From positions 1,660,369 through 1,724,368 of the forward strand of contig NZ_CP031320.1 in NCBI RefSeq assembly GCF_003355155.1: DNA of 64,000 nucleotides, written 5' to 3'. A model generated the notes under the pieces. It worked only from the letters and a program-made list of their open reading frames with translations. It ran no database searches and was not told the DNA's origin. Each line of letters begins with the position of its first letter. The first letter of the stretch is position 1. Source of the stretch: Streptomyces armeniacus. GTDB lineage: Bacteria; Actinomycetota; Actinomycetes; Streptomycetales; Streptomycetaceae. The translations under genes were made by a program, and so were the position numbers. Shown here piece by piece: positions 1 to 64,000 of this stretch.

Positions 1-132
1 CACCTCGCCGGCTACAAGCGGCCCAAGTACGTCGTCTTCGCCGAGGCCCTGCCCAAGAACCCCAGCGGCAAGATCCTCAAGCGCGACCTGCGCGCGGAGC
101 ACGCGGGGCTGTCCGGGCAGGCGGAGACCTGA
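1..132 (+). CDS. AMP-dependent acyl-CoA synthetase / ligase, C-terminal end (partial)
   Basis: The first 43 codons are the tail of a plus-strand gene that begins outside the window. The reading frame holds the hallmark C-terminal motif of the ANL (acyl-CoA synthetase) superfamily: YKRPKYVVF followed by [15 protein letters not shown]. The lysine in PSGKILK is the conserved catalytic lysine (A10 motif) needed for adenylation. The family activates a carboxylic acid as its acyl-adenylate and then its CoA thioester. The substrate cannot be told from this fragment. The stop is TGA at 130-132 and a strong hairpin follows, so this is probably the end of its transcription unit. Confidence 0.9.
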
Positions 133-158
133 GCCGCCGCCCTGGCGGCCGTCCCTGC

Positions 159-191
159 CCGCCGCCCCCGCCCTCCGGACGGGGGCGGCGG
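159..191. terminator. intrinsic terminator hairpin
   Basis: A perfect 12-bp inverted repeat (159-170 against 180-191) with a 9-nt loop lies between the acyl-CoA synthetase stop at 132 and the convergent methyltransferase stop at 209. It has no U-tract, as is usual for Streptomyces terminators. Its place between two convergent genes supports a bidirectional terminator. Confidence 0.7.
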
Positions 192-208
192 TGGCGGCCG
201 GGGCGGTG

Positions 209-1012
209 CTACGGCTTGCGGCCGACCCCGCCGACCGCTCCCGTCTCCGCCGGGTCGCTGATCTCCGCGAAGTCGGGCCGCCAGTGCGCGAGCGCCACCA
301 CGCCGGGCTCCACCAGCTCCAGCCCGGTGAAGAAGCCGGCGATCTGCTCGTGGCTGCGCAGCTGGTACGGGACGGCGCCGCTGTCGTTGTAGCGCGCGGT
401 GGCCTCGGCGTTCGCCTTGTGGGTGTCGACGCTGTCGTTGAGCGCGAGATAGCTGCCGGAGGGCAGGGCGGCCATCAGGCGGTCCACGAGCGCGCGGGCC
501 TCGGCGTAGTCGGCGACGTGTCCCACGGTCTGCATCATCGTGAGCGCGACGGGCTGCGAGAAGTCCAGCGTCTCCCCGGCGATCCGCAGGATCCGGTCCG
601 GGTCGTGCAGATCCGCGTCGATGTACTGCGTCGTCCCCTCGGGCGTACTGGTGAGCAGCGCGCGGGCGTGCGCCAGCACCAGCGGGTCGTTGTCGACGTA
701 GACGACCTTCGACTCGGGCGCGCACCGCTGCGCGACCTGGTGGGTGTTGTCGGCGGTGGGCAGCCCGGTGCCGATGTCGAGGAACTGCCGGACCCCCGCC
801 TCCTCGGCGAGATAGCGCACGGTGCGCACCAGGAAGTACCGGGAGGTGCGCGCGAGATCGACGATGCCGGGGAAGACCTCGCAGAACCGGGCGCTGAGCT
901 CCTGGTCGACCTTGTAGTTGTCCTTCCCGCCCAGCCAGTGGTTCCAGACCCTGGCGGAGTGCGGAACCGTGGTGTCCACTCCGCGCGGGCTCTGCTCGGG
1001 ACTGTCGGTCAT
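209..1012 (-). CDS. SAM-dependent methyltransferase, PF04672 family
   Basis: A 267-residue protein of the actinobacterial PF04672 (S-adenosyl methyltransferase, former DUF574) family. The N-terminal ARVWNHWLGGKDNY block is the family signature. It is followed by the SAM-binding motif FLDIGTGLPT and the acidic loop VVYVDNDPLVL. The open frame extends further upstream, but the ATG at 1012 is preceded by AGGGG and starts the protein just before the conserved block, so it was chosen. Many Streptomyces encode several paralogues, and no substrate is established for most of them. The gene stands alone, divergent from the peptide importer operon. Confidence 0.9.
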   Translation of the reverse strand: MTDSPEQSPRGVDTTVPHSARVWNHWLGGKDNYKVDQELSARFCEVFPGIVDLARTSRYFLVRTVRYLAEEAGVRQFLDIGTGLPTADNTHQVAQRCAPESKVVYVDNDPLVLAHARALLTSTPEGTTQYIDADLHDPDRILRIAGETLDFSQPVALTMMQTVGHVADYAEARALVDRLMAALPSGSYLALNDSVDTHKANAEATARYNDSGAVPYQLRSHEQIAGFFTGLELVEPGVVALAHWRPDFAEISDPAETGAVGGVGRKP

Positions 1013-1187
1013 GGAATTCCCCTCACTGGCGGCAGACGGGTGCACGTACGGCGGCCGGACCATCCCAACGTACGCCCCATACCTACCCTCAACTGCCGCG
1101 CCCCGCCAGCGGCTTGGCCGAGGACCCGCCCGGGGACCGGCCGTGGCGGGGGCGTACACGGCCGTGTTTTCGGCCCTTCCCGATCCG

Positions 1188-1217
1188 TTGACCACTGTGT
1201 GGACTCCGTGTATACAT
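1188..1217 (+). promoter_or_regulatory. promoter of the peptide importer operon with overlapping GntR box
   Basis: TTGACC (1188-1193) and TATACA (1211-1216) are separated by exactly 17 bp, a good sigma-70/HrdB-type promoter 65 bp upstream of the importer start codon. The -10 hexamer lies inside TGTATAC (1209-1215). The same 7-mer occurs twice upstream of the GntR/aldolase pair at 8054-8071. A regulator bound here would cover the -10 element. That it is the operator of the GntR protein at 7355-8032 is inference. Confidence 0.65.
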
Positions 1218-1281
1218 GCTCCATGCACGGTGGATCCACACCCGGACCGGCTCGTCCTGGGCCCCGATGCGTGGAGATGTC

Positions 1282-2874
1282 ATGGCACCAATCAGCAGGC
1301 GGCGCCTGCTCGCAGTAGGCGGTGGCGCGCTCGGCAGTGCGGCTCTGGCGGGCTGCGGGACTCCCGTGAACCTGCCCGAGTCCATGGAGGCCGTGCGGGC
1401 CCGGCCGGGCAAGCCGAACCGCGGCGGGGTCCTGCACTTCGGGCTGTCCACGGACCCGGCCAACCTCGATCCGCACGTCACCACCGGCGCGGCATCGGAC
1501 TTCCTGCGGCAGCTGACGTACAACGGACTGCTCCAGTACGACGGGAACGGCGAGATCGTCGGCGATCTCGCGGCCGAGTTCGGCTGGACCGACACCACGA
1601 CCTACAAGGTCAGACTGCACCCGGGCGTGCGTTTCCACGACGGCACCCGGCTGACCACCGAGGACGTGGTGTTCTCGTTCCGGCGGATGATGGACAAGAA
1701 GACCGCCGCCACCACCGGCCCCCTCCTCGACCTGGTCGAGAAGGTCGAGGCGCGCGGCGCCGACACGGTCGTCTTCCGGCTGAAGCAGCCCGACACGACG
1801 ATCCCCTTCGTCCTCGCCGGACCGACCGCGAACATCGTCTCCCAGCGATGGATCGAGTCCGGCGCCGATCCCATGACGCAGGTCATGGGGACGGGACCGT
1901 TCCGGTTCGTTGAGCGCATCCCGGGCGTGAGCACCACCTTCACCCGCTTCGACGACTACTTCGACGACGGGCTCCCGTACCTCAACGCCATCGTCTTCCA
2001 GCCGATGAGCGACGACTACGCCCGCGTGACCGCCCTGCGCACCGCCACCGTGGACATGATCGACTACGTCCCCGCGACCCACGTCGACGTCATCTCCGAG
2101 AACCCCCGGCTGCGCTTCGCGTCCGACCGGACCTTCGGCTTCGGCTTCGTCGGATTCGTCACCAGCAAGCCGCCGTTCGACGACGTACGCGTCCGCAAGG
2201 CCATCGCGCTGTCCATCAACCGGCCGTCCGTGCTGGAGACGGCGCTGCTCGGCCACGGGCAGCCCATCGACGGGGCGCTGATGCCCGACGCCTTCGCGGG
2301 TTATCCGCGGAAGCTCGACAACACGCTGCCGTACGACCCGGAGCAGGCCCGTTTCCTGCTCAAGAAGGCCGGGCGGGAAGGCATGACGCTGCCGGTGGTC
2401 ACCACCAGCACCTACTCGGTGATCGCCCGCCCGGCCCAGGCCATGCTGCCCGGGATCCGCGCGGCAGGGGTGGACGTACGGCTCACTCAGCAGGAGTGGC
2501 TGACCTTCCGCGCCAGCGTCACCGCCAAGTCCTTTCCCGCTCACTCGTGGGGTACGGCGCCGAAGTTCGGCGACCCCTCCTCACTGGGCGACTTCCTCAG
2601 CAGCACCGGCACCTTCGCCGTGAACACCGGCTTCAAGGACCAGGAGATCGACCGGCTGCTGGCGGAGGGCCGCCGCACCCGCGACCGCTCCCTGCGCGAC
2701 GAGATCTACCGGGACGTGGAGCAGCGGGCGCTCGAGCTCCTGCCGATGACCTGGACGATCCGCCGCCAGCAGGGCGAAGCGCACTACGACTACGTCAAGG
2801 GCTACCAGCACCCTCCCAAGGGGTCCTGGACCGGGGTGACCCTCCGCCGCATCTGGATGGAGAAGACCGCATGA
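1282..2874 (+). CDS. ABC transporter substrate-binding protein, family 5 (peptide/nickel type), Tat lipoprotein
   Basis: A 530-residue extracytoplasmic binding protein of the SBP_bac_5 family. The N-terminus has a twin-arginine motif (SRRRLLAVGG) and a lipobox ending LAGC near residue 25, so the mature protein is predicted to be a Tat-exported lipoprotein. Family features follow: FGLSTDPANLDPH, a VRFHDGTRLTTEDVVFSF block, and MGTGPFRF. The ATG at 1282 is chosen over upstream in-frame ATGs because GGAG lies 5 nt before it and it places the RRR motif at the N-terminus. It is first in an operon with two permeases, a creatininase and a fused ATPase, so it should set the importer's specificity for a small peptide- or amide-like compound. 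Confidence 0.93.
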   Translation: MAPISRRRLLAVGGGALGSAALAGCGTPVNLPESMEAVRARPGKPNRGGVLHFGLSTDPANLDPHVTTGAASDFLRQLTYNGLLQYDGNGEIVGDLAAEFGWTDTTTYKVRLHPGVRFHDGTRLTTEDVVFSFRRMMDKKTAATTGPLLDLVEKVEARGADTVVFRLKQPDTTIPFVLAGPTANIVSQRWIESGADPMTQVMGTGPFRFVERIPGVSTTFTRFDDYFDDGLPYLNAIVFQPMSDDYARVTALRTATVDMIDYVPATHVDVISENPRLRFASDRTFGFGFVGFVTSKPPFDDVRVRKAIALSINRPSVLETALLGHGQPIDGALMPDAFAGYPRKLDNTLPYDPEQARFLLKKAGREGMTLPVVTTSTYSVIARPAQAMLPGIRAAGVDVRLTQQEWLTFRASVTAKSFPAHSWGTAPKFGDPSSLGDFLSSTGTFAVNTGFKDQEIDRLLAEGRRTRDRSLRDEIYRDVEQRALELLPMTWTIRRQQGEAHYDYVKGYQHPPKGSWTGVTLRRIWMEKTA

Positions 2875-2929
2875 GGCCGCACACACGCCGGGCCGCGGGA
2901 AGGCCGGCCGCAGACACCGGGGAGGCAGC

Positions 2930-3874
2930 GTGAGACGGTTCCTCCTCACCCGCTTCGCGCAGGCGCTGCTCCAGCTCTTCGCCGTCGGCAGCATCGTCTT
3001 CCTGCTCGTCCGGCTCATCCCCGGCGACCCGGCACGGGCCGCGCTCGGCGACGGCGCCACCGACGAGCAGGTCGCCCAGACACGCGAGGCGATGCATCTC
3101 AACGAGCCGTTCCTGGAGCAGTACCTCGGCTTCTGGGGGCGGCTGCTCCAAGGGGACCTCGGCACCTCGCTGATGAGCAGCCGGCCCGTGATGCAGGATC
3201 TGCCGACCCGCCTGGGCAACTCGCTCGAACTCGTCCTGATCTCCCTGGTCATAGCCCTCGTACTGGGCGTCCTGCTCGGCCGGATCGCCGCCACCCGCGC
3301 CGACCGGCCCGCCGACCACGCCCTGGTCGCCGGATCGATCTTCGGGATCTCCCTGCCCGTGTTCGTCATCGGCACGCTGCTGCTGATGGTCTTCGCGTTC
3401 TTCATCCCCGTCCTGCCGCCGCAGCGCTTCACCACCCCGTGGGAAGACCCCGTCACCCATCTGAAGATCCTCATCCTTCCGGTGGTCACGCTGACCGCCG
3501 CCTCCTGCGCCGTCATCACGCGCATGACGCGTTCGGCGATGCTGGAGACGCTCAACACCGACTACGTGCGCACCGCACGCTCCAAAGGGCTCACCGAGCG
3601 CCGGGTGATCAAGGACCACGCGCTGCGCACCGCCCTGCTGCCGGTGGCCTCCGCGGCGACCGTCGAACTGACCACCCTCATCGGCAGCACCGTCCTCGTC
3701 GAGACGATCTTCGGCTGGCCCGGGGTGAGTTCACTGCTGATGAGCGCCGTCGGGCAGCGGGACTACCCGATCGTGCAGGCCGTCGTCCTCTCCGTGGCGG
3801 CCATCGTCATCCTCGTCAACCTGGTCGGCGACCTGGTGACACGAGCCCTCGACCCGCGGGCGGAGGAAGCCTGA
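2930..3874 (+). CDS. ABC transporter permease, DppB/OppB type
   Basis: A 314-residue inner-membrane permease. It opens with the DppB signature RFAQALLQLFAVGSIVFLL and LIPGDPAR, and the cytoplasmic EAA loop near residues 200-225 (SAMLETLNTDYVRTARSKGL) contacts the ATPase. About six membrane segments are visible. The start is GTG at 2930, preceded by GGGGAGG. It lies 55 nt after the binding protein and ends one base before the second permease starts, as expected for one mRNA. It forms the heterodimeric channel with the DppC-like protein that follows. Confidence 0.95.
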   Translation: MRRFLLTRFAQALLQLFAVGSIVFLLVRLIPGDPARAALGDGATDEQVAQTREAMHLNEPFLEQYLGFWGRLLQGDLGTSLMSSRPVMQDLPTRLGNSLELVLISLVIALVLGVLLGRIAATRADRPADHALVAGSIFGISLPVFVIGTLLLMVFAFFIPVLPPQRFTTPWEDPVTHLKILILPVVTLTAASCAVITRMTRSAMLETLNTDYVRTARSKGLTERRVIKDHALRTALLPVASAATVELTTLIGSTVLVETIFGWPGVSSLLMSAVGQRDYPIVQAVVLSVAAIVILVNLVGDLVTRALDPRAEEA

Positions 3875-3875
3875 C

Positions 3876-4769
3876 ATGACGACCGCCGAACTCACCCCCG
3901 TCCCCGCCCCGCCCGGGGCCGCCCCCGGCAACGGGCGCCGCGGCAAGCACTTCGTACGGCGGCTGGCCGCCAACCGGCGTACGGCCATCGCCGGCGGATT
4001 CCTGCTCCTGGTCGGCCTGGCCGCCCTGCTGGCACCGCTCGTCGCGCCGCACGACTACCGCGACATCGTCGGCAAGCCCCTCACCGGGGACGGGGTGCTG
4101 GGTGTCGACGACTTCGGGCGCGACGTGCTCTCCCGGCTGCTGATCGGGCTGCGTACGTCGCTGGCGGTGGCGCTGTCGGCCGTCGCCATCGCCGGAGTCG
4201 TCGGAACGGCGCTCGGCCTGGTCGCCGGCTACGGCGGCCGCCTCGCGTCGGCCGTCATCATGCGCGGCATCGACATCCTGCTGAGCTTCCCGCCCATCGT
4301 GCTGGCCATCGCCGTGGTCGCCGCGATGGGGCCGGCGCTGATCAACGTCGTGATGGTCATCGGCGTGCTCTACATCCCGCGGTTCACCAGGATCGTGCAC
4401 AGCCAGGTGCTGGCCATCAGGAACGTGGAGTACGTCGAGGCGTCCGAGATCATGGGCACCCGGCGCACCAGCATCCTGCTGCGCACCATCCTGCCGAACG
4501 TCGCCGCTCCGGTGATCGTGCAGCTCAGCCTGTCCGTGAGCTTCGCCATCCAGATGGAGGCCGGCCTGAGCTTCCTCGGCCTCGGCGCGCAGCCCCCGCT
4601 GCCGTCCCTGGGCACGATGGTCGGCGCCGGCCGCGACTTCCTCGAGGTGCAGCCCGCCCTGCTGATCTACCCGTCGGTCCTGATCATCCTCATCGTGCTG
4701 GCGCTGAACGTCTTCGGTGACGGCCTTCGCGACCTCCTCGACCCGCGGCGCCGCGGCACCGACTCCTGA
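3876..4769 (+). CDS. ABC transporter permease, DppC/OppC type
   Basis: A 297-residue partner permease. The N-terminal RRLAANRRTAIAGGFLLLVGLAALLAPLVAP block is the OppC_N domain. It is followed by DDFGRDVLSRLLIGLRTSL and an EAA loop around YVEASEIMGTRRTSILLRTILPN. The ATG at 3876 begins one nucleotide after the previous stop, with GGAGG upstream, so the two permeases should be translationally coupled. Together with the fused ATPase downstream this completes a peptide/opine-type importer. Confidence 0.95.
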   Translation: MTTAELTPVPAPPGAAPGNGRRGKHFVRRLAANRRTAIAGGFLLLVGLAALLAPLVAPHDYRDIVGKPLTGDGVLGVDDFGRDVLSRLLIGLRTSLAVALSAVAIAGVVGTALGLVAGYGGRLASAVIMRGIDILLSFPPIVLAIAVVAAMGPALINVVMVIGVLYIPRFTRIVHSQVLAIRNVEYVEASEIMGTRRTSILLRTILPNVAAPVIVQLSLSVSFAIQMEAGLSFLGLGAQPPLPSLGTMVGAGRDFLEVQPALLIYPSVLIILIVLALNVFGDGLRDLLDPRRRGTDS

Positions 4770-4839
4770 ACCCCCTTCCCGGGCCCGCAGGCGTACGGCG
4801 GGCCGCGCAGCACCGCACCGCAAGCGAAAGGAACGCCAC

Positions 4840-5661
4840 ATGGCCGCCACCCTGCCCGACACCCACCGGCTGGGCGAGCTCTCCTGGACCCAGGTCCGGC
4901 ACCTGGCAGAGCAGGACCCGGTCGTACTCCTCCCCATCGGCGCCATCGAGCAGCACGGCCCGCATCTGCCGGTGCACGAGGACTCCATCGTCGCCGAGTG
5001 GGTCGCGGACCGGCTGGCCCGCGAGCACGGACACTGGGTCGCCCCGGCCCTCAACTACGGCCACTCCGGCACGTTCCGCGGCTATGCCGGCAACCTCTCC
5101 CTCAGCCAGGAGACGCTGCGCAACGTCACGTACGAGATCCTCCAGGCCCTGGTCGCCTCCGGCTTCCGGCGCATCGTCATCGTCGACAACAACGGCGGCA
5201 ACGTCGGCCCCGTGACCGGCGCGAGCCTGGACGCGCGGCGCGACTTCGGCGTGCTCATCGGGCACCTCTACCCGTGGCAGCTGGGGTACGCCCTCATGCG
5301 CGACGTGTACGAGGACCCCGCCACGGCGTACGGGCACGGCGCGGAGCCGGAGCACTCGGCGATGCTGGCGATGTTCCCCGAGCAGGTGCAGAGCGAGCTC
5401 GCGCGGCCCGGGGGCCTGGAGTCCAAGGAGGGCTGGACTCCCACCAGTTACACCGACGCCGCCATCCCCGGCTACGACGTGCCCGGCACGGTCTTCTGGG
5501 ACTTCTCCGAGGTCAGCCCCACCGGCTGCACCGGCGACGTGAGCCTGGGCAGCGCCCGTACGGGCGAGGTCTGGATCGAGCGGGTCCTCGGCTTCTGCGC
5601 CGCGTACCTGCGCGAGTACGACGCCAACACCCGTACCGCGACCGCCGCGGGGACACCGTGA
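4840..5661 (+). CDS. creatininase-family amidohydrolase
   Basis: A 273-residue protein of the creatininase (creatinine amidohydrolase) family. These metal-dependent enzymes open cyclic amides; relatives act on creatinine, 3-amino lactams and formamides. The metal-binding motif PIGAIEQHGPHLPVHEDS (E37, H39, D48) and the HGAEPEHS motif (H166, E169) are present. In the usual NGHGGN motif the histidine position reads Asn118 (DNNGGN), which would change one metal ligand. The ATG at 4840 is preceded by AAAGGAA. The longer open frame starting at 4717 overlaps the permease and was rejected. Lying inside a peptide importer operon, it probably hydrolyses the imported compound. Confidence 0.85.
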   Translation: MAATLPDTHRLGELSWTQVRHLAEQDPVVLLPIGAIEQHGPHLPVHEDSIVAEWVADRLAREHGHWVAPALNYGHSGTFRGYAGNLSLSQETLRNVTYEILQALVASGFRRIVIVDNNGGNVGPVTGASLDARRDFGVLIGHLYPWQLGYALMRDVYEDPATAYGHGAEPEHSAMLAMFPEQVQSELARPGGLESKEGWTPTSYTDAAIPGYDVPGTVFWDFSEVSPTGCTGDVSLGSARTGEVWIERVLGFCAAYLREYDANTRTATAAGTP

Positions 5662-7334
5662 CGGGCGGGGACACGGCACCGGCGGCCGACGCCGTACTGA
5701 CCGTGGACCGGCTGTCGGTGGACTTCCGCATCTCGGGGGAGTGGACCCCGGCCGTACGGGACATCAGCTTCACCGTCGGCAAGGGAGAGGTCGTCGCGCT
5801 GGTCGGCGAGTCCGGCTCGGGCAAGTCCGTCAGCTCGATGTCGGTCCTGGGCCTGGTCGGCGCGAACGCGCGGCACCGCGGGAGCATCCGCTTCCACGAC
5901 ACCGAGCTGCTCGGCCTCGATCACGAGGCGCTGCGCGGCATCCGCGGCAAGCGCATCGCGATGATCTTCCAGGAGCCGATGACGGCGCTCAATCCCGTCT
6001 ACACCATCGGGCGGCAGATCGCCGAGGCCGTACGGTGCCACGAGCGGATCTCCGCCGCCGAGGCCCGTACGCGAGCGGTGGAGCTCCTGACGAAGGTCGG
6101 CATCCCGGAGCCCGAACGCCGCGTCGACAGCTATCCGCACCAGCTCTCCGGCGGCCAGCGGCAGCGGGCGATGATCGCCATGGCGATCTCCGGGTCGCCC
6201 GAGGTCGTCATCGCCGACGAGCCGACCACGGCGCTCGACGTGACGGTGCAGGCCGAGATCCTCGATCTGCTGCGCAGCCTCCAGAAGGACCTCGGCTCCG
6301 CGGTGCTGATCATCACCCACGACATGGGCGTGGTCGCCGACCTGGCCGACCGCGTGGTCGTGATGAAGCAGGGCGAGGTGGTCGAGGAGGCCCCCGTCGG
6401 CCGGCTGTTCTCCGCGCCGCGGCACGACTACACCCGCAGACTCCTCGCCGCCGTCCCGAAGCCCCCGGCCCCCGGCGAGGCGGAACCCGCGCCCGAGGAG
6501 ACGCCGACGAGCGAGACCGCGACCCTCCGGGTCACGGACCTCGAGGTCGAGTACCCGGGCAGGCTGGGCCGCAAGGGCTTCAAGGCCGTGCACGGCGTGA
6601 GCCTGGCCGTCGGCAAGGGGAAGGTACTCGGCCTGGTCGGCGAGTCCGGCTCCGGCAAGTCCACCATCGGACGCGCCGTCGTCAGCCTCGCGCGGGCGAC
6701 CGCCGGGTCCATCGAGGTGTGCGGCACGGACGTCACCCGCCTCACCGGCCGCAGGCTGCGTGCCTTCCGCCCCACCTACTCGATGGTCTTCCAGGACCCC
6801 GGCGCCTCGCTCAACCCCCGGCTGTCGATCGGCGACTCCATCGCCGCGCCCCTGCTGACGGGCCGCAGAGCGGACCGCAGCGCCGCGAGCGAGCGGGTGG
6901 CCGAACTCCTGGAGCAGGTCGAGCTGCCGGTGAGCTGGGCCGAACGCTTCCCGCACGAGCTCTCCGGCGGCCAGCGCCAACGCGTCGGAATCGCCCGCGC
7001 GCTGGCGCTGGAGCCGGAACTGCTCATCGCCGACGAGCCGACGTCGGCGCTCGACGTGTCCGTCCAGGCCACCGTGCTGCGGCTGTTCCGGGAGCTGCAG
7101 GACCGGATGGGGTTCGCGTGCCTGTTCATCAGCCACGACCTCGGGGTCGTGGAACTGCTCGCCCACGAGGTCGCGGTGCTCCAGAACGGCCGCCTGGTCG
7201 AACACGGCCCCACGCACGAGGTGCTGGCCCGGCCGCAGACGGACTACACCCGGCGGCTCGTGGCCGCCGCACCCGTACCCGACCCGGCCCAGCAGGCCGA
7301 ACGGCGGCGGCTGTGGCGCGAGATGGCGGCGTGA
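5658..7334 (+). CDS. ABC transporter ATP-binding protein, fused DppD-DppF type
   Basis: A 558-residue tandem ATPase. Domain 1 has Walker A GESGSGKS (50-57), signature LSGGQ (163-167) and Walker B VIADEP (about 184-189). Domain 2 has Walker A GESGSGKST (328-336), signature LSGGQ (about 435-439) and LLIADEP near 455-461. Each half ends in the YTRRL peptide-transporter tail. Residues about 268-288 form a Pro/Glu-rich linker. The start is GTG at 5658, which overlaps the creatininase stop in a GTGA arrangement. A fused DppD-DppF architecture is common in actinobacteria. It energises the permease pair encoded upstream. Confidence 0.94.
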   Translation: MTGGDTAPAADAVLTVDRLSVDFRISGEWTPAVRDISFTVGKGEVVALVGESGSGKSVSSMSVLGLVGANARHRGSIRFHDTELLGLDHEALRGIRGKRIAMIFQEPMTALNPVYTIGRQIAEAVRCHERISAAEARTRAVELLTKVGIPEPERRVDSYPHQLSGGQRQRAMIAMAISGSPEVVIADEPTTALDVTVQAEILDLLRSLQKDLGSAVLIITHDMGVVADLADRVVVMKQGEVVEEAPVGRLFSAPRHDYTRRLLAAVPKPPAPGEAEPAPEETPTSETATLRVTDLEVEYPGRLGRKGFKAVHGVSLAVGKGKVLGLVGESGSGKSTIGRAVVSLARATAGSIEVCGTDVTRLTGRRLRAFRPTYSMVFQDPGASLNPRLSIGDSIAAPLLTGRRADRSAASERVAELLEQVELPVSWAERFPHELSGGQRQRVGIARALALEPELLIADEPTSALDVSVQATVLRLFRELQDRMGFACLFISHDLGVVELLAHEVAVLQNGRLVEHGPTHEVLARPQTDYTRRLVAAAPVPDPAQQAERRRLWREMAA

Positions 7335-7354
7335 ACACCTGCGCGGCCCGGCCG

Positions 7355-8032
7355 TCACTTCAGGTGCGCGACCACCGTGTCATCGGGGTTGAGGTGGGTG
7401 CGCAGGGTGTCGGCGGCGCGCTCGAAGTCGTGCTTGACCAGCGCGGCCAGCAGGCTGTGGTGCTCCCGCATGATGACGGGCAGGCGGTTGGGCCGGATGG
7501 TGATCGCGGACACGCCGATCCGCTGGTGCCGCGGCTGGAGGCTGCGGAACAGGTCGAGGAGCACGGAGTTGCCGGTCGCCGCCACGAAGCCGCAGTGGAA
7601 GCGGAAGTCGAACTTCGCGTGCTCGGCGATCGCCTCGCGGTCGCCGTTGCGGGACCGCTCCAGCAGGTCCGCGTCGCCCATGCGGTCCAGCAGCTCGGCC
7701 TGCTCCGGCGGAATCTCGATCTGCTTCTCGCACAGGATCCGGAAGCCGTGTATCTCCAGCACCTGCCGCATCTCGTACGTCTCGATCATCTCGCCGACGG
7801 TGACGCGGCGGACCTGGGCGCCGCGCCGAGGGGGCAGGTCGATGAACCCCTCCGCCGCCAGCCGGTGCAGGGCCTCGCGCACCGGCGTCCGCGACACCCC
7901 CGCCTCCTCCGAGAGGATCTTCTCCTCCAGAAACGCACCCTCCGGGTAGCGCCCCAGCAAGATGGCCTCACGGACCCACTCGTAGGCCCGTGCACGCGCC
8001 GAGTTGGCGCTTCCCCCCTGGTCGACTGACAC
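7355..8032 (-). CDS. GntR-family transcriptional regulator, FCD (FadR) subfamily
   Basis: A 225-residue regulator. An N-terminal winged helix (ARAYEWVREAILLGRYPEGAFL, then SRTPVREALHRLAAEGF) is followed by a helical FCD ligand-binding domain with the HAKFDFRFH and REHHSLLAAL metal-ligand histidines. The GTG at 8032 is chosen because GAGGGAG lies upstream and the HTH follows within 20 residues. The gene ends 21 bp from the importer ATPase stop (convergent) and is divergent from the aldolase gene. The shared 54-bp gap carries two TGTATAC boxes, so autoregulation and control of both flanking operons are likely. FCD proteins usually respond to small carboxylic acids. Confidence 0.92.
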   Translation of the reverse strand: MSVDQGGSANSARARAYEWVREAILLGRYPEGAFLEEKILSEEAGVSRTPVREALHRLAAEGFIDLPPRRGAQVRRVTVGEMIETYEMRQVLEIHGFRILCEKQIEIPPEQAELLDRMGDADLLERSRNGDREAIAEHAKFDFRFHCGFVAATGNSVLLDLFRSLQPRHQRIGVSAITIRPNRLPVIMREHHSLLAALVKHDFERAADTLRTHLNPDDTVVAHLK

Positions 8033-8053
8033 GCTTCTGCTCCCTCGACGATT

Positions 8054-8071
8054 TGTATACGCAGTGTATAC
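8054..8071. promoter_or_regulatory. double TGTATAC box, candidate GntR operator
   Basis: TGTATAC occurs at 8054-8060 and again at 8065-8071, direct copies 11 bp apart (about one helical turn). Each contains the palindrome GTATAC. The site lies between the divergent gntR and aldolase genes and can supply a TATAC-type -10 element in either direction. A third copy overlaps the -10 of the importer operon at 1209-1215. Its use as operator is inferred from position and repetition. Confidence 0.6.
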
Positions 8072-8086
8072 CTGATTAGGAGACTC

Positions 8087-8854
8087 ATGTCCTCGCGGAC
8101 CGCAACCGATCAGCAGCGCAGGTACGCCGCCTGGCTCTCCGACCCGAGTTTCGCGGCGGCGGAGATCGTGGCGGCCACGGGCTACGGCGCCGTGGTGCTC
8201 GACATCGAGCACGGCGCCTTCGACCTCGCCGACCTCGAGCGCTTCATCCCGTTCCTGCGCCGGCTGGACCTCGAGGTTCTGGCCAAGGTCCTCGGGCCGG
8301 AGCGCGGCCCGATCCAGCAGGCGCTCGACTTCGGCGCCACGGCGGTGGTCGTCCCGCACGTCGAGAACGCCGAACACGCCGCCGCGGTCTGCGCGTACGG
8401 CAAGTTCCCGCCCCTCGGTGACCGCAGCTTCGCCGGAGGCCGGACCACCGGTTACGGCGGCTTCGACGACGACTGGATCGCCCGGCAGGACCGCGAGACC
8501 CGGATCTATCCGATGATCGAGGACTCCGGGGCCCTCGACGACATCAAGGAGATCCTGGCCCTGCCGGTCGTCGACGGTGTCTTCGTCGGCCCCAGCGACC
8601 TGTCGATGCGCCGGGAGCGGGGCGCCTACTCCCGTGGCGAGGGGGACTTCGCCGACCTCACCGTCATCGCGGACGCGGCCCGTTCCGCGGGCAAGCCCTG
8701 GGTCCTGCCGGCCTGGTCCGCCGCGGAGAAGGCGTTCGCTCTGGCGCACGGCGCCGACCAGCTCGTCCTGACGATGCAGCACGGCGCCCTCCTCGCCGGC
8801 TTCCGCGCGGCACTGGACGAGACCGCAGAACTCGCCCGCGAGGGGCGGCCGTAG
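8087..8854 (+). CDS. HpcH/HpaI-family aldolase
   Basis: A 255-residue class II aldolase of the HpcH/HpaI family, which cleaves 2-oxo-4-hydroxy acids to pyruvate (or glyoxylate) and an aldehyde with a divalent metal. Visible family elements are VLDIEHG, GATAVVVPHVENAEHA, YPMIEDSGALDDIKEI with the metal-binding Glu, and VDGVFVGPSDLSM with the metal-binding Asp. The ATG at 8087 follows TAGGAGA. It is divergent from the GntR gene and is followed 64 bp later by an amidase gene, so the two probably share a transcript. Its likely job is the final carbon-carbon cleavage in the pathway fed by the peptide-type importer. Confidence 0.9.
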   Translation: MSSRTATDQQRRYAAWLSDPSFAAAEIVAATGYGAVVLDIEHGAFDLADLERFIPFLRRLDLEVLAKVLGPERGPIQQALDFGATAVVVPHVENAEHAAAVCAYGKFPPLGDRSFAGGRTTGYGGFDDDWIARQDRETRIYPMIEDSGALDDIKEILALPVVDGVFVGPSDLSMRRERGAYSRGEGDFADLTVIADAARSAGKPWVLPAWSAAEKAFALAHGADQLVLTMQHGALLAGFRAALDETAELAREGRP

Positions 8855-8918
8855 GGGCGCACGCCCGGACGCCGCGCGGAACCAGCTCAGATCCACTACG
8901 TGAAAGGCACTCCCTCCC

Positions 8919-9713
8919 ATGCTCGCAACGGTCGCCCAGTTCGCCGCCACCACCGACAAGTCCGCCAACCTGAAGACGGCCACCGGTCTGATCGCCACGG
9001 CCGCCGCCCAGGGCTCGGACCTGGTCGTTCTCCCGGAGAACGCCATGTACGCCAACCCCGACCTCACGGCCGAGACCTCCGGCCAGGCCGAGCCGCTCGA
9101 CGGGCCGTTCGCGTCGGCGATCGCCGCGGCCGCGAAGGAGCACTCCATCGCCGTGGTCGCCGGGATGACCGAGACGCCCGCCGACGGCTCGGGGAAGCCC
9201 AGCAACACCGTGCTCGCCGTGGACCGTACCGGCGGGCAGCTCGGCGTGTACCGCAAGGTCCACCTCTACGACGCCTTCGGCTACCGGGAGTCCGACCGTA
9301 TCGAGCCGCAGCCCGCGAAGGCCCTCACCTTCGTACTCGACGGCCTCACCTTCGGCGTCATGACCTGCTACGACCTGCGCTTCCCCGAGATGGCCCGCTT
9401 CCTGGTCGACGCCGGCGCCGAGGCCGTCCTCGTCCCGGCCGCGTGGGTCGTCGGCCCGGCCAAGGAGGACCACTGGACCACCCTCCTGCGGGCCCGGGCG
9501 ATCGAGAACACCGTGTACGTCCTCGGCTGCGGCCAGACCGGCCCCACGTGGAGCGGCCAGAGCAGCATCGTCGACCCCATGGGTCACATCACGGCGTCGG
9601 CCGGCGAGAACCCGGGCGTCGCGTCGGCGGTCCTCGACGCCTCGCGGGTGGCGGAGGTCCGGGCGAAGAACCCGAGCCTGGCGAACCGCCGTTTCACGGT
9701 GTCCTTCGGCTGA
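8919..9713 (+). CDS. carbon-nitrogen hydrolase (nitrilase superfamily amidase)
   Basis: A 264-residue member of the nitrilase superfamily. The catalytic triad is visible: Glu40 in VVLPENAMY, Lys113 in YRKVHLYDAF and Cys150 in MTCYDLRFPE. The length and motifs resemble the Nit2/omega-amidase and deaminated-glutathione-amidase branch, which hydrolyses amides of dicarboxylic acids through a thioester. The exact substrate cannot be read off. It lies downstream of the HpcH-type aldolase on the same strand. Amide hydrolysis here, ring opening by the creatininase and aldol cleavage could form one route. About 260 bp without a recognisable gene follow. Confidence 0.9.
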   Translation: MLATVAQFAATTDKSANLKTATGLIATAAAQGSDLVVLPENAMYANPDLTAETSGQAEPLDGPFASAIAAAAKEHSIAVVAGMTETPADGSGKPSNTVLAVDRTGGQLGVYRKVHLYDAFGYRESDRIEPQPAKALTFVLDGLTFGVMTCYDLRFPEMARFLVDAGAEAVLVPAAWVVGPAKEDHWTTLLRARAIENTVYVLGCGQTGPTWSGQSSIVDPMGHITASAGENPGVASAVLDASRVAEVRAKNPSLANRRFTVSFG

Positions 9714-9971
9714 ACCCGCGCACTGCGGAGCGCACTTCCGGCCCCGTGCACGCCGTACGCGCCACTGCCGCGCGTACGACCTGCGCGGGGCCGTCCGCGT
9801 CGCACCGGCACCGCAGGTCGACAGGCAGGCGCCCTCCACCGTCGCGACTCTCCGTCTCCCGGAAGCTATTGGCACTTTTCCGTTGAAACCTGCCACCAGC
9901 GCCACTGGGTGAGCGCGTCCGCGGCCGGTTGACTTCGGAGCGTCCGATGAAGATCGACCGGAGGCAGCCCC

Positions 9972-10368
9972 ATGCACATCCAGATCGTCCTGTTCGACGG
10001 CTTCGACCCGCTCGATGTCATCGCTCCCTACGAGGTGCTGTACGCCGGCGGCTCGGCGTCGGACGGCGCGGTGACCGTCGAGTTGGTGACCGCGGAAGGC
10101 CCCCGTGAGGTGATCAGCGGCACCGGAGGACTGCCGCTGCGCGCCGCCGGCACCCTCGATCCGGAGCGCGCCGACCTGCTTCTGATCCCCGGCGCCTCCG
10201 GCCGCACGGGCGAACCCGGCGAGGTACCGGGAGACTCCGGTGAGGCCCCGGGAGACGGGGTGGGTGCCGGCGAGTGGAAGCAGGACGAGTTCATCCCGGT
10301 GCTGCTGGGCCGCACGCTGACCACCGAGCTGCCCGCGTTCCTCAAGCGGGCGATGGACGACCCGGACC
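9972..10368 (+). pseudogene. DJ-1/PfpI-family protein, 5' half only, fused to an aminotransferase remnant
   Basis: From ATG 9972 the frame reads as the N-terminal half of a DJ-1/PfpI protein (IQIVLFDGFDPLDVIAPYEVL, then LLLIPGASG, then DEFIPVLLGRTLTTELPAFL). About residue 132 (AMDDPD) it stops resembling DJ-1. The nucleophile-elbow cysteine segment that should come next is absent. Without a break in frame the sequence turns into a glutamate-1-semialdehyde aminotransferase-like protein. A deletion joining two genes in frame is the simplest reading. A spacer rich in Gly, Glu and Pro (GEPGEVPGDSGEAPGD) sits inside the DJ-1 part. Function is not expected. Confidence 0.7.
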
Positions 10369-11139
10369 TGCTCACCCGGTACCGCGACGAGGTCGCCTGC
10401 CTGATCCTCGAACCCGCCGAACACACCGAGCCTTCCCCTGGCTCATCACTCCGTTCGAGCGGGGGAGACCCCCACCCCGGGCTACCTCGCCGGGCTGCGC
10501 GAACTGGCCGACCGGCATGGCTGCGTACTGGTCTTCGACGAGATGATCACCGGCCTCCGCTGGTCCGAGGCGGGCGCCCAGGGCCTGTACGGCGTCGTCC
10601 CCGACCTCTCCACGTTCGGCAAGGCGCTGGGCAACGGGTTCGCCGTCTCCGCGCTGGCCGGGCGCCGCGAGCTGATGGAGCGGGGCGGGCTGCGGCACCC
10701 CGGCGAGCGGGTGTTCCTGCTGTCCACCACGCACGGCGCCGAAACGCACTCGCTGGCCGCCGCGATGGCCGTGCTCACCACGTACGTCGAGGAGGGCGTC
10801 ACCGCGCAACTGCACGCCCTCGGCGAGCGGTTGGCCGCCGGTGTGCGCGAAGCCGCGGACGGCATGGGCGTCGGCGACCACATCGTGCTCCGGGGCCGGG
10901 CCAGCAACCTGGTCTACGCCACCCTCGACGAGAACGGGCAGCCGTCGCAGCGGTACCGCACCCTGTTCCTGCGCCGGCTCCTCGCGGGCGGTGTGCTGGC
11001 CCCGTCGTTCGTGGTGAGCAGCGCGCTCGACGACGCGGACATCGACCGCACCGTCGAGGTGGTGGCCCAGGCGTGTGCGGTGTACCGGAAGGCGCTGGAC
11101 GCCGCCGACCCCGCCCCTGGCTGGGCGGCCGGCCGGTGA
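10369..11139 (+). pseudogene. glutamate-1-semialdehyde aminotransferase-like remnant, frameshifted
   Basis: Two frames together encode the C-terminal part of a class III PLP aminotransferase. The first segment is LLTRYRDEVACLILEPAEHTEP, shared with the DJ-1 frame. After a 40-bp insertion at about 10434-10473 the rest continues in the next frame: TPGYLAGLRELADRHG, LVFDEMITGLRW, and STFGKALGNGF with the PLP-binding lysine, to the stop at 11137-11139. The N-terminal half of the enzyme is missing and the frame is broken, so this is a pseudogene. The part from 10543 could be read as a short open frame but would lack the start of the fold. Confidence 0.75.
10434..10473. repeat. 40-bp insertion in the aminotransferase remnant
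   Basis: Removing these 40 bases restores the aminotransferase reading frame (HTEP joined to TPGYLAG). The segment runs from tcccctggctc to gcgggggagaccccc. Its C-rich and G-rich ends are partly complementary, and it resembles the GGGGG/CCCCC-flanked short interspersed repeats common between Streptomyces genes. Insertion boundaries can slide by one or two bases within the flanking C runs. No second copy was seen in this window. Confidence 0.55.
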
Positions 11140-11172
11140 AGCCCGTGTTCCGCCGCTTGGCGTGACGGGACG

Positions 11173-11586
11173 TCAGCGGCGTTTCCGCCGACGGGCGTCG
11201 GCTGTCCGGTCAACCAGCCACGCGGTCGCCGGCACCACCGCCAGCGCGGTGCACCAGCCGCCGAGGACGTCGGTCGGGTAGTGCGCGCCCAGGGCGACCT
11301 GTGCCCAGCCCATGGCGGCACCGGCGGCCGACGCCGCGGCGAGCACGAGCAGCGTCGCCGCACCCACGGGCTCCCCCAGGAAGTCAGTGGCGAGAGCGGC
11401 GTTCCGCCACGGTGACCGCACTTCGCCCGTCTCCGGCCGTAGCCACCGGTCCACCACGCCGGGCCTGCCGTGACCGGCGTGCAGGATCCCGACCACGCTC
11501 ACCACCAGCGCGGCGAGGACCGCGACCGGCCCGAGCCGGGCGCGCAGCGGCTGCGGCAGCACCGCGGACGCCGGACGCCCGGTCAC
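11173..11586 (-). pseudogene. PAP2-family phosphatase with internal deletion
   Basis: The frame encodes the N-terminus of a PAP2 (phosphatidic acid phosphatase type 2) membrane protein (VTGRPASAVLPQPL, a membrane segment near VLAALVVSVVGIL, NAALATDFLGEPVGAATLLV). It then jumps straight to the C-terminal motif 3 region, AQVALGAHYPTDVLGGW. PAP2 enzymes need KXXXXXXRP (motif 1) and PSGH (motif 2) before motif 3; neither is present. The protein is about 137 residues rather than about 200. An in-frame deletion of some 60-80 codons explains this. GTG at 11586 is the likely start. It lies next to another deletion-scarred gene. Confidence 0.65.
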
Positions 11587-11731
11587 GTGCCCGCCGCGTC
11601 CGGGCGACCCGCTCCGGCCAGGCGATCCAACGCGAGCCCCCCCGTCGTGTTCGGCCCGCCCCGAGAGGCCGCCGCACCGGGACCAGCCTCTCCTGGCGCC
11701 CGCACCAACAGTACGGTCCCGTCGGCGGGTC

Positions 11732-12802
11732 TCACCGCCCGGAGACGGCACCACCGTCGTCCTGGAAGGCGGGCATGACCTCCTTGACGAACAGTTCCAG
11801 GGACTCGCGCTTCTCCTCGTGGGACAGGCTCGTGTCGATCCAGAAGCTGTACTCGTCGATGCCGAGCTCCTCGTACGTGCGCAGCCGCTCGATGACCTCC
11901 GCCGGGGTGCCGATCACCGCGGTCCTGTGCAGCGACTCGGGCTCGAACTCGGGGCGCCCCTCGAACTTCGACTCGGGGCTGGGGTCGAGGAATCCGTTCA
12001 CCGGGGTGGTCTTGTTGCCGAACCAGGCGTCGAACGTCCGGTAGTAGCGGTTGACCGCCTCCGCCGCCGGGCGCCAGCCTTCGGGCTCGTCAGGGGAGTG
12101 CACGTGGGTGTGCCGCAGCACCATGAGCTCGGGGCGGCGCACCTCGGGGTGGTTCGCCACCGCGGTGTCGAACTTCCGCTTGAGGTCGACGACTTCCTCG
12201 TCTCCCTTCATGAGCGGCGTGACCATGACGTTGCATCCCTGGGCCACGGCGAAGTCGTGGGAGTCGGGGTCGCGGGCGGCGATCCACATGGGCGGCGTGG
12301 GCCGCTGTACGGGCTTGGGCACGCTGGTCGACGTCGGGAACTGCCAGATCTCCCCGTCGTGGGCGTAGTCGCCCTGCCAGAGCTCCCGGACGGCGGGCAC
12401 GAGTTCACGCAGGTGCCTGCCGCCGTCGCGGGCGGAGACCCCGCCCGCCAGGCGGTCGAACTCGAACTGGTGGGCTCCGCGGGCGAGTCCGACCTCCATC
12501 CGGCCGTTGCTGATGACGTCGAGCAGCGCGCATTCACCGGCGACCCGGATCGGGTTCCAGAACGGGGCGACGATCGTTCCGGCGCCCAGGCGGATGGTCG
12601 AGGTCCTCGCGGCCAGGTACGCGAGCAGCGGCATGGGGCTGGGGGAGATGGTGTACTCCATCGCGTGGTGCTCACCGATCCACACGGTGCCGAACCCGCC
12701 CGCCTCCGCGGTCAGGACCAGTTCGGAGAGCTCCTCGAACAGCTGCCGGTGGCCGACCTCCTCGTCCCAGCGCTCCATGTGCACGAACAACGAAAACCTC
12801 AT
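11732..12802 (-). CDS. luciferase-like (LLM class) flavin-dependent monooxygenase
   Basis: A 356-residue bacterial-luciferase-like monooxygenase. Features are MRFSLFVHMERWD, the IGEHHAMEY motif, IRLGAGTIVAPFWNPIRVAGECALLDVISNGRMEVGL split by the expected loops, and PTPPMWIAARDP. Such enzymes use reduced flavin delivered by a separate reductase. The matching HpaC-type reductase is encoded at 18788-19291 in the divergent operon. The ATG at 12802 overlaps the tautomerase stop (ATGA), so it is the last gene of a six-gene operon. In the context of a betaine transporter, an aldehyde dehydrogenase and an amide-type hydrolase, a role in oxidative ring opening resembling TgnB of trigonelline degradation is plausible but unproven. 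Confidence 0.88.
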   Translation of the reverse strand: MRFSLFVHMERWDEEVGHRQLFEELSELVLTAEAGGFGTVWIGEHHAMEYTISPSPMPLLAYLAARTSTIRLGAGTIVAPFWNPIRVAGECALLDVISNGRMEVGLARGAHQFEFDRLAGGVSARDGGRHLRELVPAVRELWQGDYAHDGEIWQFPTSTSVPKPVQRPTPPMWIAARDPDSHDFAVAQGCNVMVTPLMKGDEEVVDLKRKFDTAVANHPEVRRPELMVLRHTHVHSPDEPEGWRPAAEAVNRYYRTFDAWFGNKTTPVNGFLDPSPESKFEGRPEFEPESLHRTAVIGTPAEVIERLRTYEELGIDEYSFWIDTSLSHEEKRESLELFVKEVMPAFQDDGGAVSGR

Positions 12803-13074
12803 GACTGCTCCTCGTCTGCTGCTGGGGTGACCGGGCGTGGCGCGGCGGCCTGACCGCCGTGCTCTCCGGTACGGCCCGTCTCGGCCGCGTCCCTCTCGGT
12901 GACGGTGAGGTCACCGGTCGCCCAGAGGGCCCGGCGGACCTCGTGGACGACGACACGGATGTACTCGGGCCGGGTGTCCGTGGTGCGCAGGACCGCGGCG
13001 TGCACTTCGTGCATCAGGTTCCGCAGCTGCGCCGGGGTGCGGCCCTCGGCGATCGTGATCGAGACCTGTGGCAT
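12799..13074 (-). CDS. 4-oxalocrotonate tautomerase-family protein
   Basis: A 91-residue protein beginning MPQVSITIAEGRTPAQLRNL. Pro at position 2 becomes the catalytic N-terminal proline after Met removal, as in 4-oxalocrotonate tautomerase and related enzymes. RVVVHEV is the second conserved strand. Residues 1-60 are the compact tautomerase domain. The last 30 residues are a low-complexity hydrophilic tail. Its stop overlaps the monooxygenase start and it begins one base after the aldehyde dehydrogenase stop. It would convert an enol or unsaturated oxo-acid intermediate in the same pathway. Confidence 0.85.
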   Translation of the reverse strand: MPQVSITIAEGRTPAQLRNLMHEVHAAVLRTTDTRPEYIRVVVHEVRRALWATGDLTVTERDAAETGRTGEHGGQAAAPRPVTPAADEEQS

Positions 13075-13075
13075 G

Positions 13076-14563
13076 TCAGCTCCGCATGGTGAACGGGTCG
13101 GCCACGGGTTCTTCGCCGGTGTTGATCCAGACGCTCTTGAGCCGCGTGTACTCCTTGATCGTCTCGGTGCCGTGCTCGACGCCGGCTCCGCTCGACTTGA
13201 AGCCCTGCCGCGGCGACATCGGAGACATCGCGCGGTAGGTGTTCACCCACACCGTCCCGGCGTCCAGCCGCGCCGCCATACGGTGCGCCCGCGCGAGGTT
13301 CTGCGTCCAGACGCCGGCCGCGAGACCGTACTCGGTGTCGTTGGCCAGCCGGACGGCCTCCTCCTCGGTGTCGAACGGCATGACCGCCAGTACGGGGCCG
13401 AAGATCTCCTCGCGTACGACGCGCATGCTGTTGTCGACGTCCACGAGGATGGTGGGCTCGTAGAAGAAGCCGCCGAGACCGCCGTCGGTGGAGCGCCCGC
13501 CGGTGAGCACCCGCGCGCCTTCGCCGCGGCCGATGTCGACGTACGCGGCGACCTTGTCCCGCTGGCCCTCGAAGGCCAGCGGCCCGAGCTCGGTCTTCTC
13601 GTCGAGGGGGTCGCCGATCCGGATGCTCCGGGCGCGGTCGGAGACGCGCTCCAGGAGGTCGTCGTAGACGGAGCGGTGCGCGAACACCCGGCTGCCGGCG
13701 ATGCAGGTCTGGCCGGCGGCGGCGAAGATGCCGGCTACGACGCCCATCGCGGCGTTCGCGATGTCGGCGTCCTCGAACACGATGTTGGGCGACTTGCCGC
13801 CGAGTTCGAGGGTCGAGCCGACGAACCGGCCCGCCGTCGCCGCGGCGATGCGCGACCCGGTGGCGGTGCTCCCGGTGAACGAGATCTTCGCCAGCGCCCG
13901 GTGGTCGACCAGCGCCTGCCCGGCCTCGCCGCCGAACCCGGTGACGACGTTCACCGCACCCGGCGGGAACCCTGCCTCGAGCGCCAGCTCGGCGAGCCTG
14001 AGGACCGAGGCCGAGGTGTGCTCCGAGGGCTTGATCACGACGGTGTTGCCGGCGCACAGCGCGGGGGCGAGCTTGCTGCTGGTGAGCGTCAGCGGAGAGT
14101 TCCAGGGAGTGATCGCGCCGACGACGCCGAGCGGTTCGCGGGCCGTGTAGTTGAGCACCCGGCGGTCGGAGGTGGGGACGACATCTCCGTGGATCTTGTC
14201 CGCGAGCCCGGCGTAGTAGTGGTAGTACTCCGGCAGCGTGGCCAGCTGCCCGCGCATCTCGCGCAGCAGCTTGCCGTTGTCCTCCGTTTCCATCCGGGCG
14301 AGCTCTTCGGCGTTCTCGGCGATCAGGTCACCGAGGCGCCGCAGCAGACGCCCGCGCCGTGTCTGGCTGAGGTCGCGCCAGCGCGCATCCTCGTACGCTC
14401 CCCGCGCGGCGGTCACGGCCCGGTCGATGTCGGCGGCGCCTCCGCGTGCCGCCCGGTAGAGCACGCGGCGGGTGGCCGGGTTGGTGCTCTCGAAGTACTC
14501 GCCCGAGGCGGGCTCCACCCGGGCCCCGCCGATGAAGTGCTGCGACGTGGTGAGTTCAGACAT
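13076..14563 (-). CDS. NAD(P)-dependent aldehyde dehydrogenase
   Basis: A 495-residue aldehyde dehydrogenase of full length. It has the oxyanion Asn motif TPWNSPLTLTSSKLAPAL, the cofactor loop SFTGSTATG, the catalytic Glu in LELGGKSPN, the catalytic Cys in AAGQTCIAGSR, and EEIFGPVLAVMPF. It resembles the betaine-aldehyde and 2-hydroxymuconic-semialdehyde groups. The TgnC lactol/aldehyde dehydrogenase of trigonelline degradation belongs to the same broad family. Its 5' end overlaps the alpha/beta hydrolase gene by 8 bp. It would oxidise the aldehyde released by ring cleavage to an acid. Confidence 0.94.
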   Translation of the reverse strand: MSELTTSQHFIGGARVEPASGEYFESTNPATRRVLYRAARGGAADIDRAVTAARGAYEDARWRDLSQTRRGRLLRRLGDLIAENAEELARMETEDNGKLLREMRGQLATLPEYYHYYAGLADKIHGDVVPTSDRRVLNYTAREPLGVVGAITPWNSPLTLTSSKLAPALCAGNTVVIKPSEHTSASVLRLAELALEAGFPPGAVNVVTGFGGEAGQALVDHRALAKISFTGSTATGSRIAAATAGRFVGSTLELGGKSPNIVFEDADIANAAMGVVAGIFAAAGQTCIAGSRVFAHRSVYDDLLERVSDRARSIRIGDPLDEKTELGPLAFEGQRDKVAAYVDIGRGEGARVLTGGRSTDGGLGGFFYEPTILVDVDNSMRVVREEIFGPVLAVMPFDTEEEAVRLANDTEYGLAAGVWTQNLARAHRMAARLDAGTVWVNTYRAMSPMSPRQGFKSSGAGVEHGTETIKEYTRLKSVWINTGEEPVADPFTMRS

Positions 14564-15296
14564 GTGCGGACTCTCCGATGAAGGTCGTGAGGGAGTCGGC
14601 GAGCGCCTCGGGACGCTCGACGGGCAGCATGTGACGTGCGGTGGGGACGATCACCGCGCGGCAGTCCGGCAGAGCCGCTGCCAGCCGGCGGGTCATCTCG
14701 GGCGTGGAACCCGTGTCGTTCTCACCCGTGACCGCCAGCGCGCGTACGGCGATCGTGCCCAGCGCCGGCCCGAGTTCGGCATCCGCCGTGGCGAACACGC
14801 GGTAGCAGCGGAGGAAGGACCCGACGTCGTTGGCCCGCAGTGTGGCCTCGGTGCGGCTGACCCAGCGGGGGTCGACGTCCGTTCCGGCGTACCAGCGGTC
14901 GAGGGACGCGGCGGCGCTCGCCGGGAAGTCGGCCTCGGCGGAGCGCAGCCGGGCGAGGACGGACGCCCGCTCCTCGGCCGTCCGCTCGCATACGGAGCTG
15001 ACCGAGGTCAGCGTGGCCACCAGGCCGGGCCGGTACAGCGCGAGATGCTGGGCGACGAGCGCGCCGAGCGAGAAGCCGACGAGGTGCGAGCCCGCCGGAA
15101 TCCCGCCGGCGACCCCGTCGGCCAGGTCGGCGAGTGTCACCCCGTCGCCTGCCGGGGGCCGGGCGCCGTGGCCGGGCAGGTCGGGGGTGATCACGGTGAA
15201 CCGGTCGGCCAGCAGCGCGGCCGCGGGCTCCCACATGGTGTGGTCGAGCCCCACGCCGTGCAGCAGCACGATCGTCGGCTTGCCCAGGAGCGCCAT
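14556..15296 (-). CDS. alpha/beta-hydrolase
   Basis: A 246-residue alpha/beta-hydrolase. The oxyanion motif LLHGVGLD, PDLPGHG, the nucleophile elbow GFSLGA (Ser about position 95), and a C-terminal His in TARHMLPVERPEAL are visible. The small size and the pathway setting resemble the hydrolases that cleave (acetamido- or N-methylformamido-)methylene-succinates in vitamin B6 and trigonelline breakdown. Simple esterase or lactonase activity cannot be excluded. It lies 6 bp from the downstream end of the PF06684 gene and overlaps the aldehyde dehydrogenase start. Confidence 0.88.
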   Translation of the reverse strand: MALLGKPTIVLLHGVGLDHTMWEPAAALLADRFTVITPDLPGHGARPPAGDGVTLADLADGVAGGIPAGSHLVGFSLGALVAQHLALYRPGLVATLTSVSSVCERTAEERASVLARLRSAEADFPASAAASLDRWYAGTDVDPRWVSRTEATLRANDVGSFLRCYRVFATADAELGPALGTIAVRALAVTGENDTGSTPEMTRRLAAALPDCRAVIVPTARHMLPVERPEALADSLTTFIGESAHV

Positions 15297-15302
15297 GAGC
15301 GC

Positions 15303-15854
15303 CTACCGCTCGGTCGAGAGCGGCGCGAGACGCTGCTGAGGGCGTCCCTGGGCGGCGGCGGCGAGCGCGATGACGATCTCGCCGGGGTGGGGGGCGTCGG
15401 AGATCCGGACCTCGGTCGTCTGGTGGTGCGAGCGGACCGTGGCGTCGGTGATGTGCTTGAGGGGGATGTCGAACACCGTGCCGGCGGCTCCGCGCTTCTC
15501 GACGGCCGGCAGCAGGGTGGTGGCGTTGGCCGCCTTGCGGAAGTGGTCGCCGAACTGGAGCGTGTGAATGAGCGCCGAGCCGTGCTCGATCTCGCCGTCG
15601 AGGCCGACGACGGCCGCCTTGCCGTAGGCCTCGGCGGGAGCATCGAGGGCGTCGAGCACCGCCGGGGCCAGCACCGCGCCGATGTCGGAGGCGTTGGCGG
15701 CGATTCCGGGGGCGAGATCGTCGACGAAGCCCTGGCCCGCCCACGGGTTCTCGATCACTGCCGCGACGACGGCGATCCGGGCCGCGGGGGTGACCTGGCG
15801 GCCGCCTTCCGTACGGATCTCCTCGACGGTGGTCACGATCTTACGGATGTTCAT
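15303..15854 (-). CDS. PF06684 (amino acid synthesis) family protein, copy 1
   Basis: A 183-residue protein of the PF06684 (AA_synth, DUF1185) family. Conserved stretches are RKIVTTVEEI at the N-terminus, VVAAVIENPWAGQGFVDDL, EAYGKAAVVGLDGEIEHGSALIHT, FGDHFRKA, and RSHHQTTEVRISDAPHPGEIVIA. Despite the family name, no enzymatic activity is firmly established for most members. It overlaps its paralogue upstream by 4 bp (ATGA), so the two are probably made together and may form a heteromer. The two share the same motif order but only moderate identity. Confidence 0.85.
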   Translation of the reverse strand: MNIRKIVTTVEEIRTEGGRQVTPAARIAVVAAVIENPWAGQGFVDDLAPGIAANASDIGAVLAPAVLDALDAPAEAYGKAAVVGLDGEIEHGSALIHTLQFGDHFRKAANATTLLPAVEKRGAAGTVFDIPLKHITDATVRSHHQTTEVRISDAPHPGEIVIALAAAAQGRPQQRLAPLSTER

Positions 15855-16480
15855 GACGGGACTTCCTCCAGGGTTTCTGCGGTGACGGCGGGATCGGTCT
15901 CGCGGTCCCCGATACGGGGGTGCGGGCGCGGCCCCGTGGAAGCGGCGGCGATGACGACGATCTCGTCCGCGCACGGGGCGTCGGGAACACGCGCGCTGAC
16001 GGTCTGGTAGTGGCTCCGCGTCGCGGCGTGCGTCTTGTGCCAGAGCGGGACGATGACGGTCTCGCCGGCTTCGGCACGCGTGTCGGCGAAACAGATGATG
16101 GATTCGCCCTGGAGGAACTCCCGGACGAGGTTGCCGAAGTACGGCGTGTGGATGAGGGCTCCTGCGTGCTCGATCTCGCCCGCGGTGCCGACGATCGCGG
16201 CCTTGCCGAAGGCCTCGATCTCCCCGACTCCGCCCAGGGCGCCGATGAGCCGGTCCGTGAGCAGCCGCGCGAGTGCCGGGGCGATCCGGCTCTGCTCCGC
16301 GTGAAGATCAGCTGACAGGCCGGCGTTCACCCAGGGGTTCCGGATGACGGCGGCGACGCTGGCACGCCGCGCGGGCCGTACGGGGGCCGTGCCCGCCTCG
16401 GTGAGGACGACGTCGCGGTAGAGCACGAGCTTGCGGAGGCCGATGCGTTCGTCAGGATGATCCACGGTGCGCTCTTGCAT
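15851..16480 (-). CDS. PF06684 (amino acid synthesis) family protein, copy 2
   Basis: A 209-residue paralogue of the downstream protein. The matching blocks are RKLVLYRDVVLTEAG, SVAAVIRNPWVNAGLSADL, EAFGKAAIVGTAGEIEHAGALIHTPYFGN, and RSHYQTVSARVPDAPCADEIVVIAA. It is the first gene of the minus-strand operon, with its ATG at 16480, and faces the BCCT transporter across a 244-bp divergent promoter region. The C-terminal 20 residues are unlike copy 1. The function is unknown. Adjacency to a ring-opening monooxygenase set suggests a role in handling a nitrogenous intermediate. Confidence 0.85.
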   Translation of the reverse strand: MQERTVDHPDERIGLRKLVLYRDVVLTEAGTAPVRPARRASVAAVIRNPWVNAGLSADLHAEQSRIAPALARLLTDRLIGALGGVGEIEAFGKAAIVGTAGEIEHAGALIHTPYFGNLVREFLQGESIICFADTRAEAGETVIVPLWHKTHAATRSHYQTVSARVPDAPCADEIVVIAAASTGPRPHPRIGDRETDPAVTAETLEEVPS

Positions 16481-16641
16481 GCCACGGAACGATAGGCATG
16501 TGTCTTCCGCATGGCAAGGGCATGGATCGAACGAGCCCGCCAGTGGACTGCAGTGACCTCGGCCTTTCTGTTATTCACGGCCATGACCTGTGTAAACAGT
16601 CGGTGCCGGAAGGCGGGTCTCGATCCGGTGGTGACGAACCC

Positions 16642-16700
16642 TTGACGCCTCAAACGTGACCTGCCTTACTGCTCCTTGTATGCCAACGCCACCGGTTGGC
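16642..16700 (+). promoter_or_regulatory. candidate promoter and inverted repeat ahead of the transporter operon
   Basis: TTGACG (16642-16647) is followed after 18 bp by TTACTG (16666-16671), a plausible but weak promoter. Downstream lies GCCAAC (16682-16687) and its inverted copy GTTGGC (16695-16700), 7 bp apart, before the AGGAG ribosome site at 16716. The inverted repeat could bind the GntR regulator of this locus. This is inference from position. Confidence 0.35.
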
Positions 16701-16724
16701 GGACCTCCGGACGCTAGGAGTTTC

Positions 16725-18380
16725 ATGTTCAGCCACCTTCGATCGGGTGCGGAGATGACGCCCGAGGCGCCGTCCGGGAGCGTTGACGAGAGCGCCGTTC
16801 AGGACAGCGGCGACCACCACCGTGTCGGCAGGCTCGGCTCCGTCTTCTGGGCCTCGCTCGGCATCTCCGCCCTCTTCGTCGCCTGGGCGGTGCTCTTCAA
16901 GGACAACCTGAACCGCGTCACGACCGCCTCCCTGGATTGGGTGACGGGCACGTTCGGCTGGACCTACCTCGTGGTCACGCTGGCCATCCTGGTCTTCCTG
17001 GTGTTCCTGGCCTTCAGCCCCGCCGGCGAGATCCGGCTCGGCAAGGACACGGACCGTCCCGAGTTCTCGACACCGACCTGGTTCGCCATGATCCTCAGCG
17101 CGGTCATGGGCATCGGCCTGGTCTCGTACGGTGTCGCCGAGCCGATCTCGCACCTCGCGGCGCCGCCGCACGGCCTCGCGGAGCCGAACACGCCGGAGGC
17201 GGCGGTGCGTGCCCTCCAGTACTCGTACTTCGACTGGGGCCTGCACGCCTGGGCCATCTTCGCGGTCTTCGGACTCGCGATCGCCTACTCGACGTACCGC
17301 AAGGGCCGCCGGACCCTCGTGAGCCAGCTGTTCGTGCCGCTGCTCGGCGAGCGTGTGAACGGGCCCGTCGGCAAGACGATCGACGTGCTCGCCGTGTTCG
17401 CGACGCTGTTCGGCACCACGACGTCCCTCGGACTCGGAGCGCTCCAAATCAACAACGGGCTCGGCACCTTGTTCGGGATCCCGGTCAACTCCGTGACGCA
17501 GGTGGTGATCATCGCCGCCGTCACGGCCGTCTTCACCGTCTCCGCCGTGACCGGCGTCAGCAGGGGCATCAAGTTCCTGAGCCAGGGAAGCTCACTACTC
17601 GCGGTCGCACTGTTCGTCTTCATGCTGGTCGTGGGTCCCGCCGTCTTCATCGCGAACCTGTACATCGAGTCCGTGGGCCGCTGGGCGACCGACTTCTTCC
17701 GGATGAGCCTGCAGGGCACCGCGTTCGGCGGTCTCGAATGGATGCAGCTCTGGACGTACTTCATGATGGCCTGGTGGGTCTCCTGGGGCGCCTTCGTCGG
17801 CGTCTTCCTCGCCCGTATCTCCCGCGGACGCACCATCCGCGGCTTCATCGCCGGTGTCCTGGTGGTGCCCAGCGTGGTGTTCTTCACCTGGTTCTCGGTC
17901 TTCGGCGGTACGGCGATCCACCTCGACCTGTTCCAGGACGGAGACATCGCCCGGCAGGCCGGGGCGGACATGAACAGCGCGTTCTTCGCGACCCTCGACC
18001 ACTTCCCGCTCGCCGGCGTCACGTCCGCGATCGCGATCGTCCTGGTCGTGATGTTCTTCGTCTCCGGCGCGGACGCCAACACCTACGTGCTGTCCATGAT
18101 GACCTCGGACGGACTGCTCACCCCGCGCCGTCCGGTGCTCGTCCTCTGGGGAGTCCTCACCGGAGTCACCGCCGTCGTGCTGTTGCTCGCCGGGGGACTG
18201 ACAGCCCTTCAGAACACCGTAATCGTCGCGTCCTTGCCCTTCCTCGTGATCATCGCCGGGCTGGCGGTGTCCTTCTGGAAGGAGCTCGACGCAGACCGAA
18301 AGGGGAAGACTGATGCCGCACACGGAAACCCGCCGCGCCCTGATCGAGAAGGTGTGGGCGGCGGCCTGGGGCCGGGGTGA
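16725..18380 (+). CDS. BCCT-family (betaine/carnitine/choline) transporter
   Basis: A 551-residue secondary transporter with about 12 membrane segments. The BCCT hallmarks are MGIGLVSYGVAEPI near the N-terminal third and WTYFMMAWWVSWGAFVGVFLARISRGRTIR in mid-protein. The tryptophan-rich segment forms the box that binds trimethylammonium or other quaternary-ammonium groups. The family moves betaine, carnitine, choline and similar zwitterions with Na+ or H+. The ATG at 16725 follows AGGAG; an open frame continues upstream but lacks a ribosome site. Its 3' end overlaps the next gene by 68 bp. Its presence indicates the pathway substrate carries a quaternary nitrogen and a carboxylate. Confidence 0.93.
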   Translation: MFSHLRSGAEMTPEAPSGSVDESAVQDSGDHHRVGRLGSVFWASLGISALFVAWAVLFKDNLNRVTTASLDWVTGTFGWTYLVVTLAILVFLVFLAFSPAGEIRLGKDTDRPEFSTPTWFAMILSAVMGIGLVSYGVAEPISHLAAPPHGLAEPNTPEAAVRALQYSYFDWGLHAWAIFAVFGLAIAYSTYRKGRRTLVSQLFVPLLGERVNGPVGKTIDVLAVFATLFGTTTSLGLGALQINNGLGTLFGIPVNSVTQVVIIAAVTAVFTVSAVTGVSRGIKFLSQGSSLLAVALFVFMLVVGPAVFIANLYIESVGRWATDFFRMSLQGTAFGGLEWMQLWTYFMMAWWVSWGAFVGVFLARISRGRTIRGFIAGVLVVPSVVFFTWFSVFGGTAIHLDLFQDGDIARQAGADMNSAFFATLDHFPLAGVTSAIAIVLVVMFFVSGADANTYVLSMMTSDGLLTPRRPVLVLWGVLTGVTAVVLLLAGGLTALQNTVIVASLPFLVIIAGLAVSFWKELDADRKGKTDAAHGNPPRPDREGVGGGLGPG

Positions 18381-18738
18381 GGTCGATGCCCTCGACTCAC
18401 TGCTGAGCCCATCCTACCTGCGCCACGGCGGTGACGGGCGGCCCCAGGGCCCCGATGCGCTGAAGGCCGCGATCGTCTCCATCCGGGAGGCGTTCCCCGA
18501 TCTGGTCACGACGATCGACGACATCGTGGTCGACGGCGACAGGGCCGCGATCCGCTGGCACAGCAGCGGAACCCACGAGCACTCCTTCCTCGGAGTCCCC
18601 GCCACGAGGCGGCAAGTCGACGTCAGCGGAGCCACGTTCGCCCGGTTCGAGGGGGAACGCGTCGTCGAGGAGTACGTGACCTGGGACCCCCGGGCCCTGC
18701 TCTCGGCGCTCGGCATCATCCGCGTCGGACAGGACTGA
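18313..18738 (+). CDS. SnoaL-like / ester cyclase-family protein
   Basis: A 141-residue protein of the SnoaL-like (NTF2-fold) family. Typical features are SLLSPSYLRHGG near the start, a central AFPDLVTTIDDIVVDGDRAAIRWHSSGTHE block, and the end of the barrel at FEGERVVEEYVTWDPRALL. Members range from polyketide cyclases to uncharacterised catabolic proteins. The ATG at 18313 follows AGGGGAAG. The coding sequence overlaps the transporter C-terminus by 68 nt in another frame, an unusually long overlap. It may cyclise or isomerise a pathway intermediate; no direct evidence exists. Confidence 0.85.
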   Translation: MPHTETRRALIEKVWAAAWGRGEVDALDSLLSPSYLRHGGDGRPQGPDALKAAIVSIREAFPDLVTTIDDIVVDGDRAAIRWHSSGTHEHSFLGVPATRRQVDVSGATFARFEGERVVEEYVTWDPRALLSALGIIRVGQD

Positions 18739-18787
18739 CGGCCTGGCCGGGCAGACACGACGATCACCATCACCAAGGAGCACTTCC

Positions 18788-19291
18788 ATGACACCGCTGT
18801 CCACGGAGCCCAACGCCGACCTGATGAAAAGCGTCAACCGCCGGTTCGTCACCGGCGTCACGGTCGTGACCGCGATGGACGGGGACGTCCCCAGAGGGCT
18901 GGCTGTCAACGCGTTCTCGAGCATCTCGCTCGACCCGGCCATCGTGATGGTGTGCGTCCAGCGCACCTCATCGACGCACGACTGCCTGTTCCGGGAGGAT
19001 CATCTCGCCATCAACATCCTCTCCACGGAGCAGCTCGACGTGGTCGGCACCTTCGCGGGGAAGTCCGATGACAAGTTCAGGGAACTCGACTGGGAGCGCG
19101 GCCCGTTCGGGAGCCCGCTGATCGCGCGGAGCAGCGCGCAGATGGAGGCCGAGATCCGCGAGCGGCTCCAGGCCAGCACCCACACGGTGTTCATCTGCCG
19201 CGTGGTGCATGCCGCGGTCACCGACAACGTCCCGATGGTCTACGGCGCGGGTAAGTTCTTCGACGGCGGCGCGCTCACCCCCCTGGGGTGA
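18788..19291 (+). CDS. flavin reductase (HpaC-like)
   Basis: A 167-residue flavin reductase domain protein of the HpaC/flavoredoxin-like fold. Family motifs are RRFVTGVTVVTA, GLAVNAFSSISLDPAIVMVCVQ, SSTHDCLFREDHLAINIL, and FAGKSDDKFRELDW. It reduces FMN or FAD with NAD(P)H for a partner oxygenase. The luciferase-like monooxygenase at 11732-12802 in the divergent operon is the obvious partner, as in the two-component TgnA/TgnB system. The ATG at 18788 is preceded by AAGGAG. Confidence 0.92.
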   Translation: MTPLSTEPNADLMKSVNRRFVTGVTVVTAMDGDVPRGLAVNAFSSISLDPAIVMVCVQRTSSTHDCLFREDHLAINILSTEQLDVVGTFAGKSDDKFRELDWERGPFGSPLIARSSAQMEAEIRERLQASTHTVFICRVVHAAVTDNVPMVYGAGKFFDGGALTPLG

Positions 19292-19325
19292 CCCGTGCGC
19301 GGCCCGAACGACGGAGGAGGGCTCG

Positions 19326-20036
19326 GTGAATCGCGGCACAAGCGCGTCGGCGAAGGGGTCGATGCAGTCCAGGGTCATCGACGAGATGAGACGGCGCATC
19401 ATCAAGGGGGACATCAAGCCCGGGGCCCCGCTCTCGGAGCTCGCGCTCGCGGAGGAGTTCGGCGTCAGCCGCACGCCGGTCCGTGAGGCCCTGAAGCAGC
19501 TGCAGACCGAAGGACTGGTCGAGATCCGGCCGCGCGTGGGGACCTTCGTCACCGCTCCGTCCCGACGCGAGATCACCGAACTTTTCGAGATGAAGGAACT
19601 GCTGGAGGGAGCGGCCGCCCGCCTTCTCGCCCAGCGCGGCCGCGTCCCGGAGATCGACGGGCTGGAGCGGAATCTGCACGAGGCCGACGACGCAGTGGCG
19701 CGCGGTGACCAGGGACGCTACGCGGAACTCGTCCAGGAGTTCCACGACCTGCTCATCGCGGGCGCCGACAACAGCAAGCTGGAAGCCCACTACCGCATGC
19801 TGATGAACCAGCTCGCCTACTCCCGGCTGGTCAACACCTCACTGAGCCAGCCGGGACGCCCTCTTCAGTCGGACCGTGAGCACCACCTCGTCCTGGAGCT
19901 GATCCTGGAGAAGGACGGTTACAGCGCCGAGCAGGTCATGCGCGAACACGTCCGCGCCAGCCGGCGCGCGCTGCTGGCGGGCCTGCCCATCGGCACCCCG
20001 GCCTCGCCCCCGGCCACCGGTACGGAAGGAGCCTGA
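19326..20036 (+). CDS. GntR-family transcriptional regulator, FCD subfamily
   Basis: A 236-residue regulator. The N-terminal winged helix has SRVIDEMRRRIIKGDIKPG and SRTPVREALKQLQTEGL; the FCD domain follows with EFHDLLIAGADNSKLEAHY and SDREHHLVLELI. The GTG at 19326 is chosen because GGAGGAGG lies just upstream (19313-19320). The longer open frame overlaps the flavin reductase. It is the last gene of the transporter operon and probably controls both divergent operons in response to the substrate or a carboxylate product. It is not closely similar to the other GntR regulator at 7355-8032. Confidence 0.92.
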   Translation: MNRGTSASAKGSMQSRVIDEMRRRIIKGDIKPGAPLSELALAEEFGVSRTPVREALKQLQTEGLVEIRPRVGTFVTAPSRREITELFEMKELLEGAAARLLAQRGRVPEIDGLERNLHEADDAVARGDQGRYAELVQEFHDLLIAGADNSKLEAHYRMLMNQLAYSRLVNTSLSQPGRPLQSDREHHLVLELILEKDGYSAEQVMREHVRASRRALLAGLPIGTPASPPATGTEGA

Positions 20037-20163
20037 CCGCCCCTCAGCACCCGTACGCCGACGGGTCCGAGGTCCGGCCGACCGGCTGGTCACGGACTCG
20101 CATCCGGTGCCAGGCGGGCGGGGCGGCCCCCAGGGGCGGCTCCGTACGCGGGCATCGGCCACA

Positions 20164-21357
20164 ATGCCTGCCATGCGCGGATCAACCCGCCCCGCCCCGG
20201 GGCACGACGACCACTACCTGAACTGGCTCCGTACGGCACAGCCGCACCCCCCGGAGGAACAGGCGGAAGCGGTACGCCGTGCCGAGGAGCTGATGGCCTA
20301 CGTCCGCGAGACCTGGCTGCCGGAACCGAAGATGCAGGACGGCCCCCAGACCCGGTACTTCCGGGAACTGGACGCGCGCGCGGACCAACTCCCGCCGCCC
20401 CACCTGCCGTTCTTCTGGGACAACGTGAGCTACCTGCTCCACGGGTGGTTCGCCACCGGCGCCTGGCGCAGAGCACGCCAGGCCGAGGAGAAGCACGCGC
20501 TCCCCGTGGACGCCGACCACCTGATCGCCAACGCCCTGCTGCTGACCGGTGACTTCGGCCTGCGCGGGCCCGAGCAGGGGCGGCATCTGCGCTGGCTGCA
20601 GGAGGCGCTGCCGCCGGAGCGGGCCCACCGCGAAACGGCCCGGTTCATCGAGGCCACCGCCGCCAGGAACTCCCTCGAGCCGCCCGCGGACCTCGTCGGC
20701 CTGGTCCGTACCGCCACCGCGGCCGCCGGGCTAGGCGCCGAGGAGAACACCAGGCTGCTCGGCGTCATGGTGCGGGGCGAATGCGCCTGGCGGGCACACG
20801 AGACCCTGCTGCAGGACATCGCCGAGGTGTTCGCGGCGGCCCGGCCCGACGATGAGGTACGGCTGCGGCTGCTCTCCCTGTTCACCCGCACCCAGACGAA
20901 GACCAACGGGAAAGGCCTGCTCCAAGTCCTGCGGAAAAGCGGCGCCTTCGAGGCCATGGTCAGCGGCCGGCTGGTCCCCGAGGGCGGCTGCGGCGGCTGG
21001 CTCACCGGCTTCGTCGACCACTACTCGTACTACTGGACGCCCAACGTCAGCCTCAAGTCGCAGCCGCTGCCCGCCGAGCTGTACGCGCTGCTGCCGGAGC
21101 TGGCCGGGCCGCTGAAGGCCGAGGGGAAGCCCGTACGCATACACCACGAGAGGGGACGGCGCGGACGCCTGGACGGGCGGCTGGCCGACACCTGCCTGCA
21201 ACTCGGCATCAGCGTGCAGGACCCCGGCCCGGGCACCCTCCTGGACCTGCCGCCGCGCCGCAAGGACGACTACGCGCACCTGCGCGCGGACCCCGTGCTC
21301 GGGCCGCGTACGGCACGCGTCGTCTTCCGCCCGGGAGGCGGAGGGCTGCTGGTCTGA
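20164..21357 (+). CDS. hypothetical protein (actinobacterial, cytoplasmic)
   Basis: A 397-residue protein with no recognised domain. The N-terminus is rich in Ala, Glu and Arg (EEQAEAVRRAEELMAYVRETWLPE), helices continue through the middle (RHLRWLQEALPPERAHRETARFIEAT), and an aromatic patch GFVDHYSYYWTPNVSL precedes a C-terminal part with many Arg/Asp pairs. No signal peptide or membrane segment is seen. The ATG at 20164 (or 20173) starts it; neither has a strong ribosome site. Codon bias is typical of a real Streptomyces gene throughout. The role is not known. Confidence 0.75.
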   Translation: MPAMRGSTRPAPGHDDHYLNWLRTAQPHPPEEQAEAVRRAEELMAYVRETWLPEPKMQDGPQTRYFRELDARADQLPPPHLPFFWDNVSYLLHGWFATGAWRRARQAEEKHALPVDADHLIANALLLTGDFGLRGPEQGRHLRWLQEALPPERAHRETARFIEATAARNSLEPPADLVGLVRTATAAAGLGAEENTRLLGVMVRGECAWRAHETLLQDIAEVFAAARPDDEVRLRLLSLFTRTQTKTNGKGLLQVLRKSGAFEAMVSGRLVPEGGCGGWLTGFVDHYSYYWTPNVSLKSQPLPAELYALLPELAGPLKAEGKPVRIHHERGRRGRLDGRLADTCLQLGISVQDPGPGTLLDLPPRRKDDYAHLRADPVLGPRTARVVFRPGGGGLLV

Positions 21358-21413
21358 CGGCGGACGGGGGCCGGGTCGTCAGTGCCGTGGTCTTCACGGC
21401 GCACTCGTGATGT

Positions 21414-21482
21414 TCACGGCGCACTCTCCACGAACCGCGTGAGCCGGTCCGCGATCGTGCCCCAGCCGTCGGGGCCGGGATC
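21414..21482 (-). pseudogene. C-terminal tail of a SRPBCC-like protein (remnant)
   Basis: On the minus strand a 22-codon stretch reads DPGPDGWGTIADRLTRFVESAP and stops. It resembles the C-terminal end of actinobacterial SRPBCC/AHSA1 proteins. Nothing upstream continues it. A 14-bp direct repeat (TTCACGGCGCACTC at 21393-21406 and 21413-21426) overlaps its stop. The identification rests on a short stretch and is tentative. Confidence 0.3.
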
Positions 21483-21484
21483 AG

Positions 21485-21645
21485 ATGATCGCCGCACGCG
21501 CCTTCCAGGGGCTGGGTGCCCCCGTACTGGCCTTGGCCACCCTGACGATCCTGACGGCCGCTTTCCCGGAGAGGGCCCGCCCGTACCCGGGCCCTCGTGG
21601 TGTGGACGGCGGCTAGCCTGGCGGGCGGGGCGGACGCCACTTACG
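21485..21645 (+). pseudogene. MFS drug-efflux transporter fragment, frameshifted
   Basis: From ATG 21485 the frame reads ARAFQGLGAPVLALATLTILTAAFPE, the conserved motif C region of 14-TM (EmrB/QacA-type) MFS exporters. At about 21570 the similarity moves to the next frame and continues as GPARTRALVVWTAASLAGGADA. The remainder of the roughly 500-residue transporter is absent. This is a small broken piece of an exporter gene. Confidence 0.65.
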
Positions 21646-21998
21646 ACGGAACTGGTTCCCGCTGTCCCGTGACAGGAAGAAGACCGGGCGTGCGCACTTC
21701 CCGTACGGGGCCCTCAAGCCGGCACTCGGTTCGGCGAAGCCTGCGACAGCGGCAGCCAGTTGGTCATCTCGGGGCAGGCGACGGTTGCCGCAGACAGCGA
21801 CGCGGGCGGCCACCTGAGCCCGGAATACGCCACGGGGCGCACGCACCTTCGTCGACTACCTGAAGGAGCAGCGCGCGTAACCGCTCGCGCGTACGCGCTC
21901 GCGCTCAGCGGCACCGGCCCGTATACGGCCGAATTGACCGTCGCGCGCATGCACCCCGAGTGGCCATACTGCTTCCTCAACGCTTTCCGGGGTGATCG
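21646..21998. other. gene-poor interval, probable remnant DNA
   Basis: No convincing gene is visible. Short open frames exist on both strands (for example 21760-22023 plus) but none has a ribosome site, a recognisable motif or clear codon bias. The DNA is less GC-rich than the flanks and follows the MFS fragment, so it is likely decayed sequence. Confidence 0.4.
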
Positions 21999-22865
21999 AT
22001 GGACCTATCCGGGCGACGGGTAAACAACCGCATGCATCCACCGGTCGATCCACGCAAGGCACGCGTGCGCCGCCTCAAACGCGTAGGGGCGAGTGTTCTG
22101 GTCCTCGTGGGTGCACCGCTGCTGGTGGCCGCATTGGGCGAGTACCTTCCCGGCGGTGGTGAGGAGGCCGCGCAAGAGGCGCCCGCAAAGCGTTCTGCCG
22201 CAGCATCGCCGAGTGGACCGCATCTCTATGGGACGGCGCGGCTCATTCCGGACGACCAAGGTTGCATGGCGCTTCCAGACGCCCCGACCACGCTGGCCGA
22301 GCGTACAGAAATGGCCACCGGAAGTGGCCCCTCACACGTGGCAGAGCGCCAGGGCGGCGCAGCGGTGGGGCAGTTGGGCATCAGCATCACGCTCCAGGGC
22401 CACCAACGGGCCTTGACAGTCGAGTCGATCGACATTGTGCCCAAGGCACCGCAAGCGACGCGCCCGTTCGACGGCGCACTGCTGTGCTCGGAGGGGCAGG
22501 GAGACTCCCCCAAGGTCAAGCTGGCGGCGGATATGGACGATCCTGATCCCTATCTTTACGACGAAGACTCGCCGCACCGTTCGCACTTCCATGACAACGT
22601 GATCACGCTGGCGCCCCAGGAACAGGTCAGCATCAGGGCGTTCTTTCAGTCAAAACAAGGGCACCGAGAGTTCGAGCTCGTCATGCGCTACACGTTGAAC
22701 GGCAAGCGCCATTCGCAGAAGATCCCACCCCCACGCGGGAAGGCATACGCAGTGACGGCGTTGAACGACACCTACGATATCGGCTACCTCTACGCTCCGA
22801 CGGGCCCGCACAGGATGACCGCCCCAGAGATGTGCGAGTTCTCCGCCGCGAAGAAGTGCCGATGA
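21999..22865 (+). CDS. hypothetical membrane-anchored protein
   Basis: A 288-residue protein with one N-terminal membrane segment (residues about 28-46, VGASVLVLVGAPLLVAALG) after a basic stretch (RKARVRRLKR), so the rest should be outside the cell. The exposed part has two pairs of cysteines and ends EMCEFSAAKKCR. It resembles no domain known to me. The ATG at 21999 follows GGGGTGAT; ATG 22032 is an alternative. It overlaps the following lipoprotein gene by 4 bp (ATGA), so the two are co-translated. Codons end in A or T more often than in neighbouring genes. Confidence 0.7.
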   Translation: MDLSGRRVNNRMHPPVDPRKARVRRLKRVGASVLVLVGAPLLVAALGEYLPGGGEEAAQEAPAKRSAAASPSGPHLYGTARLIPDDQGCMALPDAPTTLAERTEMATGSGPSHVAERQGGAAVGQLGISITLQGHQRALTVESIDIVPKAPQATRPFDGALLCSEGQGDSPKVKLAADMDDPDPYLYDEDSPHRSHFHDNVITLAPQEQVSIRAFFQSKQGHREFELVMRYTLNGKRHSQKIPPPRGKAYAVTALNDTYDIGYLYAPTGPHRMTAPEMCEFSAAKKCR

Positions 22866-24589
22866 GATACCGCGTCGGTCTCTGCCTGCTGACACTCGCC
22901 GCTCTCACGGGCGCCTGCACATCAGGCAGCCCGGACGACGGGAAGGACCGCAGCTCCCCTCCGGACTCCACGCCTCGCACGCTCGTCTGGGAGCGCCAGT
23001 GGACCGCGAAGACTGGCCCTTTGGATATCACGCCTATCGGATTCGAGCCCGTGGATTTCGGCTTCGACCGGACACTGACAGTGCGGCATTCAGGCACCGC
23101 GGAGGTGCTGGACGTCGCCACAGGACGTGTGGTCCGGACGCTGGAGAAGACCCATGGACAGCCTTCCCGCACGTATCAGGTAGGAGACGTTCTCCTGGAC
23201 TACCGGGAGAATGATGCTGAGATCGTGGAGAACCAGGGGATCGGGCGCAACGGAGCCATGAGAGCATATGACGTGAACTCTGGTGGCCATCTATGGGCGC
23301 GGCGAGGCACGGTGGAATCCATTCTTCACCCTGGGGAAGAGGGTGGGGGCGGGCCTTCCGAAGCGGTCGTCGCGTTCACCGAGCAGGGTCTCGTGTGGAA
23401 CGGGGGAAAGCGCTCGGTCGGCCTGGATCCGCGAACCGGGAAACCCACGTGGGAGCGGGAGGACAAGGATCCGGGCTGTCGCGCGGATCGGCAATTCGCG
23501 GCGACGCGGAAGCACTCGATCACGCTGAAGCGGTGTCAGGGCGAAGAATACGTTCTCGAAGCCATCGACCCGGGCAGCGGCCAAATTGTCTGGCGGAGAA
23601 ACCTGGGGCGCCTGGAAGGCAAGCATTTCTCAGCCACCCCGGATCTCATCAGTGTCGGCCGTGAAGACCGTGGCCGATCGATAGTGAGCGTCTTCGATGA
23701 CTCGGGTAAGCGGTTGGCCGAGGCAGCAGTCAGCGACCCCTCGTTCAATCAGCAGCAAATGAGCCTCATGACTCTCACCGGGCGCTCCGGAAAGACTCTG
23801 TACTTCGAAAGCCAGCCGAACTTCTACGAGCTTGGTATCGGCACCGACGCACCATGGCGGCGGAGCCGGATCGACCACCGTTTGCCGGCCATGCTGGCAA
23901 ACGGAACGCTTATCTCAGGCCTGCTCGGGAGGGAGAGCGAATTTGATCTCGTCCAATACGGCCGACCTAGCCAGAGCCTCATCATCGATCGCACGGGTCG
24001 GCAACACACCTTGCCGGTCCCGGGCGGAGGAACAGGGCTCAAGGTCGTCGGTGATTCTGTGATCACTGAGAGAGAAGTAGGGCACGGAAGGCGTTTCAGT
24101 GCGCTGCGCCTGAAGCGGCAAGAAACGGCAAATCCGGCTCTGGGAGGCGTATCCCCCACCGACTGGCCCGCCGCATGCAAGCTGTTGTCCGACCGCCAAC
24201 TCGCCGAGATCGGAAGGAATTACGCACGAGTCCCAGTGGAGGAGAGCCGTAAGGTCTTCGGAGTCGGCCTCCCCCATCCGTCCGCCTGCCGGTTCTCCCC
24301 GCCATCGGCGCACGAGAAGGACATCTTCCAGATCAGCGTGCAATGGGTGGCCCCTGACGAAGACACAGCTCGACAACTCGTCGAAGCCGACCTGCCGTGG
24401 CAAACCTCAAGCGACAGGATCCGCCGCCTCGGGCCCGGCACATATCTGTACCGACTGGGCTCCGAAGGGGAGAAGGCCGACTCCCTGATACTCAAGGCCA
24501 CCGGCAAACACGTCCTCATGGTCTCCGGCCGCGACGTGGACCTGCTCACCCGCGTCGCCCGCGTCCTGCGCGGCCATGCCCGAAGCTGA
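22862..24589 (+). CDS. lipoprotein with PQQ-like beta-propeller repeats
   Basis: A 575-residue predicted lipoprotein. The signal peptide ends in a lipobox (LTGAC, Cys near residue 19). Propeller-type repeats follow, such as VLDVATGRVVRTLE, AYDVNSGGHLWARR, GLDPRTGKPTWERE, and IDPGSGQIVWRRNLG. The last 140 residues (from PAACKLLSDRQL) look like a separate DUF3558-like extracellular domain. It is coupled to the membrane-anchored protein upstream, suggesting a cell-surface pair. Codon use is more A/T-tolerant than the window average, which may indicate horizontal acquisition. Confidence 0.75.
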   Translation: MRYRVGLCLLTLAALTGACTSGSPDDGKDRSSPPDSTPRTLVWERQWTAKTGPLDITPIGFEPVDFGFDRTLTVRHSGTAEVLDVATGRVVRTLEKTHGQPSRTYQVGDVLLDYRENDAEIVENQGIGRNGAMRAYDVNSGGHLWARRGTVESILHPGEEGGGGPSEAVVAFTEQGLVWNGGKRSVGLDPRTGKPTWEREDKDPGCRADRQFAATRKHSITLKRCQGEEYVLEAIDPGSGQIVWRRNLGRLEGKHFSATPDLISVGREDRGRSIVSVFDDSGKRLAEAAVSDPSFNQQQMSLMTLTGRSGKTLYFESQPNFYELGIGTDAPWRRSRIDHRLPAMLANGTLISGLLGRESEFDLVQYGRPSQSLIIDRTGRQHTLPVPGGGTGLKVVGDSVITEREVGHGRRFSALRLKRQETANPALGGVSPTDWPAACKLLSDRQLAEIGRNYARVPVEESRKVFGVGLPHPSACRFSPPSAHEKDIFQISVQWVAPDEDTARQLVEADLPWQTSSDRIRRLGPGTYLYRLGSEGEKADSLILKATGKHVLMVSGRDVDLLTRVARVLRGHARS

Positions 24590-24597
24590 ACGGACGC

Positions 24598-25006
24598 TCA
24601 GCAATCCAGCTCCGCCCACACCGTCGTCAGCGGCTCGGGCCCCTCCGTCACGCCCCACCGCGAGCTGAGCCTCCACGCTCAGCAGGCCCCGCCCGCCCTC
24701 GCCGTCGGCCTCCGGCCGGGTCGGCTTCTCGGGCGGCTGCGCCACGCACCGCGTATCGTTGACCTCGCCCTGGAGCGGACTGCCGTCGCCTTCGTCCTCG
24801 CCGTCGAGAACGAGCCGCAGCTCGAAGTCCCGCCCCGGCTCCCGCCCGTGCAGCACGGCGTTCGATGCCAGCTCCGCCACGACGGCGGCCACGTGCTCAG
24901 ACAGTCTGCTGCCGTACGGGAGGCCCCACGCGTCGAGCTGATGGAGCGCCAGCAGACGGGAGAGGCACGCGCCGCGCCTCGTGACGGAAATTCGACGACT
25001 GAACAC
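24598..25006 (-). pseudogene. ATP-binding anti-sigma-factor-like kinase (RsbW/HATPase_c type), frameshifted
   Basis: From GTG 25006 the minus frame reads FSRRISVTRRGACLSRLLAL, the N-box VAELASNAVLHG, then VNDTRCVAQPP and GRGLLSVEA, typical of the small Streptomyces HATPase_c proteins related to RsbW/SpoIIAB. Near 24672 the conserved continuation moves to the next frame: SRWGVTEGPEPLTTVWAELDC and a stop at 24598-24600. The 409-nt length is one base over a multiple of three, consistent with one inserted base (or two lost). If a sequencing error, the gene would be an intact protein of about 135 residues. Confidence 0.65.
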
Positions 25007-25021
25007 ACCTACACCTATCAG

Positions 25022-25156
25022 GTGACCCCTGCGGACAAGGGCTTCGCCGGGCGACAGTTCGAGGCGTTCCTCACTGAGCGCCTCGGCGTCCATCTGGTCC
25101 GGCTCGGGAAGTCATCGGGGAAGCGGAGACCGTTGGCGGTGACGTTCGTGGCTTGA
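25022..25156 (+). pseudogene. transposase C-terminal remnant
   Basis: The plus frame around 25028-25105 reads PADKGFAGRQFEAFLTERLGVHLVR. This resembles the DKG(Y/F) segment before the catalytic Glu in DDE transposases of the IS4/IS5/IS982 type. The following sequence soon diverges and stops at 25156. No terminal inverted repeats or the rest of the transposase are present. It is a relic, possibly left by an old insertion next to the ATPase gene. Confidence 0.4.
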
Positions 25157-25207
25157 CCTGTCCGGGGTCGCGCGGGGTGTCGGCCAGCGGAGGCGGGCTG
25201 CCGGCCG

Positions 25208-26559
25208 TCAGGGAGTTGGAGGGCCGGGCCAGATGGCCGAGGCGTCGTCGCGGTGGGGGTCGGGCAGCCGGATCGGGCGGATGCGAATCGTGCGTTCATG
25301 TCCTGCGCTGATGGCCCTCCGCGGTGTGGGCTGACCTGAGTAGCACAAGACGGTCAGGGCGAAGACGCCGTCGGCGTAGACCTCGACGTACTCGCCGATG
25401 GTGAGGATGCGCAGGGTGGTGACGGGTTTACTCAGGACGGTCTCGCCGAGCTGGGCCCCGTCGGGGCCGGTGGCCCAGGTGTTCTTGCCGTCGCAGCCGA
25501 CTGCGAGGGCGAGACGGTCGCTTTCCGGGGTGTCGGTGCGCAGCGTGATCTCGACAGGCCCGGTTATGCCGATGTCGCCGACCGCGTGCAGGGTGGGGCG
25601 GTGGGTCTCCTCGCCGAGCCAGGTGTTCGGGCCGGACCACCATTCCAGGCGGGGAGCCGACTTGCTCTCCACCACAAGCGACTTCGGCTGGGCGAGCATG
25701 CCGCGGCAGCGGTCACCGGTGTCCGTGAGACCGACGCGGCGGGGTGTGGTGTGCAGGACGACGCGGGAGCCGTTCGGCGCGGCGATGACGCGCGGGGCGT
25801 ATGCGCCGGTCGGGGCAACCGGGCCACGGCGGGTCCAGGGGGCCTCTGAGGTGGAGGGCGGTCCATGCCTCGATGCCGCGGGTGGCGCCGATGGAGCCGA
25901 GCAGCAGCCAGCTGCCGTCGTCGAGGCGTTCCAGGACCGGGCACTCCAGCTCGTCGACGTCGCCGGGGGAGATGAGCGGTGGGTGGACGGTCCAGTGCTC
26001 CAGGTCGTCAGAGGTGGCCCAGGCGACGCAGCCGCTGACCTCCACGGGGAGGGAGGCGTCACTGGCGCAGAGGACCATCACCCAGCCGTCCGACTCGTGG
26101 TCGCGTACGACGAACGGGTCGCGCCAGCCCATGCGTTCACCGGTGCGGTACCAGCGCGGGTCCGCCTCGACGACCGGCCCGGTGGCGTGCCGCCGCCAGT
26201 TGGTGCCGTCGGTGCTGTCGGAGTACGCGAGCCCGGGGGGACTGGAGCGGCCAGCCGTCCGGCGTCAGCCCGCTCACCCCCGTGTAGAACATCGCCATTC
26301 CGCCGCCGTGCCGGAAGGGGTGCATGGTCCACACCGTCCGCTGGTCGAAGCGATCGGGCAGGCCGTTGCCGAAGGTGGTGCCCTGCGGCTGCCAGCCGAC
26401 CAGGTCGGTCGAGGTGGCCCGGCCGTAGGAGGTCTCCATCTGCAGGTGGTCGAACTCCGGTGTCCAGGGGCCCTGCAGGTGCAGCAGCGCGTATGTGCCG
26501 TCGTCGTCGCGCAGGAGGGCGAAGTCGTTCACGCAGAGGCCGGGCGGGGCGTATCGCAT
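25208..26559 (-). pseudogene. glycoside hydrolase family 32-like protein, two frameshifts
   Basis: Three frames in order encode one GH32/GH43-superfamily protein. From ATG 26559: APPGLCVNDFALLRDDDGTYALLH (nucleophile region), STDLVGWQPQG and SGLTPDGWPLQSP. After a C6 run (plus-strand G at 26235-26240): GLAYSDSTDGTNW, GWRDPFVV (RDP motif) and DELECPVLERL (ECP motif). After a C5 run (25838-25842): TRRGPVAPTGAYAPRVIAAPNG and a C-terminal beta-sandwich to 25208. Deleting one C in each run gives an uninterrupted reading of about 449 residues. Members hydrolyse fructans such as levan or sucrose. Both indels lie in homopolymers, so sequencing error is possible. Confidence 0.75.
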
Positions 26560-26706
26560 GCACAGTTCCTGTCGCTCCACAGCGATGAGCAGCCGGTCGT
26601 TCACTGGGCTTTGGGTGACCTCACCATGTCTTGAAGTGGCCCAGGACTTACTCATGGTGCCGCGAGACATCGGCGACGACTCGTACTGCGCTGAAAGGCT
26701 GACCTC

Positions 26707-27339
26707 CTACTGATCCGCTCCGGAGCTGATGGAGAGGCTCCGGTGGACACTGACGGCATAGCCGCCGCCCTCGTAGGGGTGGGCGTCCCACGTGGCGAAG
26801 CGGTCGACGAAGGTGAGGCCGGCCGCGGCGCAGTAGGCGTCGTACTCGGACAGGGTGATGGAGGGTGGTACGGGCAGGTGGGCCTCGTCCAGGCCGAATC
26901 CGGCGACCATGAGGCCGCCGGGGCGCAGGGGCGCGGCCAAGCGGTTGATCACCGCCGCCTCGGTACCCGCAGCGAGGAGCGGGAAGATGTTGCCGGCGGT
27001 GATCACGAGGTCGAAGTCCGCGGCAACATGGAGCTCAGCCGGGTCGAACGTGGCCAGGTCGGCTTGGATCCAGGGCAGTTCCGGCGCCTGCCTGCGCGCC
27101 ACGGCCAGCATGGAAGCGTCGAGGTCGACCCCGACACAGTCGTACCCGAGCTCCGCCAACCGGATCATGACGCGGCCGGTGCCGCACCCGGCGTCCAGTA
27201 CCCGTGCGGGGGCGGGCACCAGCGCGGCGCACAACCGTGCCTCGCCGTGCATGTCCTTGCCGCTGCCGGCCAGGGCCGCGAACCGGGCTGCGTAGTCCTC
27301 TCCCGACGTCCCACCGGTCAGCTCTTCCCAACGGCTCAT
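26707..27339 (-). CDS. class I SAM-dependent methyltransferase
   Basis: A 210-residue methyltransferase. Motif I is VLDAGCGTGRVMIRLAELGYD, the acidic loop VGVDLDASML follows, and motif IV/post-I is QADLATFDP with a later LRPGGLMVAGFGL. It resembles small Streptomyces methyltransferases of the Methyltransf_25 or _11 group. The substrate is unknown. It stands alone between the GH32 remnant and the TPR gene on the same strand. Confidence 0.88.
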   Translation of the reverse strand: MSRWEELTGGTSGEDYAARFAALAGSGKDMHGEARLCAALVPAPARVLDAGCGTGRVMIRLAELGYDCVGVDLDASMLAVARRQAPELPWIQADLATFDPAELHVAADFDLVITAGNIFPLLAAGTEAAVINRLAAPLRPGGLMVAGFGLDEAHLPVPPSITLSEYDAYCAAAGLTFVDRFATWDAHPYEGGGYAVSVHRSLSISSGADQ

Positions 27340-27448
27340 GACGGCCAGGGTAGGCGAGGAGCACGAGTGCTCGCTCCGTGACGGCTCCGAGCAGGAACCT
27401 CGTGCGAGGAGTCCGTGGTCCGGAACCGCCGAGATCTCACACCGGCAG

Positions 27449-29122
27449 TCAGCAGCAGCCGCCTTCCGCCGCGCCCGCGACCGCTTCGAGACGGCAGAAG
27501 CAGGACGCGTTGATCGGCACGTCCGCCATGGCGGACGCCAGCTTCAGTTGCTGGGCCACGATCTGCGCTTCCGCTGTCTTGCCCAGGCGCAGGAGGCATT
27601 CGTGGAATCCGTGCAGCGCCCATACGTTGCCGGGGTGTTGTGAAGGACGCGGCAGTGTGTCGTCGAGGCCCAGGTCGGCCCGGTAGACGGCCTCCGCCTC
27701 TGCCACGCGTCCCTGTTCGAGAAGCAGGGCGCCGTACGCGTGCCGGGTGGGCTGCATCCATCCCCAGGGCTCGTCGTAGGGAAGGCTGTCGTCGAGTGCG
27801 ATCGACCGCTCCAGCGCGGCGAAAGCGGCGTCGTAGTTCCCGTTGCGGTACTCCAGTTCGCCGTCGAGCATCTCCGACGCGATCGCGAGGATGTCGACGC
27901 AGGTGTTGTTGAACAGCATGCGTGACTCGGGCACGCGGGAGACGGCCTGACTGAAGCGTTCGCGTTCGGTGTCCGCCTCGGGAATCCGGCCGGTCGCCGA
28001 GAAGGCGACACCGCGGGCGTAGTGGAGCATCGCCGTCGTCGTGCAGTACAGCCCCGGGTCGGCAGGCAGCGGCAGGCCCAGGATGTCCGGCCAGCGGCCG
28101 AAGCGGATGAGCACGTGCACCCGCATGGCGAGGAAGCCCTCCAGCCAGTCGGCCATGGGCGGACTCTGTACCCTCAGCAGTTCCTCGGGGATGGAGGCTT
28201 CGAGCTGCGCGGCGGCCTCCAGGGCGGTCGCCGACTGGCCGAGGAACATCGCACCGTAGATCTTGAAGTGGTAGTTGTGCGAGCGGTAGAGGGTGTAGAA
28301 GTTCATCGCGCCGGCCCGCGCGTGGTATTTCTCGTCGGCGCTGATCGCGGCGGTGTTGTCCGACACGACTCGCCGGTAGTCCCCGCAGAGCACATCCAGG
28401 TGTGTGGGCATGTGCTGGAGGTGCCCGGCGTCGGGTACGAGGCCACGGAGCCGGTCCGCGACGGGCAGGGCTGCCTCGGGGGTCGGGGACATCTCCATGA
28501 GGTGGATGTACATGTGCAGAAGACCGGGGTGTGTCTTCCCGGGCCCGGTGCCGATCGCCCGCTCGAGGACCGCCCTGGCCTCCTGCGTGCGGGAGCCTGC
28601 CGCCGGCAGTCCGGTGCGCAGGTCCCACAGCTGCCAGGGCGTGAGGTTCATCTGTGCGTCGGCATGGAGTGTGGCGACATCGAGGTCGTGGGGAGCGAGT
28701 TCGTACACGGCGCGCATGCTGTCGGCGTACGGCTCGTTCCAGACCGAGCAGTCCTCGGCCGCCTCCGCCTGCGGATACCGGTACCGCAATGCCTGGATCA
28801 ATGCCTGCTCGACGGGAGTGGCGCCGGCCGCCTTCTCGTGCGCACGTTCGACGGCCGCGTGGGTGCGTTCGACGGTTCGGGCCAAGTCCTCGCCTTCGAA
28901 GAACTCCCAGGGCTTGTTGTAGTTCGGACCGAGGGCGTAGGCGATGCCCCAGTAGGCCATTGCGCAGTTCGGATCCGCCGCGGCAGCGGCTTCGAAGCAG
29001 GAGACGGCCTCCTCGTGGTGGAAGCCGTACGACCAGAGCAGCCCGCGGTCGAACCACATCTGGGCGGACGGGGAGGACGTCGTCACGGGGCGGGTGTGGG
29101 TGCCCAGGTCGTAGTAGTCCAT
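27449..29122 (-). CDS. tetratricopeptide-repeat protein
   Basis: A 557-residue protein built of helical TPR-type repeats. Clear units include FHHEEAVSCFEAAAAADPNCAMAYWG, THPGLLHMYIHLMEMSPTPEAA, and HAYGALLLEQGRVAEAEAVYRADLGLDD. The ATG at 29122 follows AGGAG; an in-frame ATG 66 bp upstream lacks a ribosome site. There is no signal peptide. The C-terminal end is rich in cysteine (CFCRLEAVAG, then the final CC), which is unusual and may bind metal or be redox-active. The family occurs in many bacteria, but its function is not known. Confidence 0.8.
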   Translation of the reverse strand: MDYYDLGTHTRPVTTSSPSAQMWFDRGLLWSYGFHHEEAVSCFEAAAAADPNCAMAYWGIAYALGPNYNKPWEFFEGEDLARTVERTHAAVERAHEKAAGATPVEQALIQALRYRYPQAEAAEDCSVWNEPYADSMRAVYELAPHDLDVATLHADAQMNLTPWQLWDLRTGLPAAGSRTQEARAVLERAIGTGPGKTHPGLLHMYIHLMEMSPTPEAALPVADRLRGLVPDAGHLQHMPTHLDVLCGDYRRVVSDNTAAISADEKYHARAGAMNFYTLYRSHNYHFKIYGAMFLGQSATALEAAAQLEASIPEELLRVQSPPMADWLEGFLAMRVHVLIRFGRWPDILGLPLPADPGLYCTTTAMLHYARGVAFSATGRIPEADTERERFSQAVSRVPESRMLFNNTCVDILAIASEMLDGELEYRNGNYDAAFAALERSIALDDSLPYDEPWGWMQPTRHAYGALLLEQGRVAEAEAVYRADLGLDDTLPRPSQHPGNVWALHGFHECLLRLGKTAEAQIVAQQLKLASAMADVPINASCFCRLEAVAGAAEGGCC

Positions 29123-29358
29123 TCGGCTCTCCTGAAGGTACGGCCGGACGGCCAGGGGACGCGCCGCGACCGGCACGCACTGTCCCAACGTGGTGAAGGC
29201 TCCGGGGACACCTTGTGGCCAAGGGTAGGCTGCCCGCGATGCGGATCACGTCATCCAGGGCGGTCCCGTCGGGGCAGTACGCGATGCAGGAGGAGATCTC
29301 CTGCGGGCGACCCACCACCGGGCTGCTGCAGGCCATCAGTGCGACCTCTCACTTGCGA

Positions 29359-30387
29359 CTACCTACGCGCCGAAGTCTCTTCGCGGGGCGGCGCCGTTGA
29401 GGCGCGTACCACGAGCTCGGTGGCGAGTTCGATGTGATGGGACTCGACCTTTTCACCGGTGGCCAGTCGGAGGGCGGTGCGCATGGCCGCACCGCCCATC
29501 TCCCGCAGGGGCTGGCGCACAGTGGTCAGTGGCGGTGAAGCCATCTGGGCGAGGCTTGTGTCGTCGAAGCCGACCACGCTCAGGTCTTCGGGGACGCGCA
29601 GGCCTCGGGTGCGGGCGGCCTCGATGACACCGAGGGCGATCTCGTCGTTGCCTGCGAAGATCGCCGTCGGTGGCTCTTGCAGGCCCAGTAGTGCCGTGGC
29701 GCCGAGCAACCCGGTCTCGTACGTGAATTCTCCGGGCCGGACGTAGGCGTCGGGTACCTGCGCTCCTTCCGCCTCCATGGCGGCGCGGTAGCCGTGCGTG
29801 CGTGCCTGGTTGCATACGGCCATGGCCGGTCCGCCGATGTAGGCGACGCGGCGGTGACCCAGGGAGAGCAGGTGCCGGGTCGCGGCCAGGCCGCCGGCGA
29901 AGTTGGTCGACCCGACGCTGTGGACGCGGCTGTCCGGCAGGTGCAGTGGGTCCAGCACGACCAACGGCAGCCCGGACCGGGCCAGTTCGTTCAGGTGCGC
30001 TGTGGTGTACACGCTGGTGACCGCGATGACGGCGCGGCGCCCGGCTGAGACCAGGTCCCGGGCCCAGTGCGGGGCATGGGACGCCTTGCTGATCACCACC
30101 GAGGCCCCGGATTCGGCGGCGGAGTCGATGATGCCCTCGAGGGTCTCGGCCACGTACGACTTGAGGCCGCCCTGGAACTGCACCTCGATGGTCGGGCTTT
30201 CGACGACCTCGGTGTGGCGGAACACGGGTGCGAGGTAGTCGTGCTGATGCAACAGTTCCTGCACCCGGCTGCGGGTGTGCGGCGCCACGTCGCCGCGACC
30301 GTTGACCACTTTGGACACGGTCGCGACGGAGACTCCCGCCGCTTGGGCGATGTCCGCCAAGGTGGTGCGCCTGGCGTTCGGACGCAT
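29359..30387 (-). CDS. bxlR: LacI-family transcriptional regulator, likely bxlR-type
   Basis: A 342-residue LacI/GalR repressor. The HTH is TLADIAQAAGVSVATVSKVVNGRG, followed by the hinge and a periplasmic-binding-like domain (GPAMAVCNQARTHGYRAAM; FAGNDEIALGVIEAARTRGL; VVGFDDTSLAQMASPPLTTVRQP). It is divergent from a xylobiose-type transporter operon, and the 515-bp gap holds TTTCGAAA palindromes. The gene order bxlR divergent from bxlEFGA is known in Streptomyces, where BxlR represses the operon until xylobiose is present. The symbol rests on this context. Confidence 0.85.
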   Translation of the reverse strand: MRPNARRTTLADIAQAAGVSVATVSKVVNGRGDVAPHTRSRVQELLHQHDYLAPVFRHTEVVESPTIEVQFQGGLKSYVAETLEGIIDSAAESGASVVISKASHAPHWARDLVSAGRRAVIAVTSVYTTAHLNELARSGLPLVVLDPLHLPDSRVHSVGSTNFAGGLAATRHLLSLGHRRVAYIGGPAMAVCNQARTHGYRAAMEAEGAQVPDAYVRPGEFTYETGLLGATALLGLQEPPTAIFAGNDEIALGVIEAARTRGLRVPEDLSVVGFDDTSLAQMASPPLTTVRQPLREMGGAAMRTALRLATGEKVESHHIELATELVVRASTAPPREETSARR

Positions 30388-30902
30388 CGGTTCCTCTCAG
30401 CTGTACGTCCACCGGTGTGGTGAGCTGCCGGTCGGGCCGGCAGTGCGGGTGGAACCGGTCAACCGTACGGCAACCCGGCCCCGAGCTCGTCCGGAGAGGT
30501 GCCGACGAGCCCCTCACACTCGACACGTCCGACGATCTGTGTGAGATCGCGTCCGGTGAACGCGGTCCGGGGCAGTTGCCGACGCAGCGGCTGCCGAGCT
30601 GCGCGACCTTGTGCATGACCTGCGCCGACAGTGCATCAGCCGCGGCCATAGCTCCGCCTCTCCGTCCCGAGCCATTACTTTCGAAATAGTTTCGGTCCTT
30701 GTCAAGCCTTCTCGAGGGCTGCTTGTGCCCGATATTGCGCGGCTGGTGGCAGCGCGACCACGCGCTTGCACACACCTTGACAGGGTGTCAGCCCGAAACC
30801 TAGTTTGCTGAAACAGAGCTCAGAGAAGGAAGTTTCGAAAACCTTTCACCATGACTCACATGACTCACGAGAAGCCGATGGCTCTCGAGTGCGGAGAAGA
30901 AC
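30388..30902. promoter_or_regulatory. divergent control region with TTTCGAAA candidate operators
   Basis: Two 8-bp palindromes TTTCGAAA occur at 30679-30686 and 30833-30840. A related GAAAC-CTA-GTTTG element sits at 30795-30807. TTGACA (30777-30782) and TAGTTT (30801-30806), 18 bp apart, form a likely promoter for the transporter operon, so the GAAACCTAGTTTG element overlaps its -10. On the other strand TTGACA lies at 30700-30705, beside the first palindrome. LacI-type proteins bind such CGAA/TTCG palindromes. Short open frames on the minus strand here (from about 30648) lack convincing homology. Confidence 0.6.
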
Positions 30903-32216
30903 ATGGCGCTCTCCCGACGTACCCTCCTCGGCCTGGCCGCCGGCGTGCCGGCCTCCGCGGCCCTCGCAGCATGCGGCTCATCCGGCCCCGGCAAGGGCGG
31001 CGACGGCGCGGCCACGTACTGGCACCTGAGCGGCCAGCCTCAGGAAGGCGTCAGGACCGGTGCGGTGGAGCGGTTCAACGAGGCCAACCCCAATGGGCAG
31101 ATCGAGGTCACCACCTTCGAGAACGACGCCTACAAGACGAAGATCAAGACCGCCATCGGCGCCGGGAAAGCGCCCACCATCATCTGGGGGTGGGGCGGCG
31201 GAACGCTGCGCACCCACGTGGAGGCCGACCAGGTCGACGACCTCACCCCGTGGTTCGACGAGAACCCTGACATCAAGAACCGCCTCTTCCCGTCCTCGTT
31301 CGGCGCGGCGACCGTCAACGGCAGGATCTACGCGATGCCGTTCGAGAGCGTGGAGCCGGTCGTCCTGTTCTACAACAAGAGGGTCTTCGACGACGTCGGC
31401 GTGGAGCCGCCCCAGTCCTGGGACGACATCATGTCCCTGGTGCCCAAGTTCAAGGCGGAGGGCATAGCGCCGTTCTCGCTCGGCGGCCAGTCCCGGTGGA
31501 CGAACATGATGTGGCTGGAGTTCCTGTTCGACCGCATCGGCGGCCCCGAGGTGTTCCAGGCCGTCTTCGACGGCGAGAAGGGCGCCTGGTCCCACCCGGC
31601 GGCCATCGAGGCGCTGACCAAGGTGCAGGACCTGGTCAAGGCGGGCGGATTCATAAAGGGCTTCTCCTCGATCACCGCGGACTCCAACGCCGACCAGGCG
31701 CTGCTGTACACCGACAAGGCCGCGATGATGCTGCAAGGCTCCTGGTCGTACGGCATCCAGCAGTCCGAGGGCGGAGACTTCGTCTCCGGCGGCGGCCTCG
31801 GTTTCATGAACTTCCCACCCGTCGAAGGCGGCAAGGGCGATCCGGGCAACTCCGTCGGCAACCCCGCCCAGTACCTGTCCATCTCCTCGAAGGCCAGCGC
31901 CAAGCAGAAGAAGATAGCGAAGGACTTCTTCGCCACCGGCGTCCTCACGGACGACGAGGTGAAGGAGTGGATCGACACCGGGGCGGTGCCGATCCGGAAG
32001 GGCTCGGAGAAGCTGCTGGCCGAATCTGAGAGTTCCGAGTTCCTGGAGTTCGTCTACGGCATTGCCAGCAACGCGAAGACGTTCGGCCAGTCCTGGGACC
32101 AGGCGCTCAGCCCGACGGCCGCCGAGACGCTGCTGGACAACATCGCCAAGCTGTTCCAGCTGTCCATCTCGCCGCGGCAGTTCACCGACAATCTCAACAA
32201 GGTCATCGGCAAGTGA
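30903..32216 (+). CDS. bxlE: sugar ABC transporter substrate-binding protein, xylobiose type
   Basis: A 437-residue family 1 solute-binding lipoprotein. The N-terminus has a Tat-like RRTLLGL motif and a lipobox LAAC near residue 24. Family blocks include ATYWHLSGQPQEGVRTGAV, APTIIWGWGGGTLRTHVEADQV, FESVEPVVLFYNKRVFDDVG, and DKAAMMLQGSWSYG. The ATG at 30903 follows GGAGAAG. The arrangement with two permeases, a GH3 glycosidase and a divergent LacI regulator matches bxlEFGA of other streptomycetes, where BxlE binds xylobiose. The sugar is inferred from context. Confidence 0.88.
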   Translation: MALSRRTLLGLAAGVPASAALAACGSSGPGKGGDGAATYWHLSGQPQEGVRTGAVERFNEANPNGQIEVTTFENDAYKTKIKTAIGAGKAPTIIWGWGGGTLRTHVEADQVDDLTPWFDENPDIKNRLFPSSFGAATVNGRIYAMPFESVEPVVLFYNKRVFDDVGVEPPQSWDDIMSLVPKFKAEGIAPFSLGGQSRWTNMMWLEFLFDRIGGPEVFQAVFDGEKGAWSHPAAIEALTKVQDLVKAGGFIKGFSSITADSNADQALLYTDKAAMMLQGSWSYGIQQSEGGDFVSGGGLGFMNFPPVEGGKGDPGNSVGNPAQYLSISSKASAKQKKIAKDFFATGVLTDDEVKEWIDTGAVPIRKGSEKLLAESESSEFLEFVYGIASNAKTFGQSWDQALSPTAAETLLDNIAKLFQLSISPRQFTDNLNKVIGK

Positions 32217-33115
32217 GCGCACTCACGGGCTCCACAGGGCGCGAGGGCCGGCGCAGCATCCTGCCCTGGCTGGCCGTGCCGGCGCTGCTGTTCTTCGTCG
32301 GCTTCGCCCTGGTCCCGCTCGTCGGCGTCTTCGCGCTGAGCTTCACGACGTGGGACGGGATCGGCACCATCCACCCGTCCGGGCTGACCAGCTGGCGTGC
32401 GGTGCTCACCAACCCTGGGCTGCCGCACGCCCTCTGGGTGACGTTCCTGGTGATGGCCGTGTCCTGGGCGGTTCAGACACCGGCGAGCATTCTGCTCGGC
32501 ACGTTCCTGGCCGGCCGCCAGCGCTACCGGGCGGTGCTGAGCCTGATCTACTTCGTCCCGCTCCTGCTCAGCTCCGCGGCGATCGCGGTCGCGTACAGGG
32601 CGCTGCTGGACCCCAACTTCGGGCTGGGCGCCGGGCTGGGGTTCGAGTGGCTCAGCAAGGACTGGCTGGGGCGCCCCTGGCTCGCCTTCGGCGTCGTCGT
32701 CTTCGTCGTCTCCTGGCAGTTCGTCCCGTTCCACTCGCTGATCTACCAGGGCGGCGTCCAGCAGATCCCGCAGTCCCTGTACGAGGCCGCACAGCTGGAC
32801 GGCGCCGGGCAGATCCGCCAGTTCTTCAGCATCACGCTGCCCCAGCTCAAATACACCATCATCACCTCGTCGACGCTGATGGTGATCGGCTCGCTCACCT
32901 TCTTCGACCTCATCTTCGTCCTGACCGAGGGCGGCCCGGGAGACGCCACCCGGGTCCTCGCGCTGGACATGTACAAACGGGGCTTCCAGGCCGAGCTGAT
33001 GGGGCCGGCCAGCGCCATCGCGGTCATCCTCGTCCTGATGGGCCTCGCCATCGCCCTGCTGCTGCGCCGGCTCGGAGGCCGGGACGCCGGTGAGAGCCAG
33101 CTTGAGGGAGCCTGA
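32213..33115 (+). CDS. bxlF: sugar ABC transporter permease, MalF-like
   Basis: A 300-residue permease with six membrane segments. Conserved stretches are LPWLAVPALLFFVGFALVPLVGVFALSF, and the cytoplasmic EAA loop IPQSLYEAAQLDGAGQIRQFFSITLP. The start GTG at 32213 overlaps the previous stop (GTGA), so translation is coupled. It pairs with the following permease. As in most Streptomyces sugar importers no ATPase is encoded here; the shared MsiK ATPase elsewhere in the genome is the usual partner. Confidence 0.9.
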   Translation: MSALTGSTGREGRRSILPWLAVPALLFFVGFALVPLVGVFALSFTTWDGIGTIHPSGLTSWRAVLTNPGLPHALWVTFLVMAVSWAVQTPASILLGTFLAGRQRYRAVLSLIYFVPLLLSSAAIAVAYRALLDPNFGLGAGLGFEWLSKDWLGRPWLAFGVVVFVVSWQFVPFHSLIYQGGVQQIPQSLYEAAQLDGAGQIRQFFSITLPQLKYTIITSSTLMVIGSLTFFDLIFVLTEGGPGDATRVLALDMYKRGFQAELMGPASAIAVILVLMGLAIALLLRRLGGRDAGESQLEGA

Positions 33116-33116
33116 C

Positions 33117-34010
33117 ATGACCACCACGCTGACCAAGCCGCAACCGCAGAAGACCACCCCACGCGAGCGGGGGCACCGTCCCGGTGCGACCGCCCACCGG
33201 CGCAACTGGCTCGGCGGTCTGGCCGGATGGCTATGGCTCGCTGTCGTCGTCGTACCCCTCTACTGGATTCTCATCACCAGCCTCAAGGCCCGGAGCAACT
33301 ACTACGCGAGCAACCCGCTGGCGCCGCCGACCGACCCCACACTGGACAACTACGAGCTGGTCCTCGAGTCCGACTTCATCAGCTACTTCTGGAACAGCGT
33401 CGTGGTCACCGCCGGCGCGGTGGTGCCGGCGGTCGCGGTCTCCTTCATGGCCGCCTACGCCATCGTGCGCGGCTGGCGCATGCGGTTCCTGCGCGTGGTG
33501 AACGGCATGTTCCTCATGGGCCTCGCCATCCCGCTGCAGGCGACGGCCATCCCGGTCTATCTGATCATCATCAAGCTACAGCTGTACGACAGCCTGCTGG
33601 CGCTGATCCTGCCGTCGATCGCCTTCGCCATCCCGCTGTCCGTGCTGATACTCGCCAACTTCATCCGCGACGTGCCCAAGGAGCTGTTCGACTCGATGCG
33701 GGTGGACGGAGCCACCGAGTGGGGGACGTTGTGGCGTCTGGCGGCGCCGCTCACCCGGCCGGCCATCCTCACCGTGACCATCTTCAACGCGCTCACCATC
33801 TGGAACGGATTCCTGCTGCCGCTGATCCTCACCCAGAGCCCTTCCCAGCGGACTCTGCCGCTCGCCCTGTGGACCTTCCAGGGCGAGTACGGGGTCAACG
33901 TCCCCGCCCTCCTGGCCGCCGTCGTCCTCACCACCCTGCCCCTGATCATCCTGTACGCGTTCGGCCGCCGCCAGCTGCTGAGCGGTCTGACCGCCGGATT
34001 CAGCCGTTGA
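33117..34010 (+). CDS. bxlG: sugar ABC transporter permease, MalG-like
   Basis: A 297-residue permease. After a hydrophilic N-terminus it has WLWLAVVVVPLYWILITSL and the EAA loop KELFDSMRVDGATEWGTLWRLAAPLTRP. It ends with six membrane segments in the MalG pattern. The ATG at 33117 begins one base after the previous stop, with GGGAG ahead; an open frame from 33090 overlaps that gene and is rejected. It completes the heterodimeric channel. Confidence 0.9.
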   Translation: MTTTLTKPQPQKTTPRERGHRPGATAHRRNWLGGLAGWLWLAVVVVPLYWILITSLKARSNYYASNPLAPPTDPTLDNYELVLESDFISYFWNSVVVTAGAVVPAVAVSFMAAYAIVRGWRMRFLRVVNGMFLMGLAIPLQATAIPVYLIIIKLQLYDSLLALILPSIAFAIPLSVLILANFIRDVPKELFDSMRVDGATEWGTLWRLAAPLTRPAILTVTIFNALTIWNGFLLPLILTQSPSQRTLPLALWTFQGEYGVNVPALLAAVVLTTLPLIILYAFGRRQLLSGLTAGFSR

Positions 34011-34086
34011 CCGACGCCGACGCCCTGCTCGTCTACCTGTTCGCCCGCCGCGCCCTGGCCAAGGGGCTGACGGGCGTGGGAGGAAA

Positions 34087-36468
34087 GTGAACGCCAACGT
34101 GGCTGTAGACAACACCACCGGAATCTCCCTCTGGAACGACCCCGCCATTCCCGTCACCGCGAGAGTCGACGCCCTGATCGACGCGATGACCCTCGAGGAG
34201 AAGATCGCCCAGCTGTACGGAGTGTGGGTGGGCGCCTCCGATCAGGGCGGTGAAGTGGCCCCCCACCAGCACGACATGGAGGAGGCCGTCGATCTCGACG
34301 CGCTCCTGCCCAACGGACTGGGCCAGCTGACCCGGCCCTTCGGCACGGTCCCGGTCGACCCCGCTCTGGGCGCACTCTCCCTGGCCCGCACCCAGAGCCG
34401 TATCGCCGCCACGAACCGGTTCGGCATCCCCGCTCTCGCGCATGACGAGTGTCTGGCCGGCTTCGCCGCCTGGGGGGCGACGGCCTACCCCGTTCCGCTG
34501 TCCTGGGGCGCCACCTTCAATCCGGACACGGTGCGGCGCATGGCCGCAGCCATCGGCCGCGACATGCGTGCCGTCGGCGTCCACCAGGGACTCGCGCCCG
34601 TCCTGGATGTGGTGCGCGACGCCCGCTGGGGCCGGGTCGAGGAGACCATCGGCGAGGACCCGTACCTCGTCGGCACCATCGGGACGGCATACGTGCAGGG
34701 CCTTGAGTCCGCCGGGATCGTCGCCACCCTCAAGCACTTCGCCGGCTATTCGGCCTCTCGCGCCGGCCGTAACCTCGCTCCCTCCTCCCTGGGCCCGCGT
34801 GAACGCGCCGACGTTCTGCTGCCTCCCTTCGAGATGGCGATCCGTGAAGGCGGCGCCCGGTCGGTGATGAACGCCTACACCGACACCGACGGCATGCCCT
34901 CCGCGGCAGACGAGAATCTGCTCACCGGGCTGCTGCGCGACACGTGGGGCTTCGACGGCACCGTCGTCGCCGACTACTTCGCCATCGCCTTCCTGAAGAC
35001 GCTGCACGGCATCGCAGCCGACTGGGCCGGCGCCGCCGGCACGGCGCTGCGCGCCGGCATCGACGTCGAGCTGCCCAATGTCAAGACATACGGCGCGCCC
35101 TTGACCGAGGCCGTCGCCGACGGCCGCCTACCGGAGGCGTTGGTCGATCGCGCCCTGCGCCGGACACTCACCCAGAAGGCGATACTCGGCCTGCTCGACC
35201 CGGATTGGAGCCCTGTGCCGGCGGCGCTCGACGGGGCGGACCTGGACGACCCGGCCGCCCTGCGCGGCCGAATCGACCTGGACGGTCCGGAGAATCGCGC
35301 GCTGGCCCGTACGATCGCCGAGGAAGCGGTCGTGCTGCTGAGCAACGACGGCACCCTGCCGCTCGAGAGGCCGCGCCGCATCGCCCTGCTCGGTCCCAAC
35401 GCCGACGAGCCCATCGCCGTGCTCGGCTGCTACTCCTTCCCCCAGCACATTGGTGTCCGCCACCCCGGTACCCCACTCGGCATCGAGCTGCCCACGCTGC
35501 GCGACACTCTCGCCGCCGAGTTCCCTGACGCCGAGATCACGGTCGTCCGCGGCACCGGAATCGATGACGGAGATCTCTCCGGCATCCGCGAGGCCACCCG
35601 GGTGGCACGCGAGGCGGACATCGCCCTGGTCGTGCTCGGCGACCGAGCCGGACTCTTCGGGCGGGGCACCACCGGCGAGGGATGTGACGTCGCCTCGCTG
35701 GTGCTGCCCGGCGCGCAGCAGCAACTGCTCGACGCCCTGCTCGACCTGGAGACACCCGTGGTCACCATCCTGCTCGCGGGACGACCGTACGCTCTCGACC
35801 GCGCCGTGGAGGAGTCCGCTGCGATCGTGCAGTCCTTTTTCCCGGGTGAGGAGGGCACGCACGCGATCGCCGGGGTGCTCAGTGGCCGTACCAATCCCTC
35901 CGGACGTCTCCCGGTCAGCGTGCCGCGCGGGCCGGGCTCCCAGCCGGCCACGTACCTCGGAGCGCGGCTCGCTCACGTCAGCGAGGTGTCCACCATCGAC
36001 CCGACCCCCGTGTTCGCCTTCGGTCACGGTCTGTCCTACACGCGGTTCGACTGGACAGACCTGACCGTGGACGTCCAGGAGGCTCCGACGGACGGCGAGT
36101 TCACCCTCACCTTCACCGTCCGCAACACAGGCGAGCGGTCCGGAACCGAGGTCGTCCAGCTCTATCTGCACGACCCGGTTGCCTCCGTCGTCCAGCCGGT
36201 GCAGCGCCTGGTCGGCTACACCCGGGTCGATCTGAAGCCGGGCGAGGCCCGGCGCCTCCGTGTCACGGTCCCGGCCGACCTCGCCTCCTTCACCGGACGC
36301 GACGGTCGGCGCGTCGTCGAACCGGGCGAGCTGGAAGTGCGGTTGGCCGCCTCCAGCGCGGATCCGCGCCTGACGGCCAGGGTCACGTTGACCGGAGCCG
36401 AGCGCCATGTGGACCACACGCGGCGCTTGCACGCCACGATCGGGCAGGAGCCGGTTGCCCGGCCATGA
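34087..36468 (+). CDS. bxlA: glycoside hydrolase family 3 protein (beta-xylosidase/beta-glucosidase)
   Basis: A 793-residue GH3 enzyme with no signal peptide, so it acts in the cytoplasm on imported sugar. The N-terminal TIM barrel carries ALAHDECLAGF, RDARWGRVEETIGEDPYLVG, KHFAGYS, and the catalytic nucleophile Asp296 in VVADYF. The alpha/beta sandwich follows (VVLLSNDGTLPLE; VVTILLAGRPYAL), then a fibronectin-III-like C-terminal domain (GTEVVQLYLHDPVASVV). Start GTG at 34087 after AGGAAA, 76 nt past the last permease. In this operon setting it is expected to cleave xylo-oligosaccharides from the non-reducing end, as BxlA does. Confidence 0.9.
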   Translation: MNANVAVDNTTGISLWNDPAIPVTARVDALIDAMTLEEKIAQLYGVWVGASDQGGEVAPHQHDMEEAVDLDALLPNGLGQLTRPFGTVPVDPALGALSLARTQSRIAATNRFGIPALAHDECLAGFAAWGATAYPVPLSWGATFNPDTVRRMAAAIGRDMRAVGVHQGLAPVLDVVRDARWGRVEETIGEDPYLVGTIGTAYVQGLESAGIVATLKHFAGYSASRAGRNLAPSSLGPRERADVLLPPFEMAIREGGARSVMNAYTDTDGMPSAADENLLTGLLRDTWGFDGTVVADYFAIAFLKTLHGIAADWAGAAGTALRAGIDVELPNVKTYGAPLTEAVADGRLPEALVDRALRRTLTQKAILGLLDPDWSPVPAALDGADLDDPAALRGRIDLDGPENRALARTIAEEAVVLLSNDGTLPLERPRRIALLGPNADEPIAVLGCYSFPQHIGVRHPGTPLGIELPTLRDTLAAEFPDAEITVVRGTGIDDGDLSGIREATRVAREADIALVVLGDRAGLFGRGTTGEGCDVASLVLPGAQQQLLDALLDLETPVVTILLAGRPYALDRAVEESAAIVQSFFPGEEGTHAIAGVLSGRTNPSGRLPVSVPRGPGSQPATYLGARLAHVSEVSTIDPTPVFAFGHGLSYTRFDWTDLTVDVQEAPTDGEFTLTFTVRNTGERSGTEVVQLYLHDPVASVVQPVQRLVGYTRVDLKPGEARRLRVTVPADLASFTGRDGRRVVEPGELEVRLAASSADPRLTARVTLTGAERHVDHTRRLHATIGQEPVARP

Positions 36469-36590
36469 ACCAGGCGTGCGCAGCGCACGTCGCGGCAGCA
36501 GTTGGCGGCAGTGCGCAACTGCTGCGTACCGCGGGGGAAAGCGACCGGAACGGGTGGCGGATGAAAGGGGCACCGTTGACCGAGTGGGAG

Positions 36591-36614
36591 CGTGGGAGCA
36601 CGAGTGCTCCCACG
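36591..36614. terminator. hairpin between the xylobiose operon and tRNA-Pro
   Basis: Inverted repeat CGTGGGAGCA (36591-36600) and TGCTCCCACG (36605-36614), a 10-bp stem with a 4-nt CGAG loop. It lies 122 bp past the GH3 stop and 74 bp beyond the 3' end of the convergent tRNA gene, so it can end transcription from both sides. Confidence 0.5.
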
Positions 36615-36687
36615 GGGAGCGGACGCACGTACGGGGAAAGCCGCCCCAGCAAACGCTGAAGCGGCTTCCGACCTGCATTCTTCGCGG

Positions 36688-36761
<74 letters not shown>

Positions 36762-36872
36762 GTGCCCGTGCGACGCGGGGTTTCCCCCTCGTCGGCCGTG
36801 CACGAGAACAATACCGCACTCGTCGGCGTGCTCGCGCACCCCTTATGGCACTCCCGCGCAGGCCCGGGCGGT

Positions 36873-36908
36873 CGCGGGCCCGTGCGCGGGCCCGTGCGCG
36901 GGCTCACG
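36873..36908 (+). repeat. 12-bp tandem repeat, three units
   Basis: CGCGGGCCCGTG occurs at 36873-36884 and 36885-36896, with a third, two-mismatch copy (CGCGGGCTCACG) at 36897-36908. It lies in the gap between tRNA-Pro and the thiolase stop. The units are nearly self-complementary, so the DNA can form alternative hairpins. Confidence 0.6.
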
Positions 36909-36959
36909 CACGGGACGGTCACGCGGCGGGAGCGGGGTCCGTACGGGACGGGCCGGTGG

Positions 36960-38159
36960 TCAGCGTTCCAGGACCAGTGCCTGGCCCTGGCCCACGCCGA
37001 TGCAGAGCGCCGCCAGGCCCGTGCCCGAGCCCGCCGCCGCCAGCTGGTGGGCGACCGCGCCCGCGAGGCGGGCGCCCGAGGCGCCGAGGGGGTGGCCGAT
37101 GGCGATGGCGCCGCCGCGCGGGTTGACGACCGCCGGGTCCAGCTCGGGCCATTCGGCGAGGCAGCCGAGTGCCTGGGCCGCGAAGGCCTCGTTCAGTTCG
37201 ACCGTGCGCAGCCCGCCGAAGTCTCGGCCCGCCTTCGCCAGCGCGCGGCGGACCGCCTCGACCGGGCCGAGGCCGTAGAGCTGCGGTTCGATGCCGGTGG
37301 CCGCCGAGGCGCGGATACGGGCCAGGGGCTCGCGGCCCGTGGCGGCCAGGCCCTCCTCGTCGGTGAGCAGCAGGGCGGCGGCGCCGTCGTTGAGCGGCGA
37401 GGAGTTCCCCGCGGTGACCGTGCCGCTGCCGTCCTTGCGGAAGACCGGCTTGAGCCGTGCGAGGGCCTCGGGGGAGCTGCCGTCCCGTACGGTCTCGTCG
37501 CGGGGCAGGTCCACCCCTTCGTACGGCGCGACCTCGCCGTCGTACAGCCCTTCCTTCCAGGCCGCGACGGCCTTCTGGTGGCTGGCGGCGGCGAAGCGGT
37601 CCTGGTCCTCGCGGGTGATGCGGTGCTTGTCGGCGATGAGTTCGGCGCCCTCGCCGAGGCTGACCGTCCACTCGGGGCGCATGCGGTCGTTCACCATGCG
37701 CCAGCCCAGGGTGGTGGAGTACATCTCGGGGGCGCCCGCGGGGAAGGCGCGCTCCGGCTTGGGTACGACCCAGGGGGCGCGGCTCATCGACTCCACGCCG
37801 CCCGCGATCACCGCGCACGCGTCGCCGACGGCGACCGCGCGGGCGGCCTGGACGACGGCCTCGAGACCGGAGGCGCAGAGCCGGTTGACGGTGCTGCCGG
37901 GGACGCTGAGGGGCAGGCCGGAGAGGAGGACGGCCATCCGGCCGACGTTCCGGTTCTCCTCGCCGGCGCCGTTGGCGTTCCCGAACACGACGTCGCCGAC
38001 GCGGGCCGGGTCCAGCGCGGGCGTACGGTCCAGCAGGGCGCGTACGACATGCGCGGCCAGGTCGTCGGGGCGGACCTGGGCGAGGGCGCCCCCGTACTTG
38101 CCGACGGGAGTGCGGACGGAGTCGACGACATACACATCGCGGAGCCGGTCGTTGTTCAT
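36960..38159 (-). CDS. acetyl-CoA C-acetyltransferase (thiolase)
   Basis: A 399-residue thiolase of normal length. The acylated Cys is in NRLCASGLEAVVQAARA, the catalytic His in GGAIAIGHPLGASGAR, and the second Cys in CIGVGQG (usually CIGGGMG). The thiolase fold start VYVVDSVRTPVGKYGGAL is intact. The first Met (38159) is chosen as the start because it fits the family N-terminus; upstream sequence in the same frame is not conserved. It condenses or cleaves acyl-CoA with CoA, in fatty-acid or aromatic-acid oxidation. It is alone on its strand here. Confidence 0.93.
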   Translation of the reverse strand: MNNDRLRDVYVVDSVRTPVGKYGGALAQVRPDDLAAHVVRALLDRTPALDPARVGDVVFGNANGAGEENRNVGRMAVLLSGLPLSVPGSTVNRLCASGLEAVVQAARAVAVGDACAVIAGGVESMSRAPWVVPKPERAFPAGAPEMYSTTLGWRMVNDRMRPEWTVSLGEGAELIADKHRITREDQDRFAAASHQKAVAAWKEGLYDGEVAPYEGVDLPRDETVRDGSSPEALARLKPVFRKDGSGTVTAGNSSPLNDGAAALLLTDEEGLAATGREPLARIRASAATGIEPQLYGLGPVEAVRRALAKAGRDFGGLRTVELNEAFAAQALGCLAEWPELDPAVVNPRGGAIAIGHPLGASGARLAGAVAHQLAAAGSGTGLAALCIGVGQGQALVLER

Positions 38160-38265
38160 GGCACCGATCGTGGCACCGCCGGCATCCCGTGGCCAGACCT
38201 TACGGATCTCTGACGCGTGGGAGCGGCACGGCGCCACCGGGCGTTCACCGGCCTAGCGTGTGGCC

Positions 38266-39309
38266 ATGCGCGTACTGGTCACAGGAGGGGCGGGCTTCAT
38301 CGGCTCGCACATCGCAGCCGCTCTGCGGGCGGCCGGGCACGAGCCCGTGGTGTTCGACACGGCGGCACGGGAGCGGGGCCCGGAGGGCTCCGTGCCCGGC
38401 GACGTACGGGACGCCGCGGCCGTGGCCGGGGCGCTCGCGGGGGTGGACGCGGTCTGCCACCAGGCCGCGACCGTGGGCCTGAGCAGCCGCTTCGACGACG
38501 CCGCGGGCTATGTGAGCAACAACGACCTCGGCACCGCCGTCCTGCTGGAGCAGATGGCGGCGGCAGGGGTCGGCGCGCTGGTGCTCGCCGGTTCGATGGT
38601 GGTGTACGGCGAGGGCCGCTACGTCTGCCGGATCCACGGGGTGGTGCGGCCCGGGCAGCGGTCCGTGCCGGATCTGGACGCCGGCCGGTTCGAGCCGCCG
38701 TGCCCCCGCTGCGGGGCCGCGCTCGAACCGGGCCTGGTGTCCGAGGACGCGCCCGTCGACCCGCGCAACGTGTACGCGACCACCAAGCTCGCCCAGGAGC
38801 ATCTGGCGGCGGCCTGGGCGCGCGCCACCGGCGGGCGGGCGATCAGCCTGCGCTACCACAACGTCTACGGCGACGGGATGCCGCGCGACACCCCGTACGC
38901 CGGGGTCGCCTCCTTCTTCCGCTCCTCCCTCGAACGCGGCGAACCGCCGCAGGTGTACGAAGACGGGGCGCAGCGCCGCGACTTCGTGCACGTCACCGAC
39001 GTGGCGGCGGCGAACGTGGCCGCGCTGGAGGCGCTGGCACGCGGCGGGCGTACGGGCGGCGAGCTGCGCGCGTACAACACGGGCAGCGGCGAGCCGCACA
39101 CCATCCTGGACATGGCGAAGGCGCTGGCGGACGCGTACGGCGGGCCCGCTCCGGAGGTGACGGGCGGCTACCGGCTCGGGGACGTACGGCACATCACCGC
39201 GTCGTCGGAACGGCTGCGGACCGAGCTGGGCTGGGAGGCGCGGGTCGGCTTCGACGCCGGCATGAAGGGTTTCGCGCGGGCGCCGCTGCGGGCGGCGGGC
39301 ACACCGTAG
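38266..39309 (+). CDS. NAD-dependent epimerase/dehydratase, dTDP-L-rhamnose 4-epimerase-like
   Basis: A 347-residue extended SDR. The Rossmann motif VTGGAGFIGSH is at the N-terminus, the catalytic triad is in AGSMVVYGEGRY and VYATTKLAQEH (Tyr/Lys), and ISLRYHNVYGDGM follows. An insertion of about 30 residues before the YxxxK motif (from GVVRPGQRSVPDL to PPCPRCGAALEPG) carries a CxxC pair, a hallmark of the dTDP-L-rhamnose 4-epimerase-like group (with C628-type YVCRIHG ahead). ATG at 38266, with a GTG at 38260 as alternative. Substrate assignment is by similarity only. Confidence 0.82.
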   Translation: MRVLVTGGAGFIGSHIAAALRAAGHEPVVFDTAARERGPEGSVPGDVRDAAAVAGALAGVDAVCHQAATVGLSSRFDDAAGYVSNNDLGTAVLLEQMAAAGVGALVLAGSMVVYGEGRYVCRIHGVVRPGQRSVPDLDAGRFEPPCPRCGAALEPGLVSEDAPVDPRNVYATTKLAQEHLAAAWARATGGRAISLRYHNVYGDGMPRDTPYAGVASFFRSSLERGEPPQVYEDGAQRRDFVHVTDVAAANVAALEALARGGRTGGELRAYNTGSGEPHTILDMAKALADAYGGPAPEVTGGYRLGDVRHITASSERLRTELGWEARVGFDAGMKGFARAPLRAAGTP

Positions 39310-39457
39310 GGCGGCGCGGCAGCTCAGCGGAGGGGCAGCTCCGTACGGCGGATGCGGTGCGTACTCCAGATGGCACGGAGGGTTGACGCGTCACGCTCCC
39401 TCAGCCGCAATGGGAAGTCGACTGTGCGACGGCGCACGCGTCGAGAGGAGCGCCCCC

Positions 39458-40849
39458 ATGTCCCGCAACGGCTCCCGGAACACCCCGCACAACGGCTCAC
39501 GCGCCCCCGCCTCCCAGCCCGCCACCGACCCCGACCCTGACCCCGGCCCCGCGGCCGGCCCTGCCCCCGGCGGAGCACTCTCCCGGCGCCGCATGCTCGC
39601 CCTGACGGGCGGCGCCGCGGCCGCCGTACCGCTGGCCGGCTGCGGTTCGGGCGCACCCGACGACGAGGGCGGCGGTGACGGAGGCGGCGGCACCGTCACG
39701 GTCTACTGGAACGCGGGCCACGACTACGCGGCGTACCAGAAGGTCATCGACGCCTTCGAGAAGAAGCACGGCGTCACCGTACGGATGCAGAAGTACCAGT
39801 GGCCGGACATGCGGACCCGCATCCTCACCGACTTCTCCTCCGGGAACGTGCCGGACCTGATGGAGGAACCCGGCGGCTGGACGCAGGAGTTCGCTCTCAG
39901 CGGCGACGTCCTCAGCCTCCAGGACTATCTGGACCGGGACGGCGCGGAGATGGGCTACCCGGACGACTGGCAGGAGGCCGCCGTCCGGCACAACGCCCAC
40001 CGGGGCAAGGCGTACGGGATCCAGCTGCACCAGACCTGCAGCCTGCTGCTCTACAACAAGGCGATGTTCCGCAAGGCCCGGGTCGAGCCGCCGACGACCT
40101 GGGACGAGGTGGTCAGCGTCGGCAAGAGACTGACCGGCGGCGATGTACACGGCATCGCGCTGAACCAGGACCAGTCGTACGCCTGGCCCTGGCTGCTGCA
40201 GAACGACGTACGGCTCTACAACCCGGACGGCCAGGAACTGCTGACACCGCGGGCGGCGGCGCTGGAGGCGCTCCAGTTCCAGGCCGACCTGGTGCACAAG
40301 CACAAGGTGTCCCCGGTGCCGACACCCGGTACGGACTACTCGGGGCCGCAGAAACTGCTCTCCGCGGAACGCGCCGCGATGATCGTCTCCGGGCCCTGGG
40401 ACCTGGAGCCCATCGAGAAGAGCAGCCCGGACCTCGAACTCGGCGTGGCCCAGGTGCCGAAAGGCAAGAAGCAGTCCACCATTCTGGCCGGCACCAGCGT
40501 GTTCATTCCCAAGAAGGCCAAACACCCCGATCTCGCCTGGGACCTGATCAAACGGCTCACGGAACTGCGCACGGAGGTCGCGGTCACCCGGGACGAGGGC
40601 ATGCTGATGCCGCGCAAGTCCTGGATGAAGGAACCCGTGGTGCAGGACGATCCGCTCACCAAGGCGTTCGCGAAGGGGCTGACGTACGCCGAGGACCCGT
40701 ATCTGGACCTCTATGTGACCGGGAAGTACGGGGAGTTGTCCATCGACCTCTTCCGGACGATGTACCAGGGCATCGTGATGGAGAAGAAACCGGTGGAGAA
40801 GGCGTACGAGCAGTACGTGACGGCCGGCCGCAAGCTCATCAAGGGGTAG
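39458..40849 (+). CDS. sugar ABC transporter substrate-binding lipoprotein
   Basis: A 463-residue family 1 binding protein. A long Pro/Asp-rich N-terminus (DPDPDPGPAAGPAPG) precedes a Tat motif (SRRRMLALTGG) and a lipobox (PLAGC), near residue 65. Family segments are TVTVYWNAGHDYAAYQKVID, RILTDFSSGNVPDLMEEPGG, CSLLLYNKAMFRKARVEPP, and AAMIVSGPWDL. The ATG at 39458 follows GAGAGGAG. With two permeases behind it this is a carbohydrate importer, again without its own ATPase. The sugar is unknown. Confidence 0.9.
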   Translation: MSRNGSRNTPHNGSRAPASQPATDPDPDPGPAAGPAPGGALSRRRMLALTGGAAAAVPLAGCGSGAPDDEGGGDGGGGTVTVYWNAGHDYAAYQKVIDAFEKKHGVTVRMQKYQWPDMRTRILTDFSSGNVPDLMEEPGGWTQEFALSGDVLSLQDYLDRDGAEMGYPDDWQEAAVRHNAHRGKAYGIQLHQTCSLLLYNKAMFRKARVEPPTTWDEVVSVGKRLTGGDVHGIALNQDQSYAWPWLLQNDVRLYNPDGQELLTPRAAALEALQFQADLVHKHKVSPVPTPGTDYSGPQKLLSAERAAMIVSGPWDLEPIEKSSPDLELGVAQVPKGKKQSTILAGTSVFIPKKAKHPDLAWDLIKRLTELRTEVAVTRDEGMLMPRKSWMKEPVVQDDPLTKAFAKGLTYAEDPYLDLYVTGKYGELSIDLFRTMYQGIVMEKKPVEKAYEQYVTAGRKLIKG

Positions 40850-40855
40850 CGGGGA

Positions 40856-41782
40856 ATGCCGCTGAAAACCCGCGACCGGAGCGCGCGGTTTCCGCGCGGC
40901 CTCCGCAGGTCGCGGCCGCTCACCCTGAAGGCGCGGCAGGCGCGTACCGCCTATCTGTTCCTCCTGCCCGCGCTCGTGTTCTTCGCGGTGTTCTTCTACA
41001 TGCCGATCGCCGACATCGTGAACACGAGCATGCATTCCGGTCCGCAGGCCGACGAGTTCAACGGGCTGGGGAACTACGTCGACGCGTTCGACGACCCGGC
41101 CGCCCGCAACTCCTTCGTGGTGACGCTCCTGTTCGCGGCGGGCACCACCGTCGGGGCGATCGTGCTGGGGCTCGGCCTCGCGCTGCTCGTCAACCGGCCG
41201 CTGCGCGGGCGTACGGTGTTCCGGCTGGCGCTGCTGGTCCCGTATCTGACGTCGGTGGCCGTGGTCGGGCTGCTGTGGCGGAACATCCTCGACCCGCAAC
41301 TCGGCATTCTCAACCGGCTGCTGAAGGAATTCGACCTGCCCACCCAGCAGTGGCTCAACACCGATCCGCTGGTGACCATCATCGTGATCACCCTGTGGCA
41401 GATCGCGGGCTACACGATGATTCTGTTCCTCGCCGGACTGCAGGGAATTCCCGAGGTCTACTACGAGGCCGCGTACATCGACGGGGCCAACAGCAGGCAG
41501 CGGTTCTGGCGCATCACGGTGCCGCTGCTGGCACCCACCACCCTGTTCGTGACCGTCATGGCGGTGATCTCGGGGCTCCAGGCGTTCGGGCAGGCGTACA
41601 TCATCACGAACGGAGGACCCGCCGACAGCACCGACCTCTATGTCTTCCACGTCTTCAACGTGGCTTTCCGCAGCCGTGACTTCGGCTATTCCTCGGCGCT
41701 CTCCGTGCTGCTGCTGATCGTCATCATGGTCTTCACGGCCGTCCAGCTGCGCGCCGGGCGGCGGCGGGAGGTGCAGTACTGA
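40856..41782 (+). CDS. sugar ABC transporter permease, MalF-like
   Basis: A 308-residue permease. After an arginine-rich N-terminus it has AYLFLLPALVFFAVFFYMPIADIVNTSM and the EAA loop IPEVYYEAAYIDGANSRQRFWRITVPLL. Six membrane segments are visible. The ATG at 40856 lies 6 nt after the binding protein stop with GGGGA immediately upstream. It pairs with the next permease, whose start overlaps its stop by one base (TGATG). Confidence 0.92.
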   Translation: MPLKTRDRSARFPRGLRRSRPLTLKARQARTAYLFLLPALVFFAVFFYMPIADIVNTSMHSGPQADEFNGLGNYVDAFDDPAARNSFVVTLLFAAGTTVGAIVLGLGLALLVNRPLRGRTVFRLALLVPYLTSVAVVGLLWRNILDPQLGILNRLLKEFDLPTQQWLNTDPLVTIIVITLWQIAGYTMILFLAGLQGIPEVYYEAAYIDGANSRQRFWRITVPLLAPTTLFVTVMAVISGLQAFGQAYIITNGGPADSTDLYVFHVFNVAFRSRDFGYSSALSVLLLIVIMVFTAVQLRAGRRREVQY

Positions 41783-42597
41783 TGAGCCGGGCCGTACGTG
41801 TCACCGTCTACGCGCTGCTGGTGCTGGCCAGCGCGCTCACCATCCTTCCGCTGCTCTACATGGTCGCGCTGTCCCTGCAGACGGAGGGCGAGACGCTGTC
41901 CGGTGAGGCGGTGCTGATTCCGGACTCGCCGCAGTGGGGGAACTACGCGACGCTCTTCGAGGAGGCGCCGTTCGCCAACTTCATCGTCAACAGCCTCGTC
42001 GTGGCGGGCGGGATCACCATCGCCCATCTCCTTTTCGACCCGCTAGTCGGCTACGTCTTCGCGAAGTTCGACTTCCCGTTCCGCAACACGCTTTTCGTGG
42101 CGATTCTGGCCACGCTGATGATCCCGCTCTTCGTCCGGATGATCCCGCTGTACGTGATGATGTCCAACATGGGCTGGCTGAACAGCTATCAGGCGCTGAT
42201 CATGCCCTTCCTGATGGACGGCTTCGGGATCTTCCTGATGCGGCAGTTCATCCAGCCCATTCCGGACGACCTGATCCACGCGGGGCGGGTGGACGGCGCC
42301 TCGGAGTTCACCATCTACTGGCGGATCGTGCTGCCGCAGGCGAAACCCGCGCTGGCGGTGCTGGGGCTGTTCACGTTCATCTTCCAGTGGAACGAGTTCC
42401 TGTGGCCGCTGGTCGCCACCACCACCGAGGAGATGCGGACCATTCCCGTCGGGCTGACCCTGTTCAACCAGGAGCACTTCACGCTCTGGCATCTGACGGC
42501 GGCCGGGTCCGTCATCATGTTCGTCCCGACCGCGCTGATCCTCATCTTCAGCCAGCGCTATTTCGTCCGGGGCATCGCGCTGACCGGGCTCAAGTGA
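41782..42597 (+). CDS. sugar ABC transporter permease, MalG-like
   Basis: A 271-residue permease. Membrane segments include VTVYALLVLASALTILPLLYMVAL and VAILATLMIPLFVRMIPLYVMM; the EAA loop is PDDLIHAGRVDGASEFTIYWRIVLPQAKP. It ends with the usual LIFSQRYFVRGIALTGLK. A strong hairpin 4 bp downstream ends the three-gene operon. Confidence 0.92.
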   Translation: MSRAVRVTVYALLVLASALTILPLLYMVALSLQTEGETLSGEAVLIPDSPQWGNYATLFEEAPFANFIVNSLVVAGGITIAHLLFDPLVGYVFAKFDFPFRNTLFVAILATLMIPLFVRMIPLYVMMSNMGWLNSYQALIMPFLMDGFGIFLMRQFIQPIPDDLIHAGRVDGASEFTIYWRIVLPQAKPALAVLGLFTFIFQWNEFLWPLVATTTEEMRTIPVGLTLFNQEHFTLWHLTAAGSVIMFVPTALILIFSQRYFVRGIALTGLK

Positions 42598-42600
42598 GAA

Positions 42601-42630
42601 GCGGGCGGCGGCCGTCCGGCCGCCGCCCGC
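42601..42630 (+). terminator. strong terminator hairpin after the sugar importer
   Basis: A perfect 13-bp GC-only inverted repeat (42601-42613 with 42618-42630) around the loop GTCC starts 4 bp after the permease stop. It is followed by TTCACGG rather than a U-tract. Such hairpins are typical Streptomyces terminators. Confidence 0.8.
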
Positions 42631-42664
42631 TTCACGGGAGGTCCTTCTCCGGGAAGGCCCTCCC

Positions 42665-42868
42665 TCAGAAGTACCCCTCGCGTTTGCGGTCTTCCATGGC
42701 GGCTTCGGAGAGTTTGTCATCCGCGCGGGTGGCGCCGCGTTCGGTGAGGCGGGAGGCGGTGATTTCGGTGATGACCTTGTCCACGGTGTCGGCGTCGGAG
42801 TCGACGGCGCCGGTGCAGGACATGTCGCCGACGGTGCGGTAGCGCACCTGGCGGGTCTCCAGGGTTTC
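42665..42868 (-). pseudogene. cysD: sulfate adenylyltransferase subunit 2 (cysD), C-terminal remnant
   Basis: The minus frame reads ETLETRQVRYRTVGDMSCTG, then AVDSDADTVDKVI, SRLTERGATRADDKLSEAAM and ends EDRKREGYF. This is the exact C-terminal signature of CysD, the small catalytic subunit of ATP sulfurylase. Only about 67 of about 310 residues are left. Upstream of 42868 the frame stays open but no longer resembles CysD. The ATP-pyrophosphatase PP-loop is missing, so it cannot function. It abuts a truncated FUSC gene. Confidence 0.85.
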
Positions 42869-43222
42869 GTCGTGACCGTGCCCCCGCCCTAATCGAATCG
42901 TGGCAGAAACGGAGGCTTCGCGAAGGGTCTTCGAGTGTGCGTCGGGCAGGCGTTTGGCAGAAGTCCGCCCCCCGCTCACCCGCATCACCAGCGAAACGTC
43001 CGCATTCGCCTGTGCTGCCGCCTACGTGCCGCTCGGGCGCGGCGCGGCTGCACACGTTCGCGCAGTCCCTTGGCGTCGTTGCGCCCCCGCCGGAACCGCC
43101 CGCCCCCGCGCGCTCCGGCGCCGTCGCGGGGAGGGCCGTCCTCACCGCCGGCCTGGAGGGGGACGGCTCCGCGGCCTTCACCACGGACGTCGAGGGCGGG
43201 CGGGCCACCGACGGGCACGGCT

Positions 43223-44251
43223 CCGGCGGACGCCGCCCCGTACGTGCCCGCCCCGCGCCCGTACCCGCTGCGCCGCAGCGTGCTCGGGCCTGCCGGGCGG
43301 GAGTACGGGCTGCGCGTGGCGCTGTGCGTCGCCGCCGCCACCGCCCTCGCGCTGGCCCTGCACGAGGAGCACTGGTACTGGCTGCCGACGACCACCGCGT
43401 TCCTGATCAAGCCCGACATGGGCCCGCTGTTCTCCCGCGTCGTGAACCGCTTCGCGGGCACGGCGGTGGGCGTCCTGGCGTTCACCGTGCTGGCCGCGTG
43501 GTGCGGCGGCACGTGGTGGCCGGTGGCGGTGGTCGTCGCGGGCGGCGCGCTGATCCCGGCCGCCACGCGCCACATCGGCCTCCTGACCGCGGTGATCACG
43601 ATGCTGGTGCTGTCCTTCATGCACACCGTCGGGGACACCGCGGTGACCGTGGCCCGGCTGGTGGACACGGCGCTGGCCTGCGGAATAGCGTTGCTCGTCG
43701 GCCACTTGCCGCGGCTGTCCGATCCGCGCGTACGCGTCGGGCACCGGTTCGCGGTCGCGCTGCGCGCCACCGAACGCTATCTGCGGCACACGCTCGAACT
43801 CGACCGCCCGCCCCGTCCCGTACGCCCCGGCCCCGTACACCTCGCCGCCGCCCCGGACCCGGCCGCCGCGCACTGCGCCGCCCTCCGGCACACCGCCTAC
43901 CGCGCCCTCGCGGAGGCGCGGGCGGTCGCGGAGGCGGCAGCGGCGGAACTGCCGGGCCCGTACGGCGCGCGCCGGCACGACTGGCTCGCCGTACTGGCGC
44001 GGGCCGAGCGCATCGCCGACGCGGCGACGGTGTGCGCCGTACGCCTCGAATACGGCGTCCCGCGCCCGCCGGACGCCGAGGTCCACCAGGTCACGGCGGC
44101 GCTGGCCGCGATGGCCGACGCACTGGAGGACGGCCGCGGCCACACGGCTCCGCCACTGCCCCCGGGCCCGCGCGGGTGCCGCTCGCTGCACGACGTGATG
44201 ACGGAACTCCACGCGATCCACACCCTGACGACGTCCGCCCCGGCGGCCTGA
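43223..44251 (+). pseudogene. FUSC-family transporter, C-terminal half only
   Basis: The frame encodes RRSVLGPAGREYGLRVALCVAAATALALALHEEHWYWLPTTTAF, broken here by the usual loops, then TAVGVLAFTVLAAW, VVVAGGALIPAATRH, HIGLLTAVITMLVLSF and a cytoplasmic tail. This is the second FUSC (fusaric acid resistance) membrane domain. Full proteins have about 650-730 residues with two such halves. The N-terminal half is absent; the 300 bp upstream can be read only as frameshifted or unrelated DNA. GTG at 43244 could start a short protein. The family exports aromatic acids. Confidence 0.65.
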
Positions 44252-44282
44252 CCCCACCCGGGCCGGAGCGGTCACCCACCCG

Positions 44283-44411
44283 AGCCCGTCCGGCGTTTGA
44301 GGACGGCCCTCAGCCCGCGGTTCGCGGCAGTCGCCGGTGGGCGGTGACCGCATCGTGTGCTGGGCGCGGCCCGGGGACGGGCCGGATTCGTCCTCAAGCG
44401 CCGGACGGGCT
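44283..44411. repeat. inverted pair of the GCCCGTCCGGCGTTTGAGGA intergenic repeat
   Basis: AGCCCGTCCGGCGTTTGAGGA at 44283-44303 and its inverted copy (one mismatch) at 44391-44411 enclose 87 bp. The sequence is a familiar short repeat between Streptomyces genes, usually seen near gene ends. The pair sits just after the FUSC stop, in the 307-bp gap before the YCII gene; no coding feature is seen there. Confidence 0.6.
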
Positions 44412-44558
44412 GGATGTGCTGGGCCAGGAGCCCTGCTCACGCGCCCTCGGCCGCGCGGACGGAAAAAGTTTCGGTGGTGATGTCGAGAACCCGTGGCCGG
44501 CTCCGTCCCCGAGGTGAACGTGACCACAATGGGTCGCACCAGGACCGAGGAGAACATC

Positions 44559-44966
44559 ATGGCCAAGTACCTGCTGCTGAAGCACTACCGCGGCGCCCCG
44601 GCACCGGCGAACGACGTGCCGATGGACAAGTGGACGCCCGAGGAGATCTCGGCGCACGTGCAGTACATGCGGGACTTCGCGGACCGGCTCGAGGAGACCG
44701 GCGAGTTCGTCGACGGGCAGGCGCTCGCCCCCGAGGGGACGTTCGTGCGGTACGACGGGCCGGGGCGCCCGCCGGTCACCGACGGGCCGTTCGCCGAGAC
44801 CAAGGACCTGATCGCCGGCTGGATGGTGATCGACGTCGACAGCTACGAGCGCGCCGTCGAGCTGGCCGGGGAGCTGTCGGCCGCGCCCGGGGCGGGCGGG
44901 GAGCCGATCCACGAGTGGCTCGAACTGCGTCCGTTCCTGGCCGAGCCGCCCACCATCACGGAGTGA
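44559..44966 (+). CDS. YCII-related (PF03795) protein
   Basis: A 135-residue YCII-family protein. Conserved parts are KYLLLKHYRG at the N-terminus, YMRDFADRLEETGEFVDGQAL, VTDGPFAETKDLIAGWMVIDVDSYERAVELA and the C-terminal RPFL. The ATG at 44559 follows GAGGAG. These small proteins commonly sit beside ECF42 sigma factors and are thought to be functionally tied to them. Here it ends at 44966, with the sigma factor starting within a few bases. Its own activity is not established. Confidence 0.88.
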   Translation: MAKYLLLKHYRGAPAPANDVPMDKWTPEEISAHVQYMRDFADRLEETGEFVDGQALAPEGTFVRYDGPGRPPVTDGPFAETKDLIAGWMVIDVDSYERAVELAGELSAAPGAGGEPIHEWLELRPFLAEPPTITE

Positions 44967-44971
44967 CCGGA

Positions 44972-46135
<1,164 letters not shown>

Positions 46136-46184
46136 CGCGGCGCGCGGCGTGAAGCGACGGGCGGCAGGACGCGGCGGACGGCGT

Positions 46185-46212
46185 GACGGTGCGCGGCAGG
46201 ACGGTGCGCGGC
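46185..46212 (+). repeat. 15-bp period tandem duplication in a convergent gap
   Basis: GACGGTGCGCGGC occurs at 46185-46197 and 46200-46212 in the 91-bp gap between the sigma factor stop and the DinB-family stop. The gap is arginine/alanine-codon-like GC-rich DNA with no strong hairpin. Confidence 0.45.
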
Positions 46213-46226
46213 GTGACGGGCCCCGG

Positions 46227-46784
46227 CTACTGGCCCACCCTCCCGTCGACACACTCGCGCAGCAGGTCGGCGTGCCCGCAGTGCCGGGCGTACTCCTCGA
46301 TCGCGTGCACCATCAGCTCCCGGACCGCGATGTCCTCCCGCCCCACGTGCTCGCCCAGATCCGGGTGCTCGGCCAAGAGGGCGTCCGTCGCGGCCTGTTC
46401 GCGTGCCAGATCGGCGTACGCGGCGTCGACCACGGCCTGTTCGCCGACCGCTCCGTCGAAGTCCGCGCCGCGCTCGCCGTACAGCTTCGGCACCGGGTCG
46501 CCGTGGGTGATCCAGGTCTGCCAGTCCCGTTCCACCTCGACGAGGTGCCGCAGCAGGCCGAGCAGCGACATCGTCGACGGCGGAACCGAGCGGAGGGCCA
46601 GCTGCTCCGGGCTCAGGCCCTCGCACTTCATCAGCAGGGTCTTGCGGTAACCCGACAGGAAGTCCTGCAGCGTCGCAAGCTCGCCCTCCGGGCTGACGCC
46701 GCTCTCGCGGGGGTCGTCGTCCGGGTCGGCCCACATGTCGGGGTAGCGGGTGGCCTGGCTCCATCGCGCGGGTTCGTCACTCAT
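46227..46784 (-). CDS. DinB-family protein (DUF664)
   Basis: A 185-residue DinB/YfiT-like four-helix protein. Family marks are TLQDFLSGYRKTLLMKCEGL, MSLLGLLRHLVEVERDWQTW with the metal-ligand histidine, and ELMVHAIEEYARHCGHADLLRE with two further ligand histidines. In actinobacteria such proteins often use mycothiol or a related thiol as cofactor. The substrate is unknown. The ATG at 46784 has only a weak ribosome site; an open frame continues 19 codons upstream. Confidence 0.88.
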   Translation of the reverse strand: MSDEPARWSQATRYPDMWADPDDDPRESGVSPEGELATLQDFLSGYRKTLLMKCEGLSPEQLALRSVPPSTMSLLGLLRHLVEVERDWQTWITHGDPVPKLYGERGADFDGAVGEQAVVDAAYADLAREQAATDALLAEHPDLGEHVGREDIAVRELMVHAIEEYARHCGHADLLRECVDGRVGQ

Positions 46785-46903
46785 GCGCACATGGTCGTGC
46801 GTGCGGTGCGTACCCGCCACTGGATTTGAAGCGCCCTGCACGGTCCGTGTCCTACGCCGGGTGCGCGCCCCGGCGGAGGCGTACGGACCGTAAAATGCCG
46901 ATC

Positions 46904-47251
46904 ATGACTGCCGGTCCCGACGACGTGCGACGTGTCGCCCTGTCCCTCCCCGAGACGAAGGAGGTGCTGGCCTGGGGCATGCCCACGTTCCGTGCCGCCG
47001 GGAAGATGTTCGTGACGATGCCCGACGACGAGACGTCGTTCGCCGTACGGTGCCCGAAGCTGGAGCGGGGAGAGCTGATCGCCGCCGAGCCGGAGAAGTT
47101 CTGGGTGCCGCCGCACGAGGCGAGCTCCCACTGGGTGCGCGTACGGCTCGCGGCGCTGGAGGACCTGGACGAGCTCCAGGACATCATCGTGGACTCCTGG
47201 AAGCAGGCGGCCCCGCCGCGCCTCGCGGAGGAGCTCCCGGACGGGCGCTGA
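46904..47251 (+). CDS. MmcQ/YjbR-family DNA-binding-fold protein
   Basis: A 115-residue MmcQ/YjbR protein (PF04237). Typical segments are DDVRRVALSLPETKEVLAWGMPTFRAAGKMFVTM (in pieces) and KFWVPPHEASSHWVRVRLAAL. The fold is a CyaY-like double wing and may bind DNA, but no specific role is known for most members. ATG at 46904 (or 46895) is the start. The gene is divergent from the DinB gene. Confidence 0.88.
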   Translation: MTAGPDDVRRVALSLPETKEVLAWGMPTFRAAGKMFVTMPDDETSFAVRCPKLERGELIAAEPEKFWVPPHEASSHWVRVRLAALEDLDELQDIIVDSWKQAAPPRLAEELPDGR

Positions 47252-47289
47252 GCGCGCCCCGTCGTCAACCGACGTGCGCGGACGGCCGG

Positions 47290-47982
47290 TTACGGGGTGG
47301 CGCGTGAGGCGTTCCGGCGGCGCGCGATCGTCTGCACGTGGCCGGCCGTGTGCCCGTGGAGCGTCGCGGAGGTGCCCGTACGCTCCTCCTCGACCGTGAA
47401 GCCGTACGCGTGCAGCAACTCCCGTACGTGCCCCGGCGGGTGGTGCCGGAACAGCCCTCCGTCGGGTGTGGTGAACACACCGTACGGCGTGCCCTCGGGC
47501 GCGTGCGCCGCGTGCTGCTCGTAGCGGCCGACGTTGCGCGCGTCGCGCTGTACGGGCACGTCGCTGACGTACAGCACGCCGCCCGGCCGCAGGAGCCGGC
47601 CCAGCTCCCGTACGATCGCGCGCTGGTCGGCGTCCCCTGGCACGCAGTTGAGGACGACGAAGAGGAGCGCCGCGTCGTACGAGCCGTCCGTGTGGCCGTC
47701 CGCGCGGGGGAGCGGCAGCGCGGACTGGTGGGCGAGGTCCAGCGCGGGGTGCTCGCGGCGGCCGCGTTCGACCATGGCGCGGGACGGGTCGACGCCGCGC
47801 ACGTCGCCGTAGCCGAGGGCGGCGAGCCGCGCGGTGAGCCGGCCGTAGCCGCAGCCGTAGTCGAGGACGCGGGCGTCGCGGGGCACGTACGCGGCCAGCA
47901 GCTCGTGGTCGAGGGCGTGCGTGAAGTCCTTGGAGGCGCCGTCGGCCTCCCAGTAGCCGTGCACGGCGGGACGGTCTGCCAT
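47290..47982 (-). CDS. class I SAM-dependent methyltransferase
   Basis: A 230-residue methyltransferase. Motif I is VLDYGCGYGRLTARLAALGYGD, then VRGVDPSRAMV, the post-I segment YDAALLFVVLNCVPGD, and LRPGGVLYVSDVPV. It begins MADRPAVHGYWEADGASKDFTH, matching a small family of Streptomyces methyltransferases. The ATG at 47982 is preceded by only a weak GG-rich site; an in-frame ATG 27 bp upstream is also possible. The substrate is unknown. Confidence 0.87.
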   Translation of the reverse strand: MADRPAVHGYWEADGASKDFTHALDHELLAAYVPRDARVLDYGCGYGRLTARLAALGYGDVRGVDPSRAMVERGRREHPALDLAHQSALPLPRADGHTDGSYDAALLFVVLNCVPGDADQRAIVRELGRLLRPGGVLYVSDVPVQRDARNVGRYEQHAAHAPEGTPYGVFTTPDGGLFRHHPPGHVRELLHAYGFTVEEERTGTSATLHGHTAGHVQTIARRRNASRATP

Positions 47983-48334
47983 GCCCGGACCGTACCGGGG
48001 GAGCGGCACAACAGGCAGGCGCCGTACGGGCCGTGGCGCGCGCCCCGTCTGTGCCGCCCCGCCTGCACCGCGCGCCCCCGCCTATACCGCCGCGCCCGGG
48101 ACCCGTCCCGCGCGAGCCGAGTTACGGTCGTGCGGCCCGCGCCGGGGGTCGGGCGCCCCGGTCCGGACGCGGCGTACGTGCAGCACAGGGGACTGCGCCG
48201 TACGCCACGGAGACGGGCGGCGGGAACGGGGCAGGGGAGGCGCCGTCCGGGGGCTGAGGGGCCGCCGCGGGCACCGGCCGTTCCCGCCGCCACCACCCTG
48301 CTCCCCCTCACCGTACGGCCGGTACCCTGCGGCG
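47983..48334. other. 352-bp intergenic region without recognisable gene
   Basis: The interval lies between the methyltransferase start and the FG-GAP lipoprotein start. Open frames cross it on both strands, but none has a ribosome site or conserved sequence. It likely carries the divergent promoters; no clear -35/-10 pair was found. Confidence 0.4.
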
Positions 48335-49825
48335 ATGACATACAGGAAGGCACGTACGGCGTGCCGCCGCGCCGCGGTGGGCGGCGCCGTGCTGCTGCTG
48401 GCGGCGGTGACGGCGTGCTCCGGGGGCGAGGGGGACGAGGACTCGGGCGGTTCCGGCGGCCCGCCACCCGCCGGAGGGCCGCCGTCCGCCGGTGGCCCGC
48501 CCCGTAAGGACCTCGGAGTCCCGGACGGCCAGGCCGACTTCGACCGCGACGGCCACGCCGACGCCGCCTTCGTCGTCACCGGCAGCGCCCCCTCGGATCT
48601 GCAACGGGGCTACGGCCCCATCGCCGTCTTCCGCGGCGGCGACGGCGGGCTGCGCCCGACCGGCCGGCCGCTCGTGGCGGGCAGCGGACGCAAGGACTCC
48701 AACGGTTTCCTCGCAGAGGGCTACGCGCGCCCTCTGGCCGCCGACTTCGACGGCGACGGTTACTCGGACGTGGTGGCGCACCGGTATCTGCCCCTCCCCG
48801 ACAACGAGAGGAACGGGCGCCGCGGCAGCCACACCGTCCTGCTGCGCGGCGGACCGAAGGGACTGGGGGAGCGGCCCGTACGCGTCGACGTGCCGGGCGA
48901 CCGCGCCGAGGACCCGTTCGACGCGGAAGCGGCCGGTGACGTGAACGGCGACGGTCACCCCGACCTCATCGACCCGGGCAATCTCCCCCGAGTCGTGTAC
49001 GGCCCGTTCGCACCGTCCGGCGAACCGGCCTCCGTCCAGACCCTCGACGGCGGCTCCGGCACCTCCGAGAGCTTCAGCGGAGAACCGGTCGCGGCGGACT
49101 TCGACCGGGACGGGGACACGGACATCCTGCTGCTCAACGCGTCCGAGGAGGAGTACGAGGGCGATGAACCGCCCGTCCCCGCGAAGTTCTTCCGCGGTAC
49201 GGAGGACGGGCCCGTGCTCGACAAGGGGCTGACGGAGCGGCTCGGCGAGGACATCGGCACCTGGAGCTCAGGCCCGGGTCCGCGCGCGGGCACGGACCTG
49301 GACGGCGACCGCTATCCCGACATCCTGCCGCCGGGCCAGGGCGACAAGCGGACCCGCACGTACCTGCGGGGCGGGCCCGACGGCGTGCGCGCCGGCACCG
49401 CCACCCTCACCACCGGCGACGACGTCGGCGAACCGCTCCTCGCGGGCGACGTGACGGGCGACGGCCGCCCCGAGCTGGTGTCCACCGTGCCGTACGGGAG
49501 TTACGGCAACCGCGGGCGTATCCAGGTCGCGCGGCTCGGGGACGGGCCGGGCATTCATCCGTTCCAGCACGTGGGCCTGGACACCCCCGGGGTGCCCGGC
49601 GACGCCTTCAGATCGGATATCGGCAAACGCGACCACTTCGCGGACCGCCTCCAGCTCCTCGACGCCGACGGCGACGGTCACACGGACGTACTCGCCGCCG
49701 AGGACATCACCGGCCCGCAGCACCGCTACGGCGGCTTCTGGTACTTCCGCGGCGGCCCGGACGGCCTCAGTACGGACGGCGTACGCCGCTTCTCCCTGCC
49801 GGAGCTGGGCCTCTCCCCTGACTGA
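48335..49825 (+). CDS. FG-GAP/VCBS repeat lipoprotein
   Basis: A 496-residue predicted lipoprotein. The signal peptide (VGGAVLLLAAVTACSGG) ends in a lipobox Cys near residue 28, followed by a Gly/Pro-rich linker. Seven calcium-loop-like repeats are seen: DFDRDGHAD, DFDGDGYSD, DVNGDGHPD, DFDRDGDTD, DLDGDRYPD, DVTGDGRPE and DADGDGHTD. Each repeat region is part of a beta-propeller blade like those of integrin alpha-subunits. It is a cell-surface protein of unknown ligand. The ATG at 48335 is the first codon before the signal peptide. Confidence 0.85.
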   Translation: MTYRKARTACRRAAVGGAVLLLAAVTACSGGEGDEDSGGSGGPPPAGGPPSAGGPPRKDLGVPDGQADFDRDGHADAAFVVTGSAPSDLQRGYGPIAVFRGGDGGLRPTGRPLVAGSGRKDSNGFLAEGYARPLAADFDGDGYSDVVAHRYLPLPDNERNGRRGSHTVLLRGGPKGLGERPVRVDVPGDRAEDPFDAEAAGDVNGDGHPDLIDPGNLPRVVYGPFAPSGEPASVQTLDGGSGTSESFSGEPVAADFDRDGDTDILLLNASEEEYEGDEPPVPAKFFRGTEDGPVLDKGLTERLGEDIGTWSSGPGPRAGTDLDGDRYPDILPPGQGDKRTRTYLRGGPDGVRAGTATLTTGDDVGEPLLAGDVTGDGRPELVSTVPYGSYGNRGRIQVARLGDGPGIHPFQHVGLDTPGVPGDAFRSDIGKRDHFADRLQLLDADGDGHTDVLAAEDITGPQHRYGGFWYFRGGPDGLSTDGVRRFSLPELGLSPD

Positions 49826-49855
49826 AGACGCGGGAGAGACCCGGCCCATAGAACG

Positions 49856-50821
49856 TCAGCGGTACAGCACCGACTGGATCTTCGGGTCGTCGATGTTGCG
49901 GCGGTCGTACCAGTAGTAGCCCGTGTCGATGACCTTCGGCAGCTTCTCGCCCTTGATGGCCTTGACCGCCGCCGCGACGACCTGTTCGCCTATCGCGCCC
50001 GGCTTCTGGGTGATGGCGCCCAGCATCGTGCCGTCGTTGATGGCGTTGATCTGGCCCTGGCCCGAGTCGAAGCCGACCGTCTTGATGCCGTCCCGGCCGC
50101 TCTCCTTGACCCCCTGGACGACGCCCATCGCGGAGCCTTCGTTGGAGCCGTAGACGCCCTTGACGTCCGGGTTGGCGGCGAGGATCGCCTTTGTGATGTC
50201 GGCGGACTTGGTCTGGTCGCCGCCGCCGTACTGGACCGGCAGCAGCTTGATGCCGGGGGCGTTCTTCTTCATCCACTCCGTGAAGCCGTCGCGGCGGTCG
50301 ATGCCCGAGCCGCTGGTCTGGCTGTGGACGACCATGGCGACCTTGCCCTTGCCGCCGAGTGCCTTCGCCATGTGCTTGGCGGCCTCGGCCGCGGCGGCCT
50401 TGTTGTCGGTCGCCGCCGTGGTCAGCGGGATGTCGCTGTCGACGCCGGAGTCGAACGCGATGACCGGCGTCTTGTCGTCCTGCGCGTCCTTCAGCAGCGG
50501 CTCCACCGCCCGTGAGTCCAGCGCGGCCAGGCCGACCGCGTCGGGCTTCTTGCCGAACGCGTTGGACAGGATGGTCACCTGGCTCTCGACCTCGGTCTCG
50601 GTGGCGGGGCCGTCGAAGCTGATGGTCACGCCCTGGCGTTCCGCTTCCTTCTCCGCGCCCTTCTTGACGGCCTGCCAGAACTGCTGCTGGAAGCCCTTGG
50701 AGACGATGGCGACATACGGTTTGTCCTGGTCGCCGCCGTCTCCCGATCCGCCGCTGCAGGCGCTCAGCGCGAGCGCCATGCCAGCCGCGACTACCAGCGC
50801 GGCGTTCCGCCTTGGCTGCAT
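49856..50821 (-). CDS. rbsB: ribose-type ABC transporter substrate-binding lipoprotein (RbsB)
   Basis: A 321-residue periplasmic-binding-like lipoprotein (Peripla_BP_4). The lipobox LSAC is near residue 22. Conserved blocks are YVAIVSKGFQQQFWQAVKKGAEKEA, DSRAVEPLLKDAQDDKTPVIAFDSGVDS (split), and GVYGSNEGSAMGVVQGVKES. It is the last gene of a minus-strand operon with rbsC, rbsA and rbsD. Ribose is the likely ligand because of the RbsD neighbour; other pentoses or hexoses are possible. Confidence 0.88.
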   Translation of the reverse strand: MQPRRNAALVVAAGMALALSACSGGSGDGGDQDKPYVAIVSKGFQQQFWQAVKKGAEKEAERQGVTISFDGPATETEVESQVTILSNAFGKKPDAVGLAALDSRAVEPLLKDAQDDKTPVIAFDSGVDSDIPLTTAATDNKAAAAEAAKHMAKALGGKGKVAMVVHSQTSGSGIDRRDGFTEWMKKNAPGIKLLPVQYGGGDQTKSADITKAILAANPDVKGVYGSNEGSAMGVVQGVKESGRDGIKTVGFDSGQGQINAINDGTMLGAITQKPGAIGEQVVAAAVKAIKGEKLPKVIDTGYYWYDRRNIDDPKIQSVLYR

Positions 50822-50877
50822 GGTGTGTCCCAATCCTCGCTCGAATTCCCCTGCCGGTCCCGGTCGCCGGACGGCGG

Positions 50878-51888
50878 TCAGGCCGTCCGCTTCCGCGCCT
50901 GGTCCGCGTACACGGCGGCGACGATGACGCAGCCGAGGATCACGTTCTGCCACTCCTGCGGTACGGAGGTGATCTGGAGGCCGTTGTTGAGTACGGAGAT
51001 GATCAGCGCGCCGATCACGGTGCCGAGGATGGAGCCCTTGCCGCCCGAGAGCGACGTGCCGCCGATGACGACGGCGGCGATGGCCTGGAGCTCGTACCCC
51101 ATGCCCGTGGCGGGCTGGGCGGAGCCGAGGCGGGCGGAGATCAGGATGCCCGCGAGGCCGATGAAGAGGCCGGAGATCGCATAGACGACGATCTTCCACT
51201 TGCGTACGTCGATCCCCGAGAGCCCGGTGGCCTCCTCGTTGCTGCCGATGGAGTACGTGTAGCGGCCCAGCAGCGTACGGTTCAGCGCGACGCCGCCGAT
51301 GACGGCCGCGGCGGCGAGGATCAGCACGGCGTTGGGGAAGTCGGTGCCGGGGATGATGCTGCCGGTGGAGAGGTCCGTGTAACCGGAACCGGAGTCGAAG
51401 TAGATCGGCGCGCTGTCCGACACCACGAGCGCGAGGCCCTGCGCGACGAGCATCATCGCGAGCGTCGCGATGAACGGCGGCAGCTTCAGGACCGTCACGT
51501 TCAGGCCGTTGACCAGGCCGATCAGCGCGCCGAACAGCAGCGTGGCGAGGACGCCGAGGGCGACGGGCATGCCCCAGTTGACGATGAACACGCCCGCCAT
51601 GACGGCGCACAGCGACATGCCGGTGCCGACGGAGAGGTCGATGCCGCCGGAGACGATGACGAACGTCGCGCCGAGCGCCAGCGTCCCGATGACGACGGTG
51701 GAGAACAGCACCGAGGTGATGTTGCTGTAGTTGAGGAAGTTGGGGCTGGCGAACGAGAAGAAGACGACGATGGCGACGAGGCTGCCGAACGCCAGCAACT
51801 GCTGGAACTTGCCCTTCAGACTGGCGCGCAACCGGTCCTGTTCCGGTTGCTGCTGGTCCTGCGGCGCGGCGACTGCGGGCGCTGTCAT
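50878..51888 (-). CDS. rbsC: ribose-type ABC transporter permease (RbsC)
   Basis: A 336-residue permease of the BPD_transp_2 family. It has LAFGSLVAIVVFFSFASPNFLNYSNI, ALGATFVIVSGGIDLSVG, LNGLNVTVLKLPPFIATLAMM and GIDVRKWKIVVYAISGLFIGLAG. About ten membrane segments are visible. It lies 56 bp ahead of rbsB and 76 bp after rbsA. The N-terminus contains a Gln-rich stretch (PQDQQQPEQDR). Confidence 0.92.
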   Translation of the reverse strand: MTAPAVAAPQDQQQPEQDRLRASLKGKFQQLLAFGSLVAIVVFFSFASPNFLNYSNITSVLFSTVVIGTLALGATFVIVSGGIDLSVGTGMSLCAVMAGVFIVNWGMPVALGVLATLLFGALIGLVNGLNVTVLKLPPFIATLAMMLVAQGLALVVSDSAPIYFDSGSGYTDLSTGSIIPGTDFPNAVLILAAAAVIGGVALNRTLLGRYTYSIGSNEEATGLSGIDVRKWKIVVYAISGLFIGLAGILISARLGSAQPATGMGYELQAIAAVVIGGTSLSGGKGSILGTVIGALIISVLNNGLQITSVPQEWQNVILGCVIVAAVYADQARKRTA

Positions 51889-51964
51889 GGTGGTTCCTGC
51901 CTTTGCGGATGCGGGGGAGTGCAGGGGGTTGCCGGGGCGGGGGCGTACGGGTACGCGTCCGGGG

Positions 51965-53617
51965 TCAGGCGGCCGCGTCCGGGCCGGTCTCGTCCGGGCT
52001 GCCGGGCGCGGACGCGGGGCGCAGCGTCGCGTAGTGCATGACCTTCTCCTGCGTGGCCTCGTCGGCGGTCAGCTCGCCCGTCACCCGGCCCTCGCTCATC
52101 ACGACGACCCGGTGCGACATGCGCAGCAGCTCCGGGAGCTCCGAGGAGATCATGATGATCGACTTGCCGTCCTGGGCCAGCTCGTTGAGCAGCCGGTAGA
52201 TCTCCTCCTTGGCGCCCACGTCGATGCCGCGCGTCGGCTCGTCGATGATGAGGATGTCGCAGTCCTTCACCAGCCACTTGGCGAGCGCGACCTTCTGCTG
52301 GTTGCCGCCGGAGAGGTGCTTGACCGTCTGGTGCACGGAGGGCGTTCTGATCCGCAGCGACTCGACGAGCTCCTCCGACTTCGTACGCACCGCCTCGTCG
52401 TCGACGAAGCCGAACGACTGGAATCGCGAACGGAGCGAACTGAGCCCGATGTTGGCGCTGACGTCCTGGTCCACCAGCAGCCCGAGGCGCTTGCGGTCCT
52501 CGGAGAGGTAGCCGATGCGGTGGGCGGCGGCGTCCGCGGGGTTCCTGATCCGTACGGGCCGCCCGTGCAGCGTCACCGTCCCCGAGATCATCGGGTCGGC
52601 GCCGACGATGGCCCGCGCCACCTCCGTGCGCCCGGCGCCCATCAGGCCCGCCAGCCCCAGGATCTCGCCCCGCTTCAGTTCCAGACCGACGTCCCGCAGC
52701 AGCGGCTTGGTGGACAGCCCGGACACGGCGAGCACCGTCTCCCGGTCCTCGCGTACGTCTTCCGGGCCCGCCTCCGTGTCGAGTTCGCGGCCGACCATGC
52801 GGCTGATGACCTCCTGCATGGAGGCGTCGGCGGTGCGGAGGGTGTCCACGTACTGCCCGTCGCGGATCACGGTGATGCGGTCGGCGACGGCCTTCAGCTC
52901 GTCCATGCGGTGCGAGACGTAGATGACGCCGGTGCCGGGGCGTACGAAGCGGCGCATGAGCTCGTGGAGCGCCGCCACCTCGGACTCGTTGAGCGCGGCG
53001 GTCGGCTCGTCCATGATCAGGACGCGGGCGTCGTACGAGAGCGCCTTCGCGATCTCGACCATCTGCTGCCGCGCGACGGTCAGGGTGCCGACCACGCGCG
53101 TCGGCTCCAGCGGCAGCCCGAGGCGGTCGATCAGCTCCTGGGCGCGGGAGTTGAGCTCGCGGTTCCTGAGCAGGAGACGGCCGCGCGGCTCGCGGCCGAT
53201 GAAGATGTTCTGCGCGACCGTGAGGTCGGGCATCAGGTTGAACTCCTGGTGGATGACGCTGATGCCCAGCTCCTGGGCCTGCCGCGGGGTGTGCGCGCGT
53301 ACGGGGCGGCCGTCGAGGAAGAACTCGCCCGCGTCGGGCGCGTGGATGCCGGACAGCAGCTTCATGAGCGTGGACTTGCCCGCGCCGTTCTCGCCGACGA
53401 GTGCGAGGACCTCGCCGTCGGCGAGGTCGAGCCGCATGTCGCGGAGGGCCTGCACCCCGGGGAAGCTCTTGGTGACGCCGCGTACGCGCAGGAGGGGCTG
53501 GGCGTCGGGCCCGTGGGTGCCGGTGCTGTCGGGGCCCGTGTCCGCGGGGCCGGTGCCGTCGGGGCCGGTGCCGTCGCGCTCGCTGCCGGTCACGGCGCTG
53601 TGACCGTCGGATGCCAT
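51965..53617 (-). CDS. rbsA: ribose-type ABC transporter ATP-binding protein (RbsA)
   Basis: A 550-residue tandem ATPase. The first domain has Walker A GENGAGKST and ALSYDARVLIMDEPTAAL; the second has GLMGAGRTE in place of a canonical Walker A, LSGGNQQK and LIIDEPTRGID. This degenerate second site is normal for RbsA. A low-complexity Gly/Thr/Asp/Pro-rich N-terminal extension of about 40 residues (GTGPDGTGPADTGPDSTG) precedes the first domain and is absent from typical RbsA proteins. It starts 3 bp after the rbsD stop. Confidence 0.92.
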   Translation of the reverse strand: MASDGHSAVTGSERDGTGPDGTGPADTGPDSTGTHGPDAQPLLRVRGVTKSFPGVQALRDMRLDLADGEVLALVGENGAGKSTLMKLLSGIHAPDAGEFFLDGRPVRAHTPRQAQELGISVIHQEFNLMPDLTVAQNIFIGREPRGRLLLRNRELNSRAQELIDRLGLPLEPTRVVGTLTVARQQMVEIAKALSYDARVLIMDEPTAALNESEVAALHELMRRFVRPGTGVIYVSHRMDELKAVADRITVIRDGQYVDTLRTADASMQEVISRMVGRELDTEAGPEDVREDRETVLAVSGLSTKPLLRDVGLELKRGEILGLAGLMGAGRTEVARAIVGADPMISGTVTLHGRPVRIRNPADAAAHRIGYLSEDRKRLGLLVDQDVSANIGLSSLRSRFQSFGFVDDEAVRTKSEELVESLRIRTPSVHQTVKHLSGGNQQKVALAKWLVKDCDILIIDEPTRGIDVGAKEEIYRLLNELAQDGKSIIMISSELPELLRMSHRVVVMSEGRVTGELTADEATQEKVMHYATLRPASAPGSPDETGPDAAA

Positions 53618-53620
53618 GGG

Positions 53621-54040
53621 TCAGTGCCCTCCTGTCTGCGTCACTACGCCCTTGCGCAGGATCGCGTTGCCGTACGGGCGGCTCTCGCCGGTGCGGACGA
53701 CGAGGAAGGCGGCGGCAGCTGCGGTGTAGAAGTCGCCGCGCGCCAGCTCCCGTACGTCCTCGGGGCGCACGCCGGCGGCGGCCGTCAACTCCTCCTGGAC
53801 CGGGCGCCGGCCGTCGGGGCAGGTCATCAGCTCCAGCGCGGGAGCGTCGTCGAGCGGCACCACGGTGCGTACGGCGCCGAGCAGCCCCGGCGTGGTCAGC
53901 CCGGGGAAGTCGAGCAGCCGGGTGGCGGTCCGCGCGGCCGGGAAGTGGGCGTCGGCAAGGACCACGGTGTCGCCGTGGCCCATGGCGTCCAGATACCGGA
54001 GCAGGTCGCCGGTGAGATAGGGGTGAATGTTCGTGAGCAC
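53621..54040 (-). CDS. rbsD: RbsD/FucU-family sugar mutarotase
   Basis: A 139-residue RbsD/FucU family protein. Its N-terminal VLTNIHPYLTGDLLRYLDAMGHGDTVVLADAHFPA (in pieces) and C-terminal ESRPYGNAILRKGVV are diagnostic. The family interconverts the anomers of ribose or fucose. The GTG at 54040 is preceded by AAGGAG. It is the first gene of the operon; an upstream in-frame extension to 54265 lacks a ribosome site. Confidence 0.88.
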   Translation of the reverse strand: MLTNIHPYLTGDLLRYLDAMGHGDTVVLADAHFPAARTATRLLDFPGLTTPGLLGAVRTVVPLDDAPALELMTCPDGRRPVQEELTAAAGVRPEDVRELARGDFYTAAAAAFLVVRTGESRPYGNAILRKGVVTQTGGH

Positions 54041-54051
54041 GGCCGCTCCTT

Positions 54052-54175
54052 GGAATCGAATTCGCGGGGAGGTTATGAGTGCGCCCCCTGGCAGGTCAAT
54101 GGCCCGGGGGCGATGGGTCACGACTTCCGCATCGCTGCAGGCCAGATCTGTGGCCCCAGATATGAAATCGATTCC
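54052..54175 (-). promoter_or_regulatory. promoter and repeated GGAATCGA operator candidates upstream of rbsDACB
   Basis: Read on the minus strand, TTGACC (plus 54094-54099) and TAACCT (plus 54070-54075) are 18 bp apart, a likely promoter for the ribose operon. GGAATCGAATTC (54052-54063) lies at the expected transcription start. A near-identical inverted sequence, GAAATCGATTCC, is at 54164-54175. Two such AT-rich palindromes in this GC-rich DNA suggest binding sites for a LacI-type regulator encoded elsewhere. Confidence 0.5.
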
Positions 54176-54301
54176 GCGAGTGTGCCATACGGCGCACGAA
54201 CGGAGGGCGGCGGAGGCCGCCGCCCTCGTGCCACGCACGCGTACTCCCTCGTCCCTGCACACCACCTCCTCAGTACGCGTCAGTACGTGCTCAACACCTG
54301 C

Positions 54302-54736
54302 TCAGTACGTGTCCACCACGCGGTAGATACCTGCCCGTTCGTCCGCCGACGCCCGGTACGGGCGCAGTGGCGCCGTCACGTCGCGGTGCTCCGGGCCCTG
54401 CTCCCAGCGGCGGAAGGCGTCGAAGTCCGTCCACCGGCTGACCACCACGTACACGGCCGGGTCGGTGACCGACTGCAGCAGCTCGCTGCCGAGCAGGCCG
54501 GGCTCCGCCGCCAGCCGGGCGCTGACCCGGCGGTACGCGGCGCGGAGCGCGCGGCCGTCCGCCGGGCCGGGGGCGGAGTGGTGCAGGAGGACGCGCACCT
54601 CGGCCACGCCGTGCGCATCCGCGTCCGGAGCGCCGTGTGCATCCCCGTCCGGAGCGTCGTCCGGACGCGCCTCCGCGCCCGCGCCCGTAGCCGTGCCCGC
54701 GCCCGTAGCCGTGCCCGCGCCCGTATCCGTACGCAT
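54302..54736 (-). CDS. antibiotic biosynthesis monooxygenase (ABM) domain protein
   Basis: A 144-residue protein with an ABM (dimeric alpha/beta barrel) domain from about residue 46: EVRVLLHHSAPGPADGRALRAAYRRVSARLAAEPGLLGSELLQS (in pieces), YVVVSRWTDFDAFRRWEQGPEH. These cofactor-independent oxygenases oxidise anthrone- or phenol-type polyketides to quinones. The N-terminal 40 residues are low-complexity and encoded by an 18-bp tandem repeat. Its ATG at 54736 overlaps the stop of the next ABM gene (TGATG), and it is last in the polyketide operon as transcribed. Confidence 0.8.
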   Translation of the reverse strand: MRTDTGAGTATGAGTATGAGAEARPDDAPDGDAHGAPDADAHGVAEVRVLLHHSAPGPADGRALRAAYRRVSARLAAEPGLLGSELLQSVTDPAVYVVVSRWTDFDAFRRWEQGPEHRDVTAPLRPYRASADERAGIYRVVDTY

Positions 54737-55076
54737 CACACCCCCGTGCCGTTCACGTGCGATCCGTCCGGCTGCGAGCCGTCGAGGTGCGCGACCACCC
54801 GCATCGTGCTCATCGACCCGCCCGAGCGGTACGGGTGCAGCTTCTGCCTGTGCGTCACGTGCCGGTCGCTGCGCTCGAACTCCCGGAACTGCTCCTCGTC
54901 CGTCCAGTCGCTGGTGATGTAGAAGACGCCCTTCTCCTCGCAGCTGCGCGCCAGCCACTGGCCCAGGTTGGCCGGGTGCGCCGTGACGGACTCGCCGACG
55001 CGGCTCCACTCGCGCTCGAACGCGTCCTCCATGCCCGGTTTGATCTGCATCCGCAGCAGCACGCGGAACACGGACA

Positions 55077-55077
<1 letters not shown>
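54736..55077 (-). CDS. antibiotic biosynthesis monooxygenase (ABM) domain protein
   Basis: A 113-residue ABM-family protein. It starts VFRVLLRMQIKPGMEDAFEREWSRVGESV and continues with the diagnostic VFYITSDWTDEEQFREFERSDRHVTHRQKLHPYRSGGSM (in pieces). Close relatives of this size are paired with a second ABM protein in pentangular polyphenol clusters (such as the PdmH/PdmI pair). The two genes overlap by one base, which suggests that the proteins act together. The expected role is ring hydroxylation or quinone formation. Confidence 0.88.
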
Positions 55078-56672
<1,595 letters not shown>

Positions 56673-56804
56673 GGGCGTGGTTCCTTTCTGTCGTGCGGTG
56701 TTGAGCGGTTGCCGGTCGTTTGTCGCTTGTCAGTCGTCTGGCATTCGGTTGGTGAGCGGTTGAGCGTTTTGAGCGTGTGATCGCGTCGCGGTGTCCGGCG
56801 CGGG

Positions 56805-58139
56805 CTAACGGCCCAGCACCACGGCCGAGGTGAAGCCGCCGTGCCCGCGGGCCAGCACGAGGGCGGTACGCAGCGGGAGTTCACGCGGGGACCCGGTGAC
56901 GAGATCGATTTCGCAGCCGGGACCGATCTCACGCGGCCCCGTCGTCGCGGGCACCACGCCGTCCCGCAGGGACAGCAGCGCGGTGGCGACGTCCAGCGCC
57001 GCACCCCCGCCGTACAGCCGCCCGGTCAGCGTCTTCGGCGCGGTCACGGGCACCCCGTACGGGCCGAACAGCGCGCTGATCGCCTGCGCTTCGGCCAGAT
57101 CGGCCGCCGGTGTGCCCATCGCGTCCGCGAACACGACGTCGATCTCGGACGGCTCGAGCCGCGCGTTCGCCAGCGCGTTGCGGGCCACCCGGTGCAGCGC
57201 CGGCGGGCGCCGGGAGCCGGGTGCCGGGTCGAACCCGGAGGCGTAGCCGAGCAGTTCGCCGTACGGCCGGTCCGCGCCGCGCTCGCGGGCCGCGTCCTCC
57301 CGCTCCGCGAGGAGGATCGCGCCGCCTTCGCCGGGCAGATAGCCGCAGGCCGCGCGGTCGAACGGGACGTAGGCGCGGCGTACGTCGTCCCGCCGGGCCA
57401 GCGGCAGCGTGCTGAGCTGGGCGATCACGCCGTACTCGCACAGTGACGCGTCCGTGCCGCCCGTCACCACCAGCCGCGAGCCCTCGCGGGCGAGCCGGCG
57501 GGCCTGCGCGAGCGCGTCGAGCCCGCCCGCCTGTTCGCAGGCGAGTACGCCGCACGGGCCGCGCATGCCGTGCCGGATCGAGATCTGCCCGGTGGTCGCG
57601 GCGTAGAACCAGGCGATGGACTGGTACGCGCCCACGTGGCCCGGGCCGCGCGACCACAGCCGGTGGATCTCCCGCTGCCCGAACGCCGTTCCGCCGGAGG
57701 AGCTGGAGGTGACCACCGCCATCTCGTACTCGGGGAGTTCCGCGGGCTCCAGCCGCGCGTCGGCCAGCGCGAGGGCCGCGCCGGCCAGCGCGAGCTGCGT
57801 CCACCAGTCGGTCTGCGGCATCAGCGGGGGCGGTACGTGCGCCGCGAGGTCGAACGCGGGCACCTGCCCCGCGAGCCGGAGCGGGTACGCCTCGGCGTCG
57901 CACCGGGTGATCTTGCCGATGCCGGTGCGTCCCGCGAGTACCGACGCCCAGTGCTCCTCGGCGCCCACCCCGGTGGGCGCGACGACGCCGAGGCCCGTGA
58001 ACACCAGGCGCGCACCGGGGTGTTCGGCTGAGGGGGAGGCCTCGGCGGGTACGTTCCGGCGTACGGTCCCTTCGGCCCGTACGCCCCCCGCGGCGGCGAC
58101 GGCCTCTCCGGCGCGGCCCCCCGCGTCCGCGCCGCTCAT
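56805..58139 (-). CDS. type II PKS chain-length factor (KS-beta)
   Basis: A 444-residue ketosynthase-like subunit. The region aligned with the KS active site reads [13 protein letters not shown], with Gln203 in place of the cysteine, the defining change of CLF proteins. An N-terminal extension of about 44 residues ([20 protein letters not shown]...) precedes the conserved [18 protein letters not shown] sets the number of malonate units. Start ATG 58139 overlaps the KS-alpha stop (ATGA), so the heterodimer subunits are made in equal amounts. Confidence 0.93.
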
Positions 58140-59401
58140 GCCGCTCTCCCCGCCCGGCCCAGCACCGCCGCGCTCTGGAAGCCGCCGAATCCGCTGCCGA
58201 CGCTGAGGACCGTGGACATGGCGTGTTCGCGGGCCGTGTGCGGCACGCAGTCGAGGTCGCAGTCCGGGTCGCGGTGGTCGAGGTTTGCGGTCGGCGGCAC
58301 CGTCTGGTGCCGCAACGCCAGGGCGCACGCGGCGAGTTCGAGCGCTCCGATCGCTCCGAGTGAGTGTCCGATCACCGATTTGATCGAACTTACGGGAACG
58401 CCGTACGCGTGATCGCCCAGTGCCTTCTTGAACGCCGCGGTCTCGTGCCGGTCGTTCTGGACGGTGCCGGAGCCGTGTGCGTTGACGTAGTCGACGGCGG
58501 TGGGGTCCAGCCGGGCCTGGTCCAGGGCGGTGGAGATCGCCTCGGCCATCTCCCGTCCGTCCGGCTTGAGTCCGGTCATGTGGAAGGCGTTGCTGCGCGA
58601 CGCGAAGCCGAGCAGTTCGGCATACACGGTCGCGCCCCGCCGCCGCGCGGCCTCGCGTTCCTCCAGCACCAGTACGGCGGCGCCCTCGCCGAGCACGAAC
58701 CCGTCGCGTGTGGCGTCGAACGGCCGGGACGCGTGCGCCGGGTCGTCGTTCCGCCGCGAGGTCGCCTTGATCGCGTCGAAGCACGCCACTGTGATGGGGG
58801 AGAGGGGCGCGTCGGTGGCGCCTGTCAGCACCACGTCCGCCGAGCCCTCCGCGATCAGCTGGGCGCCGTGGCCGACCGCGTCCAGTCCGGACGTACAGCC
58901 CGTCGACACCAGCGCGACCGGCCCCTCCGCACCCGCCTCCCAGGCGACTTCGCAGGCGAGCGTGGACGGCGCCATGTAGCCGTAGAGGTGGGGCACGCCG
59001 TAGCGGTGGTCGAGGGTGTCGCTCCGGCCGCCGTCGGAGAGCACCACGTACTCCTCCTCCAGGCCCATCGTGCACCCGACGGCGCTGCCGAGGCTGACCC
59101 CGAGCCGCTCCGGCGGCACGTCCGCCAGGTCGAGGCCGCTGTCCGCGACCGCCTCGCGCAGCGAGACCAGCGCGAACTGCGCCGCCCTGTCCATCCGGCG
59201 TACCTGACGCGGGGTCAGGCCGTGTGCGTACGGGTCGAAGTCGACCTCCGCGGCGATACGGGAGCGGAAGCCGGCCGCGTCGAACAGGGAGATCAGCCGG
59301 GTCGCCGTACCGCCCGAGACGAGGACGTCCCAGAAGGCCGCGCCGCCCACCCCGCCGGGTGCGACCACCCCCAGACCGGTGATGACGGCCCGGCGGCTCA
59401 C
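58136..59401 (-). CDS. type II PKS ketosynthase (KS-alpha)
   Basis: A 421-residue beta-ketoacyl synthase. The active-site Cys169 is in [14 protein letters not shown], His309 in [11 protein letters not shown], and Lys341/His346 in [11 protein letters not shown]. It starts [19 protein letters not shown]. It forms a heterodimer with the CLF encoded next to it and makes the poly-beta-ketone from malonyl-ACP. The 3' end overlaps CLF, and the 5' end overlaps the cupin gene. Confidence 0.95.
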
Positions 59402-59979
59402 CGCGTGTCCTCCGGCCGCGGCTCCGCGGAACCCGCCGCGGCCCCCGCCCCCGAGGCGGGAGCCCCGGCAGGCGCCGGCCCCACCCGCGGCTGCGCCGCG
59501 TGCGGTGCCACCGGCTCCTCCGTGTCCACGTGCCCCAGTTCGGGCCGCGGCGCGAGCGGCGACAGGTGGAACACGGCGTGCGCCCGGTCCGCGCCCTCGT
59601 TGACCAGCCGGTGCCGTACGCCGATCGGTACGAGCAGCGAGTCGCCCGGCGCGAGCGTCACCGGCCGGCCGTCCAGCGCGATGGTCAGCTCGCCCGTGAC
59701 GACGTGCAGGAACTCCTCCGAGTACGGGTGGTAGTGCTCCGTCACGAACTCGCCGGGCGCCAGATACAGCACGCCGCCGAACCCCGAACCGCAGCCGACC
59801 GTACGAGGGCTGAGCGTGACCCGTATGTCGCCGCCGCGGCGGCGGTTGGGCACCACCGCGTCGGCCCGCACCCGCACCTGGTCCGCCACGGGGCCGCGGT
59901 CCGCCGCGGGCTCCGGATCCGCCACGGCCTCCCGGCTCGCCACGGCCTCCGGGGCCGCCACCGGCTCCGCGCCGCTCAC
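59398..59979 (-). CDS. cupin-domain protein of the PKS cluster
   Basis: A 193-residue protein. Residues about 53-140 form a cupin barrel: [35 protein letters not shown] (in pieces) carries the HxH and Glu metal ligands, and ends [21 protein letters not shown]. The N-terminus is Ala/Pro/Val-rich with a repeated EAVA-type pattern, and the tail is Ala/Pro-rich. Cupins occur beside KS-alpha in many spore-pigment and pentangular clusters (WhiE ORFII type), probably acting in cyclisation or oxidation. The GTG at 59979 overlaps the upstream stop (GTGA). Confidence 0.85.
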
Positions 59980-60311
59980 CGCTCCCGCCCCCGTTCCGGC
60001 GTCCAGACGTAGAACGGCTCGGCCATGGCGTCCTTGGGTTCGCGCCAGCCGGGGTCGTACGGCGAGACCAGCTCCGCGAGCCGGGTGCTGAGCCGCACGT
60101 ACGGCTCCTCCTCGCGCGCCCGGTACAGCGCGGGCGTGATGTCCTCGTGCGCCTCGACGAGATGGAAGTACAGGTCGTGGAAGCGGAACAGCGTCCGCCG
60201 GGTCACCCCGACCTTCCGGGGCAGCTCCCCGGTGTCCGACTCGGCGAATGCCTCCGCGACGGCGGTGGCGTTGCGCGGCTCCATCCGCGCCACGATCAGG
60301 GTCCGGTGCAT
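59976..60311 (-). CDS. TcmI-family type II polyketide cyclase
   Basis: A 111-residue TcmI/WhiE ORFVII-type cyclase. The N-terminus [24 protein letters not shown] and the middle [23 protein letters not shown] match the family, which fixes the last ring of pentangular or tetracenomycin-type polyketides. The ATG at 60311 follows AGAGGCAG; the longer open frame to 60452 lacks a ribosome site. It is the first gene of the minus-strand operon, facing the P450 gene. Confidence 0.92.
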
Positions 60312-60627
60312 CGTCTGCCTCTCTGTACGGCGGTCGGGTACGGCCGGAGCTGTGGCGTACGGCCGGTGCCCGTGCGGCTCTGAACGGGCTCGGGGCGCGG
60401 TGGACCGCGCCCGCAGCCACACCGTGGCCCGCCCTCCTGACGGGCGGCTCAAGACCGGCGCATGGCCTCAGCGCGCTGTGAGGCGTCCGCGAGACGCGCT
60501 GCCAAGACTCGGGGGCGAGCCGGGACCCGAGACGACCCGGTCGCTCCCGGACCGCCGGGACCCGAGACGACCCGGCCGCCCAACGGACCGCGCGGCGGCC
60601 GGGCGTCCGAGACAGCGGAGAGAGCTC
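60312..60627. promoter_or_regulatory. divergent region between PKS operon and P450 gene, with 20-bp direct repeats
   Basis: The 316-bp gap separates the TcmI-type cyclase (minus) from the P450 (plus). A perfect 20-bp direct repeat, CGGGACCCGAGACGACCCGG, is at 60521-60540 and 60556-60575, a 35-bp spacing. No coding sequence or clear -35/-10 pair is seen. The repeats are a good candidate for binding sites of the cluster regulator. Confidence 0.55.
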
Positions 60628-61830
60628 ATGGACCGCACGTCGAACAGCGCCGAGATTCCCCGTTTCCCCTTCGCCGGCACGGATCCGTTACGCCCGCCGG
60701 CAGAGTTCGCGGAATTGCGCGCCGGACAGCCGGTCGCGCGGGCCGCGTTGCCGAACGGACACACGGTCTGGCTGGTCACCCGGCACGAGGACGTACGGCG
60801 GGTGTTCGGCGACCCGCGGTTCAGCCGGGCGGCCGTCACCGCGCCGGACGCGCCGAAGATCCTGCCGGTGACCACCGGTTCGAAGTCCCTGTTCGTCCTG
60901 GACCCGCCGGAGCACACGCGGCTGCGCAAGCTGGTGGCGCGCGCCTTCACGGTGCGCTCCGTCGAGCAGCTGCGCCCGCACGTCGCGGAGCTGGCCGACG
61001 GCATGGTGGCCCGCATGCGCCGCGCGGGCCCGCCCGCGGACCTGGTGGAAGGGCTCGCCAGGCCGCTGCCCATCACCGTCATCTGCGAACTGCTCGGCGT
61101 CCCGGACGAGGACCACGGGCTGTTCCAGGAGTGGACGGACCTGCTGCTGACCTTCGGGCAGGGATCGGCTGAGCGAGTGCGCGCCGCGGTCGGCGAACTG
61201 CGCGCCTATCTGAGCGAGTTGATCGAACGAAAGCGCCGCGACCCGGGCGAAGACCTGCTCTCCGAGCTGGTGGCGGCGCGCGACAGCGCCGAACTGCTCA
61301 GCACGGAGGAGCTGCTGGCGTTCGGGCAGACCATGCTCGTCGCCGGCTACCACGCGACGACGGCCGAGATCTGCCACGCCGTACTGAACCTCGCCGGCCC
61401 GCCCGTCGCGGAGCTGGCCGCCGACCCCGCGCGCATCCCCGCCGCCGTCGAGGAGCTGCTGCGCTTCTCGCAGGCGGGCGGCGGCGTGGGGCCGATCCGT
61501 ATCGCCGTGGAGGACGTCGTCATCGGCGGCGTCACCGTACGGGCCGGGGAGGCCGTGCTGCCCTGCGTCAACTCCGCGAACCACGACGAACGGGTCTTCG
61601 CCGCCCCCGGCACCCTGGACCTCGCGCGGGAGCACAACCCGCATCTGGCCTTCGGGCACGGCATCCACCACTGCCTCGGCGCCCATCTCGGCAGGGTGGA
61701 GCTGCAGGTCGTCCTGGAGGCGCTCGTACGGGAACTCGGCGCGTTCGCGCTGGCCGAGCCCGAGCAGGACCTGCACTGGAGCCAGGGCCGCGCCTTCCGC
61801 ATCCCGGAGAAGCTGCGGCTGACCTGGTGA
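60628..61830 (+). CDS. cytochrome P450
   Basis: A 400-residue bacterial P450. The I-helix oxygen-binding segment is LVAGYHATTAE (a histidine where many have Glu), the ExxR helix is in AAVEELLRFSQ, and the heme-ligand Cys349 is in FGHGIHHCLGAHLGR. The start ATG 60628 follows GCGGAGAG; the upstream in-frame extension is not conserved. Pentangular polyphenol clusters carry such P450s for late hydroxylations or rearrangement. No ferredoxin is encoded nearby in this window. Confidence 0.93.
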   Translation: MDRTSNSAEIPRFPFAGTDPLRPPAEFAELRAGQPVARAALPNGHTVWLVTRHEDVRRVFGDPRFSRAAVTAPDAPKILPVTTGSKSLFVLDPPEHTRLRKLVARAFTVRSVEQLRPHVAELADGMVARMRRAGPPADLVEGLARPLPITVICELLGVPDEDHGLFQEWTDLLLTFGQGSAERVRAAVGELRAYLSELIERKRRDPGEDLLSELVAARDSAELLSTEELLAFGQTMLVAGYHATTAEICHAVLNLAGPPVAELAADPARIPAAVEELLRFSQAGGGVGPIRIAVEDVVIGGVTVRAGEAVLPCVNSANHDERVFAAPGTLDLAREHNPHLAFGHGIHHCLGAHLGRVELQVVLEALVRELGAFALAEPEQDLHWSQGRAFRIPEKLRLTW

Positions 61831-61955
61831 GACGGCGCGCCCCGGACTCCCGCGCGCACCCGAGCACGCACCCGTACGCGCCCGCGCACGGGCATCCGAA
61901 CCCCAGCCCGAACCCGGGCCCGACCCGGCAACCGATCCGTCGAGAGGACCGCCCC

Positions 61956-63023
61956 ATGACCGCCAGAACGCCCGCACACGCAACCGCACCAGCCGCCGCG
62001 GGCATACCCGCGCCACCCAGCCCGCGGCCGCTGATCGAGCTCGGTACGTCGTTCTGGGCGTCGAAGACGCTGCTGACCGCCGTCGAGATCGGCCTCTTCA
62101 CCGGGCTCGCCGAAGGGCCCGTCACCGAGGACGCCCTGCGCGAGCGCTACGCGCTGCACGCACGCGGCGCCCGCGACTTCCTCGACGCCCTGGTGGCGCT
62201 CGGCGTGCTGGACCGCGACGCCGGCGGCAGCTACCGCAACGCCCCCGCCACCGACCTCTACCTCGACGAGAACAAGCCCTCGTACCTCGGCGGCTGGATG
62301 CGGCAGGCGAGCCGCCGGCTGTTCCACGCGTGGTCCGGGCTGACCGACAGCCTCCGCTCCGGCACCCCGCACATCGGCTGGAACAGCCAGGACTACTTCA
62401 ACCGGCTCTACGAGAACCCGCGCGAACTCCTCGGCTTCATCGCCGCGATGGACGCCATCACCAACCACCTCGGCCCGGAGCTCGCCGCGCTCCTCGACTG
62501 GCGGGCGCACAAGCAGGTCGTCGACGTGGGCGGCGCCCGCGGCAACCTCCTCGCGCACCTGCTGCCCGCACACCCGCACCTCGAGGGCGCCGTCTTCGAC
62601 CTGCCCGACCTGAAGCCGCTCTTCGAGGCCCACATGGCGCAGCACGGGCTCGGCGACCGTACGCGCTTCGCCACCGGAGACTTCTTCGCCGACCCGATGC
62701 CCGCCGCCGACGTCGTCGTCCTCGGCCACATCCTGCACGACTGGGACGCCGGGCAGCGCCGGGAACTGCTGCGCCGGGCGTACGAGGCGCTGCGCCCCGG
62801 CGGCATGGTCGTCGTCTACGACCGCATGATCGACGACGCGCGCCGGGAGAACGCCACCGGGCTGCTCGGCTCGCTCAACCTCCTGCTGGTCACTCCCGGC
62901 GGCTCGGAGTACACCGCCGCCGAGTGCCAGGAGTGGGCCGCGCAGGCCGGGTTCGCGTCGAGCGAGACCCTCCGGCTCGTGGACGGGCTGGAGACGGCGG
63001 TCGTCGCCCACAAGGCGGGCTGA
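61956..63023 (+). CDS. SAM-dependent O-methyltransferase (PF00891)
   Basis: A 355-residue O-methyltransferase. The N-terminal winged dimerisation domain (LIELGTSFWASKTLLTAVEIGLFTGLAEG) is followed by the SAM motif VVDVGGARGNLLAHLL and VFDLPDLKPLFEAHM, then GHILHDWDAGQRRELLRR with the catalytic His. A Thr/Ala/Pro-rich N-terminal stretch precedes it. ATG at 61956 follows GAGAGG. It lies 125 bp after the P450 on the same strand and would methylate a hydroxyl of the aromatic product. A strong terminator follows. Confidence 0.92.
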   Translation: MTARTPAHATAPAAAGIPAPPSPRPLIELGTSFWASKTLLTAVEIGLFTGLAEGPVTEDALRERYALHARGARDFLDALVALGVLDRDAGGSYRNAPATDLYLDENKPSYLGGWMRQASRRLFHAWSGLTDSLRSGTPHIGWNSQDYFNRLYENPRELLGFIAAMDAITNHLGPELAALLDWRAHKQVVDVGGARGNLLAHLLPAHPHLEGAVFDLPDLKPLFEAHMAQHGLGDRTRFATGDFFADPMPAADVVVLGHILHDWDAGQRRELLRRAYEALRPGGMVVVYDRMIDDARRENATGLLGSLNLLLVTPGGSEYTAAECQEWAAQAGFASSETLRLVDGLETAVVAHKAG

Positions 63024-63048
63024 CCGTACGGTCACCACCGACGGCACC

Positions 63049-63085
63049 GCGGCTGCCCGGACGCCATACGCGTCCGGGCAGCCGC
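63049..63085. terminator. bidirectional terminator between convergent genes
   Basis: A perfect 16-bp inverted repeat, 63049-63064 with 63070-63085, and a 5-nt loop (CATAC). It lies between the methyltransferase stop at 63023 and the convergent DUF1772 stop at 63110. Confidence 0.85.
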
Positions 63086-63109
63086 ACCGCTGTGCCTGCG
63101 GAGGAGCCG

Positions 63110-63577
63110 TCAGCCCGAGAGCTCCACGCCGACCGCGAGCGCGTTGAGGGCGAAGCCGCTCACGGCGAGGACGGAGCGGACGGTGTTCCAGTACGACCAG
63201 GCGGCGCGCGGATCGCGCTGCTCCCAGTCGTCGGGCAGCCGGTCGGGATCGAGGCCCATCACCCACCGTTTGAGCGGTACGTTCCGGGTGACCGACACGG
63301 CCAGCACGCCCGCCGCCAGCGCCGCCGCGAGCGCGAACAGTGTCCGTGACACCGCCCCGGACGCGGCAGCCGCCAGCGCCGCGCCGCACAGCAGCGTCAA
63401 CGCGACGCACACCGGCTGGAACGGCTCGAACCGGTTGCCCCAGAACTGCTCCACGCGCACGTACTGTTCGGCCGGCAGCCAGCGCAGCATCGGCATCCCG
63501 CCGAGGACGGCCCACAGCAGGACGCCGGCGGCCAGCCCGTTGGCGGCGAGGGCGAGGGGCGCGAGCACGGGAATCAT
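63110..63577 (-). CDS. DUF1772 (anthrone oxygenase-like) membrane protein
   Basis: A 155-residue protein with four predicted membrane segments (LAPLALAANGLAAGVLLWAVLGG near the N-terminus and LAVSGFALNALAVGVELSG at the end). The central RNVPLKRWVMGLDPDRLPDDWEQRDPRAAWSYWNTVRSV (in pieces) is the DUF1772 signature. Some members oxidise anthrones to anthraquinones in polyketide pathways. Its place in this cluster makes that role reasonable but unproven. The start ATG 63577 follows AAGGAG. Confidence 0.82.
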   Translation of the reverse strand: MIPVLAPLALAANGLAAGVLLWAVLGGMPMLRWLPAEQYVRVEQFWGNRFEPFQPVCVALTLLCGAALAAAASGAVSRTLFALAAALAAGVLAVSVTRNVPLKRWVMGLDPDRLPDDWEQRDPRAAWSYWNTVRSVLAVSGFALNALAVGVELSG

Positions 63578-63638
63578 GCGCGCGCTCCTTCCGTACGGGC
63601 TTCCCCGCGGGCGCCGCCCGCCCCGCCGCCGGCCCGGG

Positions 63639-64000
63639 TCACAGCGCCAGCCGCGGCCGGTACAGCCGCAGCCACGTGTCGGTCTGCAGGATCATCTCCA
63701 CGTCGGCCCGGCTCTGCCAGCCCGTCGCCAGCTTCTCCACGTCCGCCACCGCCTCGCGCGCGGCCTGCACGTCGACGAGCGGCAGCACGGGCGCCGCCGG
63801 GTCGTCCAGCAGCGCCGTCAACTCGTCCCGCAGCGCCCGCGCGTGGGCTGTGTCCGGGGTGGACGGGAACGGGTTCTTCGGGCGCTCCAGGATCCGGGCC
63901 GGGACCAGTCCGCTCGCCACCTCCCGCAGAAGACTCTTCGATCTGCCGTCGAAGTTCTTCATCGACCACGGGATGCCGTACGCGTACTGCATCAGCTCCG
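63639..64000 (-). CDS. asparagine synthase-like amidotransferase, C-terminal end (partial)
   Basis: The last 120 codons of a minus-strand gene that runs off the window. The reading frame has QYAYGIPWSMKNFDGRSKSLLREVASGLVP, then RPKNPFPSTPD and a helical tail to RLYRPRLAL. This is the C-terminal synthetase domain of the AsnB family (the SKSLLR and KxPFPST motifs). In pentangular polyphenol clusters such enzymes (FdmV, PdmN, LlpA and XanA type) form an amide on the polyketide acid. The N-terminal glutaminase domain lies outside the window. Confidence 0.85.
   Translation of the reverse strand, partial: ELMQYAYGIPWSMKNFDGRSKSLLREVASGLVPARILERPKNPFPSTPDTAHARALRDELTALLDDPAAPVLPLVDVQAAREAVADVEKLATGWQSRADVEMILQTDTWLRLYRPRLAL

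Follow-up and report, generated by a model that had tools for sequence, protein, structure and literature searches.

Does a divergent gene cluster of Streptomyces armeniacus encode the degradation of trigonelline, and how far does it follow the tgn pathway of Acinetobacter baylyi, reportedly described by Perchat in 2018? Trigonelline is common in plants, for example in legumes and coffee, and the degraders known to us so far are Proteobacteria. The cluster occupies positions 11732–20036 of the 64,000-nucleotide stretch that we analyzed (the window), and a preliminary description had read it as a pathway of the trigonelline/N-heterocyclic-betaine type. This reading is supported by homologues of TgnB (51% identity), TgnC (46%), TgnF (45% and 43%), TgnA (38%) and TgnD (27%). 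We consider it probable that these counterparts of the five core tgn proteins, together with a carrier of the BCCT type and a GntR regulator, import trigonelline, which we infer to be the substrate, likely open its ring oxidatively and feed central metabolism. On our best reading, what is new here is an actinobacterial variant of an already known tgn-type pathway.

Layout and predicted control of the locus

The ten genes form two divergent units, and every named gene scores above a Pfam cut-off in a search of the locus proteins. All the proteins listed in the preliminary description are Pfam-positive: a luciferase-like monooxygenase (LLM), a tautomerase, an aldehyde dehydrogenase (ALDH), an α/β hydrolase, two PF06684 proteins, a BCCT carrier, a SnoaL-like protein, a flavin reductase and a GntR regulator. 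The operons, said there to face each other, in fact stand back to back and diverge from the intergenic stretch 16481–16724. The BCCT gene (16725–18380, plus strand; PF02028, 3.3e-179) likely starts at 16725, with AGGAG before it at 16716, and the GntR/FCD regulator gene (19326–20036, plus strand; PF00392 and PF07729) likely starts with the GTG at 19326. The gene set is not a chance association: further Streptomyces genomes and members of other actinobacterial families keep largely the same order, at 79–90% LLM identity. The flanking genes (8919–9713, 10543–11139, 11173–11754 and 20107–21357) were rejected as unit members, their matches at E 1e-15 among loci L001–L093 and L120–L144 being confined to the window's own stretch.

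Each unit has a predicted promoter. TTGCCA-17-TATCGT (16489–16517, minus strand) was read from the sequence, and its −10 block is conserved in a 14-locus alignment, in which the consensus −35 is TTGACC; the ATG of the first PF06684 gene lies 8 nt downstream of this −10, so that the transcript is possibly leaderless. TTGACG-19-TACTGC (16642–16672, plus strand), ahead of the BCCT unit, lies in conserved blocks of the same alignment. The operator-like motif TTGYATGSCA has two matches in the whole window, one per promoter: TTGCATGCCA (16475–16484), a pattern match covering the start codon of the first PF06684 gene, and TTGTATGCCA (16676–16685), directly downstream of the predicted −10 of the BCCT unit. 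The GntR/FCD protein is predicted to bind both sites and would repress both units from this pair until an inducer is present.

The putative catabolic proteins and their tgn counterparts

The putative oxygenase component, a TgnB-like LLM (11732–12802, minus strand; PF00296, 3.5e-57), shares 50.6% (about 51%) identity, along its entire length, with the protein that occupies the TgnB position in our A. baylyi reference, the tgn-type locus L019 of strain DSM 14961. The runner-up in A. baylyi reaches 35% over about half of the query, and the remaining LLM matches there stay at or below 37% identity and about 72% query coverage; in the spread list, full-length identity of plasmid LLM matches falls from 42% to 31%. 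The comparison with TgnB called for in the preliminary description came out in favor of the proposed kinship as regards full-length identity, but not as regards clade membership. The window LLM belongs to a separate clade A, with support of 100/100 (20 rows) against 99/99 for the TgnB clade (32 rows) in one tree, and of 96/100 and 94/95 in the other. Outgroup rooting failed because the branches of the outgroup sequences were much too long, with one row misplaced in one tree, and we claim no branching order for clades A, B and C. Locus L135, whose extracted row has 22 residues and whose LLM alignment starts only at residue 38, was left out of the trees but counted among the loci below. Both clades conserve 116 columns; 103 hold the identical residue and 13 are clade-specific, among them Ser for Asn at position 55, nine residues past a conserved His pair. 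JGI names 6 of 120 LLM relatives among the matches listed “flavin-dependent trigonelline monooxygenase, oxygenase component”, presumably automatically; most JGI names among these relatives are of a generic alkanesulfonate type.

The TgnC-like ALDH (13076–14563, minus strand) and the protein at the A. baylyi TgnC position are each other's best match (46%), the former being the best of 23 matches in its own genome and the latter the best of 17 in A. baylyi. Placement of the monooxygenase and the dehydrogenase in unrelated subfamilies, an outcome that had been named as damaging to the proposal, was not what we found. The TgnD-like hydrolase (14556–15296, minus strand) has the A. baylyi TgnD position as the best of 6 matches, at 27–28%, a weak and one-way best match, and shares with TgnD the motifs TG..D..STPEM and RHM. 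With E = 3.2e-11 it also matches 3kxp, an α-(N-acetylaminomethylene)succinic acid hydrolase that ranks seventh among the PDB matches, behind other hydrolases; the highest-scoring matches of the window's hydrolase in NCBIfam and the PDB are 3-oxoadipate enol-lactonase types and esterases. The TgnD substrate is a close analogue of the 3kxp substrate.

The two PF06684 proteins had been regarded as extra parts, a view that does not hold because PF06684 is the TgnF family: homologue 1 (15851–16480, minus strand; PF06684, 1.6e-53) is 45% identical to TgnF, and homologue 2 (likely extent 15303–15854, minus strand; PF06684, 3.1e-59 when scored with a longer 5′ end) is 43% identical, and an excerpt of PMC7913881 presents TgnF, a tgn-pathway protein, as homologous to HcdD, itself a PF06684 protein. 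Both retain the conserved Glu, His and Arg; no further PF06684 gene turned up in this genome, and none in 14 control genomes.

The short flavin reductase (18788–19291, plus strand; PF01613, 1.1e-37) is 38% identical to residues 20–159 of the 310 of TgnA; it matches the N-terminal reductase domain only, the C-terminal part being absent. Its predicted partner is the SnoaL-like protein (18313–18738, plus strand; PF07366, 2.2e-29); the two genes are neighbors in 20 of the 23 actinobacterial loci of clade A and form a fusion in Arthrobacter dokdonellae (L001), for which reasons a role of the SnoaL protein as polyketide cyclase was set aside. The 4-oxalocrotonate-type (4-OT) tautomerase (12799–13074, minus strand; PF01361, 4.1e-10; 4-OT matches in the PDB) has Pro1 and Arg11 in 16/16 aligned sequences and Arg39 in 15/16, in 4-OT numbering, counted after Met removal. 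It is internally deleted in one Streptomyces locus, and none was seen in another (L177). The carrier, a predicted betaine importer, matches a trimethylamine transporter (E = 4e-105) and BetP (E = 1.1e-102).

The locus accordingly contains a TgnB-family oxygenase, a separate TgnA-type flavin reductase, TgnC- and TgnD-like enzymes, the latter with a weak match, and TgnF in two copies. A gene resembling that of TgnE, the succinate-semialdehyde dehydrogenase, was not found in the cluster, its nearest homologues (42%) being unlinked; TgnE is not strictly defining, however, because no more than 29 of the 91 TgnB-clade loci showed it within 9 kb.

Relatives and distribution

With A. baylyi the window shares homologues of TgnA, TgnB, TgnC, TgnD and TgnF, a carrier gene in the cluster and a GntR gene on the strand opposite the enzyme genes. 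It differs in the separate oxygenase clade, the second TgnF, the short reductase, the added tautomerase and SnoaL protein, a BCCT carrier in place of NCS1, and the lack of TgnE and CMD genes. A Sinorhizobium meliloti pSymA locus, probably the trigonelline (trc) region, likewise has GntR, PF06684, hydrolase, reductase, LLM and ALDH genes, there on one strand; unlike the window, it has an ABC importer, a NIPSNAP gene, a TgnE-like gene and a single PF06684 gene, and no tautomerase. Clade C loci of Mesorhizobium jarvisii and Agrobacterium fabrum possess the same five-gene core, but their LLMs are only 46% and 43% identical to the window's; the A. fabrum locus adjoins a ProXWV betaine importer.

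We counted 23 actinobacterial loci with a window-type oxygenase, among them the window itself; two TgnF genes are present in 21 of these, the tautomerase in 20 and the BCCT carrier in 17; at L135 the LLM has none of the queried neighbors, and that genome has no PF06684 match. The five-gene core is present in 87 of 91 TgnB-clade loci, of which 2 have a second TgnF, none has the tautomerase and 5 adjoin BCCT genes, as do related LLMs at L140 and L141. In the order to which A. baylyi belongs, three loci combine an LLM 74–76% identical to the window's with an NCS1 carrier 54–56% identical to that of A. baylyi; the two examined in more detail (L156 and L157) also have a CMD protein 78% identical to its counterpart there. 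The locus is best read as an actinobacterial form of trigonelline catabolism that is rare and patchy in its distribution.

Proposed pathway and alternatives

By analogy with the tgn pathway, the BCCT carrier would import N-methylnicotinate. Reduced FMN would come from the flavin reductase, which perhaps docks to the SnoaL protein, and would serve the LLM, which would cleave the C5–C6 bond to yield an N-methylformamide aldehyde; ALDH would oxidize this to (N-methylformamido)methylene succinate, from which the hydrolase would release methylamine, formate and formylsuccinate. The tautomerase could speed a keto-enol or decarboxylation step toward succinate semialdehyde, to be converted to succinate by an unlinked dehydrogenase, and the two TgnF homologues may form a mixed hexamer that helps late steps.

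The case for trigonelline draws on the similarity of the LLM to TgnB and the columns shared by the two clades, ALDH reciprocity, the best match of the hydrolase to TgnD and its match to 3kxp, the TgnF homologues, the recurrent core, the clade A loci with NCS1 and CMD in the order of A. baylyi, BCCT genes beside related LLMs in other lineages, and the six trigonelline monooxygenase names. Weighing against it are the position of the LLM outside the TgnB clade and Ser55, the low identity of the hydrolase to TgnD and the better PDB scores of other hydrolases, the lack of a clustered TgnE, a tautomerase that has no counterpart in TgnB-clade loci and is deleted or missing in two loci of its own kind, the LLM without the gene set at L135, and the prevalence of the generic name. 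The separate, supported clade, Ser55 close to the His pair, the tautomerase and the second TgnF could instead reflect a changed substrate for the same chemistry, an N-methylpyridinium carboxylate or pyridine carboxylate such as homarine, N-methylisonicotinate or nicotinate; we regard this as unlikely, as clade A loci within the A. baylyi order have its NCS1 type and, in the two examined in more detail, its CMD protein. Homarine was set aside as first choice on the steric argument by which a passage of PMC8269262 judges it unlikely for TgnA/TgnB.

Two other pathway types invite comparison. The pyr pathway of Arthrobacter sp. 68b has the same reaction order on an uncharged substrate: a two-component flavin-dependent system cleaves the ring, after which an aldehyde is oxidized and an amide hydrolyzed. 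A pathway of this PyrA type would agree with the Arthrobacter plasmid locus L001, whose riboflavin kinase and succinate-semialdehyde dehydrogenase genes would suit a pyridine degrader; yet the BCCT carrier in 17 of the 23 loci suggests a charged quaternary amine as the substrate and the hydrolase resembles a succinate-type amide hydrolase, making an uncharged N-heterocycle quite improbable. LLM enzymes, α/β hydrolases and 4-OT tautomerases also occur in Baeyer-Villiger and meta-cleavage pathways, and the top scores of the hydrolase would suit such a route, with the BCCT gene present by chance; given ALDH reciprocity with TgnC, the TgnF homologues and the recurrent core, we lend it hardly any credence. 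Returning to trigonelline, we consider it conceivable, though doubtful, that Actinobacteria evolved their own N-methylpyridinium ring catabolism, in which the oxygenases form a clade of their own, the paired TgnF proteins make up a hetero-oligomer, a 4-OT-type tautomerase has taken on the decarboxylation or tautomerization of formylsuccinate, and SnoaL is a new protein to which the flavin reductase docks.

If the trigonelline reading is true, a conserved, co-regulated actinobacterial counterpart would extend this trait to Streptomyces and other actinobacteria and, because two paralogues are kept side by side, would offer an informative system for studying what PF06684 (TgnF) proteins do.

Counterparts of the tgn genes in a divergent cluster

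The cluster comprises ten genes at 11732–20036 of the window, which spans 1,660,369–1,724,368 on the one contig (8.08 Mb) that makes up the genome. The minus-strand unit encodes, in order, two PF06684 proteins, an alpha/beta hydrolase, an aldehyde dehydrogenase (ALDH, 13076–14563), a tautomerase, and a luciferase-like monooxygenase (LLM, 11732–12802), with neighbors overlapping by 4 to 8 bp or separated by 1 to 6 bp; the plus-strand unit encodes a BCCT carrier, a SnoaL-like protein, a flavin reductase, and a GntR/FCD regulator. All family assignments pass the Pfam cutoff, and among the matches listed no cluster protein reaches an NCBIfam equivalog cutoff. The BCCT and SnoaL frames overlap by 68 nt (18313–18380) versus 14 nt in eight relatives compared, and the BCCT C terminus is divergent in this strain.

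The locus of Acinetobacter baylyi DSM 14961 (L019) consists of a GntR gene on the opposite strand followed by genes for PF06684, hydrolase, a 310-aa reductase, LLM, ALDH, an NCS1 carrier, a porin-like protein, a succinate-semialdehyde-type dehydrogenase, and a CMD protein. By position, we take these to include TgnF, TgnD, TgnA, TgnB, TgnC, and TgnE of the tgn pathway reported in Perchat 2018. The window proteins match their L019 counterparts at 50.6% (LLM), 45.8% (ALDH), 45% and 43% (the PF06684 pair), 38% over the reductase domain, 27% (hydrolase), and 26% (GntR). A single protein encoded by the A. baylyi genome is related to the LLM over its full length; the next match reaches 35% over half of the query. 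The ALDH finds the TgnC-position protein as the best of 17 matches (next, 41%), and that protein in turn finds the window ALDH as the best of 23 in the window's genome (next, 42%); for the hydrolase, a one-way search places the TgnD position best of six (E 9.9e-26; next, 1e-15). The best homologues of the TgnE-type protein in the window's genome, both at 42%, lie outside the window. The window hydrolase and its A. baylyi counterpart also match 3kxp, an alpha-(N-acetylaminomethylene)succinic acid hydrolase (3.2e-11 and 6.5e-10), a match that is supportive only because other alpha/beta hydrolases outscore it in both lists.

The preliminary description, which had read the locus as a trigonelline-type degradation pathway, is supported in its main line, with one detail corrected: the PF06684 pair had been set aside there as extra parts, but a passage of PMC7913881 calls TgnF a homologue of the PF06684 protein HcdD, so that PF06684 counts as a tgn family. 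The authors of that paper could not show for HcdD the effect tied to A. baylyi ADP1. Both copies of PF06684 in the window's genome lie within the cluster, and none was found in 14 control genomes. A passage of PMC2954203 names Glu90, His93, and Arg176 of BB2672 as highly conserved; in our alignments both window proteins keep the equivalents, with chain and protein numbers taken, by our own count, to differ by one residue.

Monooxygenase clades and their gene content

The LLMs of the window, other actinobacteria, and some members of the order that includes A. baylyi form clade A; clade B, the TgnB clade, spans Acinetobacter, Burkholderiales, rhizobia, and Rhodobacterales. Support is 100/100 for clade A (20 rows) and 99/99 for clade B (32 rows) in one tree and 96/100 and 94/95 in a second, the LLM tree being unrooted since outgroups were too distant. 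The same residue occupies 103 of the 116 columns conserved at ≥95% within both clades. Streptomyces sp. AgN23 is among the nearest LLM relatives (91%). Three loci make up clade C (Mesorhizobium jarvisii L009, Agrobacterium fabrum L010, and L012); their LLMs are at 43–46% to that of the window, and a ProXWV betaine importer adjoins L010.

As scored by tblastn, 87 of the 91 clade B loci and 16 of the 20 loci in the clade A main set have the five-gene core within 9 kb, and all three clade C loci have the core. The four clade A misses are L134, at a contig end, and three loci that belong to A. baylyi's order; for two of these three (L156 and L157), genes for PF06684, hydrolase, ALDH, and CMD protein were located at distances reaching about 18 kb. 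Clade B loci carry no tautomerase (0/91), rarely two PF06684 genes (2/91) or a BCCT gene (5/91), and an NCS1 carrier in 32/91 or an ABC solute-binding protein in 34/91. Among 23 actinobacterial clade A loci, window included (17 from the main set, two of them from one genome, 5 further, and L135), two or more PF06684 genes occur in 21 (exceptions: L134 and L135), a tautomerase in 20 (exceptions: L124, L177, and L135), and BCCT in 17 (exceptions: L134, L135, and the four loci L120, L121, L127, and L001, where NCS1 replaces it). The tautomerase of L124, a Streptomyces locus, is reduced by internal deletion to a short in-frame remnant (9238–9303). In a more distant actinobacterial locus, L136 (LLM 54%), tblastn finds the two PF06684 types together with hydrolase and ALDH but gives no match for tautomerase, reductase, or carrier. 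One genome (G640) holds two copies of the cluster with identical LLM rows (L129 and L130). They point in opposite directions, each about 636 kb in from one end of an 11.54 Mb contig, an arrangement that very long terminal inverted repeats would be expected to give.

Accessory proteins and a shared intergenic motif

SnoaL and flavin reductase form a single polypeptide in Arthrobacter dokdonellae (L001) and are adjoining separate genes in 20/23 actinobacterial clade A loci, which suggests that they are physical partners. Flavin-supply and NUDIX-type genes adjoin the cluster in L001 (riboflavin kinase and NUDIX, 878–1827) and in L156 (RibBA and a NUDIX-like gene, 517–1623 and 2508–3071). We propose that the tautomerase catalyzes a pathway step; it retains the 4-OT residues Pro1 and Arg11 (16/16 aligned) and Arg39 (15/16), in 4-OT numbering.

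Intergenic regions with 60 bp of coding sequence on each side were cut from 14 of the 16 Streptomyces loci in the main set (L127 and L134 left out). The motif TTGYATGSCA, picked from the same sequences in which it was counted, occurs at both promoters in 13 of the 14 and at one in L120, with 27 of 28 matches in these loci inside the cut-out stretches. The 64 kb window holds two matches only, at 16475 and 16676; the former shares bases with the ATG that opens the first PF06684 gene, and its conservation may therefore be partly coding. Five further loci hold nine matches, all intergenic or across the first PF06684 gene start; L178 and L180 have one each, and L001 and L181–L183 none. The GntR protein is the predicted binder of these sites.

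Distribution and substrate

At E 1e-60 or better, with the window's own genome left out, the LLM was found in 14/391 genomes of the genus (2/149 in an earlier, smaller draw), 2/395 in a phylum draw, and 10/393 in a class draw partly overlapping the others. A draw from the order of A. baylyi gave 8/293, A. baylyi itself counted. Three of the class matches (L181–L183) are nearer to A. baylyi TgnB than to the window LLM; these actinobacteria have 1.6–1.8 Mb genomes and a compact set of four genes (PF06684, hydrolase, LLM, and ALDH) that resembles the A. baylyi genes more than those of the window. For four flanking genes of the window, comparison with the other loci gave no match. Given this sparse distribution and the unmatched flanks, the cluster is accessory, and its surroundings vary between genomes. 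One of these four flanking genes, for a carbon-nitrogen hydrolase (8919–9713), adjoins another GntR-like gene, which is encoded on the opposite strand (about 7355–8035; 31% to the cluster regulator). The stretch at 9972–11139 resembles gene remnants, with a 397-aa open reading frame lacking a Pfam match and, in a different frame, a 198-aa one whose match to class-III aminotransferases is confined to their C-terminal part.

On pSymA of Sinorhizobium meliloti, a clade B locus is found close to noeA and noeB, separated from them by an IS3-type transposase gene; this locus is probably the trigonelline (trc) region. A near analogue of trigonelline may be the substrate of the window cluster, because its LLM belongs to a clade distinct from that of TgnB; trigonelline itself is the probable substrate.
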